In this document: piece after piece, positions 1 to 64,000 of the stretch
How the letters are laid out: every line of letters starts with the position of its first letter
Position numbering within the stretch: the stretch's first letter is position 1
Assembly: GCF_000955905.1 (NCBI RefSeq)
Contig: NZ_CP011097.1
Span: forward strand, 1,514,582-1,578,581
Direction: 5' to 3'
DNA length: 64,000 bases
Origin: Candidatus Nitrosotenuis cloacae
GTDB taxonomy: Archaea > Thermoproteota > Nitrososphaeria > Nitrososphaerales > Nitrosopumilaceae
The notes under the pieces: generated by a model
Told to the model about the DNA's origin: nothing
The model's database searches: none
What the model saw: the letters and a program-made list of their open reading frames with translations, nothing else
Position numbers and translations under genes: made by a program

Positions 1-589
1 CTGCTCGAATTTTTAGGGATTCTGGTGATATCAGCCTAATGTCAACATCATAGTTTGATAGTGCATACAAAAGCGAATAGACGGTTCTGCCATATTTCAG
101 ATCGCCTACTATACCGATTTTTAGGCCATCAATTTTGTTTTTTTCCTTTTTTATGGTGTACAGGTCCTGTATTGCTTGTGTTGGGTGCTCCTCTGTTCCG
201 CTTCCGGCATTTAGCACCGGCTTCTCAGAGATTTCAGATGCAAATCGACTAGAACCATCAAGTGGATGGCGCAGTGCCAATACATCAGAGTAAATTGAGA
301 TCATCTTAATTGTGTCTGCCAGGCTTTCTCCCTTTTTTGTGGAAGAAGATGCCATGTCTGCTATTCCAAGCGAGGTTCCGCCAATTAGTGCCATTGCCGC
401 CTGGAAGCTCAGTCGGGTTCTGGTGCTCGGCTCAAAGAACAGATATCCAAGTGTTTTTCCTCGGCCAATCTCTCGGCGTTGGGTTGGATCCATCTTGATT
501 ATTTTATCGGTTGCAGAAAACACTGATTCGAATTTTGCCTTGTCAAAATCACGTACAGATATGATATCTTTTTGGAAAAAGTCGTTCAT
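1..589 (-). CDS. pyrB: Aspartate carbamoyltransferase catalytic subunit (C-terminal part outside window)
   Basis: This is the N-terminal 196 residues of aspartate transcarbamylase, which joins carbamoyl phosphate and aspartate in de novo pyrimidine synthesis. It begins with ATG (MNDFFQKD) and reads open through the window edge, so roughly the last third (family about 300 residues) is missing. The carbamoyl-phosphate loop FEPSTRTRLSF is present, followed by the 80s-loop region (MASSSTKKGES) and the HPTQAIQDLYT segment. The regulatory-chain gene pyrI lies divergently 42 bp away rather than in the usual pyrBI tandem, so both must share a bidirectional promoter. Identification is firm. Confidence 0.95.
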   Translation of the reverse strand, partial: MNDFFQKDIISVRDFDKAKFESVFSATDKIIKMDPTQRREIGRGKTLGYLFFEPSTRTRLSFQAAMALIGGTSLGIADMASSSTKKGESLADTIKMISIYSDVLALRHPLDGSSRFASEISEKPVLNAGSGTEEHPTQAIQDLYTIKKEKNKIDGLKIGIVGDLKYGRTVYSLLYALSNYDVDIRLISPESLKIRA

Positions 590-631
590 TTCTTTCAATG
601 ATATATACTGGTTACTATACAAAGTATTCTG

Positions 632-1093
632 ATGCAAGAATCAAATCTCATAGTACGCAGAATAAAGGACGGAACCGTAATTGATCACATAGAGGGTGGA
701 AAAGGCCTCAAGGTTCTGGATGCTCTTGGCATCAATGGCGAGGATGGAGATGTAATCACGGTGGCGCTAAATGTGCCCAGCGGCAAATACAGTAAAAAAG
801 ACATTATCAAAGTAGAAAACCGCTATCTGCAAGACTTTGATACAAACAAGCTTGCGGTAATATCTCCAAAGGCCACTATCAATATCATAAAAGACTACAA
901 GCTTGTCGAAAAGCGCCGGGTAGCCCTGCCAAACAAAATTGAGAAGATCTTCAGATGTTCAAACCCAGACTGCATAACAAACAGCAAAGAGGACATCGAA
1001 TCAGTCATGGAAGTAATTGACAAGAACGGCCTTGTCCTAAAATGCAAATATTGCACAAGAATCTTAGATGTAAATCAGCTGAAATATTGCTAA
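632..1093 (+). CDS. pyrI: Aspartate carbamoyltransferase regulatory chain
   Basis: The 153-residue product matches PyrI in length and layout: an N-terminal nucleotide-binding allosteric domain (about residues 1-100, with the ALNVPSGKYSKKD and NKLAVISP segments) and a C-terminal zinc domain with CSNPDC and later CKYC, the four-cysteine site that contacts the catalytic chain. It would confer CTP/ATP control on PyrB. Start is ATG 42 bp from the divergent pyrB start. Split divergent orientation of pyrB and pyrI is the only unusual point. Confidence 0.95.
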   Translation: MQESNLIVRRIKDGTVIDHIEGGKGLKVLDALGINGEDGDVITVALNVPSGKYSKKDIIKVENRYLQDFDTNKLAVISPKATINIIKDYKLVEKRRVALPNKIEKIFRCSNPDCITNSKEDIESVMEVIDKNGLVLKCKYCTRILDVNQLKYC

Positions 1094-1112
1094 ACTAAAA
1101 CAAAGAGTTTTT

Positions 1113-1131
1113 TTGGGATTTACTGTCCCAA
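1113..1131 (-). terminator. Hairpin around the atpK stop codon
   Basis: A 6-bp perfect inverted repeat (TTGGGA / TCCCAA) has the TAA stop of the ATPase subunit K gene in its 7-nt loop. It sits at the end of the ATP synthase operon in the 26-bp gap to the convergent pyrI. A transcript-end or mRNA 3' stabiliser role is inferred from position only. Confidence 0.4.
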
Positions 1132-1437
1132 GATAATGAACATCATGACGATTCCGTAGATTGCGATTGACTCGACCATACCTACGAAGATGAATACTTT
1201 GGACTGTAATGCTGGGTTCTCACTAATGACGGCAAGACCTGCAGATCCTACATAACCTAATCCGATTCCTGCACCAAATGCTGCAAGACCAAATGCTAAA
1301 CCTGCACCAAGAATTTTCAGCGAACCAGAGTCACCAGATGGTGCTGCTCCTTCTTCTGCTGCAAACGCAAGGCCTGTCATTGCTGAGAGTGATACTACTG
1401 TTGCCAAAAGCAATAACGCAAAGGATTTCATTTTCAA
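1120..1437 (-). CDS. atpK: A-type ATP synthase subunit K (c-ring proteolipid)
   Basis: The 105-residue product forms the membrane rotor ring of the A/V-type ATP synthase. After an N-terminal hydrophobic stretch ending AFA at residue 26, which looks like a cleavable signal peptide, comes one helical hairpin: a glycine-rich helix (about 42-72, GAGIGLGYVG) and a second helix (about 80-103) carrying Glu89 in GMVESIAIYG, the expected ion-binding carboxylate. A two-helix unit with one carboxylate suggests a proton ring of c-type stoichiometry. It is last in the E-A-B-D-(48 aa)-K operon, separated by 28 bp from the small ORF upstream. Confidence 0.95.
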   Translation of the reverse strand: MKMKSFALLLLATVVSLSAMTGLAFAAEEGAAPSGDSGSLKILGAGLAFGLAAFGAGIGLGYVGSAGLAVISENPALQSKVFIFVGMVESIAIYGIVMMFIILGQ

Positions 1438-1465
1438 ATTTGCTCCCTGACCTCCTTTATTTAAA

Positions 1466-1612
1466 TCATAGTGTGGTTTTGGAAATTTTGTCCAACGTTT
1501 TTGTTTTGAATTGTTTTAGATCAGATTTGATAGAATCTGCCTGAGTGCTGTTTTCTGTTTCCAGTGCGTTGCTTGCTTGATCGAGCAATCTTTTGATGTC
1601 TTGTTTTGCCAT
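1466..1612 (-). CDS. Small 48-aa helical protein in the ATP synthase operon
   Basis: An ATG-initiated ORF of 48 codons begins one base after the subunit D stop and ends 28 bp before subunit K, so it is probably translationally coupled inside the ATPase operon. The product (starts MAKQDIKRLLDQASNALE) is charged, has no hydrophobic span and looks alpha-helical. No F or H stalk subunit is recognisable elsewhere in the window, so this could be a reduced stalk or assembly factor, but that is speculation. I do not recognise a family; reality of the gene rests on spacing and composition. Confidence 0.55.
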   Translation of the reverse strand: MAKQDIKRLLDQASNALETENSTQADSIKSDLKQFKTKTLDKISKTTL

Positions 1613-1613
1613 T

Positions 1614-2246
1614 TTACTTCTTCTTCTCCATTACTGCCTTGACTTTTTTTAGTCTTGCGAATTCTTCTCTTTCTCGCTCTTCTAGTGTGGATAGGATGAA
1701 TTTGATTCGCAGTCTATATTGCGGAATGATGACGTTTTCAAGCGCATTTAGGAGTTTTTGCGTCTTTTCAAGCGCCTTTGCGAGCGCAAAAATAGAGTTC
1801 TCGTATTCTGCTGCTTTGCAGATTTTTGGCAACAATGCCTTGATCTGCTTTGCAGCCCGATCTATTGAAGAGTTGGTGTCTGCAAATCCATAAGGCATTG
1901 ATTTTGTGTCTTTTTCAGTTACATTTAGCGTGGGTATGGTAACATCCACTACTCGCTTTACCTTGGTGTCCACTTCCATTACTGCTGGAGTTGATTGTGC
2001 TACCGAGTCTACGGTTGCAGTACCCAGTGATAGATATGCATCATTTACTGACTTGTAGACATCTTGTAGTGGCTCCCAGATTCCGCCGCGAGCCTTGTTT
2101 GCTTCGGTGATCATTTCTTCAATGTTTTTTAGTAAAACCTTTCTTTTGTCATCAAGAATTTTTTGGACCATTGTTGCAACTTGGCTTGAACGCTTGTACT
2201 TGAGCAGCTCGATTTTTGTTGCTGCAACATTTTGTCCAAATGACAT
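1614..2246 (-). CDS. atpD: A-type ATP synthase subunit D (central stalk)
   Basis: The 210-residue, lysine-rich, mostly helical protein fits V/A-type subunit D, the central rotor shaft. The N-terminal part (NVAATKIELLKYKRSSQVA) resembles the family signature of P-T-K-x-E-L-x-x-L-K-x-x-L in spacing and the C-terminal RRxKFILSTLEERER segment is typical (here RLRIKFILSTLEERERE). It starts with ATG five bases after the subunit B stop and ends one base before the 48-aa ORF. Confidence 0.93.
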   Translation of the reverse strand: MSFGQNVAATKIELLKYKRSSQVATMVQKILDDKRKVLLKNIEEMITEANKARGGIWEPLQDVYKSVNDAYLSLGTATVDSVAQSTPAVMEVDTKVKRVVDVTIPTLNVTEKDTKSMPYGFADTNSSIDRAAKQIKALLPKICKAAEYENSIFALAKALEKTQKLLNALENVIIPQYRLRIKFILSTLEEREREEFARLKKVKAVMEKKK

Positions 2247-2251
2247 TTTAG

Positions 2252-3637
2252 CTATTGTTCCTTGTAGTATTGATCGATAAACTTGTCTTTGACCTTGGTT
2301 AGCTCATTCTTTGGCAATAGTGAGACTACCTTCCACTGTAATCCTAGTGTTTCCTCGATGGTTCGGTTTTCATCAACGCCCTGAGTCAAAAACTCTTTTT
2401 CAAATCCATCGCCCACTTCGAGGTATTTCAGATCCACACCGGTAAGGCCTGCCTTGCCTACGATTCCTGCCAGTGCTCGTACCTCTTGTGCACGAGAATA
2501 TGCATCATAATTTTGATTAGAGATCTCTTGGTGATCCGCTCTTGTTCTTCCCTCGCCAATTCCGTCCTTCATTATACGAGAAAGACTCATCAAGATGTTG
2601 ACTGGTGGATAGACTCCTTGTCTGAAGAGGTCACGTCCAAGTACGATTTGGCCTTCTGTGATGTATCCCGTAAGATCTGGAATTGGATGAGTGATATCGT
2701 CTGATGGCATGGTTAGAATTGGCATCTGAGTTACGCTTCCTTTTTTGTCTCTTAGTCTTCCTGCTCGCTCGTATATTGTGGAAAGATCAGTATACAGATA
2801 TCCAGGATAGCCCTTTCTTCCAGGTACTTCTTCTCTTGCTGCACTGATTTCTCTTAGTGCCTCTGCATAGTTTGTCATGTCGGTTAGTATTACCAGTACG
2901 TGCATTCCAAGATCATATGCTAGATATTCAGCAACAGTTAGTGCTACTCTTGGTGTGATGATTCTCTCAATTGCAGGATCGTCTGCTAGATTCAAAAATA
3001 GAACACTTCGTTTTAGTGCACCAGACTCCTCTAGGCTTCGCTTGAAATATTCCGCCTCTGAGAACTGCACGCCGATTGCTGCAAAGACTACTGCAAATTC
3101 ATCAGATGTTCCAACTACTGTTGCCTGTCGTGCGATTTGTGCTGCCAAAATGTTGTGTGACATGCCAGAGCCGGAAAAGATTGGAAGTTTTTGGCCTCTG
3201 ACTAGTGTTAGCATTCCATCAATGACGGAAACGCCTGTTTGAATGAAATCTCTTGGATATTCTCTTTGCTCAGGATTCATTGGCTCACCATTAATGTCGA
3301 TGAATTTTTCTGCGATTGGATCTGGCAGTCCATCAATTGGTCTGCCCAAGCCATCAAAGACTCTGCCTAGGACCTGCTCAGAGACTGGCATTTCCATGAC
3401 TTTGCCTGCGAATTTTGCGCTGGTGCCAGATATGGATAATCCTGTTGTTCCCTCAAATACTTGGACGATTGCTTTTCCGTTTCCTACCTCGAGAACCTTG
3501 CCTAGTCTTCGTTGTCCATCGGTTGTTTGAATTTCAACTAGCTCATCAAATGCAACGCTTTCTACGCCATCAACAATGACAAGCGGTCCTTTGATTTCCG
3601 CAATTTTGGAATACTGGACTCCGCCTTGTGAGCTCAT
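2252..3637 (-). CDS. atpB: A-type ATP synthase subunit B (non-catalytic)
   Basis: The 461-residue product is the regulatory, non-catalytic head subunit of the A1 complex. It has the beta-barrel N-terminus ([18 protein letters not shown]), and at the position of the catalytic P-loop it carries [16 protein letters not shown], which lacks a Walker A lysine as is normal for subunit B. The [30 protein letters not shown] segment is diagnostic. Its ATG overlaps the subunit A stop by four bases, so A and B are translated in step. Confidence 0.97.
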
Positions 3638-5406
3638 GCTGTGATCTTAGCTCCAGATATTTTTTTGAATTCTGATTCTATTGTGCCAGTCAGTGCATCA
3701 AGCTTTGCAATCTCTTCTTCCTTTACTTCCATTCTTGCTTTGAGCAGTGTTGCAATTACTGGCATTGCTCTAATGTCTGCAAGTGCAGCACCCTCTCGTA
3801 GTGCGGCTTGGCCTTTTCTGTAAAAGTCAACCAATAATGTTAGTAGCTTGAATTGTTTTTGTGGACTGCAATAAGTATCGACATCATCAAAAGAGTTTTG
3901 CTGTAAGATTCCGATTTTGATCATTCTTGCTACTTCCAAGATTAGTTTTTCCTCGTCTGGCAGTGCTTCAGGTCCTAGTAGTCTGACAATTTCTTTTAGT
4001 GTGTCTTCTCTTTGTAGGATTCCGTATGCTTCTCGTCTGAGCTCAAACCAGTCCTTTGATACGTTATCACCCCACCATTTTCCAATGTCTGCCAGATATC
4101 CGGAATAGCTGTTCATCCAGTTAATTGATGGATAGTGACGAGAGTATGCTAGTTTGGCATCCAGTGCCCAGAAGGTCTTGATGAATCTCATGGTGTGTGT
4201 GGTGACTGGTTCTGTAAAGTCTCCACCTGATGGAGAAACTGCACCAATTAGTGTTACAGAGCCGTCCCTGTCTGGACTTCCTTGTGCTCTGACACGCCCT
4301 GCTCTTTCATAAAATTCTGCTAATCTTGATGCCAAGTATGACGGATATCCTTCCTCTGCTGGCATTTCTTCGAGTCTTCCGCTCATTTCTCTTAGTGCTT
4401 CTGCCCATCTTGATGTGGAATCTGCCACTAGGACAACATCTTTGCCCATGTCTCGATAATATTCTGCAATTGTAACGCCGGTGTAGATGCTTGCCTCTCT
4501 TGCAGCTACTGGCATGTTGCTGGTGTTTGCAACAAGGACCGTTCTGTCCATGAGGGGCTTGCCGGTTCGTGGGTCTTTGAGGTGTGGGAACTCGACTAGT
4601 ACTTCGGTCATTTCGTTTCCTCGCTCACCGCATCCGATGTATACTACAACTTGAGAGTCTGCCCACTTTGCAATTTGGTGCAAGGTTACTGTTTTTCCTG
4701 TTCCAAATGCTCCAGGAATTGATCCTGTCCCTCCCTTTGCGATTGGGAAGAATGTGTCAATGACTCGCTGGCCTGTCAATAGTGGAATGGTTGGATCATA
4801 TCTTGATTGGTATGGACGTGGCTTTCTTACTGGCCAGTAATGATACATCTTGATTGGGGTCTTGCTATTGTCTGTGGTTGCAAGTTCGGTTTCTAAATCA
4901 TATGTGCCTTCGCTAACAATTTTTGTGATTTTGCCGGCTGCATGATCTGGCGGAACCATTATGCCGTGCTCGATTAGGTCGGTTTCCTGTACAGAACCAA
5001 TTATACTACCTGGCGCTACTGTGTCGCCGACTTTGACTTTTGGTGTGAACTTGTATTTTTTAGTCATGTCTACCGGAGTGGTGGTGATTCCTCTTCCAAT
5101 AAAAGAGCCAGACTTTGCTGCAAGATCTTTTAGTGGTCTTTGAATTCCATCATAGATCTGTCCAATAATGCCTGGACCTAACAAAACGCTTAGTGGATTT
5201 CCAGTGCCAACTACTGGCTCGCCTGGTTTTAGTCCGCTTGTTGATTCGTAAACTTGGATAAATGCAACATCTCCTGTAAGTCTAATTACTTCGCCAATTA
5301 GTTTTGCATCGCCGACAGAAACTGTTTCGTACATTTTTGCATCAGACATTCCGTCTGCTTTTACTGCCGGACCGCTGACCCAAACAATTCTACCCTTTGC
5401 AACCAT
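3634..5406 (-). CDS. atpA: A-type ATP synthase subunit A (catalytic)
   Basis: The 590-residue catalytic subunit of the A1 head. Walker A is GAFGTGKT, followed by the [11 protein letters not shown] and [23 protein letters not shown] signatures of A/V-type catalytic subunits. The non-homologous insert typical of subunit A (about residues 110-200) is present. It follows subunit E by six bases and overlaps subunit B by four. No unusual residue is seen; length is normal for archaeal AtpA. Confidence 0.98.
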
Positions 5407-5412
5407 TACCTT

Positions 5413-6006
5413 TTACCTTCCGAATTTTGATGCAATATCTTTCCTTATTAAAGGCTTCAGGCGATCAAGTCTTGCATCGATTGTGTTATCGAATTTCATT
5501 GTTCCATCCTTTGATTGCACCTTGATTCCACCAAGGCACTCGATCAGATCGGATGACAATGTTGATCCTGGAAATTTTGAGAGTGAAGATTGGACAACGG
5601 ACTTGTCCTTTGAATTTGTTTGAACTATGATATCAGAAGTGCCTATTGCATCAATTGACTCTTGTAGCAATGTGGAAATTAATTTGGAATATTCATTGTT
5701 ACGATCAGTGTCTTGAAGTTTTTTGATTGCCTTCTCAAAGACCTTCTCGATTGATTCCTCTACTAGCAAGAGATGTTTGTTTCTGGAATCCAGATCGGCA
5801 TTGCCAACAATTTGCTTTTCTAGCTTTTCTGCCTCTTTTTTGCCCTCTGCAAGTATTTTGTCATATTCCTGCTCTAGGGATGTTTGTGAGTTTGCCAGCA
5901 TTGATTGCGATGATTTTAGGGCTTCTTTTAGGCTTGAGATGATCTGTTGTTCTGTGTTTTGGAGAATTTTTTCTACAGTTCGCTCTAGTGCAGAATCAAC
6001 GCCCAT
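5413..6006 (-). CDS. atpE: A-type ATP synthase subunit E (peripheral stalk)
   Basis: The 197-residue product has a long charged N-terminal helix (about residues 5-110, rich in E, K, Q, S) and a C-terminal globular region ending LDRLKPLIRKDIASKFGR, the architecture of peripheral-stalk subunit E. It is the first gene of the minus-strand ATPase operon and is divergent from subunit I. A TATA-like ATTAAAAT on the minus strand lies about 29 nt before the ATG, consistent with a leaderless or very short-leader message. Confidence 0.9.
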   Translation of the reverse strand: MGVDSALERTVEKILQNTEQQIISSLKEALKSSQSMLANSQTSLEQEYDKILAEGKKEAEKLEKQIVGNADLDSRNKHLLLVEESIEKVFEKAIKKLQDTDRNNEYSKLISTLLQESIDAIGTSDIIVQTNSKDKSVVQSSLSKFPGSTLSSDLIECLGGIKVQSKDGTMKFDNTIDARLDRLKPLIRKDIASKFGR

Positions 6007-6029
6007 TGATCTGGCTCCAATCAGATAAT

Positions 6030-6058
6030 GGATTTTAATGTTTGGAAAGATTTTAAAA
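6030..6058. promoter_or_regulatory. Divergent ATP synthase promoters (E operon and subunit I)
   Basis: Two AT boxes stand back to back in the 76-bp gap: CATTAAAATCC on the minus strand (6030-6040), centred 29 nt before the subunit E ATG, and ATTTTAAAATC on the plus strand (about 6048-6058), centred 29 nt before the subunit I TTG. The equal spacing fits archaeal TATA-to-start distances for near-leaderless transcripts and would coordinate both halves of the complex. Confidence 0.5.
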
Positions 6059-6082
6059 TCGTCCTAAAAACCGTAAATTGAG

Positions 6083-8182
6083 TTGGTAGTAGCTGATCTA
6101 AAACTTGGAAGCATTATTTTGCCTAGATCAGAGTCGCCGCAAGCAGTATCGCGTCTTGCGGAATTTGAGTGGTTTCACAAACTAGAGACAGATAGCGATC
6201 TGGTTACGCCGGAAATCGATGATCTGCTTTTACGCGCCCAAAAATCATACCAAACAATTGACGATGTTGTAAAGGGATTACAAATTCCATTGCAAGTCGG
6301 CATCATGGAGGTTCTCTTCAAGGGAACTGTCATAAAAAAGAAGCAGTACGAACTAGATGAAGTTCACACCATGGTTGACGACTTGGAGAAAAACGGGCCT
6401 GCAATTGTGGATGCTCCAGCTAAACTATTAGAAGAGATGGCGACAACTCAGCGCTCAATTGATGAATATTCCACACTAAAAGAAACACTGGACATTGTCA
6501 AAAAGCTAAACGTCGATGTCGGTGGATTTGGATTTATGAAATATTTCTACACAAATCTTTTTGTTATCAATACAAGCGAGTTTGCCGAAGTGAGCCGTAC
6601 CCTAGAAGGAGTAACGGTTTACAAGTATGAACTAGACACAAAGGACAAGCTAGCATTAATTGTTGTAGCAGGAACAGACGATTCTGATAAGGTCCTCAAG
6701 GTATTTCGCGGCTTTAATTCAAATCCATTTGTCATCCCACAAGGGCTGCCACAAGTTCCATCACAAGCATATTTACTAATTGAATCAAAGCTGGCAGAGC
6801 TGACAAAGAAGGAAAAAGAACTCTCAAAGCAAATTGCCAAGACAAAGCTGGCAATTCGCAGAGACATCTTATCACTACACGAGAGTGCATTTGTAGCAAA
6901 AGAAGTATTGGAATCATTACGCAAGCCAGGCGGAACAAAGAGATTTGCAGTCATACAGGGATACATTCCAAAAAATATGGAAGGAAAATTCAAAGAAGTA
7001 ACAAAACAGTGGATGTCAGTTACTGAAGACATTAGAGACCCAAAGATGGTCCAAAACAGACCCACACTGTTCCAGAACAAGCGATGGGTTAGAACATTTG
7101 AGGTAATCACGCAAAGCCAGGGCATCCCAAGAAAGGGCGAAGCAGACCCAACTCCGATGATTTCGCTAATGTGGCCAATATTCTATGGAATAATGTTCGC
7201 AGACTTGGGTCACGGACTGCTTCTCATGGGCCTAGGTTTGTTATTCAAGATGAAAGGACAGGGAGTCATGGCAAGATGGGGAATGCTCATTGCCATCTCT
7301 GGCGCATCGGCTGCAGTTGCAGGAGTTGGTGCAGGTGAGATGTTTGGGTTCCACATTGATCACATGTCACCATTTGAAGGATTGTTAGAGGAAGGCGGAG
7401 CATTACACTCGGTGTCATGGCTAGTTGGAATTCTTTCCGTAGCAGAGCTGACATTTGATCAAGTCATCAACATACTCAAGGTTTCATTGTTCTTAGGAAT
7501 CATTCACTTGATTTGGGCATTTGTGCTTCGAATAAGACGACTCCACAAGGAAGGCCACAAACAAATGATGATAACAGAAGCGATTCCAAATCTCACACTA
7601 TACGGCGGAATTGTAGTAATCATGATGTGCGCAATTGGCGCAAGCTACGATGTCATGAACATGTATTCCAGAGAACACACCGAAGTTGTTCCATGGGTCA
7701 CAGTATTTTTGGGTGACTGGGCGCGAGTATGGATTGTTACAAGAATTGCAGTAATCATTGTACTTGGTTCAATGGCAACAATGATGGTTGGCGGAATCTT
7801 GCATGCGAAGCACCACCCAGAAGACGGTGGAAGTGCAGCAAATGTTGTGATGGAAGTATTCTTGGGCAAGACAGTGGAATGTCTGGCTCACACTATCAGC
7901 TATGCACGACTTGGGATCATGTTGCTTGTACACGCAGCCTTACTAATGACAGTAAACAATGCATTTGCTTCAATGGGCGGATGGTCATCACCAGGAGGTA
8001 TCGCAATGATAGTTGGCGGAAACTTGGGAATTATGATGATTGAAGGACTAATTGTATACATCCAGTCTTTGAGATTGCACCTATACGAATTCTTTACGAA
8101 ATGGTATGACGGTGGCTCGCAGCCATTCAAGCAAGTTGTACCAGAATTATTGTACAACCAATTTATCTGGAAAAGAAAATAA
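6083..8182 (+). CDS. atpI: A-type ATP synthase subunit I/a (membrane stator)
   Basis: The 699-residue product is the stator subunit forming proton half-channels. Residues 1 to about 350 are hydrophilic and partly coiled-coil (cytoplasmic arm); the remainder holds about seven or eight membrane helices, beginning PMISLMWPIFYGIMFADLGHGLLL. The conserved arginine helix region is likely FLGKTVECLAHTISYARLGIMLL. The TTG start at 6083 is chosen because a TATA-like box lies 29 nt upstream and no closer ATG keeps the N-terminal strand. It is divergent from the rest of the operon and ends directly against the convergent sulfurtransferase gene. Confidence 0.95.
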   Translation: MVVADLKLGSIILPRSESPQAVSRLAEFEWFHKLETDSDLVTPEIDDLLLRAQKSYQTIDDVVKGLQIPLQVGIMEVLFKGTVIKKKQYELDEVHTMVDDLEKNGPAIVDAPAKLLEEMATTQRSIDEYSTLKETLDIVKKLNVDVGGFGFMKYFYTNLFVINTSEFAEVSRTLEGVTVYKYELDTKDKLALIVVAGTDDSDKVLKVFRGFNSNPFVIPQGLPQVPSQAYLLIESKLAELTKKEKELSKQIAKTKLAIRRDILSLHESAFVAKEVLESLRKPGGTKRFAVIQGYIPKNMEGKFKEVTKQWMSVTEDIRDPKMVQNRPTLFQNKRWVRTFEVITQSQGIPRKGEADPTPMISLMWPIFYGIMFADLGHGLLLMGLGLLFKMKGQGVMARWGMLIAISGASAAVAGVGAGEMFGFHIDHMSPFEGLLEEGGALHSVSWLVGILSVAELTFDQVINILKVSLFLGIIHLIWAFVLRIRRLHKEGHKQMMITEAIPNLTLYGGIVVIMMCAIGASYDVMNMYSREHTEVVPWVTVFLGDWARVWIVTRIAVIIVLGSMATMMVGGILHAKHHPEDGGSAANVVMEVFLGKTVECLAHTISYARLGIMLLVHAALLMTVNNAFASMGGWSSPGGIAMIVGGNLGIMMIEGLIVYIQSLRLHLYEFFTKWYDGGSQPFKQVVPELLYNQFIWKRK

Positions 8183-8956
8183 TCACTCTACAGGCAATTC
8201 AGTTCTGTTTGACCACTCGCCCCAAGACCCAAGATACACTTTGACGTTCTCAAAGCCGAGTTTTTTGAGGGCCAAAAACGAGTTTGCTGCGCGATATGCT
8301 CCTTGACAATATGTGATGATTTGAGAGTTTTTTGGAATTTGATATAATTTTGATAGCTGTGCATCATCCTTGATGGTACCATCTTCTGATATGTTGAGAG
8401 TATAATCCACATTGATTGCACCTGGAATGTGGCCACGCCTTGCGCCGCGGATCACATCGCCTATAAATTCCTCCTTTGATCTTGCATCAATTAGGATTGA
8501 TTTGCCCAAGTTTTGCTTTACATAATCATAGTCTGCAATGATTTGCGGATTTGGTTTACCATCAAAGTTTTTTGGCTCAAAGCCGTTTGTTTTTGTTTCA
8601 AGCAAGTGTCCATCTGATTGCCATTTTTTAATTCCGCCATCAAGCATCCAAACATTTTGGTGAGAAAAATACATCAGCATCCAGACTCCGCGTGCCGCAA
8701 GCATTCCAGAAACATCATCATAAAAGACGACTTTGTTTTGTAAGGTCACACCTACAAAAGACAGAATCTTTTTTGTCTGCTCATTGAATGTTATGATTCC
8801 TTGAGGAGTGGTATCAAACCAATGATATGCAAACAAGTCCAGATTTATTGCGCCTGGAATGTGTCCTTGTGAGTATTCCTTGAATGATCGTGCATCAAGT
8901 ATGATCAGATTTTGGTTTTTGATTTCTTTTGCCAGATCTGCAACAGATATGAGCAT
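8183..8956 (-). CDS. sseA: Tandem rhodanese sulfurtransferase
   Basis: Two rhodanese domains in 257 residues match thiosulfate / 3-mercaptopyruvate sulfurtransferases. The N-terminal inactive domain holds the LDARSFKEYSQGHIPGAINLD signature; the C-terminal domain has LIDARSKEEFIGD, GHIPGAINV and the active-site loop ITYCQGAYRA with the persulfide cysteine. The loop CQGAYRA is closer to thiosulfate-type than to the CG(S/T)GVT mercaptopyruvate loop. An ATG at 8956 is preferred to the TTG just before it. It shares no gap with the convergent atpI. Physiological sulfur donor cannot be told. Confidence 0.9.
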   Translation of the reverse strand: MLISVADLAKEIKNQNLIILDARSFKEYSQGHIPGAINLDLFAYHWFDTTPQGIITFNEQTKKILSFVGVTLQNKVVFYDDVSGMLAARGVWMLMYFSHQNVWMLDGGIKKWQSDGHLLETKTNGFEPKNFDGKPNPQIIADYDYVKQNLGKSILIDARSKEEFIGDVIRGARRGHIPGAINVDYTLNISEDGTIKDDAQLSKLYQIPKNSQIITYCQGAYRAANSFLALKKLGFENVKVYLGSWGEWSNRTELPVE

Positions 8957-9021
8957 CAATTCGACTAAGGCCTAATATCCATTAAATCTATTTTGAAAAC
9001 AAAAGGAAAAGAGAGGGTTTT

Positions 9022-9036
9022 CGAGTTTTTTACTCG
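9022..9036 (-). terminator. Hairpin around the amt stop codon
   Basis: A 5-bp inverted repeat (CGAGT / ACTCG) with a 5-nt T loop on the plus strand brackets the TAA stop of amt (9030-9032). Its form closely parallels the one at 17770-17783. Terminator or 3'-end stabiliser role is inferred. Confidence 0.3.
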
Positions 9037-10601
9037 TTGACGTATGCTCTTTCACCGTGCTGGGCTAAGTCCAATCCGATTTCTTCCTCTTTTGGAGTTA
9101 CTCGGATTCCGCCTGGCCATACTGCATCCATCACTTTGAGGATGACAATAGTTACACCAAACGCATAACCTGCCGATATTAGAGCGCCCATTATGTTGAT
9201 AGCTTGTTGCTCATAGCCTTCTGGTGTTCCAGTCCATGCGCCAATTCCGAAACCTGTATCCCAAATGTGTGGGCTTGCCAGTGTTCCTGTTAAAACTGCG
9301 CCTGTGAAACCACCCATTCCGTGTACTCCCCAAACGTCGAGTGCATCGTCCCATTTGCGAGAGTTCTTGAATGAAACAGCACCATAACAAACAGTTCCTG
9401 CTGCAATACCAATGATCAATGCTGCCATTGGTCCAACGAAACCAGATGCTGGTGTGATAGTGACTAGTCCTGCAACTGCACCTGATGCTGCACCAACAAC
9501 ACTTGGCTTACCCGTGTGGGCCCAAGCCATTAACATCCAAGTTAGTGCTGCCATGCCTGTTGCGGTGTTTGTTACAACCCATGCTGATGTTGCAACTCCG
9601 TCTGCTGCTAGTTCAGAACCTGCGTTGAATCCAAACCAACCAAACCAGAGCATTCCTGTTCCAAGAACAACCATTGGAATGTTGTGTGGTTCCATTGGAA
9701 CCTTGCCATATCCAAGTCGTCTTCCAAGAACTAGGGCTCCAGCCAAAGCTGAGAATCCAGAGGTAATGTGAACTACAGTACCGCCTGCAAAGTCAAGTGC
9801 GGCCGCCGGCGCCAGATCAGGATTGAGGTCTAACTTACCTGCGAATATGAAACCTCCGCCCCAGACCCAGTGTGCTACTGGATCATAGACAAAGGTTGCC
9901 CACAGTAAGATAAAGACAACAAATGCGCTGAACTTGATTCTGTCAATGATACCACCTATGATTAGTGCTGGTGTAATGATTGCGAAAGTTGCTTGGAACA
10001 TTGCAAATAGTTGATGCGGAATTGTTCCAGGCCAAATTGCGCTACATTTTACATCCGTGCTTACAACATATGGCGACCTCAGAGTATAGTAAACTTGGTC
10101 AGTACACGCTGCTGGTGAACCCAGAGGTGCAACATGAGATACTTTGTTGAATCCAGCATAATCTAATGAACCCATGAACAAGTTTGCATCACTGTTCACT
10201 GGACCAAATGCTAGAGAGTATCCCCATAATACCCATTGTACTGAGATTAGACCCATTACAATTAGGGTCATTCCTAGTACGTTTACCATGTTCTTTGATC
10301 TTGCCAATCCGCCGTAGAAAAATGCAACACCCGGGGTCATGAATAGGACCAAGGTTGTTGCAGTTAGTATCCAAGCGGTGTCACCGTTGTCGATCATGCA
10401 TGGTGCAAAAGCGCCAGAACCTGGTGCTGTTTCATACCAGCATTCTGCTGGATTACCAGTATCAATTCCTGTACCTCTTGCTTGATAACCATCCATGCCG
10501 TCGGTGACTTGTTGCGCATAAGCTGTTGACAGTACGCCTGTCGAAGTTGCGGCAACTGCTATCACAAGTAATAGAGCATACTTGTGATTCCTGTTCTTCA
10601 T
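9030..10601 (-). CDS. amt: Ammonium transporter (Amt/Rh family)
   Basis: The 523-residue product imports ammonium or ammonia, the energy substrate of this kind of organism. A signal peptide (about 1-29, ending TAYA) precedes an extracellular N-terminus with two cysteines (Cys54, Cys68), then about eleven membrane helices. The twin-histidine pore pair is His278 (TVVHITSGFS) and His427 (WGVHGMGGF), spaced 149 residues as in the family. A loop at about 150-192 adds two more cysteines (AACTDQ, VKCSAIW), a larger extracellular side than bacterial AmtB. A TATA-like TTAAATAA lies about 28 nt before the ATG. No PII gene is adjacent. Confidence 0.97.
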   Translation of the reverse strand: MKNRNHKYALLLVIAVAATSTGVLSTAYAQQVTDGMDGYQARGTGIDTGNPAECWYETAPGSGAFAPCMIDNGDTAWILTATTLVLFMTPGVAFFYGGLARSKNMVNVLGMTLIVMGLISVQWVLWGYSLAFGPVNSDANLFMGSLDYAGFNKVSHVAPLGSPAACTDQVYYTLRSPYVVSTDVKCSAIWPGTIPHQLFAMFQATFAIITPALIIGGIIDRIKFSAFVVFILLWATFVYDPVAHWVWGGGFIFAGKLDLNPDLAPAAALDFAGGTVVHITSGFSALAGALVLGRRLGYGKVPMEPHNIPMVVLGTGMLWFGWFGFNAGSELAADGVATSAWVVTNTATGMAALTWMLMAWAHTGKPSVVGAASGAVAGLVTITPASGFVGPMAALIIGIAAGTVCYGAVSFKNSRKWDDALDVWGVHGMGGFTGAVLTGTLASPHIWDTGFGIGAWTGTPEGYEQQAINIMGALISAGYAFGVTIVILKVMDAVWPGGIRVTPKEEEIGLDLAQHGERAYVNE

Positions 10602-10730
10602 TGTAGGTCTGCAACGGTGAAAATTATTTAAGCGTAGAGAAGTTTTGAGTCCAAAAGATGTAAATTGTTAAATAGACTCATTTTAGGATAATATCATAAA
10701 ATTAACAAATTATGTTATGGAGTTACAGGC

Positions 10731-11384
10731 ATGGAACCAAAACTAGCGATATTTGAGACATTTAAGACAAAAAAACAGGAACTCACCGGCGAGGCAACGA
10801 GGCAACGATCAATCATCATTACTTTGGCAACCGAAAATAATCCGGCACAGAGAACACGCACGGCAATTGCACAGAGAATCGCGCAGGAGAATGGAACAGT
10901 TTGGAAGAACATCTATTCTGGAATATTTCGGGATCTGGACGAGATTCTGATCCCACTCGGGATGGTAGAGGAAGCAGGCCGCTTACCGCTTAGACGTGGC
11001 CCAAAAGCACTACAGGAAAAGGGAATTCCATTCTACCAGCTCACGCAAAGCGGACTCTTAGTTTCAATAGCACTAGATGAGATAATTGGTCGCGAGAAAA
11101 TCCTAGAGAGATTTTTTGTTGAATCCAAAATCAGCAAGGAATTCAACGATGAAATACAAATGATCGCAAAATTTGCGCCAAGGTTTGTGTATTCATTGTT
11201 TAAGAGCTACGTCAAGGCATACTGCGATGGCAAGTTTTCCGATCTCTTGCCGTTTGAGAAGGCGCGATTCATCTCGGTATCGGATGAGGCAATTCTGATC
11301 CAAAAGGAATTTTTGGAATCATTCATTGGCATGCCAAAGCAGGAAAAGGAAAAAACACTTGCATTTCTAAAAGAGATAGGCTGA
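10731..11384 (+). CDS. Conserved hypothetical, possible helix-turn-helix protein next to amt
   Basis: I do not recognise a named family in this 217-residue soluble, basic-acidic mixed protein. Its first part (RQRSIIITLATENNPAQRTRTAIAQRIAQENGTVWKNIYSGIFRDLDEILIPLGMVEEAG) reads like a winged-helix domain in which a repressor-style helix is followed by a two-strand wing, and RRGPKALQEKGIPFYQLTQSGLLVSIAL fits a wing or dimer helix. A regulatory role, perhaps for the divergent amt 129 bp away, is inference from fold-like pattern and position only. Confidence 0.7.
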   Translation: MEPKLAIFETFKTKKQELTGEATRQRSIIITLATENNPAQRTRTAIAQRIAQENGTVWKNIYSGIFRDLDEILIPLGMVEEAGRLPLRRGPKALQEKGIPFYQLTQSGLLVSIALDEIIGREKILERFFVESKISKEFNDEIQMIAKFAPRFVYSLFKSYVKAYCDGKFSDLLPFEKARFISVSDEAILIQKEFLESFIGMPKQEKEKTLAFLKEIG

Positions 11385-11448
11385 TTAGCAAATTTTTGCA
11401 AAAAACAACCCCCAAACATTAAAATCCATTATACAAGGGGGCAAAAAT

Positions 11449-12498
11449 ATGGGCTCTGGCGGATCACAAAAAGTCTTTGCATCAGTAAAATCATACTCAC
11501 AGCGAGGCAAGCTACTCACAAAGACGGAACTGCAAACCCTAGCAGAATCAAGAGACTTGGATGAGCTAATCACCAGAATAAAGAACACAAAATATGCTGA
11601 CGCCGTATCCAAGGTAAACAAGCCATTTACTGCAGGCAAAATAGAGTCTGCTCTGCGAAGCGAGCTGGCAGAGATTCATTATTCCATTTCCAAGACTGCC
11701 GGCAAGTCGGATATCTTGGATGCGTATTACCTAAAATTCCTAATATCAAATCTCAAAGTAATCCTAAAGGGAAAGGCACTGGGCAAATCCCAAGAAGAAA
11801 TAGAGCCGCACCTGAATCTGCATGCCGAGGAGCTAATCAACCAGCGAGACGTAATCATAAAGGCACTCACTGCCAAGGACCTAGAAGAGGCAATCGCAAG
11901 CCTGAGCTCAATTGAGTTTGGCGAAGAGATGGCAAAGGCAGTAACACTGTACAATGACAAGAAAAATGTCCAAGTCTTTGACGTATTGTTGGATAAGATT
12001 TTGTACCAACAGTTAGGTCGTGCAATGAGAAACTCGCGAGACCGGGAAATAATGAGACTAGTCGGAATGGACATTGACTTTTACAATATTCTCTCTATTC
12101 TTAGGGGCAAATTCTGGGGCCTAGACGAAGACCAGATCCAAAACTTGATCGTGACTCACACACCAAGCATTCCAAGAGACTTGCTTGGAAAAATGATCTC
12201 ATCTGATTCCGTCAGAAGTGTACTGGATGAGCTAGCAACAACTCGTTATCGAGATATCATACCACAAACAGAAGACAACATGGAGACAGTATCTGCATTT
12301 GAGCACTCATTTGAAATGGCAATCTACAAGGCAGTAAACAGATCATTTACGAAAATGTTCAGCTTTTCCACAATAATTGGAATTACAAAACTGACCTCAT
12401 ATGAGGTGCGAAACATTGCGGCAATTGCGTTTGCAGTAGAGCAGAAGATCGAGTCACAGACAACAATGTCCAGGCTTATTGTAGAGCAGGAAGAATAG
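11449..12498 (+). CDS. atpC: A-type ATP synthase subunit C
   Basis: The 349-residue helical protein matches subunit C (V-type d), which couples the central stalk to the proteolipid ring. Typical segments are the N-terminal YAFASVKSYSQRGKLLTKTEL-like stretch and the repeated helical units ending in FEHSFEMAIYKAVNRSF and YEVRNIAAIAFAVEQKI near the C-terminus. The start ATG is preceded by AAGGGGGCA, a purine-rich ribosome-binding site. It is separated from the other ATPase genes by about 3.3 kb and by the sulfurtransferase, amt and an unknown gene, so expression must be coordinated in trans. Confidence 0.92.
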   Translation: MGSGGSQKVFASVKSYSQRGKLLTKTELQTLAESRDLDELITRIKNTKYADAVSKVNKPFTAGKIESALRSELAEIHYSISKTAGKSDILDAYYLKFLISNLKVILKGKALGKSQEEIEPHLNLHAEELINQRDVIIKALTAKDLEEAIASLSSIEFGEEMAKAVTLYNDKKNVQVFDVLLDKILYQQLGRAMRNSRDREIMRLVGMDIDFYNILSILRGKFWGLDEDQIQNLIVTHTPSIPRDLLGKMISSDSVRSVLDELATTRYRDIIPQTEDNMETVSAFEHSFEMAIYKAVNRSFTKMFSFSTIIGITKLTSYEVRNIAAIAFAVEQKIESQTTMSRLIVEQEE

Positions 12499-12539
12499 TT
12501 TTTCAAGCTATATATGGAAAGGAGGCTAGAAAGCCAGCA

Positions 12540-12776
12540 ATGATACGACTGCACAAAAAAAAGTCAGACATCACCACCGAAACCCTCGTCAATACTGTTT
12601 GGGTTAGTACCTTTCTGGCGCTGGTTCTGACAATTCCTGCACTGTCGGTGTTTTTGGGAATTTACTTTACGACTGGGAATCTTCTAGTCGGTGCAGTGAT
12701 TGGATTTGGGCTGCACTTTGTTGCATTGGCATTTTCTGATAGAATATCAAAGAATTTGACGAGGCTGCTCAGCTAA
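12540..12776 (+). CDS. Small two-span membrane protein downstream of atpC
   Basis: The 78-residue product has a basic N-terminus (MIRLHKKKSD) and two hydrophobic spans (about 20-43 and 49-66, the latter GAVIGFGLHFVALAF). A GGAGG motif lies 14 nt before the ATG. It follows atpC by 41 bp and may be co-transcribed, so a role in ATPase assembly, analogous in size and position to bacterial AtpI-type helpers, is conceivable. I know of no family match. Confidence 0.75.
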   Translation: MIRLHKKKSDITTETLVNTVWVSTFLALVLTIPALSVFLGIYFTTGNLLVGAVIGFGLHFVALAFSDRISKNLTRLLS

Positions 12777-12788
12777 GGTGATCATACC

Positions 12789-13436
12789 ATGATGGGCGAT
12801 AAGGACTACAAGCAGACCATAAACGAAACACTGGACATACTAACAAAGGAAACAGTACCGCAAATAACAGATCCCGTAGACAGCAAGTCGGTTTTCCTAC
12901 ACGAAGTCATACGATGCATGAGAAGATCCTACTTTGATAGATTTGATGCAATAGATCCTGTCGGCAGGGACTTTGGCGGTGTTTTGGGTGGACTCATTAG
13001 AAAGCTTCCATATGGCTCCAAGCTTGGAGAATTTGCCATCGAGGAGATAAAGCTAAAGGGGCAAGCAGACATGCTAGTGGATGACATTGTCATAATATTC
13101 AAGACGATTACTGGCTCGCCTGAGAATCCAGCAGCGGCCGATATTTTGTATCTGAATGGATGCATGTGGATCTTTGGCAAAACAGAGGGAGTGATTGTTT
13201 ACTTGACTGGTGAGGGAAAAGAGACATCATTTGCACTAACTCGCGAGAAGAAAATGTTTGAGGAGGTAATCAGACGAGTTCGCGTTTATTCCAATTTGAT
13301 TGCCGACAAAAAGACTCCAATTTTAGAACCATCGTCGGAATGTACCACCTGCCAGTACTATGAGCGGTGTTACATCAAAAAGCATGATGAAAAACAAATA
13401 TCCATTACTGAATTGTTTGGTACTAAAAAGAAGTAA
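12789..13436 (+). CDS. Cas4-like / RecB-fold protein with Fe-S cysteines and degenerate nuclease motif
   Basis: The 215-residue product has the Cas4/Dna2 plan: an early cysteine (Cys43, VIRCMRRSYF) with His38, then GQADMLVDD (Asp94) and a C-terminal cysteine trio CTTCQYYERC (185, 188, 194) that with Cys43 would hold a 4Fe-4S cluster. In the (D/E)xK motif, IIFKTITG, the acidic residue two before Lys105 is isoleucine, so nuclease activity may be lost. It follows the small membrane protein gene by 12 bp; there is no CRISPR array or other cas gene in the window. Role is likely DNA repair or structural, not adaptation. Confidence 0.75.
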   Translation: MMGDKDYKQTINETLDILTKETVPQITDPVDSKSVFLHEVIRCMRRSYFDRFDAIDPVGRDFGGVLGGLIRKLPYGSKLGEFAIEEIKLKGQADMLVDDIVIIFKTITGSPENPAAADILYLNGCMWIFGKTEGVIVYLTGEGKETSFALTREKKMFEEVIRRVRVYSNLIADKKTPILEPSSECTTCQYYERCYIKKHDEKQISITELFGTKKK

Positions 13437-13445
13437 AAAAGATCT

Positions 13446-13460
13446 CTAGAATTATTCTAG
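13446..13460 (-). terminator. 15-nt palindrome centred on a stop codon
   Basis: CTAGAATAATTCTAG on the minus strand is a perfect inverted repeat (6-bp stem) whose 3-nt centre is exactly the TAA stop of the 36-aa gene. It also lies 9 bp beyond the convergent Cas4-like gene, so it could end transcripts from both sides. Confidence 0.45.
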
Positions 13461-13562
13461 TGATTCTTTGTGTCCCTTGCCGCGAAGTGCGAATAATACT
13501 ACTGCGAAGGCAATGAAGACACCGATTGCTGAGCCATATGCTGCTAGACTTGCTTCTGCCAT
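13452..13562 (-). CDS. 36-aa single-span membrane protein
   Basis: A complete ATG ORF encodes a short N-terminus (MAEASLAAYG), one hydrophobic helix (about residues 9-27) and a basic tail RGKGHKESLE. It has its own strong promoter: a palindromic TATA box CTTATATAAG centred 30 nt before the ATG, which predicts a nearly leaderless mRNA. The stop codon sits inside a perfect palindrome. These three signals together make a real, probably well-expressed micro-gene likely. Function unknown; such proteins often are small subunits of membrane complexes. Confidence 0.7.
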   Translation of the reverse strand: MAEASLAAYGSAIGVFIAFAVVLFALRGKGHKESLE

Positions 13563-13586
13563 TTGATTACGAATCTGAGCTCAAAT

Positions 13587-13596
13587 CTTATATAAG
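13587..13596 (-). promoter_or_regulatory. TATA box of the 36-aa membrane protein gene
   Basis: CTTATATAAG, a near-consensus archaeal TATA element, is centred about 30 nt before the ATG at 13562. Being palindromic it could in principle also fire the other way, but no gene starts there. Confidence 0.6.
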
Positions 13597-13644
13597 TTTG
13601 CCAAAAATTTTTTCATAAGGACAAATTATCATAATTTTATAATT

Positions 13645-14214
13645 CTATGATACTACTTGGTTCCCCTTTAGTTCAGCAAAGGTAGAGTCCAGCTCATCTA
13701 GTTCTTGGCCGAACAGGTCTGTCATCTCCTTTAGGAGCAGTTTTTGCTGTTGAGCTTCTCGGCATTCCCCTCTTAGTCTATTGATTATCTTCTCAAACTG
13801 GGGGATTCTTTCATTGAGATGAATGGTAAGATCTTGGAGGAACTCTTCGTATGATTTCAGATCTGCGGCAAGGGAGTTATCTGATCGTTGTAAATTGCCG
13901 GCATCATCGGAATCGACAAACTCGCCCAATCGTCCGCGAAGAACTCGCAGCTTTGTTTCTGTTTGGGAGAGTTTTTCCAAGTTTGTACCAACGGAAATAG
14001 AGCCAGAGTCTAGTTCCAATCTGCCAAGCTCATCGCTAAGATAGTTGGTCATCTTTTTTGCCATTTGGCCCTCCCGGTGTGCTTCTTGTTGTTGTTCTGT
14101 GACTTCGTCTTTTAGCTTTTGCAGTGTGTCCATTTCGTGGTGTAAGGTCTTTGCCAGGTTTAGTAGGAATTCCGCAGCATGGGCCAAATTATTCACGGAA
14201 TACGAGCTTAGCAT
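13645..14214 (-). CDS. Coiled-coil protein of unknown function
   Basis: The 189-residue protein is almost entirely heptad-rich helix with no membrane span. Two similar halves (KLKDEVTEQQQEAHREGQMAKKMTNYLSDELGRLE at about 35-70 and RLRGECREAQQQKLLLKEMTDLFGQELDELD at about 145-178) suggest an internal duplication of a helical hairpin, each ending in a D/E-L-x-x-L-(D/E)-S motif. A structural or chromosome-associated role would fit but nothing shows it. The ATG at 14214 is the only good start. Confidence 0.75.
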   Translation of the reverse strand: MLSSYSVNNLAHAAEFLLNLAKTLHHEMDTLQKLKDEVTEQQQEAHREGQMAKKMTNYLSDELGRLELDSGSISVGTNLEKLSQTETKLRVLRGRLGEFVDSDDAGNLQRSDNSLAADLKSYEEFLQDLTIHLNERIPQFEKIINRLRGECREAQQQKLLLKEMTDLFGQELDELDSTFAELKGNQVVS

Positions 14215-14270
14215 CAGCTAAAATCGCCAAAAATGGATACTAAAGATATGTTTGTTTGAATTAAACGATC

Positions 14271-14816
14271 CTATGGAGTGAACTCGAATGGAACGATGTT
14301 TTCGTGTCCTGCAGTCATGGAGCTGAGATTAAAGTTGGCCTCGCCTTTGATCTTCCAGTTTACTGTACCGCTGGACAGAGCTGACCAGAACTGTGGATCA
14401 TTGCCGGTGTTCTTTATGGTAACTGTCTCTCCAATGATTTGCGGATTATTACTCAGTATGGTGTAATAGTTGGATCCTTCGATTGCGCCTTCTGGTCTAT
14501 CACCGATTTGTGCAATTAATACACGGGTATCATCAGAGTATAGCTCGAATTTTATCAGCTGTAAGATAACGGACTTGAAGTTTGGGTTTGTTATTTTGAA
14601 ATCGACTTGGATTCGTGCCTCTTCTTCTGTAACTGAGAGAACTTCAAAGCCACCCAAGCCCACCTCAAGCGGCAAGACCTTGATTGGATCTGGCGATATT
14701 TTGCCCAAGCCCTCCTTAGAGACGTCATTAAAGATTTGAGAGCCGGAAATTGCTATTACTCCTATTGCGCCACCGAGGATTCCGATAATTATTCCAAGTA
14801 GGATTTTGGAATTCAA
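14271..14816 (-). CDS. Membrane-anchored LEA14-like protein
   Basis: The 181-residue product has an N-terminal membrane anchor (about 4-26, ILLGIIIGILGGAIGVIAISG) and an extracytoplasmic beta-rich domain. The stretch VDFKITNPNFKSVILQLIKFELYSDD carries the N-P-N and following hydrophobic pattern of LEA_2/WHy domains, often linked with stress tolerance. The upstream frame has no ATG before a stop, so TTG at 14816 is the likely start. Function is inferred only at the domain level. Confidence 0.65.
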   Translation of the reverse strand: MNSKILLGIIIGILGGAIGVIAISGSQIFNDVSKEGLGKISPDPIKVLPLEVGLGGFEVLSVTEEEARIQVDFKITNPNFKSVILQLIKFELYSDDTRVLIAQIGDRPEGAIEGSNYYTILSNNPQIIGETVTIKNTGNDPQFWSALSSGTVNWKIKGEANFNLSSMTAGHENIVPFEFTP

Positions 14817-14879
14817 CGAAATGAATTTTGAAAATCTGTATCATAAACGTTAGCAATTAAATCTGCATCATTGTATGAT

Positions 14880-15236
14880 ATGATAATGCAGTATTTCCAG
14901 GCAGTGCAGATAGGACGGGGGCGCTCAAGCAAGTCCCAGATGATTCTGTTTAATTTGTGTGGATTTGCAATGCTAACACTTACTACAAAAAAGAAGGACG
15001 GCCAGTTTATTCCAATTGGGGAAGAAGACCTAGTAGCAATAATTCGCACTGCAGACGGATACGTCACCATTCTGGTTGATGCGGAAGGATACACCAAGGC
15101 ACAATCAAAGCCGCTTGAAAAAGATGCAGCCTTTGAGATATTCAAAAAGGCAAGAGAATCTGGAATTACGGAATATCCTGGGGATAAGGTAGAGATCTGG
15201 ACTGAGCAATACCCTACCGTTCAAAAGGAATTATAG
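14880..15236 (+). CDS. Conserved hypothetical protein
   Basis: The C-terminal 85 residues look like a small alpha/beta domain ([33 protein letters not shown], then a helix and WTEQYP). I cannot name a family. The start is uncertain: a TATA-like AATTAAAT about 20-25 nt upstream favours ATG 14880 or 14886, whereas the conserved-looking domain could begin at ATG 14970. It converges with, and overlaps by a few bases, the UMP kinase gene. Confidence 0.6.
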
Positions 15237-15908
15237 TATAATTTCGGTTCCAACTGATTGGCCACGAATTGCCTTTTCTATTGTAGGAAGATCTGCTTTT
15301 ATGATTCTGGTCTTGATTTTAGAGCGCTCTATTACCTTGAGTGCCACAATATCCATCAGATCATAGCCACCTGCCACGGAATCCTCCTTGACTAGGAGGC
15401 TGCGCAAATTCTTGAGCTCAATGCGCTTGAATTTTTTTGCCTTGGGGTTTTTGTTTGGATCGGAATCATAAATCCCATCAACATCTGTTGCGTTGAGAAA
15501 TTCAGAAGCCTGTGTTTTTTCTGCAATCAATGCAGCGGTTCCATTTGTGCTCTGTCCCGGATGCAAGCCGCCGGCAACTACAATAAGTCCTGAATCCACT
15601 GCATGTCTTGTTTCGGTTAGTGTGGTTGGTGGATGTGGATATGCCTTGCTTCCAAGTGCATAGATAAGCAGTTTGGCGTTTAGTCTAGAGACCTCGATTC
15701 CAAGCTCGTCTAATGTGGATTCATCAGCGCCGGAAGATCGTGCATGAGAAATGTAATGTCGGGCAATTTTGCCCCCACCTGCAATCACTATTGGCTGGCA
15801 AACCTTGCTTATTTTGACCAAGAATGTTGCATAGTCCTTGAGAAGCTTTTCGTTGTTGTCCATTCCAAAAATCCTACCAGACAATTTTAGGACAATTCTT
15901 TTTTTCAT
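15231..15908 (-). CDS. pyrH: UMP kinase
   Basis: The 225-residue product is an amino-acid-kinase-family UMP kinase of archaeal size, converting UMP to UDP. Visible motifs are KLSGRIFG near the N-terminus, [13 protein letters not shown], the [20 protein letters not shown] segment and [19 protein letters not shown]. An upstream in-frame codon would add 12 residues overlapping the HD gene; ATG 15908 ([11 protein letters not shown]) is preferred, four bases after the HD stop. It closes a tmk-HD-pyrH operon devoted to nucleotides. Confidence 0.92.
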
Positions 15909-15912
15909 TGTA

Positions 15913-17124
15913 TTAACCAAGGATCGATTTTGCTGCCATTTCAACTTTTTTTCTGTTATTATCCAAAGTGTAGACTCGCAAAATGTTCATGGACTCTGCC
16001 ATGGACGACACTACGGGGATTTTTGAGAAGGGGATCTCTGTTGGTTTTTTGGAATGGGTGATTAATGTGATTGATTTTGTTTTCTCCTTGGCTGGAGTCA
16101 GTGGAACTGAGAATGTGCCAGATGTGTCCACAAAGATATCGTCCTTGTTTATTTTGGATTTTTTTGCTATTTTATCGCGTATTTGCTCGGACTGGCCAGA
16201 TTTTTGGGTCATGATTTTTTCATAGACGCACTTTAGCAGCCTTCTGTTTTGATAGTCGGTTGCAAATCTTTTTGCTCGCCTTTGCTCTGAGGTATGATTT
16301 GGTAAGGCAAGGATCTGGGCTATTACAAATTCATCTGTGAGTTTAGTGTAATGATCCAAATTTAGATCTATAAATCCACAGTCGTCGTCTGCCAGCCTGA
16401 TTGATTCAAGCATCATTACCTCGGCTGATCGTACTGTTTTGTGGAAATAGACTGCCTTGAACATTTGGTATCTGGAAAGAATCATAGACTCAAAAGAATA
16501 TAGTGCTGATTTTTCCAGTGCTAGCTTGGTCCTATAGACATCTAGAGACTGGATTATTCTTTTGTGATCTATTTTTGCGTGCTCGGCGCCAGTGAAATAA
16601 CCATCCCGCTGCAAATAGTCCATCATGTCTGCGGACAATGATCCAGAGATGATTTCATTGACGAATCTGTACTTGGGATAACCAAAGGCAAGCTTTGTGA
16701 TGTGTTTTTTATCAAATCCTGATTTTGATAGAATATCACCAATTTCGGATTCTTGGATTATTTTTTTTCCAATCTCTTCATGTGAGGTTTTCTTTTTTAT
16801 CTGCAAAACTTCCTCAAACAAATGCGAGAATGGACCGTGTCCTACATCGTGTAGTAGTGCGGCAAGTCTGATTTCCTGGATTTGGTCTGTTTTCAGAAAT
16901 CCTTTTTCTTTGAGTGACACAGCAGCTTGGCCTGCAATGTGCATTACACCAAGCGAGTGCTCAAATCTTGAGTGCTGAGCAGATGGGTAGGTTAGGTGTG
17001 CACCAGACAACTGTCGTATTCTGCGCAGTCTCTGAAAGACTGGCGAGTCGATTATTTTTAGTTCAGTATCATGGACACGGATAAAATCATGGATTGGATC
17101 AACTATATCCAAAAATTGCTTCAT
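15913..17124 (-). CDS. HD-domain phosphohydrolase (SAMHD1/dNTPase-like)
   Basis: The 403-residue protein begins [35 protein letters not shown], the hallmark of the COG1078 HD family that includes dNTP triphosphohydrolases. Metal-binding residues are His56 (SRFEHSLG), His92-Asp93 ([12 protein letters not shown]) and an Asp in [12 protein letters not shown]. It overlaps thymidylate kinase by four bases upstream and is followed after four bases by UMP kinase, so a role in balancing dNTP pools is a sensible inference. Confidence 0.88.
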
Positions 17125-17705
17125 ATCTTTTCTAGCTTTTTTGAGAGAATTTTCATAATATCATTGTGAACTGATTCCTTTGGTTGTGATGCATTGATTA
17201 TATGCCAGCTGAACTTTTTTGCCAAAACTCGATAGGTCCTAGATATTTTTTGAAGGAATATTGTGTCTTTTTCGAATCTATCTCGGTTTGATTTCTTTCT
17301 GGAAAATGATTCCTTTTGGGACACATCAAGTACTATTACGAGGTCTGCCTTTGGAAGTCCTTGGTCCAGTCCCTGCAGCCACGTCAGTGAGAGATTGTTT
17401 GCAACGCCATATACCAGATTTGATTGATAGTATCGATTCATTATAAGAACGGAATTTTGTGATTCTGCTTTTTTTATCTCAGATTCCTTTTCCCATCTAT
17501 TTGCGGCCAATAAACAATGGATTACTTGCGGTGGAAACTTTCGTTTTCCATGAAGGAATCTGTTGATCTCTTTTCCTAGTGGTGTGGTGTAATCTGGAAA
17601 GCTGAAAATTTTGGTCTTTATCTTGCTTTTTCTGAGTGTTTTTGCCAAAAGCTCGGACTGGGTTTTTTTTCCTGCCTGATCGCTTCCCTCAATCACTATA
17701 ATCAT
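17121..17705 (-). CDS. tmk: Thymidylate kinase
   Basis: The 194-residue P-loop kinase phosphorylates dTMP. The P-loop reads EGSDQAGKKTQ, with a lysine pair instead of the usual GKST/GKGT; the DR(Y/F) motif appears as MNRYYQSNLVYG, and a lid-like NRDRFEKD follows DVSQKESFSRKKS. The asparagine in place of aspartate in NRYY is a deviation from most TMPKs but occurs in archaeal proteins. First gene of the tmk-HD-pyrH operon, overlapping the HD gene by four bases. Confidence 0.88.
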   Translation of the reverse strand: MIIVIEGSDQAGKKTQSELLAKTLRKSKIKTKIFSFPDYTTPLGKEINRFLHGKRKFPPQVIHCLLAANRWEKESEIKKAESQNSVLIMNRYYQSNLVYGVANNLSLTWLQGLDQGLPKADLVIVLDVSQKESFSRKKSNRDRFEKDTIFLQKISRTYRVLAKKFSWHIINASQPKESVHNDIMKILSKKLEKI

Positions 17706-17769
17706 TGATTGTATTGAGATTTGTCGCAGTAATTAAAAATCTATCATAAATAAAGAAAAAGATAACCTT

Positions 17770-17783
17770 CCAGTTTTTACTGG
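17770..17783 (-). terminator. Hairpin around a stop codon
   Basis: A 5-bp inverted repeat (CCAGT / ACTGG) with a 4-nt loop contains the TAA stop of the secreted protein gene (17777-17779). It matches the amt hairpin in its AGT(A)nACT core. Confidence 0.3.
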
Positions 17784-18382
17784 TATGGTTTTCGGTTTTG
17801 TTTTTCTTCCATCAACTTCTCAAGTTGTGGGTTTTCTGGAACATATCCTCCACATCCAATAGTGAATGTGTCAGTAATTGCAAAGCCAGTCTTGCCAGTG
17901 GTGTATCCTTCTTCGTTGTCGGTTCTTGTATCTACTTTGTAGTTTACGATGTTACACCTGTCATATTGCAAAACTCTAACTAGTTCTCCAGCTTGCAATA
18001 GTTCTACTCTCACATTGAAATCAAAATAGTCGCCGGTTTGACGTCCATCAAGACCATTTGCTTGTACTTCGTCTACTGCCGCATAGAGATATGGGGTTCC
18101 GCCTGCAATCTTTGTCAGAGTGAACTCTGGTGATGTTCCTCGTCCGTTGTTTCCAAATCCTTGTGTTTGTGAGAAGATCTGAAAGTCTGCAGTTTCTGTT
18201 TTGTCGCCAAATGAGAATGTTGCAACTGGGTTGACACCTTCAGCAAAGATGTACATTGCGTTTCCCTTTGGTGGATCAGCTGCTGTAATTGATGTTGTTT
18301 GTGACAATCCAACTACTAGTGCAATAGAAGCCATTGAAAAGGCCAAAATTGCAAATGTGGTTGCAGTCAATTTGTTGTTCAT
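17777..18382 (-). CDS. Secreted protein of unknown function
   Basis: The likely 201-residue product starts at ATG 18382 (MNNKLTATTFAILAFS) and has a signal peptide cleaved near SITAADP. The mature part is beta-rich (MYIFAEGVNPVATFSFGDKTETADFQIFSQTQGFG) with two cysteines (RCNIVN, IGCGGYV) that may pair, and a charged C-terminus. An in-frame upstream start would add 14 residues but spoil the signal peptide. I recall such proteins as common in this phylum but cannot assign a function. Confidence 0.75.
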   Translation of the reverse strand: MNNKLTATTFAILAFSMASIALVVGLSQTTSITAADPPKGNAMYIFAEGVNPVATFSFGDKTETADFQIFSQTQGFGNNGRGTSPEFTLTKIAGGTPYLYAAVDEVQANGLDGRQTGDYFDFNVRVELLQAGELVRVLQYDRCNIVNYKVDTRTDNEEGYTTGKTGFAITDTFTIGCGGYVPENPQLEKLMEEKQNRKPYQ

Positions 18383-18468
18383 AGGAACGTTTGTTATCAA
18401 ATCGATAATAAACTGTCTAACCAACCCAACAAAGTATTACAAGGTATTATTCTATATTTGTAAAATAA

Positions 18469-20115
18469 TTAGTTGAATGGTGTACCCCAACCAATCTGAA
18501 CCAATCTGAGAAATGATGATTCACTTACACATGCAGATGTCTTGGTACTCTTTTTGAGAATCAGTATTTTTCCATCACCACATTCCACTTCATGTGACTT
18601 TATTCCAAAGTCGGATTGTTGTGCCAAAGGAAGTACTACTTTATTTTCTGACTTGAGTGGCAATTTGCCAGAGAGCAGATCTTCTGCCTTTTGTAATTTA
18701 TCCAGTATTAGATTTATTTTGTTGTCAACTTCTGAGCTAGAATCCTTGTTCTTTATCATCTCGCGTAGCTCTTCTCGCATCATTATCTCGATTTGCTCCA
18801 TCAGTTTCAGATCAAGCTTGGCCAGATCCTTTTCAACAAACTCGTAATTATCCAAATATGCGGCCGTTACAAGATCAAATGCTGCATCGACATTTCCATT
18901 CTGGTATTGAGTTTTTGTCTGGCCTAGCAGATTTTTGATTTCAGAAATGTAATCAACAGGATTGGTAGTAACTGTTGTGCCTTGGTTTAGATCCTCTATC
19001 ATTATGATGGATTCTGTAACAATTGATTCGAGCTCAGAAAACTCTCCATACGAGTCCACTATATCTTTGAGCTTGCCAAGATTTGCACCTAATTGCTCTA
19101 TTTTGGCCTCGTCTAATTTTTTGAGGTTGTTCTTATTTTTATCATAGATTTCCTGCGCCTTGCTCAAAAATGCAGTTGTTTCGTCGTATTCTACTTTGTC
19201 CACTAGCTTACCAGATTTTACTGCGGGCTCGTACTCTTCTTCAACTAAGGCTAGTCTGTCCTTTATTGCATGCAAGGCAATCGCATCGGCTGATGCCCCT
19301 TCGTATCCTCGCACAATAGGCTCAATTGTGTTGAGAATTTGCTCAAGGTCTGATTTTATGATAACATTTGGCTGGCCGGATCGCGCTACTTGCATTGCGT
19401 CTTTCATACCAGACTCGACTATTGCTGCTTTTTCTTGGCCAGCGGTACTCACAAGGGCCGGATGAGTAGATCTGTAATAGTAATAGCCTTCATAGGTGAA
19501 CTTTATTGCATCATTTGTTTTGCCATCTGAAATGGCTGCAATTGCTTCTTCGATTTCCTCAACGGTTTTAATCTTGAATATCTCTAATAATTCTTGGTTG
19601 ATTGTGTTTCTGTGTTTGTAGATTTTGTTTGGATTATCCTTGATTTCTAGAATTGCTGTATTTGTTTTTAGATCCGGATTTTGTGATAATAGGAATTTTT
19701 TGTCTAAAACTGAATACCACTCAAAGAATGAATCATCATCGCCTTTTGCAAGTGCTTCTTGTACTTTCATAAAGGCAATTTTGTAAATGGATTTGTCTAT
19801 TGCCTGTCGGTTAAACCCTGCTTCGAGTAGATCCCGTGTCTTGATGTGCTCCCGATTATAGTCGAACGTGTTCTCTATGATTTTGTCAGTTTCCGGATCC
19901 ACATCCAGTGCTGCCTCTTTGAAATAGGTCTCATAGAGTTTTTCTGCGCTTTTTAGTTTGATTGATGCATAATAGTAATTACCGGACTCGGCCTCTGTAA
20001 GATCGTCTTTTAGCTGGTTCCACCTGTCGCCAAGCGTTGGTGCGGCATATGAGAATTGTGCGGTGCCTACCAGCAAAAATACGGACAAGACAATTGAGAG
20101 CGATTTTTTGTGCAA
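18469..20115 (-). CDS. Secreted protein with FTR1-permease-like extracellular repeats
   Basis: The 548-residue protein has a signal peptide (1-24) and a helical body. Segments such as EEEYEPAVKSGKLVDKVEYDETTAFLSKA and TQYQNGNVDAAFDLVTAAYLDNYEFVEKDLAKLD-LKLMEQIE closely resemble the extracytoplasmic helical domain of bacterial FTR1 iron permeases (AYL-x-x-FE-x-x-E-x-x-L followed by an arginine-bearing helix), but no permease helices follow. The C-terminus (VECGDGKILILKKSTKTSACVSESS ... GWG) is a small two-cysteine module I associate with secreted proteins of this phylum. Iron or other metal handling outside the cell is inference. Confidence 0.7.
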   Translation of the reverse strand: MHKKSLSIVLSVFLLVGTAQFSYAAPTLGDRWNQLKDDLTEAESGNYYYASIKLKSAEKLYETYFKEAALDVDPETDKIIENTFDYNREHIKTRDLLEAGFNRQAIDKSIYKIAFMKVQEALAKGDDDSFFEWYSVLDKKFLLSQNPDLKTNTAILEIKDNPNKIYKHRNTINQELLEIFKIKTVEEIEEAIAAISDGKTNDAIKFTYEGYYYYRSTHPALVSTAGQEKAAIVESGMKDAMQVARSGQPNVIIKSDLEQILNTIEPIVRGYEGASADAIALHAIKDRLALVEEEYEPAVKSGKLVDKVEYDETTAFLSKAQEIYDKNKNNLKKLDEAKIEQLGANLGKLKDIVDSYGEFSELESIVTESIIMIEDLNQGTTVTTNPVDYISEIKNLLGQTKTQYQNGNVDAAFDLVTAAYLDNYEFVEKDLAKLDLKLMEQIEIMMREELREMIKNKDSSSEVDNKINLILDKLQKAEDLLSGKLPLKSENKVVLPLAQQSDFGIKSHEVECGDGKILILKKSTKTSACVSESSFLRLVQIGWGTPFN

Positions 20116-20377
20116 CTATAATGCGAGATTTTTAGTAGATATTAGAACGATTTTCTGATTTTATTTTCCTGTTTTAGAATCCTAGAGCCAGAATGTAAAA
20201 TGGAGTCATTTTGTGCGCAACAAACTAGGCAGAACTAGGCAGTTTTGAAATCATATCAAATAGGAAAAATAGGAAAATTTTGGAATTTTGGTGTGATTCA
20301 AGGATTCAATCCATGTAGTGTTACCGCATGGTTTAACCACCAAAACTTATAACCAAAAAGAGCCGAATCACACCAAA
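20116..20377. other. 262-bp intergenic region with repeats and an sHSP promoter
   Basis: This gap holds a perfect tandem 10-bp repeat AACTAGGCAG (20223-20242), a 9-nt-period AGGAAAAAT run (about 20261-20277), then the arms and promoter of the downstream small heat-shock gene. No ORF or RNA gene was found. Confidence 0.6.
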
Positions 20378-20379
20378 AT
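20285..20379 (+). promoter_or_regulatory. 15-bp inverted repeat straddling the sHSP promoter
   Basis: ATTTTGGTGTGATTC (20285-20299) recurs as its exact reverse complement at 20365-20379, ending inside the ATG of the heat-shock gene. A TATA-like ACTTATAAC (20345-20353) lies between the arms, about 29 nt before the start. The right arm covers the expected transcription start, so a repressor bound to both arms could loop out and close the promoter; that use is inference. Confidence 0.6.
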
Positions 20380-20755
20380 GGGCATTGTAAAAAACATGGC
20401 AAAGGAAATCGCAAAAGAAATAGGAAACAAATCTCGCGAATTCTACGAGTTTGTCCTGCCGCCAATTGATATACATCTGGATGATGACTTTCTGGTCGTA
20501 CAAATTGACATGCCGGGATTTGATAAAAAAGACATCAAACTATCAATTCACAAAAACATCCTATCCATCAATGCGCAAAAACCTGAATCAAAGGAAGAGA
20601 TGATTGTTAATCAGCGACCAAACGTAATAGACAAAAAGATCATTTTGCCAATTTATCCAAAGGACGAATCGCTCGGCTCGGCAAAACTTGCAAATGGCGT
20701 TCTTACCATAAAAATCCCATATGACAAAAAGGAAAAACAGATCTCAATAGACTAG
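20378..20755 (+). CDS. Small heat-shock protein (Hsp20/alpha-crystallin)
   Basis: The 125-residue product (from ATG MGIVKNMAKE) has an alpha-crystallin domain: PPIDIHLDDDFLVVQIDMPGFDKKDIKLSIHKNILSI and the C-terminal LANGVLTIKIPY, the A-x-x-x-n-G-v-L strand, followed by a KQISID tail resembling an I-x-I anchor. It is a divergent paralogue of the Hsp20 at 52 kb. Upstream in-frame codons are ignored because the TATA box is within them. It overlaps the convergent UbiB-like gene by four bases. Confidence 0.88.
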   Translation: MGIVKNMAKEIAKEIGNKSREFYEFVLPPIDIHLDDDFLVVQIDMPGFDKKDIKLSIHKNILSINAQKPESKEEMIVNQRPNVIDKKIILPIYPKDESLGSAKLANGVLTIKIPYDKKEKQISID

Positions 20756-22299
20756 TGCTTTCTGAATATTGTAAAAATTCCCATTATAACAAACGCACCG
20801 ATCATTCCTGCAGCTGCTGCAGTATTGTTTGATGAATATAATACGGCAGAGCCAATAAAGACAGCCGAAGAAAGAATGCTTCCGGCAAGCAAAACATCTC
20901 GCCTTGGCTTGGCATTTAGCTGGAATGATCTGTTTTCCTCTAGGAATTTTTTCAGCTCTGGCGCGATTGATATTGTAGCATCAATGGACTTTGCAAATCT
21001 TGTAAAGGAATGTTTGATTTCCTCAATGTATGCGTCCTTGATTAGCTGTTCTTCCTCTAGGATGTTTTTTAGGACCTTTACAAACTTGAAGTCAACCTTG
21101 TGGGTCTTGTAGATTCCCTCTATGATTGAGCTCATCCTCAGGTATAGTGCCAGATTCTTTGGCAGCATGAATGGGAACTTGGACATGGTTTTGTTTGCAA
21201 GCTCCATCAATGCCTTGACCTCCATTTCGTCTGGTTTTTTTCCGTACATTGTTCTAATGGATAGATCAATTCCCTGCTCGATTACTGAGCGATTAAAATC
21301 TGGCGTGAGCATTCCTAGATCCGACATTGCGTTGACTGTCCTTGGTGGGTCTTTTTCTACCAGTGCTAGGTATAATCGAACAATTCTCATTCGGGTTTCA
21401 TTGTCGATTTTGCCGACCATTCCAAAATCATACAAAATCAGTGAGCCGTCATCGGCAATGGAAATGTTTCCCGGATGCGGGTCTGCATGAAATATTGAGT
21501 CTCTAAGCAACATTGTAAAGAAGACCTTGTGGACATCGATGACTATTTTTTGCCTGTCTATTCCCTTTTTGTCCAGATCCTCGATGTTTGTAATTTTGAT
21601 TCCGGGAATGTACTCCATGGTAAGGACATTTTTTGTTGAATAGTCATCATAGACTTCGGGAATTCTGACATTTTGGTGTCTTGTCAGATTCTTTTTGATC
21701 GTCTTGAGATTTTTGGATTCTATGGTATAGTCCAATTCCTCGTGGATAGTCTCAATGAATTGAGATAGCATGGACTGGGCTGAGAATCGTAAATTTGGGT
21801 CCACAAAACGCATAGCAAGTGGCAGGACTTTTTTTAGAACCTTGATGTCTTGATTAATGATATCTTCGATTCCTGGTCGCTTTACCTTTACTATGACATC
21901 TTGGTCCTTGATTTTTGCCAGATACACTTGGCCTAGCGAGGCGCCAGAGATTGCCTTTTGGTTTATGCTTGTGAATTTTTCCAGTGATCCCAGATCTTTT
22001 TCTATTATCGGCTTTATTTTATCAAATGACTCTGCTGGGACATCGTCTTGCAGTTTGGATAACTCTTCTAGATATGGTTGTGGTAAAATGTCAGCCCTTG
22101 ATGAAAGCCACTGGCCTAGCTTGATGTAGACTGGGCCTAAAGAGACAAAAGTATTGAGAACCTTGTTTGCGTTTTTTTGGAATTTGGAATAATCCAGGTT
22201 TTTTCCTTCTGTTTTGACCCAGGCCTTTCTGTCCCGTCTTAGTGAAATGATCAGTGGAATCAGCTTTATCAAAACATGAATTGTTCTGGAAACGCTCAT
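20752..22299 (-). CDS. ABC1/UbiB-family atypical protein kinase
   Basis: The 515-residue protein has the ABC1/AarF/UbiB signature: VYIKLGQWLSSRADILPQPYLEELSKLQDDVP (KxGQ motif), the alanine-rich loop GASLGQVYLAK, lysine strand VIVKVKRP, catalytic FHADPHPGNI and metal-binding LYDFGMVG. The C-terminus has two hydrophobic helices (about 470-512), a membrane anchor. Bacterial homologues support quinone synthesis; here the quinone link is only family knowledge. It overlaps the upstream small membrane protein gene by four bases. Confidence 0.92.
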   Translation of the reverse strand: MSVSRTIHVLIKLIPLIISLRRDRKAWVKTEGKNLDYSKFQKNANKVLNTFVSLGPVYIKLGQWLSSRADILPQPYLEELSKLQDDVPAESFDKIKPIIEKDLGSLEKFTSINQKAISGASLGQVYLAKIKDQDVIVKVKRPGIEDIINQDIKVLKKVLPLAMRFVDPNLRFSAQSMLSQFIETIHEELDYTIESKNLKTIKKNLTRHQNVRIPEVYDDYSTKNVLTMEYIPGIKITNIEDLDKKGIDRQKIVIDVHKVFFTMLLRDSIFHADPHPGNISIADDGSLILYDFGMVGKIDNETRMRIVRLYLALVEKDPPRTVNAMSDLGMLTPDFNRSVIEQGIDLSIRTMYGKKPDEMEVKALMELANKTMSKFPFMLPKNLALYLRMSSIIEGIYKTHKVDFKFVKVLKNILEEEQLIKDAYIEEIKHSFTRFAKSIDATISIAPELKKFLEENRSFQLNAKPRRDVLLAGSILSSAVFIGSAVLYSSNNTAAAAGMIGAFVIMGIFTIFRKH

Positions 22300-22706
22300 T
22301 GTCCCTTTGCCTTTTGTGCTAGCTTGTATCCGACATAGCCAATTGCCACAGAGGATATGATTCCTGCAGCTGCTGCTATTTGCTTGTCTTTTTTTGTCTT
22401 TTTTGATTTTTTGTAAATGTACGATGCTACTTTGGCGCCACCGACTGCACCGCTTGCCATTCCAACCAAAACCTCCTGTGCATCATGGACTAGATGGCCT
22501 AGTGGGTCATCGTGTGGATTTGCCTTGTCCATGTGTACTAGGTACTTGTCGTCATATTCTCGAATGTGCAGGTTTCCATATCGGTATTGACGGTTTGCGC
22601 CGTTTTTGTGGCCAAGCCTTGTCTCTTGGGCTTGCTCCATCATGAATGGCCTTAGCTCTTTGGGAATCTCGATTTCATCCCATGTCATGGATCCAAAAAA
22701 TGGCAA
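22296..22706 (-). CDS. Small protein with C-terminal membrane hairpin, partner of UbiB-like kinase
   Basis: The product is 130-136 residues depending on whether TTG 22706 or ATG 22688 (MTWDEIEIPKEL) is used. A hydrophilic N-terminal half ends in HVHDAQEVLVGMASGAVGGAK-like glycine/alanine-rich helices, then a lysine-rich stretch (KKSKKTKKDKQ) and a membrane helix (about 108-128). It overlaps the UbiB-like gene by four bases, so the two are surely co-translated. No family recognised. Confidence 0.7.
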   Translation of the reverse strand: MPFFGSMTWDEIEIPKELRPFMMEQAQETRLGHKNGANRQYRYGNLHIREYDDKYLVHMDKANPHDDPLGHLVHDAQEVLVGMASGAVGGAKVASYIYKKSKKTKKDKQIAAAAGIISSVAIGYVGYKLAQKAKGQ

Positions 22707-22720
22707 TTTGATTAATAATC

Positions 22721-24022
22721 TTAGCTGGATTCGCTTTGGGCTTGTTTTCTCTTTTTGATTTTCTTGTAAATTATTACGCCTGCTATGCCTGCTATTGCCA
22801 GTCCTATTATTCCAGGTGCAAAGTCGGCAGCTGTGGGCTCTGGCTTTGCGGTAAGGTCCTTTAGATTTATGGTTGCTATCTCTGACACCAAATGCTCCAC
22901 TCGCAGATCATCCTTGTATCGAACGGTAACCTTGATAGTGTGATCTCCATACTTTGGCTCACCATCAAACTCTACTGGAATGTTAAACGGAACTGGTGAG
23001 TCTGTTTCTAGTTCATCAATGAACTGGGTTACCTTTTTGATGTTTGATCCTTCCAGTGGTTCCAGTGTGACAAAGGCAAATAGCGCATTGATGTTTCCTT
23101 CATTTATTATATCACCAATTATGGTTTGTGTTCCTGATAATTCAATTACCTTGATGTCATAGATTTTTGCGTCAATCAAGCCATTGATGTAAAAGTCAAC
23201 TGTTCTGGTGTCATCGATTTTGTCTCCGTGTGCATTAAAGTACGATACCTGTAGTGGCGTGTGAAGCGTTTCGGTCTTTACATTTTCTGGCACATATACT
23301 GAGAAGGTGAATTTCTTTGATGACTTGGCATCGATTGTGCCAATGTCCCACTCGTTTTGATCAAACACTACGCTTTCCACATTTGTAATCGGGTTTGCAG
23401 TAGCAGACACTGATGTTTGGGTATTTTGTAGTACAACCTTGACATTTGATAACGGTGCGGTTCCCGTGTTTGTTATTTGTATGGTTACCTCGTTGTTTTT
23501 GAGTGAGGTCAAAAATGGGTTGCCTGCCTTTAGGTTCAGAATACTCTCGCCGGTCACCTTGAAATCAAAATCAAAGAATGCGTTTCTCTGGCCTGACTCG
23601 CGCAATCTGGTATAGTCTACCTTGACGGTTGCAGGAAACTGCTGGACTGGGACACCCTTGTCCAGATTTACAAAAAATGTCAGAGAAAAGTGCTTTCCTG
23701 CCAAGGATTCCGAATTGCTGTCTGCAAAAATCAGTGCACCTTTGCCATCAGATGAGCTAAATCCTAACGGTAAGAGCAGTTGTCCTTTGATTCCCGTGAT
23801 GTCTTGAGAGCCCACATTTGCAAACACTACTGTAAGTGGCACGTTTTTGTCCCCTGGTGTTACCTCGATTTTTTGGTCCAGCGTGCCAAAATATGCATCC
23901 AAGAACTTGACATCGCCAAAATTACGCTCAAATGGTGAGTCGCCCTTGCCTAGCTGGGCATATGCATCCAATGATGGTGCAAGAACTACCAGTGCCATCA
24001 TAGTAAAGACCAGAGATTTCAT
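22721..24022 (-). CDS. Extracytoplasmic partner of ABC exporter (COG1361/CARDB-like)
   Basis: The 433-residue protein has a signal peptide (1-22), several Ig-like/CARDB-type beta domains (for example VFANVGSQDITGIKGQLLLP and ITNTGTAPLSNVKVVLQNT), and a C-terminal membrane helix (about 402-420, FAPGIIGLAIAGIAGVIIY) followed by a basic tail. This is the layout of COG1361 S-layer-like proteins. It overlaps the ATPase gene by four bases as the third gene of a permease-ATPase-partner operon, so it may replace the periplasmic adaptor of MacB-type systems. Confidence 0.8.
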   Translation of the reverse strand: MKSLVFTMMALVVLAPSLDAYAQLGKGDSPFERNFGDVKFLDAYFGTLDQKIEVTPGDKNVPLTVVFANVGSQDITGIKGQLLLPLGFSSSDGKGALIFADSNSESLAGKHFSLTFFVNLDKGVPVQQFPATVKVDYTRLRESGQRNAFFDFDFKVTGESILNLKAGNPFLTSLKNNEVTIQITNTGTAPLSNVKVVLQNTQTSVSATANPITNVESVVFDQNEWDIGTIDAKSSKKFTFSVYVPENVKTETLHTPLQVSYFNAHGDKIDDTRTVDFYINGLIDAKIYDIKVIELSGTQTIIGDIINEGNINALFAFVTLEPLEGSNIKKVTQFIDELETDSPVPFNIPVEFDGEPKYGDHTIKVTVRYKDDLRVEHLVSEIATINLKDLTAKPEPTAADFAPGIIGLAIAGIAGVIIYKKIKKRKQAQSESS

Positions 24023-24729
24023 ATTGTTAGCTCCATTTTTGGCGGCACGTCCTCTCCCTCAAACGCTCGTCCGTCCTTTATGGTAATGATTCTGTCTACC
24101 TCGCCAAACTGGTGTCTATCATGAGTTACTATTACAAATGTCTGGTTTAGCTTTTTTGCCATTGATTTCATTAGCTGCACTATGGTTTCTGCGGTGACAG
24201 AGTCGAGGTTTCCTGTAGGTTCGTCAGCCAAAACTATGGTTGGTTTGTTTATCAGACCACGCGCGATTGCGGCTCTCTGGGCCTGTCCGCCTGAGACTTT
24301 GTTTGCTCTCTTGTGCATCTGTTTTTCAAGACCTACTGCCTTGAGTAGATCAATTGCTTCTTTTTGCGCATTTTGATCTGTTTTCTGGATACTCCTTGGA
24401 AGCAAGACATTTTCTAGTACGGTAAGATCCACTAGTAAATTTGAAAACTGAAAGATAAATCCAAGCTTGGAATTTCTAAATTCCGAGATCTTGTTGTCTG
24501 AGAGATTGGTTGTGTTTTTCTCATCGATAAAGACTTGGCCGTTAGTAGGCCTATCAAGCAATCCTATCATGTTAAGCAATGTAGACTTGCCAGAGCCGGA
24601 GCTGCCAACAATTAGCAAAAATTCTCCGCGTTTTACGGAAAACGACACACTGTCTAGTGCTTGGACTTTGGTGTCTCCTTGGCCGAAAATCTTGTTGACA
24701 TTTTTTAGCTCCAATACAATATCAGACAT
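24019..24729 (-). CDS. ABC transporter ATP-binding protein (LolD/MacB type)
   Basis: The 236-residue ATPase carries Walker A (GSSGSGKST), Q-loop (FQFSNLL), signature KVSGGQAQRAAIARGL, Walker B (IVLADEPTGNLD) and switch His (VTHDRHQF). The AdEPTgnLDs form and the adjoining FtsX-type permease place it with lipoprotein-release / MacB-like exporters rather than nutrient importers. Overlaps the permease gene by eight bases and the secreted partner by four. Confidence 0.95.
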   Translation of the reverse strand: MSDIVLELKNVNKIFGQGDTKVQALDSVSFSVKRGEFLLIVGSSGSGKSTLLNMIGLLDRPTNGQVFIDEKNTTNLSDNKISEFRNSKLGFIFQFSNLLVDLTVLENVLLPRSIQKTDQNAQKEAIDLLKAVGLEKQMHKRANKVSGGQAQRAAIARGLINKPTIVLADEPTGNLDSVTAETIVQLMKSMAKKLNQTFVIVTHDRHQFGEVDRIITIKDGRAFEGEDVPPKMELTI

Positions 24730-25909
24730 AACGCATTGCCTCCACTGGTTGTAATTTGGTTGCCTTGTATGATGGGTAAATTGACGCTATCACTGCTAGC
24801 GCAAACGCCATGATTGCAGTCTGGATTATGTTTGGCCAGTTGTAGCTTACCTCAAGTGGAATAGAGCCGGCAAAGGTCATCTTGGTTTCCTTTGCGTAAA
24901 AGGTGTATCCAAGGCCCATTGCCGTGCCTAATCCTGCGCCCAGTGCTCCAATCATCATACCCTGAACGATGAAAACTATCAGAATGTCCTTTCTTTTTGC
25001 GCCTATTGCGCGCATAACACCAACTTCGCGTGTTTTGCTGGATACTAACATCATCTGGATTGTGACTACGGCAAATGCAGACGACATCATTCCAAAATAG
25101 CCGATCATGTTGATCATTGCAATGCCTGATCGAAATCCACTCAGTGCCGCTTCTGCCGATTCCTCTATTGTTTCTGCCTTGTAATCATCATTTGGAAACG
25201 TCCTTAGAAAATAATTCTTGACATCGTCTGCTTTTTTTGGATCATTTAGTTTGACTAGAATTTCACCTGTTTCTCCGTCTCGGTCCAACATGTCACGTAG
25301 CGCATCAATGTGCATTACTATTTCAGAATCTAGGCCCTGTCCACCAGGCGATGTTATGATTCCTGTCACAATAAATCGCCGTATCTGCTCCTCTCCTCTT
25401 CTGTCAGTTATTTTTACTTGAAGGCTTTCTCCTACTCGTATGTCTCCAAGATCCTTTGCAGCTAGCGAGCCGACAACAATAGAGTTTCTTGAAAAAACAT
25501 ACTGCCCGTCAGTTACTGTTTCATGTGCAGTTGATACTCGAGGATCACGAAACGGATCCACGCCAATTACTGGAACTCTGAAATCCTCAATTAGCTTGCC
25601 GTTTTTTGTCACATTAATGGATGCAGACGACTGCATCCGGGGCGTGGCGGCCTCTACATATGGAATCCTCTCAAACCAGTTTATCAGAAAAATATCGGAC
25701 TTTGTGATAAAATCTTCCTCATTTGTCACAAGCACATCACCAAATCTATAGCTGGACAGGTCCCTGACTATGGCATCATACAATCCTTGAAAAATTACAA
25801 AATTCACATGAATTACCAATATGCCAATTGATACTGCCAAGACTGCGCCAATGAGGGAGCCCTTTTTGTTGGAAAGCATTCTCTTTGCGAGCTGGACTCG
25901 GTAATCCAT
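24722..25909 (-). CDS. ABC transporter permease (MacB/FtsX type)
   Basis: The 395-residue permease has an N-terminal helix (about 15-40), a large extracytoplasmic domain (about 45-260, MacB-PCD-like) and three C-terminal helices. SSKTREVGVMRAIGAKRKDI is the characteristic coupling segment of FtsX-domain permeases and the last helix ends YPSYKATKLQPVEAMRY. It leads the three-gene export operon. Substrate cannot be told; lipoproteins, peptides or drugs are family options. Confidence 0.93.
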   Translation of the reverse strand: MDYRVQLAKRMLSNKKGSLIGAVLAVSIGILVIHVNFVIFQGLYDAIVRDLSSYRFGDVLVTNEEDFITKSDIFLINWFERIPYVEAATPRMQSSASINVTKNGKLIEDFRVPVIGVDPFRDPRVSTAHETVTDGQYVFSRNSIVVGSLAAKDLGDIRVGESLQVKITDRRGEEQIRRFIVTGIITSPGGQGLDSEIVMHIDALRDMLDRDGETGEILVKLNDPKKADDVKNYFLRTFPNDDYKAETIEESAEAALSGFRSGIAMINMIGYFGMMSSAFAVVTIQMMLVSSKTREVGVMRAIGAKRKDILIVFIVQGMMIGALGAGLGTAMGLGYTFYAKETKMTFAGSIPLEVSYNWPNIIQTAIMAFALAVIASIYPSYKATKLQPVEAMRYV

Positions 25910-25990
25910 GGGATAGTATAATTTAGTCTGATATTTAATGTATTATGTGCCTAAAACAGTAAAATCAGACATTTTGATCAAAGAATAGTA

Positions 25991-26929
25991 TTGTTTAATA
26001 AGAAACTAGTGCCTAACTATTCCAAATTGGACAAATCAGACGTGGCAATCCTACACCACTTGCTGGATAATTGCAGGGAATCAGACAGACAAATAGGAAC
26101 AAAGATCGGAATTTCTGGTGCCGCAGTAAAGTCTCGAATTGATAAGATGATAAAAAATCAGACAATAGAAAATTTCACACTAAAAATAGAGCCGCCGGTT
26201 TTGGGGTATAACATTTTGTATATTGTAACGACTGGCCAAGACATTAACGAAATTCTAAAGCAAGTCGAGTTGGTTGGCGAGCCGTTCTTGCTTGTGCCTT
26301 GTGTTGGCGGAGTTACGGTTTGTGGAATTGTGGTAAGAGAAAATGTGTCTCAAAAAATAGAGCTTGCAAAAAGCCTGATGAAGGATGTTAGATTGTTATC
26401 AATATTTGAGGCAGAAAACCCCGGAGTCCGATCGGATCTTACAAAGACGGATGTTGATATCATTGATCAGTTGTTAAAGGAGCCAAGAATGAAAATAGAG
26501 GATCTGGCAAAGAAAACAAAACTTTCTACCAAAACCATTGCAAGGTCGCTCAAAAAGCTGCAAAGCGATGAGGCAATCCAGTTTACCACGATTTATGATC
26601 CTGCCAAATTTGGGCAGTACATTCCATTTGCAGTTTTGGTCTGGATTGATGGAAACATGGAAGAGACCCTGAAATCACTAAAGAAAGGATTTTCGGATTC
26701 ATTTTTGCAAAAACCGTTTTTGGCAAAAAACCAGGTGGTGTTGTTTTTGTTTAGTAATAATATTTTTGAGCTGGACAACATAACTCAGAAAATACGCAAA
26801 GTAAATGGTGTTGCATCAGCCGACTTGTTTATTCCAAAGAAAATAAGCTTTCCGCAAAAATGGGTAACAAACGCAATCAAAGCAGCCAAAGCATCTGAGA
26901 AATTACACCTAGCATACCAGACAAATTAA
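25991..26929 (+). CDS. Lrp/AsnC-like transcription regulator with two DNA-binding domains
   Basis: The 312-residue protein is a duplicated regulator: helix-turn-helix one at about 14-62 (LDKSDVAILHHLLDNCRESDRQIGTKIGISGAAVKSRIDKMI) with an effector-like half, then a second HTH at about 151-195 (LTKTDVDIIDQLLKEPRMKIEDLAKKTKLSTKTIARSLKKL) with another. It starts with TTG or, possibly, GTG 18 bases later. Divergent from the ABC export operon 81 bp away, which it may control. Confidence 0.82.
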   Translation: MFNKKLVPNYSKLDKSDVAILHHLLDNCRESDRQIGTKIGISGAAVKSRIDKMIKNQTIENFTLKIEPPVLGYNILYIVTTGQDINEILKQVELVGEPFLLVPCVGGVTVCGIVVRENVSQKIELAKSLMKDVRLLSIFEAENPGVRSDLTKTDVDIIDQLLKEPRMKIEDLAKKTKLSTKTIARSLKKLQSDEAIQFTTIYDPAKFGQYIPFAVLVWIDGNMEETLKSLKKGFSDSFLQKPFLAKNQVVLFLFSNNIFELDNITQKIRKVNGVASADLFIPKKISFPQKWVTNAIKAAKASEKLHLAYQTN

Positions 26930-26941
26930 AATTCATCCCAG

Positions 26942-27472
26942 ATGGTGGGTCAGTGGATGCGAAAAAAGACAATCTATGAGGGCAGAATTTTGGGCCTCAG
27001 CCTATATGATCTGACAGTAAATGGCAGAAAGATAAAGCGCGAGGTAATTGAGCACCGAGGGGCGGCTGCCATACTGGCCTTTGATGAAAAAGGCAAAGTC
27101 ATCCTAGTAAAGCAGCACAGATTCCCGCATGGCTACATCCTGGAGATTCCGGCAGGCACGCTAGAAAAGGGTGAAAAGCCAATAAAGTGCGCATTTCGCG
27201 AAATTCAGGAGGAAACCGGCTACAAGGCCACAAAAATGACTCATTTTCTGACGTACTATCCGTCCGTTGGCTATAATCGAGAGGCAATCCACTGCTTTGT
27301 TGCAAAGAATCTCAAAAAAGTAAGCGGCCAAGCACTAGACGAAGACGAGATCATGTCTGTAGTCAAAATCGACCTAAAGAAACTCATATCCATGATAAAG
27401 GCAGGCAAAATTATTGACTCCAAGACAATTTGTGCAGTTTTGACCTATGCTGCAAAAAACAAGCTCTACTAG
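26942..27472 (+). CDS. Nudix hydrolase (ADP-ribose pyrophosphatase-like)
   Basis: The 176-residue enzyme has the Nudix box in [23 protein letters not shown] with the REIQEE metal-binding core, preceded by [23 protein letters not shown], the pattern of ADP-sugar pyrophosphatases. Starts at ATG 26942, 12 bp after the regulator gene; a second ATG five codons on is possible. It overlaps the convergent AbrB-PhoU gene by four bases. Confidence 0.9.
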
Positions 27473-28443
27473 TAGACTGGCTTTACCAAATCTGCAACAT
27501 CTGCCCAAGAACGAGAGACTCGCTCAAACATGTAGATCAAATCCAGCAAATCAATTTGGAGCTGGTTTTTTTGCTCAATTGAGGAGCGAATATCTGATAT
27601 TTTTCTTTGGAATTTTCTGTGGTTTGATATGGCATCGATTGCCAGACTACGATTTTGCTCAATGAATGCATCAATGGACTTTTGATGGATGGATTCAATA
27701 TCCTTGGTCAGCTCGTAGATTTTTTTGAGATCATTTTTTGATAGTGTGGTATTTGATAAGGAATTGGCAATCTCAACCAAAGTATCGCTGGTAGTCTCCA
27801 AAATGTTTGCGGCAATTCTATAATCCAAGACATCAATGTTTTCCAGATTAAATGCAGTGGCAAGTCTCTTATCTGATATAGTGCTGCGAATCAGCCTTAC
27901 CAACAAAAAATATTGTCTATCCACTTCGTCGTCTCTATGTGATAGAGTTTGCAAATTTGATCTGTCATCGGAAATCAATGATGATGAAATATCGCTAAAC
28001 ATGCCAAGGGCAATGGAGCTGATTCTCTTTAGGATTTTTTGTGGATTTAGGGTTGCAGCATCCAATAAAAACTGGACATTGACATTGGACGAGTCTTCTT
28101 CTACAATTTCCATTCCGACTAGTCTTCTCATGGAATTGCGGATTTTTTCTCGGTCCTCGCCGGGAATGATGGTCTTTGCCTTTATTCTAATGATATCATA
28201 TCCTAGTAGATATGCGCCAGTAATGTTTGCAACAATGTTTTCGTCCTGTGGCAATGGATAGGAAATGACGACCTCTTTTGATCTTCGCTCTGCCTTGTTT
28301 GCTGTAATGGATATGGTGTTCTCGCTGGTATCAAGCTCGACTTCGTTGCTTTTGTCCAGATGATTTGCCTCAACCCACTCTTTTGGCAATGACACCAGAA
28401 TGCTGCTTCCAATCCTTTGTAGGCGTCGAATAAATTTAGTCAA
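27469..28443 (-). CDS. AbrB-PhoU phosphate-type regulator
   Basis: The 324-residue protein combines an N-terminal SpoVT/AbrB DNA-binding domain ([35 protein letters not shown], residues 3-40) with two PhoU-like helical repeats (about 130-220 and 220-320; [29 protein letters not shown]). Such fusions are archaeal phosphate-uptake regulators by annotation habit. No pst transporter genes lie in this window, so target is unknown. Start is ATG 28443 with an AT-rich promoter region shared with the divergent CoA operon. Confidence 0.9.
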
Positions 28444-28507
28444 TTTATACTAATATAATTAATTTAAGCCATATTCTTATATTTTTATCAAAATTTAAAC
28501 TCAGATC

Positions 28508-29404
28508 ATGAAGGGAATTGCATTCAGCCCTGCACACATTACAGGATTCTTCAAAGCAGAGCTGGACCAAATGGCAAGACCTGAGGTACAGGGCTCACTT
28601 GGTGCCGGGTTTTCTATACAACAAGGAGTAACTACCACAGTTGAGATACAGGACTCGGAGTTTTCTGATCACACCATTACAATATCTGGATACAGGCCAG
28701 ACAATACCCAGGTTTCTGAATTTGTCATTTCCGAGTTTTTGAAAAACATTGATGGTAACTATTTTCTCAAAGTACACCATGACATCAAGGTCCCAGTGGG
28801 TTATGGCCTTGGATGCTCTGCAGCCGTTGCACTATCATTGTCATATGCGCTAAATTCTGCATTTAGGACCAACTATACCAAAGAGCAGCTTGGCATGATG
28901 GCGCACAATGCCGAGGTAATGTGCAGGACAGGCCTTGGCGATGTTTTGGCATCATACCATGGTGGATTTGAAATCAGAGTCAAGGGCGGAGCACCAGGAA
29001 TTGGCCAGATCAAAAAAATATCATCAGAGTCATTCTCTGCTGTGATGATTTGCTTTTCGCCAATTTCTACAAAACAGTTCCTCAAGGACAGACTGGCATC
29101 AATTAACGGCCTTGGGGGAAAGATGGTGGACAAGCTCGTACAAAGCAAAGACATTGATGCATTCCATGACTATTCCATTGAATTTGCAAACTATGTGGAT
29201 GTCATAACACCAAAGATGAAAATCGTAATTGATGATCTCAAAAATCATGGAATAAAATGTGGCGTTGCATTGTTTGGCGAGACAATATTTGCAGTCATTC
29301 CATCACACATGGAAGAAAGAACAGTTGCCATACTGGAAAAATACCAAGATGGAATCATCATAAGATCAAAGATTGACCAAGTCGGTGCAAGACTGCTAAG
29401 TTGA
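28508..29404 (+). CDS. Pantoate kinase (GHMP superfamily)
   Basis: The 298-residue enzyme phosphorylates pantoate, the archaeal variant first step from pantoate to CoA. It begins KGIAFSPAHITGFF and has the GHMP glycine-rich motif VPVGYGLGCSAAVALSLSYAL, then AEVMCRTGLGDVLAS. It heads a four-gene CoA operon and overlaps the next gene by TTGA. Function is supported equally by motif and by context with phosphopantothenate synthetase. Confidence 0.92.
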   Translation: MKGIAFSPAHITGFFKAELDQMARPEVQGSLGAGFSIQQGVTTTVEIQDSEFSDHTITISGYRPDNTQVSEFVISEFLKNIDGNYFLKVHHDIKVPVGYGLGCSAAVALSLSYALNSAFRTNYTKEQLGMMAHNAEVMCRTGLGDVLASYHGGFEIRVKGGAPGIGQIKKISSESFSAVMICFSPISTKQFLKDRLASINGLGGKMVDKLVQSKDIDAFHDYSIEFANYVDVITPKMKIVIDDLKNHGIKCGVALFGETIFAVIPSHMEERTVAILEKYQDGIIIRSKIDQVGARLLS

Positions 29405-30135
29405 ATCATATTCCAAAGAGCCATCCGCGGGCAAAATCGCTATACATTAGAGAAAAACTAGTCGATGCATTTGATGCCGGACTAGTAGCAAAGGAAGGCC
29501 TCATGGCACATGGCCGTGGCGAGGCATTTGATTATTTGATTGGGGAAAAGACCTCAAAATCTGCAAAAAAAGCCATTTTGGCGGCTGCATTTATGCTCAA
29601 AAATGCACAAAATCCTGTGATTTCAGTAAATGGCAACATGGCCGGTCTTTGTCCAAAGGAGATCATCTTGCTAGCAAAGGCTGCTGGGGCAAAAATTGAG
29701 GTAAACCTGTTTTATGCAACCAATTCAAGAAGGCAGAAAATCTATTCTGCTCTGAAAAAAAACGGCGCTGGTAAGATCTATGGAATGGATAAGAAAAACT
29801 CGACAAAACTCTCTGGCCTGGACAGTGCAAGAAGAATAGTGGATAGGGACGGAATTTATTCTGCAGATGTGGTTGTTGTACCACTAGAAGACGGCGATCG
29901 CACATTGGCACTGAAAAAGGCTGGAAAAAAAGTCATAACATTTGATCTAAACCCAATGTCTAGAACTGCAGAGACTGCGGACATCACTATAGTGGACAAT
30001 GTAGTTCGCGCAATCAATCATTTGATAAAATCATGCAAAAACCCAAGGCAAGTAAAATTTGACAACAAGAAAAATCTTGCACTAGCAATCAAAGAAATCA
30101 AGACAAATCTGACAAAGAGGGCATCTCATGCATAA
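29401..30135 (+). CDS. 4-phosphopantoate--beta-alanine ligase (phosphopantothenate synthetase)
   Basis: The 244-residue protein belongs to the archaeal phosphopantothenate synthetase family; it makes 4'-phosphopantothenate from the pantoate-kinase product. Signature stretches are IPKSHPRAKSLYIREKLV near the start, PVISVNGNMAGLCP, EVNLFYATNSRRQKI and LDLNPMSRTAETADITIVDN-like FDLNPMSRTA. Starts at TTG inside TTGA overlapping the kinase stop; ends within panB. No bacterial-type panC/coaA is needed with this pair. Confidence 0.92.
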   Translation: MNHIPKSHPRAKSLYIREKLVDAFDAGLVAKEGLMAHGRGEAFDYLIGEKTSKSAKKAILAAAFMLKNAQNPVISVNGNMAGLCPKEIILLAKAAGAKIEVNLFYATNSRRQKIYSALKKNGAGKIYGMDKKNSTKLSGLDSARRIVDRDGIYSADVVVVPLEDGDRTLALKKAGKKVITFDLNPMSRTAETADITIVDNVVRAINHLIKSCKNPRQVKFDNKKNLALAIKEIKTNLTKRASHA

Positions 30136-30964
30136 GTCAGTCAAGGATATACTAGACAAGAAGAAAAATGGCCAGAAGATCTCTGTTATCACTGCATATG
30201 ACTATACTTTGGCATCACTGTGTGACAAGGCTGGAATTGACATCATGCTAGTAGGTGATAGTGCAGGAATGGTCATGCTAGGATATGAGAACACAATACC
30301 AGTTACAATGGAGCAGATGATTCTTTTTACTGAAGCAGTCTCTCGTGCAAGACAAAATTCTTTGGTAGTGGCAGACATGCCATTCATGTCATACCAGGCA
30401 AGCACATCAGATGCCATTGCAAATTCTGGCAGGCTGATCAAGGCAGGTGCAGATTCTGTAAAGCTTGAAGGCGGAAAAATTGTTGCACCAACCATTCAGG
30501 CAATAGTTGAAACAGGCATTCCAGTGATGGGCCACATTGGATTTCAGCCTCAAACCACCACACTAGCACAGGGGTACAGAGTTCAGGCAAAGACAAAGGA
30601 TGCCGCCCTGACATTAATTGAGGATGCCAAGGCATTGGAAAAAGCAGGTGCATTCTCCATAGCACTAGAGATGGTAACATCCGAGGTCTCCAAGATAATC
30701 TCTGAATCAATATCCATACCTACAATAGGAATTGGTTCCGGCAAATTCTGCGACGGCCAAGTTCTAGTTGTGCATGATCTGTTGGGAATGTATGACAAGC
30801 TCAAGCCAAAATTTGTCAAGCAGTATCTCTCACTATCAGACCAAATAACAAAGGCAGTATCTACTTACAAATCTGATATCGAGTCTGGGAAATTTCCCGC
30901 CAAAGAAAATTGGTTTACAATGGACAAAACAGAGCTGGACAAGCTCATGAGTGAAGTTGACTAG
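30128..30964 (+). CDS. panB: 3-methyl-2-oxobutanoate hydroxymethyltransferase
   Basis: The 278-residue PanB makes ketopantoate from ketoisovalerate with a folate-type C1 donor. Motifs seen: ITAYDYTLASLCDKAGIDIMLVGDSAGMVMLG, DMPFMSYQ, VKLEGG, MGHIGFQPQ and GIGSGKFCDGQVLVVHDLLGM. Length and motifs are normal. ATG overlaps the upstream stop by eight bases; the following coaBC begins 14 bases before its end. Ketopantoate reductase is not in the window. Confidence 0.97.
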   Translation: MHKSVKDILDKKKNGQKISVITAYDYTLASLCDKAGIDIMLVGDSAGMVMLGYENTIPVTMEQMILFTEAVSRARQNSLVVADMPFMSYQASTSDAIANSGRLIKAGADSVKLEGGKIVAPTIQAIVETGIPVMGHIGFQPQTTTLAQGYRVQAKTKDAALTLIEDAKALEKAGAFSIALEMVTSEVSKIISESISIPTIGIGSGKFCDGQVLVVHDLLGMYDKLKPKFVKQYLSLSDQITKAVSTYKSDIESGKFPAKENWFTMDKTELDKLMSEVD

Positions 30965-32186
30965 GCATCCTTCTTTGGATATAGTGGAATCTCACGGTAC
31001 GGAATTATCTGGCAAAAAACTAGTCCTGTGCGTTGCAGGAAGTGTTGCAGCATACAAGGCAATCGAGCTTGCAAGGCTGCTCATGAGACATGGTGCCGAT
31101 GTTACATGTGTTGCAAGTGAGGCAGTAACAAAATTAATCCAGCCAGATTATTTCAAGTGGGCAACAGGAAACGAGGTCATAACAAAGCTCACAGGCAAGC
31201 TAGAACACATCTCACTGGCTGACTACAAGACATCTGATCTTATCATAGTATATCCTGGAACTGCAAACACCTTGGGGAAATTGGCAAATGGAATCGATGA
31301 TACGCCGATCTCTACTGTATTGACTGTGGGATTTGGTGCAAAGACTCCCATAGTTGTGGCACTGGCAATGCATGCTGCAATGTATGAGAATGCCGCAATA
31401 GCACGAAACATTTCGTTTTTGAAGGGAAAAATCGAGTTTATTGAGCCTAATTTGATAGAGGGAAAGGCAAAGGCTGCAGAACCAGAAGATGTCCTGAATC
31501 ATGTCCTGAAGAAATTTGGCCACTCGCCTGTCTTGGCTGGCAAAAACATTCTGATAACTGCAGGACCTACAATGGAGCCAATTGATACCATACGTGTGAT
31601 AACAAACCAGAGCTCAGGCAGAACTGGGGTCTTGCTTGCAAAGGAAATGATTTCGGCTGGCGCCAAAGTAACGCTGGTGTATGGGCCTGGCACTGAAGCA
31701 CCTCCAAGGGGCGCCAAAGTCATTCCAGTAAAGACCATACAACAAATGTTTGATGCAGTGAAAAAAGAGATGAAGGGCAAAAAATTTGATATTGCTATTT
31801 TGTCTGCAGCACCAGCTGACTATACTACCACACCAGTAAAATCAAAAATAAAAAGCAACAAGCCAAGTCTTACCATCAAACTACACAGAGCACCAAAAAT
31901 AATAGATCATATCAAAAAACTGCAAAAAGATATCTTTCTAGTTGGATTCAAAGCAGAAACCAACATCTCACGACAGCAACTAATACAATTGGCAAGAAAA
32001 AAAATGCAAGAATCAGACTCTGATATGATAATTGCAAACGATATCGGAGTAAAATATCAAAAGAATCGTGAGCAAAACCAAGTATACGTCATTGATAGAT
32101 CAGGCAAAATTACAGATTCTGGGCGCAAAAACAAGCTAGAGATCTCAAAGTTTATCAGAAAGCAAATTGAGAAAAAGCTCACTTGA
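30951..32186 (+). CDS. coaBC: Phosphopantothenoylcysteine decarboxylase / phosphopantothenate-cysteine ligase
   Basis: The 411-residue bifunctional enzyme has an N-terminal flavin decarboxylase (KKLVLCVAGSVAAYKAIELARLL, with HAAMYENAAI and no internal Cys lid visible in this stretch) and a C-terminal CTP-dependent ligase (ILITAGPTMEPIDTIRVITNQSSGRTG, then LSAAPADYTT and LVGFKAETN). GTG at 30951 is the start because it keeps the full N-terminus and gives a 14-bp overlap with panB. It ends TTGA-overlapped with the CFI-box protein gene. Confidence 0.95.
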   Translation: MKLTRHPSLDIVESHGTELSGKKLVLCVAGSVAAYKAIELARLLMRHGADVTCVASEAVTKLIQPDYFKWATGNEVITKLTGKLEHISLADYKTSDLIIVYPGTANTLGKLANGIDDTPISTVLTVGFGAKTPIVVALAMHAAMYENAAIARNISFLKGKIEFIEPNLIEGKAKAAEPEDVLNHVLKKFGHSPVLAGKNILITAGPTMEPIDTIRVITNQSSGRTGVLLAKEMISAGAKVTLVYGPGTEAPPRGAKVIPVKTIQQMFDAVKKEMKGKKFDIAILSAAPADYTTTPVKSKIKSNKPSLTIKLHRAPKIIDHIKKLQKDIFLVGFKAETNISRQQLIQLARKKMQESDSDMIIANDIGVKYQKNREQNQVYVIDRSGKITDSGRKNKLEISKFIRKQIEKKLT

Positions 32187-33484
32187 GCATTCTAAGAATA
32201 ATTCTTGCCTTATCTGTGGTTTCTATTTTATCCATAAATGTTTCAAATTCGTTTGCGCAGGAATTTGATTCAAAAGAAATAGGTCTTGGGGTTCCAGACA
32301 TTTCTGTGAGCCCAATTTCTGGTCCTCCAGGCACGGAAATCACCATAACAGTCAAGGGAATGCCTCTGGCACCAGAAGAACACGACCCAAGAATAGAGTT
32401 CTTTGCGTATGTGCCATTTGTTACTGCGCTGGGCGATAATGTTGCAAACAATTGCAACGGTGAGCATTGCTTTCCGGTTTATTCATTTGATGAAATCAAT
32501 GATGACAAGCTAGCACCAAAAACAATCAAGTTTTCATTATTCAGTACAGATAATCCAAAGGCAACCATACAAGGGGGATTTCAGGAATCAGTATGCGACG
32601 TTATAATCGATGGAAAGACAATAGAGCGATACGGAACTGTATGTCATACAATGGATCAGCCGCTTGGAGATTACGAGATTAAATTTGCATGGGGAATTCA
32701 GGGCTCTGACAAATTCGATATCATAAAGACTGTAACATTTACTGTTACAGAAAAGGGAACTGAAATTGTAGAGGCAACGCAAAATCCTGATGAGGCACTA
32801 ATGGAATCATACGATAAAGGCGAAATAACAGAGCAGGAATTTGACGATTCTATGAGAGAATTAGGATATGACGATGATGCAATACGAAAATCAAAGGCAC
32901 TGCTTGGCAAGCTTCCACACCAGCAAGGCGAATTTGCACCAGAACAAAAAGAAGCCATTCTAGAAGGAATTGAAAAGGCAGAAGAACAAGCAAGAGAGGA
33001 ACGCGAGACAGCAGAAGAAATTCCTGAAGATGTAGTAGAAACTGATGTGGATGCTCCACAAGAAGTTCAGACAGCAGTAAGTGACACTCCAGAAAAGCCT
33101 GCAGAAAAATCAGGATGTCTGATTGCAACTGTGGCATTTGGAACCGAGCTTGCTCCTCAAGTCCAACTGCTCAGAGAAACAAGGGACAATGTCCTATTCA
33201 GTACTAGCTCTGGCACTGCATTCATGGCCGGCTTTAACGAATTTTACTATACATTCAGCCCAGCAGTGGCTGACTTTGAGCGTGAAAATGCGGTATTTCG
33301 AGAGCTTGTGAGAGGTACCATAACTCCAATGCTTTCCACTCTATCCATTTTGAACTATGTTGATATCAATTCAGAATCTGAAATGCTTGGATATGGAATT
33401 GGAATCATTTTGTTAAATGTTGGCATGTACTTTGTTGCACCAGCCATCATAATCATACAAGTAAGAAAATACCTGAAAGCCTAG
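32183..33484 (+). CDS. Secreted membrane-anchored protein with CFI-box C-terminal domain
   Basis: The 433-residue protein has a signal peptide (1-25), an Ig-like N-terminal domain (VSPISGPPGTEITITVKGMPLAP, with four or five cysteines), a charged coiled-coil linker (about 190-300, rich in E/D/K) and the CFI-box module: SGCLIATVAFGTELAPQVQLLRETRDNVLFSTSSGTAFM followed by FYYTFSPAVADF. It ends in a membrane helix and a basic tail. TTG start overlaps the coaBC stop by TTGA, so it is tied to the CoA operon, though no functional link is evident. Confidence 0.8.
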   Translation: MSILRIILALSVVSILSINVSNSFAQEFDSKEIGLGVPDISVSPISGPPGTEITITVKGMPLAPEEHDPRIEFFAYVPFVTALGDNVANNCNGEHCFPVYSFDEINDDKLAPKTIKFSLFSTDNPKATIQGGFQESVCDVIIDGKTIERYGTVCHTMDQPLGDYEIKFAWGIQGSDKFDIIKTVTFTVTEKGTEIVEATQNPDEALMESYDKGEITEQEFDDSMRELGYDDDAIRKSKALLGKLPHQQGEFAPEQKEAILEGIEKAEEQAREERETAEEIPEDVVETDVDAPQEVQTAVSDTPEKPAEKSGCLIATVAFGTELAPQVQLLRETRDNVLFSTSSGTAFMAGFNEFYYTFSPAVADFERENAVFRELVRGTITPMLSTLSILNYVDINSESEMLGYGIGIILLNVGMYFVAPAIIIIQVRKYLKA

Positions 33485-35691
33485 TCGATATACTGCACTA
33501 GCTTTCCATCGTCTCTGAACTTTAGCTGGTTTATTTCATGCAGATCAGATATTGCATTCATCTTCATCAGATTTGAGCTGACAGTGTACAGGGTGTCATC
33601 GATGTAAAATGACCTGCTGCCATATCCATAATATTCGTAGCCGGTACTGTTGGAATGCTCTATCTTGCCCTTTAGTGTAAATCCGGATGAATCCACACCA
33701 AAGACGTAGAATCCTCTCCATGTTTTTGGCTCGACATATCTTCCATCGACATATGGCTGCGGATTATAATCATAGTTAGAAATTGGAATAGATAGGATTC
33801 CCTTTTGCTTATCAAATAACATTGCCTTGTGATCCGATAATACTTCGGAATCTGTTCCCTGCTTTCCTATGATTTCAACATCCACTGATGATGGCTTTGA
33901 AACATCTGTTACATCAAACAGTGCTATCTTGACGCCTTCTGTTTGTACTCCACCCCACTGATTTTCCTTTGTGTCCCTGCCAATGCCAATGACATGGTTT
34001 TCGTCATATGGATGCAGGTATTGTGAAAATCCTGGAATCTTTAGCTCGCCCAGTATTTTTGGTGTGTCAGTGGACAGATCAATTACAAAGAATGGATCTA
34101 CTCTTTGAAATGTCACCAGGTATAGTCGATCGCCCATGAATCTTGCTGAATAGATGTTCTCGTCTTTTGCGATTTGTTCCAATGCTCCGACTCGGCTTAG
34201 GTTCTCATCTAGAACGTAGACGTTATTGTGCAGTATGGTTCGATGCCCGTAGTATTCGGATGTGGTGGCTATTCTAAAGCGATTTCCGGATTCATCCATA
34301 GAGAACTGGTTTAGCAGCCTTCCTGGAACTTCGCCCTTTGCAAAATATTTCAGCTGGCCGGAATTTAGCGCTATTTTGTGGATTACTGTCTTTAGTGATT
34401 CTTGTTGGATCTTCAGCTCGTACTCGTTTATTGCCGATTGGATCTTTTCAAATAGCTTGGATTTTTCTGATTGCGGCATTGTATTGTAGGTGTTTTGGAG
34501 CAGATCAGAGACTTGATTCCATTTTTGCGATTCGTTTAGGGAAGAATCAGAGGTGATCTCTTTGATCTTTTGCTGTGTCTGTGATGGTAATACTGGAACT
34601 ATGGCATTAAAGAATCGGTTCTTTTCCTGGACTTGGTAGTATCTGTATGGCAGATTTTTTTGATATGTGATGTATAGATTGTCCTCTGACATGTAGATCG
34701 TGCCAGCTCCTCCCATCATGAAAGTCTCTGAATTTAGCTTGTCCTCAAAAATATCCAGCGCAGTTACGGTATTGAAATTATAATATTGCTCTGGATTATC
34801 AAAATAAAACACATCGGGGTTTGCAATTATTTTTGCATCCTCTCGAATTAGCGGTAGGATTGGCTGATAGTGATTTACCTCTGCAATTGATATCAGATAT
34901 ACGATATTGCCAATCATTCTGGCATTGTGATAGTAACCATTTACGGAATAGTCTTTGAGTATCTTGGCGTTTTGCTTGTCTGATACATCCATTACTACGA
35001 TATGGGTAAGATTAGAGTAAATTTTGGAAGGTGCAAATCCATATTCTGGGATATAGTCTGCTTCTTGGAACGATTGGTAAAAGATTACCAGCCTGTCCTT
35101 GTTTAGGAAGATGTTTTGCAGTGATTGTCCCTGTGGGATGTCAAGGCCTACTTTGAGCACAATTTTTGCTGATTCTGCTGGATATGCTTCTATGATTGTG
35201 AGCTTGTCGCCAGATACAATGTATGCGTACTTGTCGTCATTTTTGATAAAGTCTGGCTCGTCTACGTTTTTGACTTGGACATTGGTTGTGGAATAACCTG
35301 GGGGCGAAGAGCCGGTTTTTACTCCATCAGACGACGGTTCAGCTGCAGGTGATGGCATTTCTTCGCCTGAATTCCAAGGGACTGGAGATACGGTTCTATC
35401 AAGAGCAACAGATTCTCCTTCTCTGAAATGACCAGGGCCAAAATCACGATAATACTGATCTTGTGCTATCTGAGTTGTTTGGAGATAGTTTTTTAGCTCT
35501 TCATATGATGAGAATTTTTTCAGTTCTTGTGATCCTTCAACGGATATTGGTAGAGTATCATCAAATGCATTTGGTGGAACAATGTAAGGAGTTGGTGGTG
35601 AAGAACTAGTAGACATCATTGCAAGAAACATTCCAAAAGATCCTACAACTGCAATTGCTGCAACAACAGCTATGAAAATTTTAGAGTTCAA
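33481..35691 (-). CDS. Secreted C-terminal beta-propeller protein (COG4880-like)
   Basis: The 736-residue protein has an N-terminal membrane anchor or signal (about 4-28), a short proline-rich linker and a long body with repeated beta-propeller strands: TTNVQVKNVDEPDFIKNDDKYAYIVSGDKLTIIEAYP, DRLVIFYQS, ARFMGDRLYLVTFQRVDPFFVIDLS and GFYVFGVDSSGFTLKGKI. This matches the family of secreted proteins with a propeller distantly related to WD repeats. Start TTG 35691 gives a plausible anchor. It converges with the CFI-box gene, overlapping by four bases. Function unknown; surface or metal-binding is speculation. Confidence 0.82.
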   Translation of the reverse strand: MNSKIFIAVVAAIAVVGSFGMFLAMMSTSSSPPTPYIVPPNAFDDTLPISVEGSQELKKFSSYEELKNYLQTTQIAQDQYYRDFGPGHFREGESVALDRTVSPVPWNSGEEMPSPAAEPSSDGVKTGSSPPGYSTTNVQVKNVDEPDFIKNDDKYAYIVSGDKLTIIEAYPAESAKIVLKVGLDIPQGQSLQNIFLNKDRLVIFYQSFQEADYIPEYGFAPSKIYSNLTHIVVMDVSDKQNAKILKDYSVNGYYHNARMIGNIVYLISIAEVNHYQPILPLIREDAKIIANPDVFYFDNPEQYYNFNTVTALDIFEDKLNSETFMMGGAGTIYMSEDNLYITYQKNLPYRYYQVQEKNRFFNAIVPVLPSQTQQKIKEITSDSSLNESQKWNQVSDLLQNTYNTMPQSEKSKLFEKIQSAINEYELKIQQESLKTVIHKIALNSGQLKYFAKGEVPGRLLNQFSMDESGNRFRIATTSEYYGHRTILHNNVYVLDENLSRVGALEQIAKDENIYSARFMGDRLYLVTFQRVDPFFVIDLSTDTPKILGELKIPGFSQYLHPYDENHVIGIGRDTKENQWGGVQTEGVKIALFDVTDVSKPSSVDVEIIGKQGTDSEVLSDHKAMLFDKQKGILSIPISNYDYNPQPYVDGRYVEPKTWRGFYVFGVDSSGFTLKGKIEHSNSTGYEYYGYGSRSFYIDDTLYTVSSNLMKMNAISDLHEINQLKFRDDGKLVQYID

Positions 35692-35817
35692 TATACAGCA
35701 CGACTCTGATTTGCAATTAAGTATTGCGTAGACATTGTATTATTATGGCAAAAAAGCTTTAAGAGGTTTGATTAAATCTAGCTTTAACGAATCGCCTTAA
35801 ATCAAAGATGAATTTTT

Positions 35818-37416
35818 CTATTGTTCATTGCAGATGGTTTGTGTCTGCTCTCGCAGAAACTGTGTAAGATAATATGCACCGCCTGCACCCTTGCCAGAGA
35901 TTCCGGAATTTTTCCACCCAACAAATGGTTGTGCCTGAACCATAGCGCCAGTGGTGGCAGATTGTGCCCTGTTTGCATATGTTACTCCTGCCTCAATTTT
36001 TGAGAAAAACTCGTCAATTTCGGACTTGTTCTGTGAGAAGATTCCCGCAGTTAGGCCATATTCAGAGTCGTTTGCCTGTACTATGGCATCATCGAATTTT
36101 TCAAATTCTTGTACGCACAAAAATGGCAAAAATAATTCCTCTTTGACTAGCTTGTGATTGTTTGGTAGATCACTTACTATGGTAGGCCTGACATAGTAGC
36201 CGTTCTGGTATAGACCATCTTTGAGAATATCACCACCAAATACTATCTTGCCGTCTTTTTTTGCCAGCTCCACTGCGGACTCGAATTTTTTCTTGGCAGA
36301 ATCATTAATGATTGGGCCCAGATACGTTTCCTTTTCCCAGGGCAATCCAATTTTGAGATTTTGCGTCTTTGAGACTAGTTTTTCTAGGAATTTTGGTGCG
36401 ATTTGTTTTTGCACATAGACTCTTGAGCATGCGCTACATTTTTGTCCGCCATACCCAAATGCTGCACGCATTACTCCATCGGTTGCCTTTTCCAAATCTG
36501 CCGATTCGGTTATGATTACGGGATTTTTGCCGCCCATCTCTGAGATGAATGGTTTTGGTGAATTTTTTGTAAATGTCCTAAATCCTGACAGTCCGACTTC
36601 TTTTGATCCAGTAAATGCTATTCCTGATACATGTGGACTTTCCACTATGGTTTGTCCCACTATTGATCCCAGTCCGGTTACAAAATTGATTGCGCCTGGT
36701 GATATTTTTTTGTAAATCATATTTACAAACCTAAATGCGGAAAGCGGAGTATCACTGGCTGGCTTTAGTACGACAGAGTTTCCGGTAATTAGTGCACCAC
36801 TACTCATGCCAATTGCTATTGCTGATGGAAAGTTGAATGGAGAAATTATCCCCCAGACTCCGTATGGTTTTAGGACAGATTGGGTTTTTTCATTTGGACT
36901 AGCTGGTCTTGTTGGTTTTACGAATCCTTGATTTGATTCCAGCTGGTCTGCGTAAAATCGCAGAAAATCAATTGTTTCATCTAATTCTCCCATTGCCTCG
37001 AGCCTGTTTTTGCCGTTTTCCATGGATGTGGTGGCTGCCAAATAGAATTTTTCTTGGGAGAACTGATTTGCTACTTCACGAAAGATTTGGGCTCTATTCT
37101 GGTATGGAGTTGCGCTCCATTGTGAAAATGAATTTTTTGCTGCTTCAATTGCTTGGAGGGTTTGCTCTTTGGTTGCCAGTGGAAACTTTGCTAGTATGAT
37201 TCGAGTGTCTGATGGCGAGTGGACTTCAAATGACTGATCTGAATGTACCTCTTTTCCGTTTATGATTAATGGATAAGATTTGCCAAATTCTGATCTTAGC
37301 TTGTCCAGCGCAGAGTCAAATTTTTTGTGAAATTCATCAGTAGAGTTGTTTTTTACTGCATTTGTCCAGGTGTTTTCGTTTTCAATCAAAGGTAAATGAT
37401 ATACTGTATCAGTCAA
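35818..37416 (-). CDS. 1-pyrroline-5-carboxylate dehydrogenase-like aldehyde dehydrogenase
   Basis: The 532-residue NAD(P)-dependent aldehyde dehydrogenase has NFPSAIAIGMSSGALITGNSVVLKPA (cofactor fold), GSKEVGLSG, catalytic Glu in FISEMGGKNPVII and nucleophile Cys in YGGQKCSACSRVYV. The long N-terminus and the GGQKCSACSR motif are those of P5C dehydrogenases (PruA type), which turn pyrroline-carboxylate into glutamate. Start TTG at 37416 is the only one that keeps the N-terminus; it is uncertain. It borders the AT-rich island. Confidence 0.9.
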   Translation of the reverse strand: MTDTVYHLPLIENENTWTNAVKNNSTDEFHKKFDSALDKLRSEFGKSYPLIINGKEVHSDQSFEVHSPSDTRIILAKFPLATKEQTLQAIEAAKNSFSQWSATPYQNRAQIFREVANQFSQEKFYLAATTSMENGKNRLEAMGELDETIDFLRFYADQLESNQGFVKPTRPASPNEKTQSVLKPYGVWGIISPFNFPSAIAIGMSSGALITGNSVVLKPASDTPLSAFRFVNMIYKKISPGAINFVTGLGSIVGQTIVESPHVSGIAFTGSKEVGLSGFRTFTKNSPKPFISEMGGKNPVIITESADLEKATDGVMRAAFGYGGQKCSACSRVYVQKQIAPKFLEKLVSKTQNLKIGLPWEKETYLGPIINDSAKKKFESAVELAKKDGKIVFGGDILKDGLYQNGYYVRPTIVSDLPNNHKLVKEELFLPFLCVQEFEKFDDAIVQANDSEYGLTAGIFSQNKSEIDEFFSKIEAGVTYANRAQSATTGAMVQAQPFVGWKNSGISGKGAGGAYYLTQFLREQTQTICNEQ

Positions 37417-37485
37417 TAAAACGATTTAGATAAAGTGATTAAAGATTTCAGAAACTTTAACAATTAAAAGAAATAAACTATCTAA

Positions 37486-39105
37486 TTGACGGAAGAACAC
37501 CCAATACATAGAGGTTTAAAAAATAAAGTTGTTGAGATTCTCGAAAATAGTGGATTTTTAGTTGATTCAGAAATTCATGTTTCGTTCTCAAGACCTACTA
37601 CTGATGATTTTTCTCTTGATGTTTGCGCTATTCATGATGATCATTTGTTATTATTCGAATGTAAAAGATCTTCCAAGGAACTTTCACGACAAATTGATCA
37701 TACTAAACAGAATGGTCCTAGATTGAATAAGATAACAAAAATACTTGAATCGGAAAAAAGAAGATTTGTTTTAAATGATTTTAAGAGAATAAAATATTTT
37801 CATTATTGTTATGCAATATACGATACAGAAAAAAAAGACATAGAAATTGACAAAAAACTTCGTTCTAAAGAGATCATATTTTGGAATAATGAGGCAATCA
37901 AATATTTCTACAATACAAGTAAGATGTTAGGTACAACAACAAAATATGAAATACTTCGTGAAATAGGTATCAGAGACAGAATAGTTTCCGAGCCTGAAGA
38001 TGCAGTACGAATAGAACAAAACGGTAATGAGTTATTTCTGTTAGGACTGCAACCGTCAAAATTATTAAAAATGGCATATGCATTTAGACGGTTATCATTA
38101 AGAAATGAATCTTATCAGCGCATTGTAAGTGGAAAGAAATTACAACAATTAGAAGAGTTTTACAAAAAGAAAAAAGATTTTTTGTTAGCAAATTCTGTTA
38201 TCATTGCATTTGAGGATGAACCAGAAATTCAGAATGAAATTGAGTGGAATAAAGCCGGAGATAGAAAATTACATTTTCCAACATCATATAGTTGTGCATG
38301 GATGATTGATGGACAACATAGAGTTTACGCCTTTAAAGATACAAAATACAATAATCCTAAGAAAATTGACAGTAAACAATTCAAAATACCAGTTGTAGCT
38401 TTTAGGAAGCTTCCACTTCCAAAACAAAGCCGTACTTTTGTGAACATAAACTATTACCAAACTAAAATTAACACAGTTTTGATTTGTGATCTTGCTGCTT
38501 CTTTTCCAGATGCATCTTATGAATTATCATGGGCAAGTCTACTTGTAAAAAAATTGAACATGGGTGATCCATGGAATGGAAAAATACAAACCAGTCAAAC
38601 TGAACCAAAAGGTTCTATCAGCATTGCTGGTTTCATTAGACCTGTTCTTTTGTATACATTATTAGGATATAGTGTGAGAGATGAAAAATATCACGGTCCA
38701 TTATTCAAAATTAAAAAATTTGAAAAGAATAAACCTATGTTGACAGGACAAAACAAAGCAGCATTTGACACTCATTTAGAAATATTGAGGAAGTTCTTTA
38801 AATCCGCAAAGAAAAACTCGTGGAATTCAAAAACTAAAAAATTGATGTGGGATGATCAAGATTATGGAATGAGTAATGCATATGGAGTAAATGCTCTTCT
38901 CCTAGTTTTATCTGCAATTTTGAAAAAAGAGAAGATATTGAGTTATGATTTTGATAAATATCTAACAATATTGAGAACTGTGAATTTTTCCAAGGCCCAT
39001 ATCAAGACATTATCAAGAGGGTATGGTGCGTATACTGATCTAGCACAAGAGATCATTGGAAAAATCAATAAGCAATTTAAGAAAAATTATACAATTTCAT
39101 ACTAA
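37486..39105 (+). CDS. PD-(D/E)XK nuclease-like + DGQHR (DndB-like) domain fusion
   Basis: The 539-residue protein has two parts. Residues 1-100 carry a restriction-endonuclease-like fold pattern: a helix with Glu17/Glu20, then Asp45 (FSLDVCAIHD) and Glu58-Cys-Lys60 (LLLFECKRSS), the D...ExK triad. Residues about 190-500 are a DGQHR domain with YQRIVSGKKLQQLEEFY and WMIDGQHRVYAF (DGQHR 275-279), the motif of DndB/DpdB-type proteins of DNA phosphorothioation and deazaguanine systems. TTG start. It is far more AT-rich than flanking genes and precedes a Dam-type methylase by 106 bp, pointing to horizontal transfer and a DNA-modification or defence role. Confidence 0.8.
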   Translation: MTEEHPIHRGLKNKVVEILENSGFLVDSEIHVSFSRPTTDDFSLDVCAIHDDHLLLFECKRSSKELSRQIDHTKQNGPRLNKITKILESEKRRFVLNDFKRIKYFHYCYAIYDTEKKDIEIDKKLRSKEIIFWNNEAIKYFYNTSKMLGTTTKYEILREIGIRDRIVSEPEDAVRIEQNGNELFLLGLQPSKLLKMAYAFRRLSLRNESYQRIVSGKKLQQLEEFYKKKKDFLLANSVIIAFEDEPEIQNEIEWNKAGDRKLHFPTSYSCAWMIDGQHRVYAFKDTKYNNPKKIDSKQFKIPVVAFRKLPLPKQSRTFVNINYYQTKINTVLICDLAASFPDASYELSWASLLVKKLNMGDPWNGKIQTSQTEPKGSISIAGFIRPVLLYTLLGYSVRDEKYHGPLFKIKKFEKNKPMLTGQNKAAFDTHLEILRKFFKSAKKNSWNSKTKKLMWDDQDYGMSNAYGVNALLLVLSAILKKEKILSYDFDKYLTILRTVNFSKAHIKTLSRGYGAYTDLAQEIIGKINKQFKKNYTISY

Positions 39106-39211
39106 TAAGTTACTATAAAATACTAATTACATTCTCAATAGTATAATAAATTAGGTCATTATTCGTTTTAACGACAGATCTAAATCATGGAGTATATTGA
39201 AAAATTGTATA

Positions 39212-40066
39212 ATGGATTATTCTAAAAAACACACAATGATGTTAACAGCATTAGATAAAAAAGAAATTCAAAGTATTAAGTCGCCTTTAAGATATCCAGG
39301 AGGTAAATCACGTGCTGCTAAATACATTTATCAGTTTATTGAAAAATTTTTTGAGGGTGAAAACGTAAAACATATTTGTTCTCCATTTTTTGGCGGTGGT
39401 TCTCTAGAAATTTTTTGTGCACAGAACGGAATTCGTGTTTTTGGTTATGATTTTTTTCGACCATTAGTTGATTTTTGGCAGTGTCTGTTTGAAAATCGTA
39501 TGAAGTTAGCTGACATGGTAGAGAAATACCGACCTTTGATAAAAGAAGAATTTTACAGATTGCAACAGTCACAGATGCAATCAAAAGACAGATATGATAG
39601 AGCTGTTTTCTTTTTTGTTCTAAATAGAACCTCTTTTTCTGGCTCAACTCTCTGCGGTGGAATGGCTTCTGGAGGAGAAGATGACAATCCAAGATTCACT
39701 GAATCGTCAATAGCTAGATTACGAGAATTCAATCTCAACAATATTTCTGTTGAGATGTCAGATTTTAAAAAGTCGATTCCTAGGCACAAAAATGCCCTAC
39801 TATACTTGGATCCACCATACCTAATCCAAAGCAAGTTGTACGGAAAAAAGGGAGATCTGCACAGAAACTTTGATCATATAGGTTTAGCAAGGATTCTCAA
39901 AAAACGAAACTCTTGGATCCTATCATATAATAATTCAAAGGAAATCCACGATCTATATTCTGGTTATACCATTTTGTATCCAGACTGGAAATATGGTATG
40001 TCGCATGACAAGTCATCAAGAGAGGTCTTGATACTCAGTCACGACATTGCTAAAAAATCGAATTAA
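39212..40066 (+). CDS. D12-class DNA adenine-N6 methyltransferase (Dam-like)
   Basis: The 284-residue enzyme has the D12-class motifs: PLRYPGGKSRAAKYI (motif X), ICSPFFGGGSLEI (SAM-binding PF-x-G-x-G form), NRTSFSG and catalytic LYLDPPYL. The target would be adenine in a palindrome such as GATC, which is not visible here. ATG 39212 (MDYSKKH) is favoured; a TTG five codons earlier and an ATG eight codons later are alternatives. It overlaps by four bases the convergent 42-aa zinc protein gene. With the DGQHR/nuclease gene upstream it forms a two-gene island. Confidence 0.9.
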   Translation: MDYSKKHTMMLTALDKKEIQSIKSPLRYPGGKSRAAKYIYQFIEKFFEGENVKHICSPFFGGGSLEIFCAQNGIRVFGYDFFRPLVDFWQCLFENRMKLADMVEKYRPLIKEEFYRLQQSQMQSKDRYDRAVFFFVLNRTSFSGSTLCGGMASGGEDDNPRFTESSIARLREFNLNNISVEMSDFKKSIPRHKNALLYLDPPYLIQSKLYGKKGDLHRNFDHIGLARILKKRNSWILSYNNSKEIHDLYSGYTILYPDWKYGMSHDKSSREVLILSHDIAKKSN

Positions 40067-40191
40067 AGAAGCTCTGCTTCTGGCGCACAATGCTTGTGAA
40101 CCCAGCTTCCTGATTCATTTTTTGCAATTTCCTTTCCTGGTGCTATTTTATCCCCACATGAGACACATGAGGTAGCGAATTTTGCTTTCAT
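40063..40191 (-). CDS. 42-aa zinc-binding protein
   Basis: From ATG 40191 the product (MKAKFATSCVSCGDKIAPGK...) has the ligand set C-x2-C...H-x2-H-C (CVSCGDKI, WVHKHC), resembling half of a LIM/PARP-like zinc finger. Longer in-frame starts would add a non-conserved leader of 8-19 residues. Function unknown; probably a nucleic-acid or protein adaptor. Confidence 0.7.
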   Translation of the reverse strand: MKAKFATSCVSCGDKIAPGKEIAKNESGSWVHKHCAPEAELL

Positions 40192-40305
40192 GGATTTTGT
40201 ATAATGCCGATGCATTATCAACAATATGATCGAAACACTACTAACCAAAAGCTAGCTTGGAATAACAACTATCCTACAATTATAACCTCTACACCTAGGG
40301 ATTAG

Positions 40306-42201
40306 TTGTTGCAATTTGATGCCCTTGGACGCAGAATGCGCTCCAGTTATCCAGAAATCGATCTAAAAAGACCGCGAGAACCTATCTCACTGACAGAGGC
40401 ACTAGAATTAGTGGGGCAATTTGCAGGCAAAACTCCAACCCCAAAGCAATACGAGATCATAAAAAAAATCCAGCACGCAATTGAATCAGGCTACAAAAAA
40501 ATCCTGTTATCAGCACCCACTGGGACTGGTAAAAGCTGGATTGCAATCGCACTGTCACTATACCTTAGATCAGCTACCATACTCACATCTACAGTACTAC
40601 TCCAAGACCAATATCGAAATGAATTCGGGTTTTTCAATACCGTTCGAGGAAAGAAGAGATTTCTTTGCGAGCAGACAAACCGGGTCTTTGATTGCACCAA
40701 CGGCTATTGCAATGATTGTACATTCAAACCCCAACCGGAATTATACCACATTCTCAAAAAAGGCACCATTGCCGAGACCATAACCAGCCAGGACATGCCC
40801 AGAAAGTGTCCATACTATGACCAAATCGAAATAGGCAAAAAAGCAAGCTTTGTTGCATATTCCTACGCATCATATTTGTCTCATCTTTTGTCCGGCGAGG
40901 AAATGCCGCAAAGAAAGCTGTTAGTGTGTGATGAGGCACACGAGTTGGACGAAGAGCTTGCAAACCAGCTTGCAACTAATTTGTCTGGATTTTATGGCGA
41001 AATGCTTGGAGTTGAGATGCCCAAGTTTTCAGTAAACTCGAATCTTTCTTCCATAAAACAATACGTCAATGCGTTTTCTGAGGCCTTCAAGAAACGCGAG
41101 TCCGTCATAAAGCAATGCGCAGAGCATTCCTTGTTTTTACAATCAGAGGAGCACATCAAAAAACATGTCCACTGCATGAAACATGGCATTAAACTACAAT
41201 CAAACTGCATGGACTGCAACAGAATACGCGAATACATCAGGACAAAGGAATTCCTAAAATGCAAAGACCATGTCGATTGCAAGTTTGATCACAAGTTCAT
41301 CAACCATTTCGTGCTAAATGATCTCAAAAACTATACCACAAAGATGAAGATTCTACAGAAAGGCTTGGAATCGGCCGATCAAAACTATATCATAACTGAT
41401 ATCCAATCCAAATCACAAGATGAGCGACGTGGCCACAACTTTGATGAGGTCACCATCAAGCCCTGGCACATTCACTGGTTTATGGAAGAGATGAGTTCCA
41501 ACTTTGATCTATCACTGTACATGTCAGCTACCATCAATTTGGAATTGTTCTGCAAGGAGACTGGATTCAAAAAAGATGAGGTCTATTTTATCAACGAAGA
41601 CTCTAACATTCCGCTAGAGAATCGCAAGATAGTATTTCTAAAAACAGAATACGTCGAGGCAACCTCCGATGTCATCTTGCCTGATAAAATAATCTCGCAA
41701 ATCGAGGCTATTTTGAAGATTCGAGCTAACCAGCGAGGAATCATACTGTTGACCAGCTATTCGCAGCTTGATTACATCCTAGAAAAGATATCACCTGAGC
41801 TAAAGCCAAGATTACTCCCACTGGAGCGCGGCCAAGACAAATCCGAAGCAATCGAATATCACAAAAACACACCAAATTCAGTTATGATCTCGCCTGGCTT
41901 GGAATCTGGTGTAAACCTGCCAGACGATGATAGTAGATTCCAGATTATTGTAAAGGCACCATACTATCCAACAGTGGACGATCTTCGAATGAAAAAGATC
42001 TATGATTCCGAATCAGACCACAGAAGATACTATCTAAAATCTGCATTCAGACTATTACAGATGGCAGGACGAAGCATCCGACATGTAAAGGATAGTGCAA
42101 TGACCTATGTTTTGGATGCAAAGGCCGAGCGCATGATTTACCACCAAAGAAACGATCTGCCAAAATGGTTCATGGATGCATGCGAAGGAATCTCGAGATA
42201 A
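40306..42201 (+). CDS. XPD/DinG-type Fe-S DNA helicase
   Basis: The up to 631-residue protein is a superfamily 2 Rad3-type helicase: Walker A APTGTGKS (70-77), four cysteines at about 121, 130 or 135, 138 and 168 (RFLCEQTN, YCNDC, RKCPYY) that fit the XPD 4Fe-4S domain, DEAH box VCDEAHELDEE (209-212) and a C-terminal motor ending MAGRSIRHVKD (motif VI Q-x-x-GR-x-x-R). It acts in nucleotide excision repair or on forked DNA. Start unclear between TTG 40306, TTG 40309 and ATG 40336; a TATA-like TTATAACC lies about 25 nt before the first. Confidence 0.9.
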   Translation: MLQFDALGRRMRSSYPEIDLKRPREPISLTEALELVGQFAGKTPTPKQYEIIKKIQHAIESGYKKILLSAPTGTGKSWIAIALSLYLRSATILTSTVLLQDQYRNEFGFFNTVRGKKRFLCEQTNRVFDCTNGYCNDCTFKPQPELYHILKKGTIAETITSQDMPRKCPYYDQIEIGKKASFVAYSYASYLSHLLSGEEMPQRKLLVCDEAHELDEELANQLATNLSGFYGEMLGVEMPKFSVNSNLSSIKQYVNAFSEAFKKRESVIKQCAEHSLFLQSEEHIKKHVHCMKHGIKLQSNCMDCNRIREYIRTKEFLKCKDHVDCKFDHKFINHFVLNDLKNYTTKMKILQKGLESADQNYIITDIQSKSQDERRGHNFDEVTIKPWHIHWFMEEMSSNFDLSLYMSATINLELFCKETGFKKDEVYFINEDSNIPLENRKIVFLKTEYVEATSDVILPDKIISQIEAILKIRANQRGIILLTSYSQLDYILEKISPELKPRLLPLERGQDKSEAIEYHKNTPNSVMISPGLESGVNLPDDDSRFQIIVKAPYYPTVDDLRMKKIYDSESDHRRYYLKSAFRLLQMAGRSIRHVKDSAMTYVLDAKAERMIYHQRNDLPKWFMDACEGISR

Positions 42202-42220
42202 AACAGTAAAGATTCTAGGT

Positions 42221-43486
42221 TTAGGATGACTCTTTTTCTTTTGCAGATATTTTGTCCACTAGCTTCCAGCCGTACTTGATAAGATACGGCGAGATAAATG
42301 TGGTAATTACCGTCATTGTTCCAACCATTGGAAGCACAAAGGAGCTAGTCGCCCCAACATCAGATCCTCCCTTTGCGGCAACAAGGGCAAGCTCGCCTCC
42401 AGATGAAGACAATCCTATTCCAGACCTAAGAGATGTTGCCTTGTCGAATTTTTGAGCCCGTGCTGCAGCCCAAACAGTGATAAATTTTGCAAGAAACGAC
42501 ACAACCACCAGAACAATTGCAGGAATGATGAACAACGGTAATTGTTTGATGTCCATCAACGCACCAACCGAAATGAAAAACAGCGCTGCAAACATGTCTC
42601 TGATTGGAGTTGACATTATTTTGGTGGCAACCCTCATCTTTGATCCTGCGACAAGAACTCCTGCAAAGAATGCTCCAGTTGCCACAGAGATATCCAGCTT
42701 GAATGCAATAAACGCAAGGCTGAACGCAACACCAAGTGTTGCAATTATTAGCAGCTCATTGTGGTTTGTTCTTCCGACCAGATCCACACATCTTGGAACG
42801 ATTTTGGATCCTATTACAATGGCGCCAACTATGAATGCAATCACAAGGCCTATTGAGACGCCTATCTCAGATACTGAAAGATCCCCTGTTGCAGCAACCG
42901 ATTGCAATACTGCAAGCAGTGACACTATAATGATGTCTTCAATTACGGCAATTCCTACAATCAGATATGTCGCCTCGTCTTTTACCATTCCAAGCTCTTC
43001 TAGAACTCTCATAATGATTACGGTGCTTGTGACAGAGATTGCAAGTGCCAAAAACAGGCTGTCATAAAATCCAAAGCCTAGTGCTTGTGATGCCAAATAG
43101 CCGGCCAGAAAAGTTCCAGACGCTTCTGCAACTGCAATAACGGTTGCCTTTTTGCCAATGTTTTTGAGCTTTTCAAGTGGGAACTCCATTCCAATTACAA
43201 ACAAGAGCAAAATTATTCCTATTTCTGCAAAGACATGTAAGATTTCTACATGAGCTATGAGACTAAACGGCGGTGTGAACGGCCCTATTATCATACCTGC
43301 AATGATGTATGCCATTATCATTGGTTGCTTTAGCTTGTATGAGATGAGAGCCATGACGGACGCAATTACCATGATTACGGCAAAATCCTGTATGATGAGC
43401 TCAGACGAAGAAGGGGCGGCAGAGATCTTGTCCATGATTATTTTTGAGATCTGAGAAAACTCCAATGCTACAGAACTATTCTGCAT
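42221..43486 (-). CDS. CPA2-type cation/proton antiporter
   Basis: The 421-residue membrane protein has about 12 helices with the KefB/NapA-like pattern: PMIMAYIIAGMIIGPF, LLFVIGMEFPLEKL, AEASGTFLAGYL, and the conserved ISVTSTVIIMRVLEELG and VGIAVIEDIIIVSLLAVLQS (Asp of the ND/ED motif). Exchanges Na+ or K+ for H+, helping pH and salt homeostasis. No TrkA-N regulatory domain is attached. Start ATG 43486; a later ATG (18th codon) is possible. Confidence 0.9.
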   Translation of the reverse strand: MQNSSVALEFSQISKIIMDKISAAPSSSELIIQDFAVIMVIASVMALISYKLKQPMIMAYIIAGMIIGPFTPPFSLIAHVEILHVFAEIGIILLLFVIGMEFPLEKLKNIGKKATVIAVAEASGTFLAGYLASQALGFGFYDSLFLALAISVTSTVIIMRVLEELGMVKDEATYLIVGIAVIEDIIIVSLLAVLQSVAATGDLSVSEIGVSIGLVIAFIVGAIVIGSKIVPRCVDLVGRTNHNELLIIATLGVAFSLAFIAFKLDISVATGAFFAGVLVAGSKMRVATKIMSTPIRDMFAALFFISVGALMDIKQLPLFIIPAIVLVVVSFLAKFITVWAAARAQKFDKATSLRSGIGLSSSGGELALVAAKGGSDVGATSSFVLPMVGTMTVITTFISPYLIKYGWKLVDKISAKEKESS

Positions 43487-43527
43487 TCATGATTGATAAG
43501 TCTTGTATTTGCGGCATTTACTACGAA

Positions 43528-43680
43528 TTATTTTTTATCTTGTTGATATTTTTCCGGATCTGGATTATCTGCAGGCAGATCAGACGCTTGGGCTTTTCTT
43601 CTTTTAAGATACAGACTGATTCCGCCTGCCGTCATTGCACCTAACAAGATCATACCAGTAATGGTCCACTCGACATTCAT
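43528..43680 (-). CDS. 50-aa single-span membrane protein
   Basis: This ATG ORF encodes one hydrophobic helix (about residues 4-24, WTITGMILLGAMTAGGISLYL) and a basic, then acidic tail KRRKAQASDLPADNPDPEKYQQDKK. Its ATG overlaps the stop of the 46-aa gene upstream by ATGA, a strong sign of a real coupled pair. It is 41 bp from the antiporter. Function unknown. Confidence 0.65.
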   Translation of the reverse strand: MNVEWTITGMILLGAMTAGGISLYLKRRKAQASDLPADNPDPEKYQQDKK

Positions 43681-43817
43681 AGCGACTTGAACTTTTTCAT
43701 TGCCTCTTTTGCCAGCTTTTCGAGGTCAATATTGGTGGTTTTTGTAGGATCTGCAGATGCCAAGGCGTTGTTATAGTCATCCGTTGTTGTGTTTAGCTTC
43801 TTTTTTTCTTCCAGCAT
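43677..43817 (-). CDS. 46-aa soluble helical protein
   Basis: An ATG ORF of 46 codons (MLEEKKKLNTTTDDYNN...) with a hydrophilic, probably helical product ending KLAKEAMKKFKSL. It overlaps the 50-aa membrane protein gene by ATGA. A TATA-like CTTATCTAAT lies about 25 nt upstream (43837-43846), so the pair is likely transcribed as a leaderless two-gene unit. No family known to me. Confidence 0.55.
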   Translation of the reverse strand: MLEEKKKLNTTTDDYNNALASADPTKTTNIDLEKLAKEAMKKFKSL

Positions 43818-43836
43818 GATATCATATGGTTCCAGA

Positions 43837-43846
43837 ATTAGATAAG
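43837..43846 (-). promoter_or_regulatory. TATA-like box of the two-gene small-protein unit
   Basis: CTTATCTAAT on the minus strand is centred about 25 nt before ATG 43817, inside the 36-bp gap to the GNAT gene, consistent with an independent promoter. Confidence 0.45.
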
Positions 43847-43853
43847 TCTGATC

Positions 43854-44651
43854 TTAGAGCTCTTTTTTCATCAAACAAAACAACATTCGTCTGTCAAGAC
43901 CTCTCATGGTAAGGTTGATCTTGTGTTGTATCAAAAGCTGGATTCTGTTTGATTTTTCCTCAAATCCCTTGTTTTGCAGAAATTGCAAAATGGGTTTGAT
44001 TCCGTCTTTGCTTCCATAAATGTAGCCAAGCTGCATCATATCATCGTCTAATCTAGAGCTCTTGTTCCAAATTCCCATTGCGAGAATTTTTTTGTTTTTG
44101 GAATATGTGATGATTCGGCCTGCCCTTGCCAGCTTTGATAGAGTAGTTTTTGTCAGTGGTAGCCAATTCCAAGATTCTGAATATGTGTCGGATTGAATTA
44201 GATGTTCAAGGTTTTTTGCAGACTTTGCTAGCTTGGCAGTTGTGTGTTGCTTTTTTGGGGGCATGTTATAGAGCCACCACTTGTCCTCCAGAACATAGCC
44301 AAGGGATCTTGCCATTTTTAGTGATCTTTTGTTATTATCAGCAATAATCATTCGAGAAAACCCAAGTTTCTTTTTTCTGGCAATGTTCTCAGCTGCCACA
44401 ACAAGCTTGCTTGCATAGCCCTTCCTTCTGGAATCAGGGTGGATTCGAATTCCCTCAATCCAGACCTGGTTTGGTGATATGGCCGCATTGCAAATGCCGA
44501 GTGTTTTGTCCTTTTCCTCAATGACTAGCAAGTTTTTTTCTGCTAGCCACTTGTCCCAGACCCTATCGATATAATCACCCCATCGAAACGTGTTCTTGCA
44601 AAATGGCAGGATCTGATTCTTGTCTGTTTTTTTGGCGTGCCTGATCTTCAA
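43854..44651 (-). CDS. GNAT-family N-acetyltransferase
   Basis: The 265-residue protein has an N-terminal GNAT domain: LGICNAAISPNQVWIEGIRIHPDSRRKGYASKLVVAAENIARKKKL, where RRKGYASKL is the acetyl-CoA pyrophosphate loop (R/Q-x-x-G-x-G/A), and ADNNKRSLKMARSLGYVLEDKW closes the fold at about residue 125. The C-terminal 120 residues may be a second degenerate GNAT half. Substrate unknown. Start ATG 44651. Confidence 0.85.
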   Translation of the reverse strand: MKIRHAKKTDKNQILPFCKNTFRWGDYIDRVWDKWLAEKNLLVIEEKDKTLGICNAAISPNQVWIEGIRIHPDSRRKGYASKLVVAAENIARKKKLGFSRMIIADNNKRSLKMARSLGYVLEDKWWLYNMPPKKQHTTAKLAKSAKNLEHLIQSDTYSESWNWLPLTKTTLSKLARAGRIITYSKNKKILAMGIWNKSSRLDDDMMQLGYIYGSKDGIKPILQFLQNKGFEEKSNRIQLLIQHKINLTMRGLDRRMLFCLMKKEL

Positions 44652-44682
44652 TGTGTTTTGTTAGGAATGATGATTATTTTTC

Positions 44683-44973
44683 TTATCTGATGTTGCTGAT
44701 GGAGTTTTTGGTAGTATCATGTTTTGTCTTTTTGGCTTTGGGTTTTTTGATCTCTTTCTTTTTTGGTTCCTTCTTTTTGGGCTCTTTCTTTTTTGTATCT
44801 GTTTTCTTTTTGTCTTTTTTAGTGTCTTTCTTTTTATCACCAGATTTGGTGTCTCCGGAATCAATTGTCATGGATTCAAATAGTTTGATTGTCAAGCTTT
44901 TTGCAAACGCATCGTGAGGAACAAATATCGTACAGATCACAATGCTGCAAAGAAGAATCAGGAGTTTGCTCAA
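44683..44973 (-). CDS. Secreted lysine-rich low-complexity protein
   Basis: The 96-residue product has a signal peptide (about 1-24, ending AFA) then an extreme lysine-rich tail made of KKK-D/E/T/P units (KKEPKKKEPKKKEIKKPKAKK). Mature part is strongly basic, so it may bind a polyanion at the cell surface. Repeat-rich coding of AAG/AAA also gives long AG-rich stretches. TTG 44973 is the apparent start. No family known. Confidence 0.6.
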   Translation of the reverse strand: MSKLLILLCSIVICTIFVPHDAFAKSLTIKLFESMTIDSGDTKSGDKKKDTKKDKKKTDTKKKEPKKKEPKKKEIKKPKAKKTKHDTTKNSISNIR

Positions 44974-45141
44974 GAACCATCAATTGTATTTTGTGTACAA
45001 TAAGGATTATGATTCATGGTAAGGGCTGCCTGACTATCTGCACTACTCACTACGGAAATGATCATGATTTGGTAACATAAAAGATTCTAGTATGATTTCT
45101 ACTAATTTGTTAAATACAAAATCAGCACGCGCAGCTATGAA

Positions 45142-46629
45142 TTGAGCATCAAAAGGGAGACGTTGCTCATTGGAATGTTGTGCCTATTTGGAATAATCCC
45201 CGCCTTTGCAGAATCAGACTGGTTGCTAGTCCAGACAGACAAGACACAATATCGCACTGGAGAAGACATGGAAATTACAGGATTTGTCCTAGACAGGACA
45301 ACGCCACAAATTGCAGTTCAGATCTATGATCCAGATGGCGAGATTCTTGGAGCCTATGGCGTAGAACTGGAACTGGATGATACCTTTTCAAAAACAATAT
45401 CTCTGGATTCGCCATTTTATGACAAATCAGGCTTGTATCTAGTTGAATTTGACTATGGTGCAGATTCGGATGAGCTGTTCTTTGAGGTAATCGGTACACC
45501 TGAGGAACCAGAACCCGAACCAACATTGCTAACACCAGAAGTATTGATGATAACCACAGACAAGACTAGCTATTCAGATAATGAATTCATAACAATTTCT
45601 GGCCTTGTCTCCGATGTTGTAGATCCTACAATACTGATTGGGATTTTTGATCCAAACGATTCTCCTGCAGGATTTTACATGCCACCAGTCAACTCTGAAC
45701 TCGAGTTTTCAGTCTCATTTTTGGCAAAAAGCGGAGTAAATTTCAAAAAAACCGGAACATACACCATCAAGGCACATTACGGCCAATCAAAGCAGACGAC
45801 AACTTTTAGCTTTGTAGACGCATCAACACCAAACAATGCTCCAATCACTCCATCTCCCCCACAAATAGTTCTGAATCCAGCACCAACTCCAAATCCCACA
45901 CCAGCACCTGTACCAATCCCTACACCAACTCCCACACAGATTCCAAAACCAGTTACACCAAAAGTCGAAGCTCCAATACCAAAACCAGTTACACCAAATA
46001 TTCCTCAAGCTCCAGAGCCAGACAATTCAGAGTTGGCCCTGGAGCAAAAAGAGATAGGCAAAATCCTAAACCAGATAAACCGAGAGTGCGACAATTCCCA
46101 TTACACAGATTCCATCGTTTATGGAGAGGGGATGGGTCCAGCTCTTATGAGATTATGCAATTACGAGCAGGCAGTATCATATTTTGATAAAGCTCTAATC
46201 AAAGACCCAAACAGTCCAGAGATTCTCACAAACAAGGGCTCGGCCTTGGGCAAGCTAGGACAATTCGATCTGGCACTAGAACATTATAATCTGGCACTAA
46301 AGATAGACCCAAAATTCATCCCAGCACTAAACAACAAGGCAAATGCACTTGCGGAGACAGGTGAGCTGGAAGAAGCCATTACACTATACCACAAAATACT
46401 TGATGAAGACCCATCATATGGAATAGCTCATATCAATCTGCAAAAGGCAAACGAAGAATCAATTCAATACGCAAAAATGCAGATAAAACAGGAATCAGTT
46501 TCCGTCAGCCTGGATGATTCCGTTCCAAAAATAGAATCACCCAAGGTAGACTATGAGACACCCAAACCAAAAAACGTAGTTGAGCAGATTGGAAGCTTTT
46601 TTGCAGGAATCTTTGGCTTTTTAAAATAA
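45142..46629 (+). CDS. Secreted protein with two Ig-like repeats and TPR domain
   Basis: The 495-residue protein has a signal peptide (1-22), two similar beta domains, each opening with TDKT-x-Y (TDKTQYRTGEDMEITGFV at about 33 and TDKTSYSDNEFITISGLV at about 135), a proline-rich linker (about 225-300, many PTP repeats) and at least two TPR units (YEQAVSYFDKALIKDPNSPEILTNKGSALGKLGQFDLALEHYNLALKIDP). A final amphipathic stretch FFAGIFGFLK may touch the membrane. TTG start; the nearby ATG 45137 is followed by a stop. Likely an adhesion or assembly scaffold; not demonstrated. Confidence 0.8.
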   Translation: MSIKRETLLIGMLCLFGIIPAFAESDWLLVQTDKTQYRTGEDMEITGFVLDRTTPQIAVQIYDPDGEILGAYGVELELDDTFSKTISLDSPFYDKSGLYLVEFDYGADSDELFFEVIGTPEEPEPEPTLLTPEVLMITTDKTSYSDNEFITISGLVSDVVDPTILIGIFDPNDSPAGFYMPPVNSELEFSVSFLAKSGVNFKKTGTYTIKAHYGQSKQTTTFSFVDASTPNNAPITPSPPQIVLNPAPTPNPTPAPVPIPTPTPTQIPKPVTPKVEAPIPKPVTPNIPQAPEPDNSELALEQKEIGKILNQINRECDNSHYTDSIVYGEGMGPALMRLCNYEQAVSYFDKALIKDPNSPEILTNKGSALGKLGQFDLALEHYNLALKIDPKFIPALNNKANALAETGELEEAITLYHKILDEDPSYGIAHINLQKANEESIQYAKMQIKQESVSVSLDDSVPKIESPKVDYETPKPKNVVEQIGSFFAGIFGFLK

Positions 46630-46720
46630 CATAAATTAATCAAGTGTGTTTGTGCGCAAAAAACTGTGTGTTCATTTTAAAATCATAATACATTATAGAT
46701 TCGAATTGTGAACCTCATAC

Positions 46721-46843
46721 ATGGAACAGACATGCAAGAACTGTGGCGTGCCATTAACAAACACAGCACCAGATGCAAAATATTGCTCAATAGAATGCAC
46801 ATATAGCTTACCGAATTTCAAGCGAGAGGCAGTCTTCCCCTAA
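46721..46843 (+). CDS. 40-aa zinc-ribbon protein
   Basis: ATG ORF with CKNC near the start and CSIEC about 16 residues later, a C-x2-C...C-x3-C treble pattern typical of small zinc ribbons. A TATA-like CATTATAG lies about 28 nt upstream, implying a leaderless message. The C-terminus (YSLPNFKREAVFP) is short and basic. Function unknown; first of a run of small zinc or DNA-binding proteins. Confidence 0.65.
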   Translation: MEQTCKNCGVPLTNTAPDAKYCSIECTYSLPNFKREAVFP

Positions 46844-46889
46844 GGCGATCTTGGAAATTTTTTATACTTTATTGGTATAATAGAGTGAC

Positions 46890-47099
46890 TTGAAATTCTT
46901 CGCTCGGAACAACAACACTTGTGAGTTTTGCAAGGCAAAGCTTGCCAGCTATGAGGAATTAATCAGTCATGCAAGGCACGAACATCATAGAACCATAGTA
47001 AAGTGCTCTGGATGTGGCAAGGAATTCATCCATGAAAAAGACAGACTGCACCACCAAAGGGAAGAACAAGAAAGAAAAGTAAAGAATCGCTATCGATGA
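46890..47099 (+). CDS. C2H2-type zinc-finger protein
   Basis: The 69-residue protein has two fingers: CEFCKAKLASYEELISHARHEH and CSGCGKEFIHEKDRLHHQREEQ, each C-x2-C plus H-x4-H or H-x-like pairs, followed by a basic tail KVKNRYR. This looks like a small DNA- or RNA-binding regulator. TTG start, with a TATA-like TTTATACTTT about 27 nt upstream. It overlaps the convergent winged-helix gene by ten bases. Confidence 0.75.
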   Translation: MKFFARNNNTCEFCKAKLASYEELISHARHEHHRTIVKCSGCGKEFIHEKDRLHHQREEQERKVKNRYR

Positions 47100-47404
47100 T
47101 TTTCTTTTGATGGTTTTGGCCAGTATTTTGCAAATATCTCTGCAGTAATTTTTCTTGCCGGCTCAAAGTCTTTTCTGAAGCTTTTTCCTCTTTCGGTTAC
47201 GTGTAGTTTTTCATCAAGAAAGTCGAGCCTTTGCATCTTTTTTATGAGTCGTAACATTCTTTCATATTCCAGATTAGCACTAGTTTGAATCTTTGTTTGT
47301 GATTTGGTACCGTGTTTTAAAATGGCATCAATAATATCGGAATAGATCGCAATTTCCGGTCTTCGCATTTTCAGCATGGTTTCATAATATCGAAGATCAT
47401 TCAT
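47090..47404 (-). CDS. Winged-helix transcription regulator
   Basis: The 104-residue protein matches archaeal winged-helix regulators of the COG3432 type: IAIYSDIIDAILKHGTKSQTKIQTSANLEYERMLRLIKKMQRLDFLD and then a wing LHVTERGKSFRKDF. Divergent from a putative RHH gene; the 88-bp gap holds a 12-bp palindrome and other repeats that may be its operator. Start ATG 47404, with MLKM or MRR as alternatives. Confidence 0.85.
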   Translation of the reverse strand: MNDLRYYETMLKMRRPEIAIYSDIIDAILKHGTKSQTKIQTSANLEYERMLRLIKKMQRLDFLDEKLHVTERGKSFRKDFEPARKITAEIFAKYWPKPSKENHR

Positions 47405-47444
47405 GCATTCGATTAATTACGCATTCGCGATATATTGCACTTCC

Positions 47445-47471
47445 TAACCTAGGTTAATCGGGTTTTTAACC
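47445..47471. promoter_or_regulatory. Palindromic operator-like DNA between divergent regulator genes
   Basis: TAACCTAGGTTA (47445-47456) is a perfect 12-bp palindrome, and GGTT-TTT-AACC (47461-47471) repeats the half-sites nearby, overlapping the likely TATA position of the RHH gene about 27 nt before its ATG. A short direct repeat GCATTCG occurs twice (about 47405 and 47421) close to the winged-helix start. Autoregulation by either product is inferred. Confidence 0.5.
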
Positions 47472-47492
47472 ACTAGATCGGCTTTGCAAAAC

Positions 47493-47660
47493 ATGGCGAT
47501 ACGACGAGTCACAATTGTACTCAGACCTGAAAACGAAGCAAAGCTGCGAAAAGTTCAGGCAGAACTAATCTACAAGACAAACAAGGGCAAGAGCTTTTCT
47601 GAAATAATCAATTGTATCATTGCTGAGGGACTAAAGCATCCTCGTTCGTGTGATGAATAA
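47493..47660 (+). CDS. Putative ribbon-helix-helix protein
   Basis: The 55-residue product (MAIRRVTIVLRPENEAKLRK...) has an N-terminal beta-strand RRVTIVL, a helix, and KSFSEIINCIIAEGLKH, the strand-helix-helix order and hydrophobic spacing of RHH/CopG-type repressors. ATG start, leaderless-type promoter overlapping the second palindrome. Converges with a PII-like gene seven bases away. Confidence 0.7.
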   Translation: MAIRRVTIVLRPENEAKLRKVQAELIYKTNKGKSFSEIINCIIAEGLKHPRSCDE

Positions 47661-47666
47661 TTTTTC

Positions 47667-47948
47667 TTAATCGTTTGTATTTATCTGAATTAGCGGGGTC
47701 AGCTGGTTGACATAGATGATACCATTGTCTGCTGGATTTGCGCCAGAGATTGCCTCTAAAATGACGTCTTTATCAGAATTTTTGCAGATTATCTCTATTT
47801 TTGATCTTGGGGAACAAAAAGATGGCCTAAATGACGTATGATCAGAGCCCATGTCGTAAATGGAAAAATTAGAGATTCCTGCCTGCTCTAGTCGTGTCTT
47901 TATTTGTACAAGATTTGCGTTGCGGACTACAGTATCGATTCTTAGCAA
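47667..47948 (-). CDS. PII-like signal protein with short T-loop
   Basis: From TTG 47948 the 93-residue product follows GlnB/GlnK: RIDTVVRNANLVQIKTRLEQAGISNFSIYDMG, SKIEIICKNSDKDVILEAISG and NPADNGIIYVNQLTPLIQI (the PGDGKIF-like strand). The segment between YDM and SKIE is about ten residues shorter than the normal T-loop and lacks the uridylylated Tyr region. A TATA-like ATTTTTTATATC about 28 nt before TTG 47948 supports this start over upstream GTG/ATG codons. Probably senses a nucleotide but cannot plug a transporter like classic GlnK. Confidence 0.75.
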   Translation of the reverse strand: MLRIDTVVRNANLVQIKTRLEQAGISNFSIYDMGSDHTSFRPSFCSPRSKIEIICKNSDKDVILEAISGANPADNGIIYVNQLTPLIQINTND

Positions 47949-48043
47949 TTCATTTTGTGATGAATTTAGATATAAAAAATGTCGATGGCCCGATACGGAC
48001 ACATGCATTATCACCTAATCAGGAATTGTATGATTCGTGAGAT

Positions 48044-48142
48044 TTAGGAATGGTCTTTTTCTTTTTCAGCTTCTTCGTTTTTTGCCTTGTCTCTGACGCT
48101 TTTCATTACGCAGAACTTGCGCAGAGTGTTCATTAGTCCCAT
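48044..48142 (-). CDS. Possible 32-aa charged micro-protein
   Basis: An ATG ORF encodes MGLMNTLRKFCVMKSVRDKAKNE-type sequence ending in an acidic/basic tail EEAEKEKDHS. It has one cysteine and no span. Amphipathic N-terminal helix and clean intergenic position favour a real gene, but no promoter or partner is obvious. Confidence 0.35.
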   Translation of the reverse strand: MGLMNTLRKFCVMKSVRDKAKNEEAEKEKDHS

Positions 48143-48251
48143 GGTTTGTGTGTGATTTTTGGTTAATTTTAACCAAGATGTGCCATTTCGTGAGCAAATT
48201 GTGAGATTTTGTTATTTTGGTAAAAAAATTTGCGGTGGTTTTTTTGCATGA

Positions 48252-48692
48252 TTATGGATTAATTACCATAAACGTTTTTTCTGCCACGGTTGGACCATTA
48301 TCTCCTTTTTCAAATTCTACTCTTACAGTATAGTTTCCAGTCTCTTGCAATGCAATATGACCATACGTTGTACCATAGGTTTCCTTGACGTCCAAAACAA
48401 AATTGATTGGGAATGATTTTGTGCATGAAGCACTTGATCCTGTCCCACCATTATGTGTCTTGTTTATTGGAAAAGTAATCATTTTGCTTCCACAGGGAAT
48501 TCCAAAGCCAGATAAAACATATGAAAATGAGTATGGTTCACCAACAAGATAAGCGTCTTTTAGATCAGTAATTGCTATACTGTAATGTTCCTTTGGAAAT
48601 TGCAATATTGGGTTTTCGCCACTCATAAAAATGCCAAAAATGATCGCAGAGATTATTGTAATTCCGACAATAGCAAGAGCAAAAACATTCAC
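48252..48692 (-). CDS. Membrane-anchored extracytoplasmic protein
   Basis: The 146-residue product has an N-terminal helix (about 2-23, FALAIVGITIISAIIFGIFM) and a beta-rich domain (YSIAITDLKDAYLVGEPYSFSYVLSGFGIPCGSK) with two cysteines that may pair. The last 40 residues (IALQETGNYTVRVEFEKGDNGPTVAEKTFMV) resemble Ig-like surface domains. No named family. Confidence 0.65.
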   Translation of the reverse strand: MNVFALAIVGITIISAIIFGIFMSGENPILQFPKEHYSIAITDLKDAYLVGEPYSFSYVLSGFGIPCGSKMITFPINKTHNGGTGSSASCTKSFPINFVLDVKETYGTTYGHIALQETGNYTVRVEFEKGDNGPTVAEKTFMVINP

Positions 48693-48738
48693 AGAACAGT
48701 ATTTTCAGTTATGATCTTAAACGTTATTCAGCTATGTG

Positions 48739-48915
48739 ATGGGTTATTCAGATAAAATAATTAAAGATGGTTTTCCTGCGAATTTTGTGCCCTACATATT
48801 CTGTCCCAAATGCGGCTCACAGATGGAAATTCGAGATATAACAGATAATTCCGGAGCAGACCAAAAGGAATTGTATTGTACTAAATGCGATTTTACGAAA
48901 TTATACGGAAGCTGA
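48739..48915 (+). CDS. 58-aa zinc-ribbon protein
   Basis: ATG ORF (MGYSDKIIKDGFPANFVPYI...) with FCPKCGSQME and YCTKCDF, a four-cysteine zinc ribbon of C-x2-C/C-x2-C form with about 21 residues between the pairs. Such proteins resemble rubredoxin-like or Rpb9-like ribbons. It stands alone, convergent with NDH-2. Confidence 0.7.
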   Translation: MGYSDKIIKDGFPANFVPYIFCPKCGSQMEIRDITDNSGADQKELYCTKCDFTKLYGS

Positions 48916-48944
48916 TTCTATCTGAATGTGGGGGGAACCCTTTT

Positions 48945-50297
48945 TTACCAAACATCATCTACTTCGTCTAGTTCCTTGTAGTCGATTGGCTGGTCCTTTC
49001 GGATTATCTTTAGTCGAGAAATATCCCTATCAAATAATAGATCCGCAGTCCAATCAAGCAAGATTCTGAGTCTTTTGTTCAGCTTGGGAATCTTTCTGAC
49101 ATAGACGGCTCTCCAGATGCACCAGGCCAAAAACCCGTGAATATTCAGGCCAGAAATTGAAGCTATAGCAGTTCTTTTTCCAATGATTGCCATTTGTCCC
49201 TTTGATACAAAGTCGATTTTCTTTTTCTCCCTTCCATGCATTTCCGCAAAAATATTGTACGCTGCAGTCTTTGCCTGGCCTTCCGCGTTTTGTGCAGTTG
49301 GTGGATATGGTTTCTTTGTGGTGGGATCTATTGCCAGACTGCAATCACCTATCACATACACACCAGGAAATGCAGGCACCTCCAGGTTTTCGCTGACAAT
49401 TACCTTGCCCTTGTCTGTTTTGAACATGGAGTTTTTGATAGTATCAACTGGTGTTACGCCGGCAGTCCAGATCAAAGTCTTGGTCTCTATTGCATCCATT
49501 TCTGGAACCTTGACTGGGTTTTTTGCAGGATCGACTGCGTCTTTTACTATTACCTCTGAACCATCAAATGTCACGACCATGGTATTCAGTCTTATTTCAA
49601 TTCCCCTCTGAATCAGCTTGTCCTTTGTAAATGAGGCAAGTTTTTCAGAAAATCCAGGCAGAACTATTGGTAGCGCCTCTAGTATTATGACCTTGATGTC
49701 TTTTTCCGAAATGTTTGGATAGTGTTTTTTTGCATCAAGCAAAAAGTCATGAATCTCACCGGCTGTTTCAATTCCTGCAAATCCACCACCCACTACAACA
49801 AATGTCAACAATGACTGCTTTAGTATTGGATCGGTCTCATTGTCTGCCTGCTCTAGCATATCTATGATTCTGTTTCGCAGAACAACTGCATCATTTAGTG
49901 TCTTCATGGTATATGCATGGTTCTCTACTGTCTGATTGCCAAAGAAGTTGGTCTGACTGCCCAATGCCACCACCAGATAATCATAATCCAGCGAGGTTCC
50001 TCTTTTTTCGTTGGTGCCATACAGTGTGATCCGCTTGCCGTATGGGTCTATGTTTTTTATTTTTCCTTCATGGAATGAGGCCTTTTTGATTATGGTTCTA
50101 ATTGGAATGACGATATGTCTTGTTTCGATCATTGCAGATGCCACCTGCGGAAGCATTGGCGTAAATAATAGAAAATTGTCCTCAGACACCAGATCGATTT
50201 GGACCTCGGAATCGCGTTTGAAATAAGATTCTAGCTTTCGAGTACATTCTACTCCGGCAAATCCACCACCCAATACGAGAATCCTTTTGCGCGTCAC
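48945..50297 (-). CDS. ndh: Type II NADH dehydrogenase-like FAD oxidoreductase
   Basis: The 450-residue flavoprotein has two Rossmann motifs, FAD RILVLGGGFAGVECTRKL near the start and NAD TFVVVGGGFAGIETAGEI at about 168, and the FAD-binding VYVIGDCSLAID near 320. A C-terminal amphipathic region (FLAWCIWRAVYVRKIPKLNKRLRIL) would bind the membrane, as in NDH-2. It may oxidise NADH or reduce quinone without proton pumping; sulfide-quinone reductase is a less likely option. GTG start (50297). Confidence 0.88.
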   Translation of the reverse strand: MTRKRILVLGGGFAGVECTRKLESYFKRDSEVQIDLVSEDNFLLFTPMLPQVASAMIETRHIVIPIRTIIKKASFHEGKIKNIDPYGKRITLYGTNEKRGTSLDYDYLVVALGSQTNFFGNQTVENHAYTMKTLNDAVVLRNRIIDMLEQADNETDPILKQSLLTFVVVGGGFAGIETAGEIHDFLLDAKKHYPNISEKDIKVIILEALPIVLPGFSEKLASFTKDKLIQRGIEIRLNTMVVTFDGSEVIVKDAVDPAKNPVKVPEMDAIETKTLIWTAGVTPVDTIKNSMFKTDKGKVIVSENLEVPAFPGVYVIGDCSLAIDPTTKKPYPPTAQNAEGQAKTAAYNIFAEMHGREKKKIDFVSKGQMAIIGKRTAIASISGLNIHGFLAWCIWRAVYVRKIPKLNKRLRILLDWTADLLFDRDISRLKIIRKDQPIDYKELDEVDDVW

Positions 50298-50374
50298 TAG
50301 ACTACTGCGGAATGAGCCGATATAACGGTTGATTACCTAAATTCAGGACTGTTTTTGTGAATTTTACTTGAAAT

Positions 50375-50590
50375 CTAGTGTAACAGATCTATTGATTTGG
50401 AGCGCTTTATCATTTCAGTAATTTCAGATGACATGCTCTTTGGTAAAAGTATCTCAAATCCGACGGCTTTCCCAGATTCGTCAACATCGATGAATCTGTC
50501 TTCGCCTAGAGGGATTGTCTTTGCGATTTTGTTATTATCTAGCTTTACGTATAACGCTCTTGCTTCTTGATCAAAACTTACTGAAGCCAT
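50375..50590 (-). CDS. DUF2283 protein
   Basis: The 71-residue product is a small DUF2283-type beta protein: FDQEARALYVKLDNNKIAKTIPLGEDRFIDVDESGKAVGFEIL. It overlaps the DUF4258 gene by 20 bases, an arrangement typical of toxin-antitoxin-like pairs in which DUF2283 is the partner. Function is inferred from pairing. Confidence 0.8.
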   Translation of the reverse strand: MASVSFDQEARALYVKLDNNKIAKTIPLGEDRFIDVDESGKAVGFEILLPKSMSSEITEMIKRSKSIDLLH

Positions 50591-50834
50591 GTGCTCTTAG
50601 CCCTCCTTTATCCATCCACATTATTGTAATTATTGAAACAACGGTATTAAACTTGTTATGAACTATTAACAGATACGGCTGTTCATAAAACGGCGAGTTA
50701 GAAATTATCCCAAAGCTTTTGTAATTTTCCCTTACATTATCATAGATTGTTTCGCTAGGATTGTTTAGCACATATTCGATATACTGTTTTTCTATGTACC
50801 TTTCAAGTGCTCTTTGCCAACCATGTTTGGTCAT
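50571..50834 (-). CDS. DUF4258 protein (putative toxin-like)
   Basis: The 87-residue product from ATG 50834 (MTKHGWQRALERYIEKQYIEYVLNNPSETIYDN) has the DUF4258 layout: a helix with TKHGxxRAxER, then strand-rich FGIISNSPFYEQPYLLIVHNKFNTVVSIITI. TTG 50867 is an alternative. It precedes and overlaps the DUF2283 gene by 20 bases. RelE/BrnT-like toxin activity is suggested for the family; not visible here. Confidence 0.75.
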   Translation of the reverse strand: MTKHGWQRALERYIEKQYIEYVLNNPSETIYDNVRENYKSFGIISNSPFYEQPYLLIVHNKFNTVVSIITIMWMDKGGLRAHGFSKF

Positions 50835-50972
50835 TTTTATGCGTATTTTGTGCCTACCCAATACCAAAGTTGAGTATTTTCTTGGTTTGATAAGATCCTG
50901 GGTATTGTAATATTACTTCGATCTGATTGCTGAGTTAAAGTAAAATATCGCAAAAACACGCATCAAAATCAG

Positions 50973-51302
50973 ATGAAAAAAGAATACGTCGTGGTACGAA
51001 TTGACGCATCCCCAGATGGCGCGCCATATGTCGTGGTGTCACTACAGGCAACAAAGGATTTCAAGGAAAGCCAAGGATTCCCACAATCTCCATACGGTGG
51101 AGGTCCTGGCGTTATGGGCTTTACAAACATGGATGACATGATGAAATCACTAAACAAGATGCTTGGCGGTGGAATGGGAATGATGGCAGGCGGTGGAATG
51201 ACTAGCATGAAGCTAGACATGAGAGAATACAAGGAGCTTGGATTATCTGTCGGAGACAAGGTCTACTTGGAAATATCCAAGGCCGAAGTTTCCGGAATTT
51301 AA
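50973..51302 (+). CDS. Conserved hypothetical with Gly/Met-rich linker
   Basis: The 109-residue protein has an N-terminal beta strand pair (KKEYVVVRIDASPDGAPYVVVSLQ), a flexible middle rich in glycine and methionine (GGGMGMMAGGGMTSM, about 65-79) and a C-terminal domain (MREYKELGLSVGDKVYLEISKAE) reminiscent of small OB/AbrB-like strands. It ends directly against the ACT-domain gene. A scaffold or nucleic-acid role is conjecture. Confidence 0.7.
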   Translation: MKKEYVVVRIDASPDGAPYVVVSLQATKDFKESQGFPQSPYGGGPGVMGFTNMDDMMKSLNKMLGGGMGMMAGGGMTSMKLDMREYKELGLSVGDKVYLEISKAEVSGI

Positions 51303-51968
51303 TTATCTAGATATTTCTGCTCGCAGAATTTCATATGCCTTTGATGCATCTTCTTCCCGCAAAACCAGTATGATATCATCTTGGGAGAAAAAGGCATTCT
51401 GCAGTTCTATGCCATTATTGTGAAGGATTTCTGCCACATATGATACGGAATCTGACCTGTTCTGTGTCTGTGGGATTCTAATCTTGATTTTGGCAAGGCC
51501 TGTACTGAAAAAATTCTTGGATGACGGGAATGATTCGAACATTTTTCTGATATCCATCAGGTCTTCTGTCAAGACTCGGAATGTAGAGTCCGCCATTCTA
51601 AAGAATTCGTAATCAGAATCATATTGCTCAAATTTGTTCAGCAAGGAAGCCGCTTCTTTTTTGTCCATGTCATTGGTGGAAAACTTGATGTCCAAAATTC
51701 CATCAGTCAGTGAGAGTCTGGCGTTTTTCAAAACAGACTCGGATTTGATCTCATCTTTTTCCTCAAACGAATCCGCATAGCGCTTTATTGCAACTACTAT
51801 AGTATTGAGGTTCACAGAATTGCCAAGCTGTCGCTCGATGTCGGGCTGAATTTTTACAGCAAGAGCAGTATAGTTAATGACATCCATCTTCATGCAGTCG
51901 TAAATTGATCTGTTATGGGTGATGATTTCACGCACAGCTTCAGGAACGGACAGGTTGCTTGTACGCAT
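51303..51968 (-). CDS. ACT-domain regulator (COG2150-like)
   Basis: The 221-residue protein opens with a winged-helix-like stretch (VREIITHNRSIYDCMKMDVINYTALAVKIQPDIERQLGNSVNLNTIVVAIKRYADSF) and has a C-terminal ACT-type domain (SYVAEILHNNGIELQNAFFSQDDIILVLREEDASKAYEIL). This matches predicted regulators of amino-acid metabolism that carry ACT domains. Divergent from hsp20, with a promoter gap full of inverted repeats. Confidence 0.82.
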   Translation of the reverse strand: MRTSNLSVPEAVREIITHNRSIYDCMKMDVINYTALAVKIQPDIERQLGNSVNLNTIVVAIKRYADSFEEKDEIKSESVLKNARLSLTDGILDIKFSTNDMDKKEAASLLNKFEQYDSDYEFFRMADSTFRVLTEDLMDIRKMFESFPSSKNFFSTGLAKIKIRIPQTQNRSDSVSYVAEILHNNGIELQNAFFSQDDIILVLREEDASKAYEILRAEISR

Positions 51969-51976
51969 GGCATAAT

Positions 51977-52077
51977 TATGTGATGTAATATATAAGAGTC
52001 TTATGTCACATATTAAACAAAATAACTAAATATTTATATAATGTCATAGCTATTACATATCAATAGGTGTTATGACA
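51977..52077. promoter_or_regulatory. Divergent ACT-regulator / hsp20 promoter with paired inverted repeats
   Basis: Two 7-bp inverted repeats occur in this 110-bp gap, each with a 22-nt spacer: TATGTGA/TCACATA (51977-52012) and TGTCATA/TATGACA (52042-52077). A TATA-like TTTATATA (about 52033-52040) lies between them and about 40 nt before hsp20 ATG 52079. They are candidate binding sites for a dimeric heat-shock or growth-phase regulator. Confidence 0.5.
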
Positions 52078-52078
52078 A

Positions 52079-52573
52079 ATGTTCTTTGACGAAGAATTTG
52101 ACAGGATCTTTCAGAGAATGTCAAGGTCCTTCATGGATTTTGACGATGTCTTTGAGAATGTCAACAAAGATGGCAAGTCATACGGACCATTCTATTACGG
52201 TTATTCAATGACCGTTGGCCCAGACGGCAAGCCACACATACAGGAATACGGAAATGTCAAACCTGGTTTGCTCCCAACCGCAGAAACCAGAGAGCCATTC
52301 ATTGACACCATCGTTGATGAAAAAGAAAATCTGCTCAAACTAGTTGCAGAAATGCCTGGAGTTGAGAAGAGCGACATCAAGGTGGTAGTCGAAGGAAATG
52401 TAGTGAATGTCGATGCAGAGCGTGGCAACAAAAAATACCACGGTAAAGTACCAATCAAAAGAAAGGTAGATGCAGACTCTGTCAAGGCAAGCTACACAAA
52501 CGGAATTCTGGAAGTACAGTTCAAGCTGAAAGGCGAGGACAAACCAAAAGGCAAGACCGTGGAGGTAATCTAA
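52079..52573 (+). CDS. hsp20: Small heat-shock protein Hsp20
   Basis: The 164-residue archaeal Hsp20 has FFDEEFDRIFQRMSRSFMDFDDVFE at the N-terminus, an alpha-crystallin domain (about 75-150, REPFIDTIVDEKENLLKLVAEMPGVEKSDIKVVVEGN) and NGILEVQFK near the end. It prevents protein aggregation. It is followed 24 bp later by cdc48, a natural chaperone plus unfoldase operon. ATG 52079 is used; ATG 52072 runs into a stop. Confidence 0.95.
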   Translation: MFFDEEFDRIFQRMSRSFMDFDDVFENVNKDGKSYGPFYYGYSMTVGPDGKPHIQEYGNVKPGLLPTAETREPFIDTIVDEKENLLKLVAEMPGVEKSDIKVVVEGNVVNVDAERGNKKYHGKVPIKRKVDADSVKASYTNGILEVQFKLKGEDKPKGKTVEVI

Positions 52574-52585
52574 TCCTCCCTTTTT
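52561..52585 (+). terminator. Hairpin plus T-run between hsp20 and cdc48
   Basis: GGAGG/CCTCC forms a 5-bp stem around the hsp20 TAA stop (52571-52573) and is followed by a CTTTTTT run. It lies only 12 bp before cdc48, so it would act as a partial terminator or attenuator between chaperone and unfoldase. Confidence 0.4.
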
Positions 52586-52597
52586 TATGGTGAATAC

Positions 52598-54724
52598 ATG
52601 ACTGAAATAATACTAAAAATTGACGAGACTGCACAGCGCCATGTCGGAAAAGGAATTGCAGTAATTGATCCCAAAGTAGTAAAGGAAAACAAATGGCAGA
52701 CAGGCCAAATTCTGGAAATATCTGCAAACAAAAAATCCCACGTTAAGGTTTGGCCAGGCCCATCAGATGATTACGGCTCTGGAATTATTCGAATCGACGG
52801 ACTAACCAGACACAATATCGGTGCAGGAATTGGAGAAAAGACTACACTAAAAATAGTAAATGCCGCAGAGGCAGAATCAATTACACTATCCCCGATTGAA
52901 AAAATATCATTAGAAGGACTACAGGAATACATGTCCGCATTGTATGAAGGCCATGTCTTTACGACAGGCGACACCATTATAGTGAACACGTCTTTGGGCG
53001 GTAAAACCCAACTCGTTGTTACAGCCACATCCCCAGCCAAACCTGTAATTGTGAGCCCAAAGACCGTGTTCAAATTAGGCTCAATGACAAAGGCAGTCGA
53101 TAATTCCATTCCAAGAATAACATATGATGACCTGGGCGGGCTCAAAAAAGAGGTTCAAAAGATACGTGAAATGGTCGAATTACCAATGCGCCACCCAGAA
53201 CTGTTCGAAAAGCTAGGCGTAGAGGCACCAAAAGGCGTCTTACTGTATGGTCCTCCAGGAACTGGAAAAACCCTACTGGCAAAGGCAGTTGCTGGCGAGA
53301 CAAACTCGCACTTTACGGCAGTCTCAGGACCAGAGATAATGGGCAAATACTATGGAGAATCCGAGGAAAGACTGCGAGAGATATTCAAGCAGGCAGAGGA
53401 AAACACGCCAAGTATAGTATTCATCGATGAGATTGATTCCATTGCACCAAAACGGGACGAGGTTACCGGCGAGGTGGAAAAGCGAATCGTATCGCAATTG
53501 CTCACACTAATGGATGGAATGAAGGCCAGAGGTAAGGTCGTAGTTATTGCTGCAACCAATCGACCAGATTCCATTGATCCTGCACTGAGAAGGCCAGGAC
53601 GATTTGACAGAGAAATCGAGATTGGAATTCCAGATCAGGAAGGAAGAATGGAGATTTTACAAATCCACACCAGAGGAATGCCAGTTGATGAGAAAATAGA
53701 TCTAAAACAGTTTGCCAAAGTAACCCACGGATTTGTTGGAGCAGATCTAGAATCATTATCAAAAGAGGCCGCGATGCGCTCATTGCGAAGAATCCTGCCA
53801 GATATCGATCTACAGCAAGAAAAGATCTCATCCGAGATATTGCAGAAAATCAAGATAAGCGAGGATGATTTCAAAGAAGCACTAAAAGAGGTTAGGCCTT
53901 CTGCATTGCGTGAGGTCCTAGTTCAGGTACCAAACGTAACTTGGGATGATGTTGGTGGTTTAGATTCACTAAAAGAAGAGCTCAAAGAGGCAATCGAGTG
54001 GCCACTAAAACACAAGGACGCATTCCAGTATGTAGATGTAACATCGCCAAAAGGGATCTTGTTGTATGGACCACCAGGAACTGGCAAGACTCTGATCGCA
54101 AAGGCACTAGCAAAGATGACTGAATCCAACTTTATCTCAATCAAGGGACCAGAACTACTATCAAAGTGGGTAGGCGAGTCCGAAAAAGGGGTGCGAGAGA
54201 TATTCCGAAAAGCAAGGCAGGCTGCACCATGCATCATATTCTTTGATGAAATTGATGCACTAGTTCCAAGAAGGAGCGGTGGCGACTCGTCACACGTATC
54301 GGAAAATGTTGTATCTCAAATCCTAACGGAAATTGACGGACTGGAAGAGCTAAATGATGTTCTGATAATTGGCGCCACAAACAGGCTCGATATTGTAGAT
54401 GAGGCATTGCTCAGACCAGGTAGATTCGACAGGGTAATCGAGGTACCAAAGCCGGACGCAAAGGGCAGAAAGCATATCTTGGAAATTCATACCAAGAAAA
54501 AGCCGCTGGACAGTACAGTCGATTTATCAAAACTAGTAGAGATTACCGACGGGTATAGTGGTGCCGAGCTTGCAGCAATATGCAACAGAGCGGCAATCAC
54601 AGCACTAAGACGCCATGTCAGCGGTCAGACCAAGTCACTCAAGGAAATAAAAATAACCCAGCAAGATTTGGTCGATGCCATATCCAAGGTAAAGACAAAA
54701 TCAACTCTTCCAGCAATTGCCTAG
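52598..54724 (+). CDS. cdc48: Cdc48/VAT-type AAA+ ATPase
   Basis: The 708-residue protein unfolds ubiquitin-like-tagged or damaged proteins. An N-terminal double-psi/CDC48 N-domain (about 1-175) precedes two AAA modules, each with Walker A GPPGTGKT and Walker [14 protein letters not shown] and [13 protein letters not shown]; the second-region homology Arg fingers ([44 protein letters not shown]) are present. It probably hands substrates to the proteasome. Its stop overlaps the convergent SRPBCC gene by four bases. Confidence 0.97.
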
Positions 54725-55110
54725 GAAAATAATTTTTTAATATTTCCTACTTCAATTTTTATCCAATCGCAAAACATCTCCCACATTTGATCTGTAGTGT
54801 GCGGCCACTGGAAAAAAGTAAATGTGACACCACAGGAATTATTCGAAAACGAGATGATCCTCATGTATGCAGGACTCATCTCGGATTTGGCAGGTCCTGC
54901 AAAAATATCAATTACGCCAGTCTTTCTATCGGAATCTATTCGCACGAACATTTCGCCAAATGGAGTGACTGCCTTGGTGTGGCCATTTTCCGTCTTGATG
55001 GATTGGACGAATTTAGTGCTCCACTTTGGCATATTATCAAAATTTGATAGAAAACCAAACACCACATCATATGGTTTTGGTACAACGCAGGATTCCGTGA
55101 CTGATTTCAT
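54721..55110 (-). CDS. SRPBCC-family (START-like) protein
   Basis: The 129-residue protein begins KSVTESCVVPKPYDVVFGFLSNFDNMPKWSTKFVQSIK, the polyketide-cyclase/START-like N-terminal strand-helix pattern, followed by beta strands ending FTFFQWPHTTDQMWEMFCDWIKIEVGNIKKLF. A small hydrophobic ligand or lipid role is typical of the fold; ligand unknown. Minus-strand neighbour of ferredoxin, same direction but 52 bp apart. Confidence 0.8.
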   Translation of the reverse strand: MKSVTESCVVPKPYDVVFGFLSNFDNMPKWSTKFVQSIKTENGHTKAVTPFGEMFVRIDSDRKTGVIDIFAGPAKSEMSPAYMRIISFSNNSCGVTFTFFQWPHTTDQMWEMFCDWIKIEVGNIKKLFS

Positions 55111-55156
55111 GTACAGTATCCACTAGAACGAGACTAGTAAAAAGAAATTATGATGA

Positions 55157-55179
55157 CTGAGCTTAATCGATAAGTTCAG
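55157..55179 (-). terminator. Hairpin at the ferredoxin stop codon
   Basis: Arms CTGAACTTA and TAAGCTCAG (minus strand) pair over nine positions with one mismatch around a 5-nt loop; the TAA stop is the first triplet of the 3' arm. T-rich DNA (TTTCTTTTTAC) follows on the minus strand, so it may end the ferredoxin message. Confidence 0.45.
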
Positions 55180-55462
55180 TCCAGCCCTTAACGAAGACTG
55201 AGTTTTTGTATAGAGGAACTGGTTGACCTACTGTGAAGTCCATTGGTCTCATCCAGAAGATTGCCTTTGTTGGGCAAACGCCAATGCATGCTCCATCGGA
55301 GATGCATCTCTCTGGGTAAAAGACAAATGCCTTACCTCTTTTCCAGCCTTCGACTGGTTTTACTCTGAGTACATCTGGTCCCAGTGTTGTGCAGATTTCA
55401 ACGCATAGTGCGCATCCAATGCACATCTGTTCACCAATGTCTGGTAAAATTGCTACTGGCAT
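55163..55462 (-). CDS. 7Fe/8Fe-type ferredoxin
   Basis: The 99-residue ferredoxin has CIGCALCVEIC (C-x2-C-x2-C, then further C) in the first cluster region and RCISDGACIGVCPTKAI in the second, the two-cluster arrangement of archaeal electron carriers. The C-terminal WMRPMDFTVGQPV extension is usual for these. A low-potential electron donor for 2-oxoacid oxidoreductases or related steps is the known family role. Start ATG 55462. Confidence 0.9.
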   Translation of the reverse strand: MPVAILPDIGEQMCIGCALCVEICTTLGPDVLRVKPVEGWKRGKAFVFYPERCISDGACIGVCPTKAIFWMRPMDFTVGQPVPLYKNSVFVKGWTELID

Positions 55463-55516
55463 TTTAATCGAAATTCCTACCTTTAAGATCTTAATATAAT
55501 TTCCCTAAAAAGTTCG

Positions 55517-55557
55517 AATTATAACGGCGTTAGATGATTTTTAACGCTGTTATAATT
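55517..55557. terminator. 16-bp near-perfect hairpin
   Basis: AATTATAACGGCGTTA (55517-55532) pairs with TAACGCTGTTATAATT (55542-55557) with one mismatch and a 9-nt loop. It follows the stop of the minus-strand gene at 55569 and precedes the ferredoxin start by 55 bp. On the minus strand a CTTTTTAG run follows. A terminator for the upstream gene or an operator for ferredoxin are both possible. Confidence 0.55.
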
Positions 55558-55568
55558 TTTGATCGCAA

Positions 55569-56180
55569 CTACACCAAATCAAGATCGTCAAGTGGTGTGG
55601 CAGATTTCACAGAATTGTCATGATTCAGTGATAAAAGATTTAGTGATTCATCTTTCTTTCGCACCGCAAGAAAACTCATTTGTTTTATTTGCACTACATG
55701 TCTTCCAAGTCCTGGCAAGACCCAGCCTTCGTCTTTTTTGAATTTTGCAGTGCTGCCAACCAGTATGGTAGAGTCTGCCTTTTTTGCGGCACTAGACAAC
55801 AACACCAGAACACTGTTGATGATTCTGCCCGAGTCTTTTTGATCAACCATTCCAGCAAAGAATCCATTCAGAGAATCAATCAGGACCAAGTGTTTTTTTT
55901 GCGATACTTTGTTTATAGTCTGAACAATATGGTCACGCCAGTCTTCCTTTGGTGCTAGCAATTCCAGGTTTTCATTGTATGGCAGAATGTTTGCAGCCAA
56001 ATATCCGCTGTACAATAAATCAAAGTCAAGATAAATCACAGGGGCATCGACCAGCTGAGCAATCTTGTGGAAAAAATAGGTCTTGCTTATTGCATCCTCA
56101 AACGATATGGAGCCAAGGTATTGCTCAAAAATTATTTTTTGGATTTTTTCCAGACTGGCAGAATGTTGGTTTTTATGCAA
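55569..56180 (-). CDS. RecA-fold-like protein lacking a recognisable Walker A
   Basis: From TTG 56180 the product is about 203 residues. It shows core strands like a RecA/KaiC fold (VIYLDFDLLYSGYLAANILPY, KKHLVLIDSLNGFFAGMV as a Walker B-like strand, ADSTILVGSTA) but no GxxxxGK[ST] near its start. A TATA-like ATTATATCA 24 nt before TTG 56180 supports this start; the long ORF beyond it is overlapped by the divergent aminotransferase gene. Possibly a non-hydrolysing relative of KaiC/RadB; function unknown. Confidence 0.6.
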   Translation of the reverse strand: MHKNQHSASLEKIQKIIFEQYLGSISFEDAISKTYFFHKIAQLVDAPVIYLDFDLLYSGYLAANILPYNENLELLAPKEDWRDHIVQTINKVSQKKHLVLIDSLNGFFAGMVDQKDSGRIINSVLVLLSSAAKKADSTILVGSTAKFKKDEGWVLPGLGRHVVQIKQMSFLAVRKKDESLNLLSLNHDNSVKSATPLDDLDLV

Positions 56181-56199
56181 CAGATGGGATCTGCCTGTG

Positions 56200-56208
56200 T
56201 GATATAAT
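56200..56208 (-). promoter_or_regulatory. TATA-like box for the RecA-fold-like gene
   Basis: ATTATATCA on the minus strand, centred 24 nt before TTG 56180, fixes a short leaderless start for that gene. It lies just before the divergent aminotransferase ATG. Confidence 0.45.
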
Positions 56209-56209
56209 A

Positions 56210-57364
56210 ATGAATTTAGACAAAGACTTGGTTGCCAGCTCTTTTGCAAGCTCAGAGAGAACCTATCTTAATAATGCCTCATCTTCCTTGATTCCCCTAT
56301 CTACAATTCGTGTGATGACGGATTTTACCATGCGATATAACGACTTGGGCCCAGACTCGCTGGATTTTGCCTCATTACTATCACAGAAATCAGTCGAGCT
56401 GCGACAGACCATCTCCAAGTTAGTAAAATGCAGACCAGAGGAGGTAGTCCTGACATCTAGTGTTACCGAAGGAATCAATGCAGTTGCCAGCGGGATTATA
56501 CTGCACAAAGACTCGAATTTTGTAATTCGCGGAACCACACATGAGCACCATTCCAACTATTATCCGTGGTTAAGATTGGGCAAAAAATCCGAGCTCCGAT
56601 CCATTGCACATGATACCAATGGGTTCTTTGAGATTTCTGAGCTGGAAAAAAAGCTAGACCGAAACACAAAGCTGGTGGCACTGAGTCATGGCTTGTACAA
56701 TACCGGCGCTATACTCCCCATATCAGAGATTGGCAAGATGCTCAATGAAAGGGGCGTGCCATTCTTTGTGGATGCAGCCCAAACAATAGGGTGTGCAGGC
56801 GAGTTTGATTTTGCAAAGTCTGGTGCTGACTTTGTTGCGTTCAATGGCTACAAGTGGCTTTGCGGCCCAATGGGAATTGGTGTGTTCATTTGCAAAAAGG
56901 ACTCGGCTCCACTGTTAGAGCCAATGCAGCTGGCAGGCGAGTCTGCCATGTTGTATGACGGTACAAATCTAGCATACAAAGACATTCCAGATAGATTCCA
57001 GGGAGGATTTAGAAACTTTGCAGCCATAGTCGGATTGCAAAACTCGATATCGTTTTTGATGGGCCTAGGTATTGCAAACATTAGAGAGAAAATAATCGGT
57101 CTTGCAAATCTGCTAAGGGATGAACTTGCAAAGATTCCCGGAGTGACTCTGTATGGTCCACAAGATCACACAAAACGAACCAGCATCGTGTCATTTACCA
57201 TTCAAAACAAAACACCACAGGAAGTAGTGCAACGACTAGAGCAACAAAAGATGGTTCTTGCCGTGCGTGAAATAGATAATATCAAAATAGTACGTGCATC
57301 ACCACATTTTTTCAATACAGAATCTGAGATGCTAAAACTAGCAGATTTGATTAAACGGCTATAG
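56210..57364 (+). CDS. Class V aminotransferase / cysteine desulfurase-like
   Basis: The 384-residue PLP enzyme starts at ATG 56210 (MNLDKDLVASS). It has TSSVTEGINAVASGI, HEHHSNYYPWLRLGKK, DAAQTIGCAGEFDF and FNGYKWLCGPMGIGVF with the PLP-binding lysine in GYKW, the SufS/CsdA-like family pattern. A cysteine equivalent for persulfide is not clearly located. Could supply sulfur for Fe-S clusters or act as a general kynureninase-like lyase. An upstream in-frame ORF of 87 codons is not part of it. Confidence 0.85.
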   Translation: MNLDKDLVASSFASSERTYLNNASSSLIPLSTIRVMTDFTMRYNDLGPDSLDFASLLSQKSVELRQTISKLVKCRPEEVVLTSSVTEGINAVASGIILHKDSNFVIRGTTHEHHSNYYPWLRLGKKSELRSIAHDTNGFFEISELEKKLDRNTKLVALSHGLYNTGAILPISEIGKMLNERGVPFFVDAAQTIGCAGEFDFAKSGADFVAFNGYKWLCGPMGIGVFICKKDSAPLLEPMQLAGESAMLYDGTNLAYKDIPDRFQGGFRNFAAIVGLQNSISFLMGLGIANIREKIIGLANLLRDELAKIPGVTLYGPQDHTKRTSIVSFTIQNKTPQEVVQRLEQQKMVLAVREIDNIKIVRASPHFFNTESEMLKLADLIKRL

Positions 57365-57619
57365 CTTTTCTTGCTCTTCTATTACCATCATGGTGAGAGT
57401 AGATTGGACCTTGTCTATTTTGCGAATCTTGCTGGTGATGATGTTTCTGAGATGATCCGAGTTGTCAGCCTCGATTTTGACCACAATGTCATAGATTCCA
57501 TAGACGCCTTGGACCTCGAACTTGATTCCTTTTTCGACAGCCAGCATTTCTTTGATCTTTGTGATGATTTCCTGATCTGACCCCAGATCCGAGTTCAACA
57601 AAATGAATGCAATAGGCAA
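57359..57619 (-). CDS. Lrp/AsnC ligand-binding (RAM) domain protein
   Basis: The 86-residue product is an isolated Lrp effector domain: PIAFILLNSDLGSDQEIITKIKEMLAVEKGIKFEVQGVYGIYDIVVKIEADNSDHLRNIITSKIRKIDKVQSTLTMMV, the beta-alpha-beta-beta-alpha-beta layout without HTH. Such stand-alone domains may modulate full regulators. Ends six bases inside the convergent aminotransferase. Confidence 0.88.
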   Translation of the reverse strand: MPIAFILLNSDLGSDQEIITKIKEMLAVEKGIKFEVQGVYGIYDIVVKIEADNSDHLRNIITSKIRKIDKVQSTLTMMVIEEQEKL

Positions 57620-57676
57620 TGTAGAATGTAGTTTGGGTGAGATCTATTTAACATCTTTGATCATCCAAAAATAAAA

Positions 57677-58336
57677 GTGTCAACCAGTAATTTTGTGAAA
57701 GTCTACGATCTTACTATGATGGTATCGGAAAAAACTCCGACATTTCCTGGCTCACCTGTTCCACATTTCATAGAATGGGACTCACTTGATCGGAATGATT
57801 ACAACATGGAGATGATTTTTTTGAGCTCACACACTGGCACCCACATAGATGCGCCATATCATTTTGTAAAAAAGGGTAAAAAAATCCACGAGCTGGACCC
57901 GTCCAGATTTTTGCAGAATGCCATACTAATCAAGATAAGAGCAAAGCCAAACCAGTCCATAACAAGATCTGATATTATATCATTTGAGAAAAAGCACGGA
58001 AGAATTCCACAAGGCGCAAGCATTGTGTTTGCAACGGGATGGAATGATCACACCACAAGGAGTGATTTCTTTGAGAAAAGTCCCGGTATATCAGAATCGG
58101 CAGCAAAATATCTTGTGTCAAAGAGACTCAATCTAGTAGGCATTGACTCACCAAGCATAGATGCCGGCAATAACAAGAAATTTGCAGCTCACCATGTTTT
58201 GCTTTCAGGAAATGTCATAGTTTTGGAGAATCTCTGCAATTTATCAAAAATCAAGAACACTCATTTCAATTTGGTTGCAATTCCCTTAAAACTATACAAC
58301 GCAACAGGCTCGCCTGTGCGTGCAATTGCATTTTAG
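57677..58336 (+). CDS. Cyclase-family metal hydrolase (kynurenine formamidase-like)
   Basis: The 219-residue protein carries the cyclase motif HTGTHIDAPYHF (metal-binding His and Asp), preceded by VYDLTMMVSEKTPTFPGSP and followed by DSPSIDAG. Bacterial kynurenine formamidase and related amidohydrolases share this. Substrate unknown. GTG start; it ends four bases inside the convergent radical SAM gene. Confidence 0.85.
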   Translation: MSTSNFVKVYDLTMMVSEKTPTFPGSPVPHFIEWDSLDRNDYNMEMIFLSSHTGTHIDAPYHFVKKGKKIHELDPSRFLQNAILIKIRAKPNQSITRSDIISFEKKHGRIPQGASIVFATGWNDHTTRSDFFEKSPGISESAAKYLVSKRLNLVGIDSPSIDAGNNKKFAAHHVLLSGNVIVLENLCNLSKIKNTHFNLVAIPLKLYNATGSPVRAIAF

Positions 58337-59391
58337 ACTACAAACTGGAATCTGCTTTTTTTGTAGTTTTTGTCTAATGGCCCTATAATTGGAATTTTGT
58401 GGCCACATGTCTTGCATTTGTTGGATTCGTCCAGATTCCATGATGTAATGTCAAACCCATATCTGCCAACTGCTATGGTATGACATCCAGGACAGTAGGT
58501 GTGTTCGTATTTGTGGCCAGGAACATTTCCCAGATACACATACTGCAGTCCTTCCTTTTTTGCCACATCATAGTGTTTTTCCAAGGTTTGGATTGGTGTT
58601 GGCGGAAACTCCATCATTTTGTAGTCGGGATGGAATCTCAGAAAATGAATCGGCATCTCTGGGCCGAAATTATCATAGATGAATTTTGATAGTTTTCTTG
58701 CATGCTCTAGATCATCGCCCACTTGTGGTACGATAAGATCGGTAATCTCGACATGAATCTTGGTCTTGTCGCGAATCTCCAACAAGGTATCAAAGATTGG
58801 TTTTGTGTCAGGTATGCCAATTATTTTTCTGCTGAATTCCGGCTCGGCGCTTCCCTTGAAATCAACTGTAATGCAATCTAAAAATTCATTCATCATTGCA
58901 ACGGATTGCGGCGTATCATATCCATTAGAGACAAAAATATTGAACAGTCCCTTTTTGTGCGCCTCTATTCCACAATCGCGTGCAAATTCCATGAATATTG
59001 ATGGTTGGTTGTAGGTGTACGCAATTCCTTGAGAATTATTATCGAGTGCAAGTTGTACCACCTGCTTTGGTGAAAGATCCGATCCTTCCACCTTTCGCCT
59101 TTGCGAGATATCATTATTCTGACAAAATCTACAGAGCCAATTACAGCCAGTAGTGGCTATGGAAAAGATCCTAGTTCCAGGCATGTAGTGAATTACCGGC
59201 TTTTTCTCAATTGGGTCCACATTTCCTGTAATGACCTTACCATACACAAACAAGTCAAGCTTGCCGCCCTCATTTCCGCGAATTCCACACAGACCAATTT
59301 GCCCGGGCTTTATCTCGCAATATCTGGCACATGCAGTACATCGGACTTTGTCGTCTGGCAGTTTATCATACAGGATTGCTTCTTTGTGCAA
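58333..59391 (-). CDS. amrS: AmmeMemoRadiSam-system radical SAM protein
   Basis: The 352-residue protein matches AmrS: ARYCEIKPGQIGLCGIRGNEGGKL at the N-terminus with cysteines CTAC/C, radical SAM motif TTGCNWLCRFCQN (C-x4-C-x2-C), ISQRRKVEG and FHPDYKMMEFPPTPI. The C-terminal CPGCHTIAVG / CKTCGHKIP zinc-like pair is typical of archaeal members. Systems pair it with AmmeMemo and Memo proteins, not seen in this window. TTG start. Confidence 0.9.
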   Translation of the reverse strand: MHKEAILYDKLPDDKVRCTACARYCEIKPGQIGLCGIRGNEGGKLDLFVYGKVITGNVDPIEKKPVIHYMPGTRIFSIATTGCNWLCRFCQNNDISQRRKVEGSDLSPKQVVQLALDNNSQGIAYTYNQPSIFMEFARDCGIEAHKKGLFNIFVSNGYDTPQSVAMMNEFLDCITVDFKGSAEPEFSRKIIGIPDTKPIFDTLLEIRDKTKIHVEITDLIVPQVGDDLEHARKLSKFIYDNFGPEMPIHFLRFHPDYKMMEFPPTPIQTLEKHYDVAKKEGLQYVYLGNVPGHKYEHTYCPGCHTIAVGRYGFDITSWNLDESNKCKTCGHKIPIIGPLDKNYKKSRFQFVV

Positions 59392-59465
59392 ATCGTAGTA
59401 TTATGCGATTTTCCAATATAAACAGATCTTAGTGTCTAAATATCGACAATCATACAAACCAACAA

Positions 59466-59966
59466 ATGAGCAAACCCGGAAATCTTTGGCGCAAAATTCA
59501 CGGCAAGATCACAAAACGGCCTACAAACTTTTCGTGGTTGATTGATTCCAAAATAGCTGGCTCTGGAATGCCAACCACCTTAGAAGAAATAAACTGGATC
59601 AAGGCCCAGGGAATAAAATCAATTGTGACCATGACCGAATATGGCTTGCCACAGACATGGGTTGATGGCATACAATATCTGCATGTGCCAACAGAAGACC
59701 TCACAGCACCAGACATTGACAAGATCGATTCTACCGTAGATTACATTGCAGAGAGGATCAAAAGCGGCGAGCCAGTAATGGTGCATTGCGCTGCAGGAAT
59801 AGGTAGGACCGGAACCATTCTAGCTAGCTATTTGATAAAATACCAGAAAATGTCGGCAAAAGCAGCAATTGAAAAGGTCCGAGAGGAAAGACCGGGCTCT
59901 ATCCAGTCGACATCACAGGAGATAGCTGTGTCTAGCTATGAAAAGTTCCTAAAATCAAAACAATAG
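59466..59966 (+). CDS. Dual-specificity protein phosphatase
   Basis: The 166-residue protein has the PTP signature MVHCAAGIGRTGTILASYLI (H-C-x5-R), preceded by FSWLIDSKIAGSGMPTTLEEINWIKAQGIKSIVTMTE and a general-acid-like Asp in PTEDLTAPDI. It probably removes phosphate from Ser/Thr/Tyr or phosphoinositide-like groups; no partner kinase lies nearby apart from the UbiB-like protein far away. ATG start. Confidence 0.93.
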   Translation: MSKPGNLWRKIHGKITKRPTNFSWLIDSKIAGSGMPTTLEEINWIKAQGIKSIVTMTEYGLPQTWVDGIQYLHVPTEDLTAPDIDKIDSTVDYIAERIKSGEPVMVHCAAGIGRTGTILASYLIKYQKMSAKAAIEKVREERPGSIQSTSQEIAVSSYEKFLKSKQ

Positions 59967-60008
59967 AATCGTAATAGTTTTGAATTACCACACCAGAAAC
60001 TCATTCAA

Positions 60009-60392
60009 ATGAATCAAAACATCGAGTTGGTAAAGAAATTCTATTCATTGTTTGGCAAACAAGACAGAGCATTCCTGGAATTGTGCGATGACAACATAGA
60101 ATGGACCGTAATGAAGAACATGCCAAACGGCGGAACCCACACAGGTAAAAAGGCAGTCTTTGATGGCTATTTCCCGAAATTGTTTGCCAAGTTCGCAGAA
60201 TTTCACGTCATAACAGACGAGTTCATCACCGCAGACAACAGGGTCATAGTATTTGGCACATACAAGATAACATCAAAATCAAAAAAGAAATTCGATGCCC
60301 CATTTGTGCACATTTACACCATACAAGACAGCAAAATTGCAAAATTCCGCCAATACAGCGATACTAAAGAAATCCAAAATGCAATAGACTGA
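60009..60392 (+). CDS. SnoaL/NTF2-like protein
   Basis: The 127-residue protein has the cystatin-like NTF2 fold pattern: VKKFYSLFGKQDRAFLELCDDNIEWTVM, KKAVFDGYFPKLFAKFAEFHVITDEFI and VHIYTIQDSKIAKFRQYSDT. Such folds hold small-molecule enzymes or stress proteins; substrate unknown. It ends one base from the convergent 50-aa gene. Confidence 0.85.
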   Translation: MNQNIELVKKFYSLFGKQDRAFLELCDDNIEWTVMKNMPNGGTHTGKKAVFDGYFPKLFAKFAEFHVITDEFITADNRVIVFGTYKITSKSKKKFDAPFVHIYTIQDSKIAKFRQYSDTKEIQNAID

Positions 60393-60545
60393 TTATTCTG
60401 GGATGGATATTGTGTCTATTTTGCCGTCGACTATTTTGACAAAGAGGAATCGGTTATCCTTGAAGATCAAAGTGACTCCGCCTTCTGCATCTGGCTCTTC
60501 CACTTCTAGTACTGGCTGACCCAACAGTCCGTCGTATTTTGCCAT
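60393..60545 (-). CDS. 50-aa protein of unknown function
   Basis: An ATG ORF encodes MAKYDGLLGQPVLEVEEPDAEGG then a short beta-hairpin-like VTLIFKDNRFLFVKIVDGKIDTISIPE. Its stop touches the NTF2-like stop, and the ORF is in the same direction as the next gene downstream. Composition is that of a real small beta protein; no family known. Confidence 0.55.
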   Translation of the reverse strand: MAKYDGLLGQPVLEVEEPDAEGGVTLIFKDNRFLFVKIVDGKIDTISIPE

Positions 60546-60576
60546 GTTTGTGTGGTTTTGCTCTTGCTTATATTTT

Positions 60577-61113
60577 TTAATTTATGGTTATCTCGATTTC
60601 TTTGGCAGAATTTTTTGCATCACCAGATTCTGTAAAGTGGTGCTTTTGCCAAGATGTCCAAGCTTCAGCGCCAATCTTGTGTTTGCCAGATCCTAGTTCG
60701 GATGCCTTGATTGTTATTTTCTCATTAAAGTCTAAAAATTCTGCTTTGACTTCGTCCTCGGTTAGTCTAATGAATGGCTCAAAGTTTTTTGCTACTTGCA
60801 CCCAGACTCGTTTTTCCTGATGTGGATTTACCAGTTTTGGATTGCGAGTCCAAAAAAATGATGCCTTGCGATATGTGTCTACTTCCTTTAGCTCTTTTTT
60901 TCTAAAGCCACCGGAAAAGACCTTGACTCCGTATTTTAGCTTGAATAAATTATCAAATTTGTTGTAGGACTCTGTCCAGTTTTTCTCATTGAATGAATCT
61001 CGCAGATCGCCCTGAATCTTGAATTCCGCCGTGATTATGATGTCATCTGTTCTGGTGTATTCTTGCTTGTCTGCAGTAAGCACTATTTCGGTTAGTGCGG
61101 TTTGGCTTCCCAT
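60577..61113 (-). CDS. Immunoglobulin-like hypothetical protein
   Basis: The 178-residue protein contains strands such as ALTEIVLTADKQEYTRTDDIIITAEFKIQG and NEKITIKASELGSGKHKIGAEAWTSWQKHH, an Ig-like/beta-sandwich pattern with no signal peptide, so it may be cytoplasmic. A TATA-like GATATAAATC about 17-25 nt before ATG 61113 suggests a leaderless mRNA. Divergent from rpoL. No family named. Confidence 0.6.
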   Translation of the reverse strand: MGSQTALTEIVLTADKQEYTRTDDIIITAEFKIQGDLRDSFNEKNWTESYNKFDNLFKLKYGVKVFSGGFRKKELKEVDTYRKASFFWTRNPKLVNPHQEKRVWVQVAKNFEPFIRLTEDEVKAEFLDFNEKITIKASELGSGKHKIGAEAWTSWQKHHFTESGDAKNSAKEIEITIN

Positions 61114-61157
61114 GCTTGACGATGATTTATATCCACAATAAGTGGTTTTCCGATAGA

Positions 61158-61439
61158 ATGAACGCCCAAGTTATCAAGTCTTCCTCAAAAGAGACCGAAC
61201 TTGCTATTCGCAACTCTGACATTGGTACTCTGTATATTGTCCAGCATGAACTGCTCAAGGATGCCCAAGTCGACTTTGCAGGAGTAATACTACGACATCC
61301 ACTGACCTCAGAATACAGAATGCGCGTAAATTCATCCAAAGGCAGCCCAATCAAGGAAATTGAAAAGGCCACAAAATCGGCCATTGAATCAGCCCAGGAA
61401 CTAAAGCAGCTAATCCACTCTAAAATTAAAGGTGTCTAG
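61158..61439 (+). CDS. rpoL: RNA polymerase subunit L (Rpo11)
   Basis: The 93-residue subunit from ATG 61158 has the Rpb11-like ELAIRNSDIGTLYIVQHELLKDAQVDFAGVILRHPLTSEYRMRV with HPL near the dimer interface. It pairs with subunit D in polymerase assembly. The upstream in-frame stretch of 21 codons is not part of it. The stop is next to tfs with no gap. Confidence 0.95.
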   Translation: MNAQVIKSSSKETELAIRNSDIGTLYIVQHELLKDAQVDFAGVILRHPLTSEYRMRVNSSKGSPIKEIEKATKSAIESAQELKQLIHSKIKGV

Positions 61440-61736
61440 ATGCAATTTTGCCCCAAGTGCAACCTGCGGCTAAAGAAAGGTACATGTCAAAAATGTGGAT
61501 ACACTGAAGCTGCAAAACAAGAAACAAAAAAGCCAACTGGCGATATGGACAAGTCTTTTACTATTCTAGATGAAAGCGACGGAAAAGAAACCTTACCAAC
61601 CATTACAATTGACTGTGAAAAATGCGGACACAATGAAGCTGTATGGTGGATGCTACAGACAAGATCTGCTGATGAGCCAACAACGCAATTTTACCGTTGT
61701 TCAAAATGCTCCCACACTTGGCGCAACTACGCGTAG
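61440..61736 (+). CDS. tfs: Transcription factor S (TFIIS-like cleavage factor)
   Basis: The 98-residue protein has an N-terminal ribbon (CPKCNLRLKKGTCQKCGY) and a C-terminal ribbon CEKCGHNEAVWWMLQTRSADEPTTQFYRCSKCSHTWR containing the acidic DE pair of RNA-cleavage stimulation. It rescues stalled RNA polymerase. ATG directly follows the rpoL stop; the TACGCGTAG palindrome at the stop may form a small hairpin. Confidence 0.96.
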   Translation: MQFCPKCNLRLKKGTCQKCGYTEAAKQETKKPTGDMDKSFTILDESDGKETLPTITIDCEKCGHNEAVWWMLQTRSADEPTTQFYRCSKCSHTWRNYA

Positions 61737-61774
61737 AATAACGTTTAACTGGCATAGCTGCTTGAATTAGCTAA

Positions 61775-62518
61775 ATGGTGTTTTCAGCCAAAACCGGCGG
61801 ATCGGATGAGTGGAAGGCAATATTATCCGCCATATCAACACTGGTTGAGGAAGCAACCTTTGAGGCAACTGCAGAAGGAATCAGCTTCCGCGGAATGGAT
61901 CCATCACATGTAGCATTAATTGATATTTCCTGGCCAAATTCGGCATTTGAAAAATACGAGTGCGATGGCGCAATAAAGTTCGGCGTTAGAATCGACGAGT
62001 TTTCAAAATTAATCAAAAGAGCAGACAAGACCGAGTCAATCCAAATCAGTATTGCAGAGAGCATGTTGCTAATAATAATTGGCAAAAACAAACAGTACAA
62101 GATGAGACTAATTGAGAGCTCGGCAACTGACACACCCCTGCCAAAGATTCCATATGACACTAAAATTGGCTTGGCAAACACATTGTTTGATAAAATTCTG
62201 GGCGATGTGCAGGTCGTATCTGATTATCTTACCATCAAAACAGATGAGGGCAAGGCAGAATTCTCAGGCAAGGGCGACTCTGGTGAGGTCCTAATTTCGC
62301 TTCAAAAACAACAAGATGAACTCACTGAGATTACTGCAAAGGAGCAATCTGTGGGCACGTACAGCCTCGAATACCTCAATCCCATAGTAAAGGCAGTGGG
62401 GGCTGCAACTGGAACAATAATTTGTGAGTATTCTTCTGCCAAGCCACTGCGAATAGAGTTCAAGGTTGCAAACATGGGCAGAATCCACTTTTATCTGGCA
62501 CCTCGGGTCGAAAGTTAA
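61775..62518 (+). CDS. pcn: PCNA sliding clamp
   Basis: The 247-residue DNA polymerase clamp has the two PCNA domains: EWKAILSAISTLVEEATFEATAEGISFRGMDPSHVALIDISWP and LEYLNPIVKAVGAATGTIICEYSSAKPLRIEFKV near the end, with the interdomain connector at about 110-130. ATG start 38 bp after tfs. Placement with rpoL-tfs forms a transcription/replication cluster. Confidence 0.97.
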   Translation: MVFSAKTGGSDEWKAILSAISTLVEEATFEATAEGISFRGMDPSHVALIDISWPNSAFEKYECDGAIKFGVRIDEFSKLIKRADKTESIQISIAESMLLIIIGKNKQYKMRLIESSATDTPLPKIPYDTKIGLANTLFDKILGDVQVVSDYLTIKTDEGKAEFSGKGDSGEVLISLQKQQDELTEITAKEQSVGTYSLEYLNPIVKAVGAATGTIICEYSSAKPLRIEFKVANMGRIHFYLAPRVES

Positions 62519-62544
62519 AAAAGTCACAATAAGAGAGGATTCCA

Positions 62545-63948
62545 ATGAGACTAGTAGTAAAGTTTGGTGGAACATCACTGGCCACACCAAAACATATCAG
62601 ATCTGTTGCAAAATTTATCCAAACTATCTCAAAGAAAAACCAGGTTGTAATGGTCTGCTCTGCCATCAACGATACCACCGATGAATTATTAGATATATCA
62701 GAATCAATCAAAAAGGAAAATCGTGCATTATCTGATTCCATTTTAGCTAAACTAACAAAACAGCACAAGCAGATTGGCAAAGATACCATAACAAATAGTG
62801 TGATACGAAAACATCTCTTTGAGAAACTGGATGCAGATCTGGAAGAACTCAAAGGCTTGATACATGGAATGGTTCTGCTCGGTGAGGTAACACCACAGTC
62901 ACTGGATTATCTGATATCGTTTGGCGAGCGACTGTCAGTGGAGATTGTCTCTCATGCAATTTTGGATCTAAAATCAAAGTCCGTTGCACTGACAGGAAAG
63001 GAGGCAGGAATTGTTACTGATTCTAATTTCGGCCAATCAAAACCACTAATGGACACTACACGACTGCGTGTATCTACAAATCTGGAACCCTTACTATCAA
63101 AGAAATTCATTCCAGTTATCGGCGGATTTGCTGGTGCTGACCAACACGGCCATATCACCACCTTTGGCAGAGGCGGATCAGACTATACAGCTACAATAAT
63201 TGCATCATGCATCAAAGCAGATGAAGTATGGCTGATGAGCGACGTTGATGGTTTGATGAGTGCAGACCCCAAGATGGTCAAAAATGCACGCGTAATACCA
63301 GAGGTATCATACGTTGAGGCAATGGAGATGGCTTTGTTTGGCGCAAAGCAGATTCATCCACGCTCATTTGAGCCCCTACTATCAAAGAAAATACCAATGC
63401 GAATACGCAGCACATTCAATGTCAATAATACAGGAACTCTGGTCACTGCAAATCCGGACGAGAAAACAAACAAGACTGTAAAATGCGTCTCTGTGATTCG
63501 CCACAACGGTTTGATTGACATGAGGGGTGGAAGCATGGTTGGTGCTCCGGGCACTGCAGCCACCATATTTACAACACTTGCAAAGGCTGGCATCAACATC
63601 ATGATGATCTCCCAGAGCCCATCAGAATCAAGCATTTCAATTGTGGTAAAGAAAAACGATCTGGACAAAGCAGTAAACACACTGGAAATGGAACTATTGG
63701 GAAAGATGATAAAAAAAATTGACGTCACAACAGATGTCTCCATAATAGCATTGATTGGTTCCGGAATGCGCGGAACGATTGGTGTTGCGTCCAGAGTGTT
63801 TAGCTCAGTTGCAAAGAAAAGATCAAACGTAATGATGATTGCGCAAGGCTCATCGGAGCTGAATCTGGCATTTGTTGTCAAGGATTCCGATTGTGCATCT
63901 GCCGTTCAAGCACTACATGATGAGTTCAAGTTGGCATCTCAAAGCTAA
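62545..63948 (+). CDS. lysC: Aspartate kinase
   Basis: The 467-residue kinase starts MRLVVKFGGTSLATPKHIRSVAKFI and has VTFGRGGSDYTAT-like FGRGGSDYTATIIASCIKADEVWLMSDVDGLMSADPK. Two ACT domains follow (about 320-380 and 390-460; GSMVGAPGTAATIFTTLAKAGINIMMISQSPSESSISIVV). It starts the aspartate pathway to threonine, methionine or lysine. ATG 62545 follows pcn by 26 bp. Confidence 0.96.
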   Translation: MRLVVKFGGTSLATPKHIRSVAKFIQTISKKNQVVMVCSAINDTTDELLDISESIKKENRALSDSILAKLTKQHKQIGKDTITNSVIRKHLFEKLDADLEELKGLIHGMVLLGEVTPQSLDYLISFGERLSVEIVSHAILDLKSKSVALTGKEAGIVTDSNFGQSKPLMDTTRLRVSTNLEPLLSKKFIPVIGGFAGADQHGHITTFGRGGSDYTATIIASCIKADEVWLMSDVDGLMSADPKMVKNARVIPEVSYVEAMEMALFGAKQIHPRSFEPLLSKKIPMRIRSTFNVNNTGTLVTANPDEKTNKTVKCVSVIRHNGLIDMRGGSMVGAPGTAATIFTTLAKAGINIMMISQSPSESSISIVVKKNDLDKAVNTLEMELLGKMIKKIDVTTDVSIIALIGSGMRGTIGVASRVFSSVAKKRSNVMMIAQGSSELNLAFVVKDSDCASAVQALHDEFKLASQS

Positions 63949-63984
63949 AAACGCTTAAACATCTTTGCAAAGACAAGGCTACCA

Positions 63985-64000
63985 GTGAACAAGTTTGTCA
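63985..64000 (+). CDS. Possible start of next gene (fragment)
   Basis: GTG at 63985 opens MNKFV after a purine-rich AAAGACAAGG; only five codons are visible before the window edge. It is reported only as a likely continuation of the lysC region. Confidence 0.2.

Follow-up and report, generated by a model that had tools for sequence, protein, structure and literature searches.

The window, by which we mean the whole stretch of 64,000 nucleotides that was analysed, comes from Candidatus Nitrosotenuis cloacae, whose SAT1 genome has 1,620,156 bases and a GC content of 41.0% (PMC4814877). It carries a two-gene cassette whose left neighbour is an aldehyde dehydrogenase gene, with its promoter side towards the cassette, and whose right neighbour is a gene for a 61-residue protein, facing it with its 3′ end. 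The features of the locus, with coordinates in the window, are the following.

35818..37416, minus strand: aldehyde dehydrogenase, the left flank, conserved in the genus and outside the system
37430..40066, no strand: the whole cassette, proposed to act in defence
37486..39105, plus strand: fusion of a PD-(D/E)XK nuclease and a DGQHR (ParB/Srx-fold) domain, 539 aa, TTG start, the proposed restriction effector
37486..37980, plus strand: nuclease domain of the fusion, residues 1-165, with D45 and E58-C-K60, located by AlphaFold2 model matches and a motif alignment of 90 relatives
37978..38475, plus strand: DGQHR domain of the fusion, residues 165-330, ParB/sulfiredoxin NTP-binding fold, located by TIGR03187, PF14072 and structural matches
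38476..39102, plus strand: helical C-terminal part of the fusion, residues 331-539, lacking the HEPN domain of the relatives of about 740-820 aa
39106..39196, plus strand: spacer with a TATA-like stretch, TACTATAAAATAC, read by eye
39197..40066, plus strand: D12-class N6-adenine DNA methyltransferase (MTase) with a DPPY motif (PF02086), the proposed self-marking component
40063..40248, minus strand: 61-aa protein with a weak FCS-type zinc finger likeness, the right flank, whose 3′ end is the right cassette boundary
40306..42201, plus strand: DEAD/ResIII-type helicase, a core gene in 16/17 genomes of the genus and outside the system

The motif residues of the fusion (D45, E58, C59 and K60; D275-G-Q-H-R279) were found in the 539-residue reading frame exactly where the original prediction had located them. 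D45 and E58-C-K60 are conserved in most of the 90 relatives, and DGQHR is unvaried across the 70 that were aligned; YQR at 210-212, F318 and I321-N322 are further motifs of the DGQHR domain. The proposed membership in the DGQHR/DndB superfamily holds, as both curated cut-offs are exceeded: PF14072 of Pfam scores 35.6 bits (cut-off 29.1) and TIGR03187 of NCBIfam scores 109.4 bits (cut-off 58.85) over residues 173-478. No Pfam family matches the nuclease domain above its cut-off, the best being Card1_endonuc (E=0.03) and Hjc (E=0.08). An AlphaFold2 model built from a 70-row alignment (pLDDT 88.8, pTM 0.85) bears out the nuclease fold that had been claimed for the N-terminus. Residues 1-165 of this model match the PD-(D/E)XK nucleases AF1548 (Z 9.9, rmsd 2.5, 108 aligned residues), VC1899 (Z 9.2), Can2 (9.1), Card1 (8.5) and EndoMS (8.2). 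With both the core fold and the triad, the modelled region belongs to the PD-(D/E)XK superfamily, and DNA cleavage is predicted for it.

Residues 165-539, modelled alone (pLDDT 87.0), resemble a different set of proteins. The best 24 structural matches all belong to the ParB/KorB/Noc/PadC/sulfiredoxin superfamily, with Z from 7.8 down to 4.8; these include PadC (7.8), nucleotide-bound ParB (7.7), sulfiredoxin (5.8) and the P. furiosus ParB-like nuclease (4.8), with BrxU (3.8), SspE (3.6) and DndI (3.0) ranking lower. We assign the ParB/Srx fold to the DGQHR part because this list, with its middling Z scores, is uniform and because DGQHR proteins have been assigned to that fold before (PMC4619093). 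ATP and GTP binding was shown for a DndB-like protein (PMC12704722), which makes nucleotide binding by the window fusion a reasonable inference. Foldseek alone gave no match with E < 0.001 for the whole fusion or for residues 165-539, and phmmer and profile searches of the PDB sequences gave no relative of the fusion. The likeness to Card1 and Can2 is limited to the nuclease domain, the remainder matching ParB/Srx, and Pfam and PADLOC detect no CARF family in the fusion.

The second gene is a D12-class adenine methylase, as had been proposed: PF02086 scores 99.7 bits (cut-off 22), DPPY lies at residues 205-208, and the protein matches 7m6b with E=2.9e-32. Between it and the fusion there are 91 bp if the TTG start is taken, and 106 bp, the figure given in the prediction, if the next ATG at 39212 is taken. 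Homologues point to this ATG, or a later one, as the true start, and the TATA-like stretch in the spacer may be a putative promoter of the gene's own. The description of this enzyme as Dam-type is right for the class and too narrow for the subfamily; TIGR00571, the Dam subfamily model, gives 63.1 bits, below its cut-off of 114.85, so that GATC specificity is not to be assumed. GATC is not depleted in the window (312 occurrences against 234 expected), and tetranucleotide counts gave no telling site avoidance in these 64 kb, which are too little for such counts. Elsewhere in the genome, a second D12 MTase (L160, G000:C1:387708-388457) stands with no evident endonuclease beside it and is nearer to the D12 lineage of the long DGQHR fusions than to the window MTase.

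Both genes had been described as richer in A+T than their neighbours, the first most of all. Their GC contents of 30.5% (fusion) and 34.3% (MTase) are indeed the two lowest among the 50 window genes of at least 150 aa, for which the mean is 41.7% (sd 2.7), and support a foreign character. Similarly, no dnd, dpd or restriction gene adjoins the pair, as had been stated. The genome lacks DndC, which rules out dependence of the fusion on a Dnd system, and has only a sub-cut-off match to DndD.

Comparison with the other genomes of the genus delimits the cassette and agrees with its expected accessory distribution. The left boundary, AATAAAACGATTTAG, which ends at 37429, is common to the window and the sister genomes. 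Measured from there, the 61-aa gene ends after 14 bp in G003, after 31 bp in G016, after 1974 bp in G013 and after 2641 bp in the window. The insertion site is clean, and the fusion is present in 1/17 genomes of the genus; this, together with the empty site in others, rules out the reading of the pair as a housekeeping locus. At the same site, G013 carries a Type II restriction-modification cassette of a D12 MTase and an RE_HaeIII endonuclease (E=2e-97). Four other genomes (G001, G007, G011 and G012) have there a lone MTase orthologue, 72-74% identical and in the same orientation, whose start codon directly follows the shared left boundary. Beside the helicase, G002 has genes for an integrase-like protein, an N6_N4 MTase and a ResIII protein. 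With varied restriction genes, a lone MTase or nothing in sister genomes, the site between the aldehyde dehydrogenase and the helicase is, judging from these arrangements, one at which the genus exchanges restriction systems.

The MTase tree groups the window enzyme with the lone MTases of the sister species (support 100/98) within the clade of RE_HaeIII partners; the D12 clade found beside most other fusions is a separate one. Pairs of a D12 MTase and RE_HaeIII occur in seven Nitrosopumilaceae genomes (G013, G131, G206, G149, G236, G145 and G163), the endonuclease being confirmed by Pfam for G013 and identified by sequence likeness in the others; their MTases are 54-61% identical to that of the window. 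The fusion thus occupies the place that a restriction enzyme has in relatives. Two histories would fit these sequences, one in which a resident MTase was joined by the fusion and one in which the fusion was lost from the sister species; partner exchange or a chance adjacency may be involved. The claim that the two genes form a unit therefore stands in part: the pairing recurs, as described below, but joint arrival is not necessary, the MTase being found alone in four sister species.

Single-sequence scans of the genome and viral collections gave no relatives of the fusion, but a profile scan of 84,980 genomes that started from an alignment of four rows succeeded, and 80 of its 151 confirmed loci were kept. 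With seven loci from genomes of the same phylum and three plasmid or phage records, these make up the 90 relatives of the motif comparison and, with the window, the 91 fusions whose neighbours were analysed. The relatives come from more than 20 phyla of bacteria and archaea, so that the picture of a one-off archaeal system gives way to a scattered and widespread family. Most are about 740-820 aa long. In these a short extension is followed by the nuclease-like and DGQHR domains, and the C-terminus is a domain in which the R of an R-x4-H motif is invariant and the H is found in more than 90%; Pfam calls a Swt1-like HEPN in this domain in 15/37 cases. The PADLOC model PDC-M34B was rejected for the long relatives, as its matches cover their HEPN domain only. 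The window fusion falls in a compact clade without HEPN (support 100), whose five members come from three phyla; its companions are from a Nitrosopumilus MAG, Ignavibacteriales and two Acidobacteriota. Two members of this clade have E-x-E in place of E-x-K. In addition, three Nitrosopumilaceae loci (L015, L016 and L017) represent a distinct lineage of nuclease-like and DGQHR proteins of about 515 aa, with no lysine and no MTase; a 97-aa gene is found near the fusions of L015 and L016.

An MTase within 1.5 kb was scored for 57/91 fusions, a count that includes L080 as a candidate and L015, whose "MTase" is a false positive by motif only, in a membrane-type protein. MTase-like genes make up 47/116 of the genes within 300 bp (40%) and 10/134 at 300-1500 bp, counts that are slightly inflated in the near bins because the query MTases came from some of the same loci; farther out they fall to 1/142 at 1.5-3 kb and 0/334 at 3-9 kb. 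When the fusions are clustered at 60% identity, 28/49 clusters have an MTase (L015 counted). The largest neighbour family is the D12 MTase, found at 46 loci at a median distance of 0 and on the same strand in 44; L057 is an example of a long fusion with a D12 partner. PF02086 was confirmed in all 45 of the D12 genes tested (the window and 44 others); these partners mostly overlap the fusion or lie within 50 bp of it, on the same strand in 43/44. The window pair, with its spacer of 106 bp, is less tightly arranged than those that overlap. The distances among fusions and among their D12 partners correlate (Mantel r 0.75, 0/2000 permutations), a correlation that could come in part from shared vertical descent. 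Within the window's own clade an MTase is adjacent in 5/5 members, of the D12 class in the window and N6_N4 in L033, L034, L035 and L036. The pairing of fusion and MTase thus recurs across many phyla, as would be expected of a modification-guarded nuclease. At L034 the fusion and the N6_N4 MTase overlap by 4 bp, and a BglII-like gene was not seen there; homologues of this MTase adjoin BglII-like endonucleases in L035 and L038. L034 and the window are thus alike in having the fusion beside an MTase whose relatives pair with Type II endonucleases (BglII-like and RE_HaeIII, respectively).

An intact triad is associated with the presence of an MTase (40/49 against 14/33, Fisher p=3e-4), but on the tree this association comes down to 1-2 independent informative pairs. 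Loss of the lysine was accordingly set aside as support for a restriction-modification function. No MTase was found near three Roizmanbacteria members and several others with an intact triad. In 17 loci a radical-SAM protein replaces the MTase, and in 11 an HATPase_c_3 ATPase is present, with no overlap with the D12 set; most fusions of the radical-SAM set lack the nuclease lysine. Relatives of this kind without an MTase include L009 (pNL1), L010, L037, L048, L062, L067, L092 and L099, and some radical-SAM loci also carry a second DGQHR protein. This cassette was not recognised by PADLOC and is possibly a different DNA-modification cassette.

Several single loci show other arrangements. L028 (G393, 401-4752) has the fusion followed by a C5 cytosine MTase, the sole C5 partner found, and an HhH-GPD glycosylase that likely serves T:G mismatch repair for 5mC. 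L031 (G538, 6999-15065) combines a DGQHR protein with a similar radical-SAM-like protein, a 664-aa DndD-like SMC/ABC ATPase and a 715-aa helicase-like protein, and may be a dnd-like system with radical-SAM chemistry. L011 (Acinetobacter plasmid pTR3_4, 427-4303) has in a row an MTase, a NotI-family endonuclease, a stand-alone DGQHR protein and a protein of about 300 aa; L012 (Acinetobacter phage MD-2021a, 5105-7900) has the MTase, the stand-alone DGQHR protein and the protein of about 300 aa. These two cases suggest a possible accessory role of DGQHR proteins in Type II systems. Finally, in L013 (Akkermansia phage Chantilly, 1519-4625) the fusion is convergent with an MTase and lies beside a phage integrase.

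From these domain folds, motifs, adjacency, recurrence and cassette boundaries, we lean, with some reserve, towards reading the cassette as a two-component, restriction-modification-like defence module, whose methylation, nucleotide gating, cleavage and protection we infer by analogy. The D12 MTase would methylate adenine at some sequence of the host genome as a self mark. By analogy with SspE and DndI, the DGQHR/ParB-Srx domain would bind and hydrolyse NTP and sense whether DNA is methylated; DNA without the mark would be cut or nicked by the PD-(D/E)XK domain. For the longer relatives, a suicide response would come in addition from the HEPN RNase-like domain at the C-terminus; the compact archaeal form has no such domain. 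Several of the findings weigh against this reading: the decayed nuclease motifs of some long members that adjoin an MTase, the E-x-E of two members of the window's clade, the MTase-less members with an intact triad, the separate lineage of the window MTase and its solitary occurrence in sister species, and the loose spacer. The original idea of a methylase-protected nuclease system is thus upheld for the nuclease fold, the foreign character, the insertion and the pairing; nuclease activity and methylation stay at the level of prediction, and joint arrival is not part of what was upheld. A possible, though rather unlikely, extension is that the fusion is a mark-agnostic effector, which has taken partners from the D12, N6_N4 and C5 MTases and, in a sister lineage, has a radical-SAM cassette as its companion; such an effector would replace dedicated Type II endonucleases and read whatever self mark its partner makes.

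Alternatively, the fusion could be a self-contained effector, for example an NTP-gated nuclease that senses a phage feature, which at this locus lies beside a resident solitary MTase without cooperating with it. The lone MTases at the same place and in the same orientation in the four sister species agree with this, as do the position of the window MTase among the RE_HaeIII partners and away from the D12 clade of other fusions, the unlike GC contents of the two genes and the 106-bp spacer. However, the sister species could just as simply have lost a restriction gene and kept the MTase by itself, and all five members of the fusion's clade, in three phyla, adjoin MTases, with the wider family doing so far above background. 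We regard this alternative as unlikely. A mainly regulatory role of the DGQHR protein, acting on the MTase or its gene as DndB does, seems quite improbable to us. DndB is described (PMC10853773, PMC12704722) as an ATP-responsive negative regulator or repressor of dnd genes, the MTase is sometimes upstream in the same operon, and some MTase-adjacent relatives keep the DGQHR domain with decayed nuclease motifs. These are the long members L064, L084, L086, L091, L104 and L105, where the decay makes the nuclease domain unlikely as the cutting agent and suggests, from sequence, that HEPN or another activity is the effector. Against regulation, the window fusion has an intact nuclease fold and triad, and the HEPN of the long relatives, with the R and H noted above, is an effector part. 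Very improbable is a Type IV-like nuclease directed against a foreign mark, with the MTase unrelated or acting at other sites: the ParB/Srx and nuclease plan is that of GmrSD, BrxU and SspE (PMC4619093) and there are the weak structural matches to BrxU, SspE and DndI, but if the active-looking MTases made the recognised mark, their stable pairing with the nuclease would amount to self-destruction.

The proposed restriction-modification-like module is most readily compared with SspE and DndI, which are phosphorothioate-sensing DUF262-HNH effectors (PMC11662687, PMC9646914). In these the mark is detected by a ParB/Srx-type domain, with the nuclease under the control of NTP hydrolysis, and DndI is harmful in the absence of modification (PMC11662687). 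Like them, the window fusion joins a ParB/Srx-superfamily NTPase domain to a nuclease and has a DNA-modification partner; unlike them, it has DGQHR/PF14072 instead of DUF262, a PD-(D/E)XK nuclease at the opposite end of the protein from their HNH nickase, and a one-gene base MTase instead of a multi-gene phosphorothioate mark. GmrSD and BrxU similarly combine a nuclease with an NTP-binding ParB/Srx domain related to DGQHR, but they cut modified DNA, have no cognate MTase and use an HNH (DUF1524) nuclease (PMC4619093). Pfam finds PF14072 in the window fusion and neither DUF262, with its DGQQR motif, nor DUF1524. DndB and DpdB share the DGQHR domain (TIGR03187, PF14072) and are accessory proteins of phosphorothioate and 7-deazaguanine systems, respectively; the fusion scores far below the cut-offs of their specific models (65.4 bits against 450 for the DndB equivalog TIGR04172, 58 against 300 for the DpdB model NF041060).

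The window shares with Type II systems adjoining genes for an MTase and a nuclease, an adjacency that recurs in its relatives, and the D12 and RE_HaeIII systems of Nitrosopumilaceae have a homologous MTase and, in G013, the same site. The RE_HaeIII endonuclease is, however, a single domain without a nucleotide-binding domain, and the NTP-binding fold of the fusion argues against a simple Type II enzyme. The PADLOC model PD-Lambda-5_B matches the window MTase (E=3.5e-33), PD-Lambda-5 being a compacted prophage RM+Abi system (PMC9519451), and no PADLOC model for PD-Lambda-5 matches the fusion. A ParB-HEPN fusion, Saro_3948, is listed in a table of a HEPN survey (PMC3710099) and is probably of the same long type as L009 of pNL1 (nuclease-like, DGQHR and Swt1-like HEPN), which is located in a radical-SAM cassette without an MTase; the passages of the survey consulted mention no N-terminal nuclease-like domain or D12 partner for it.

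The passages searched in surveys of Dnd and BREX (PMC10853773, PMC12839542), in a ParB-fold survey (PMC12704722) and in a restriction-modification review (PMC12707154) contain no description of the pair of fusion and MTase, and as a system the pair is absent from the PADLOC models searched. It looks like an undescribed, switch-gated form of restriction-modification, provisionally so, as subscription journals, REBASE and preprints lay outside the search.

To our knowledge, few defence systems of ammonia-oxidising archaea have been studied, and the locus documents a site of defence exchange in this group. If the proposed reading is true, the principle of a ParB/Srx domain joined to a nuclease, known from phosphorothioate sensing by SspE and DndI, would extend to base methylation of the ordinary kind, through a system of two genes that occurs in over a dozen phyla of bacteria and archaea. 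The function of DGQHR proteins would then become testable in a minimal setting, and the mark-agnostic reading, if true, would make the family a re-targetable form of restriction.
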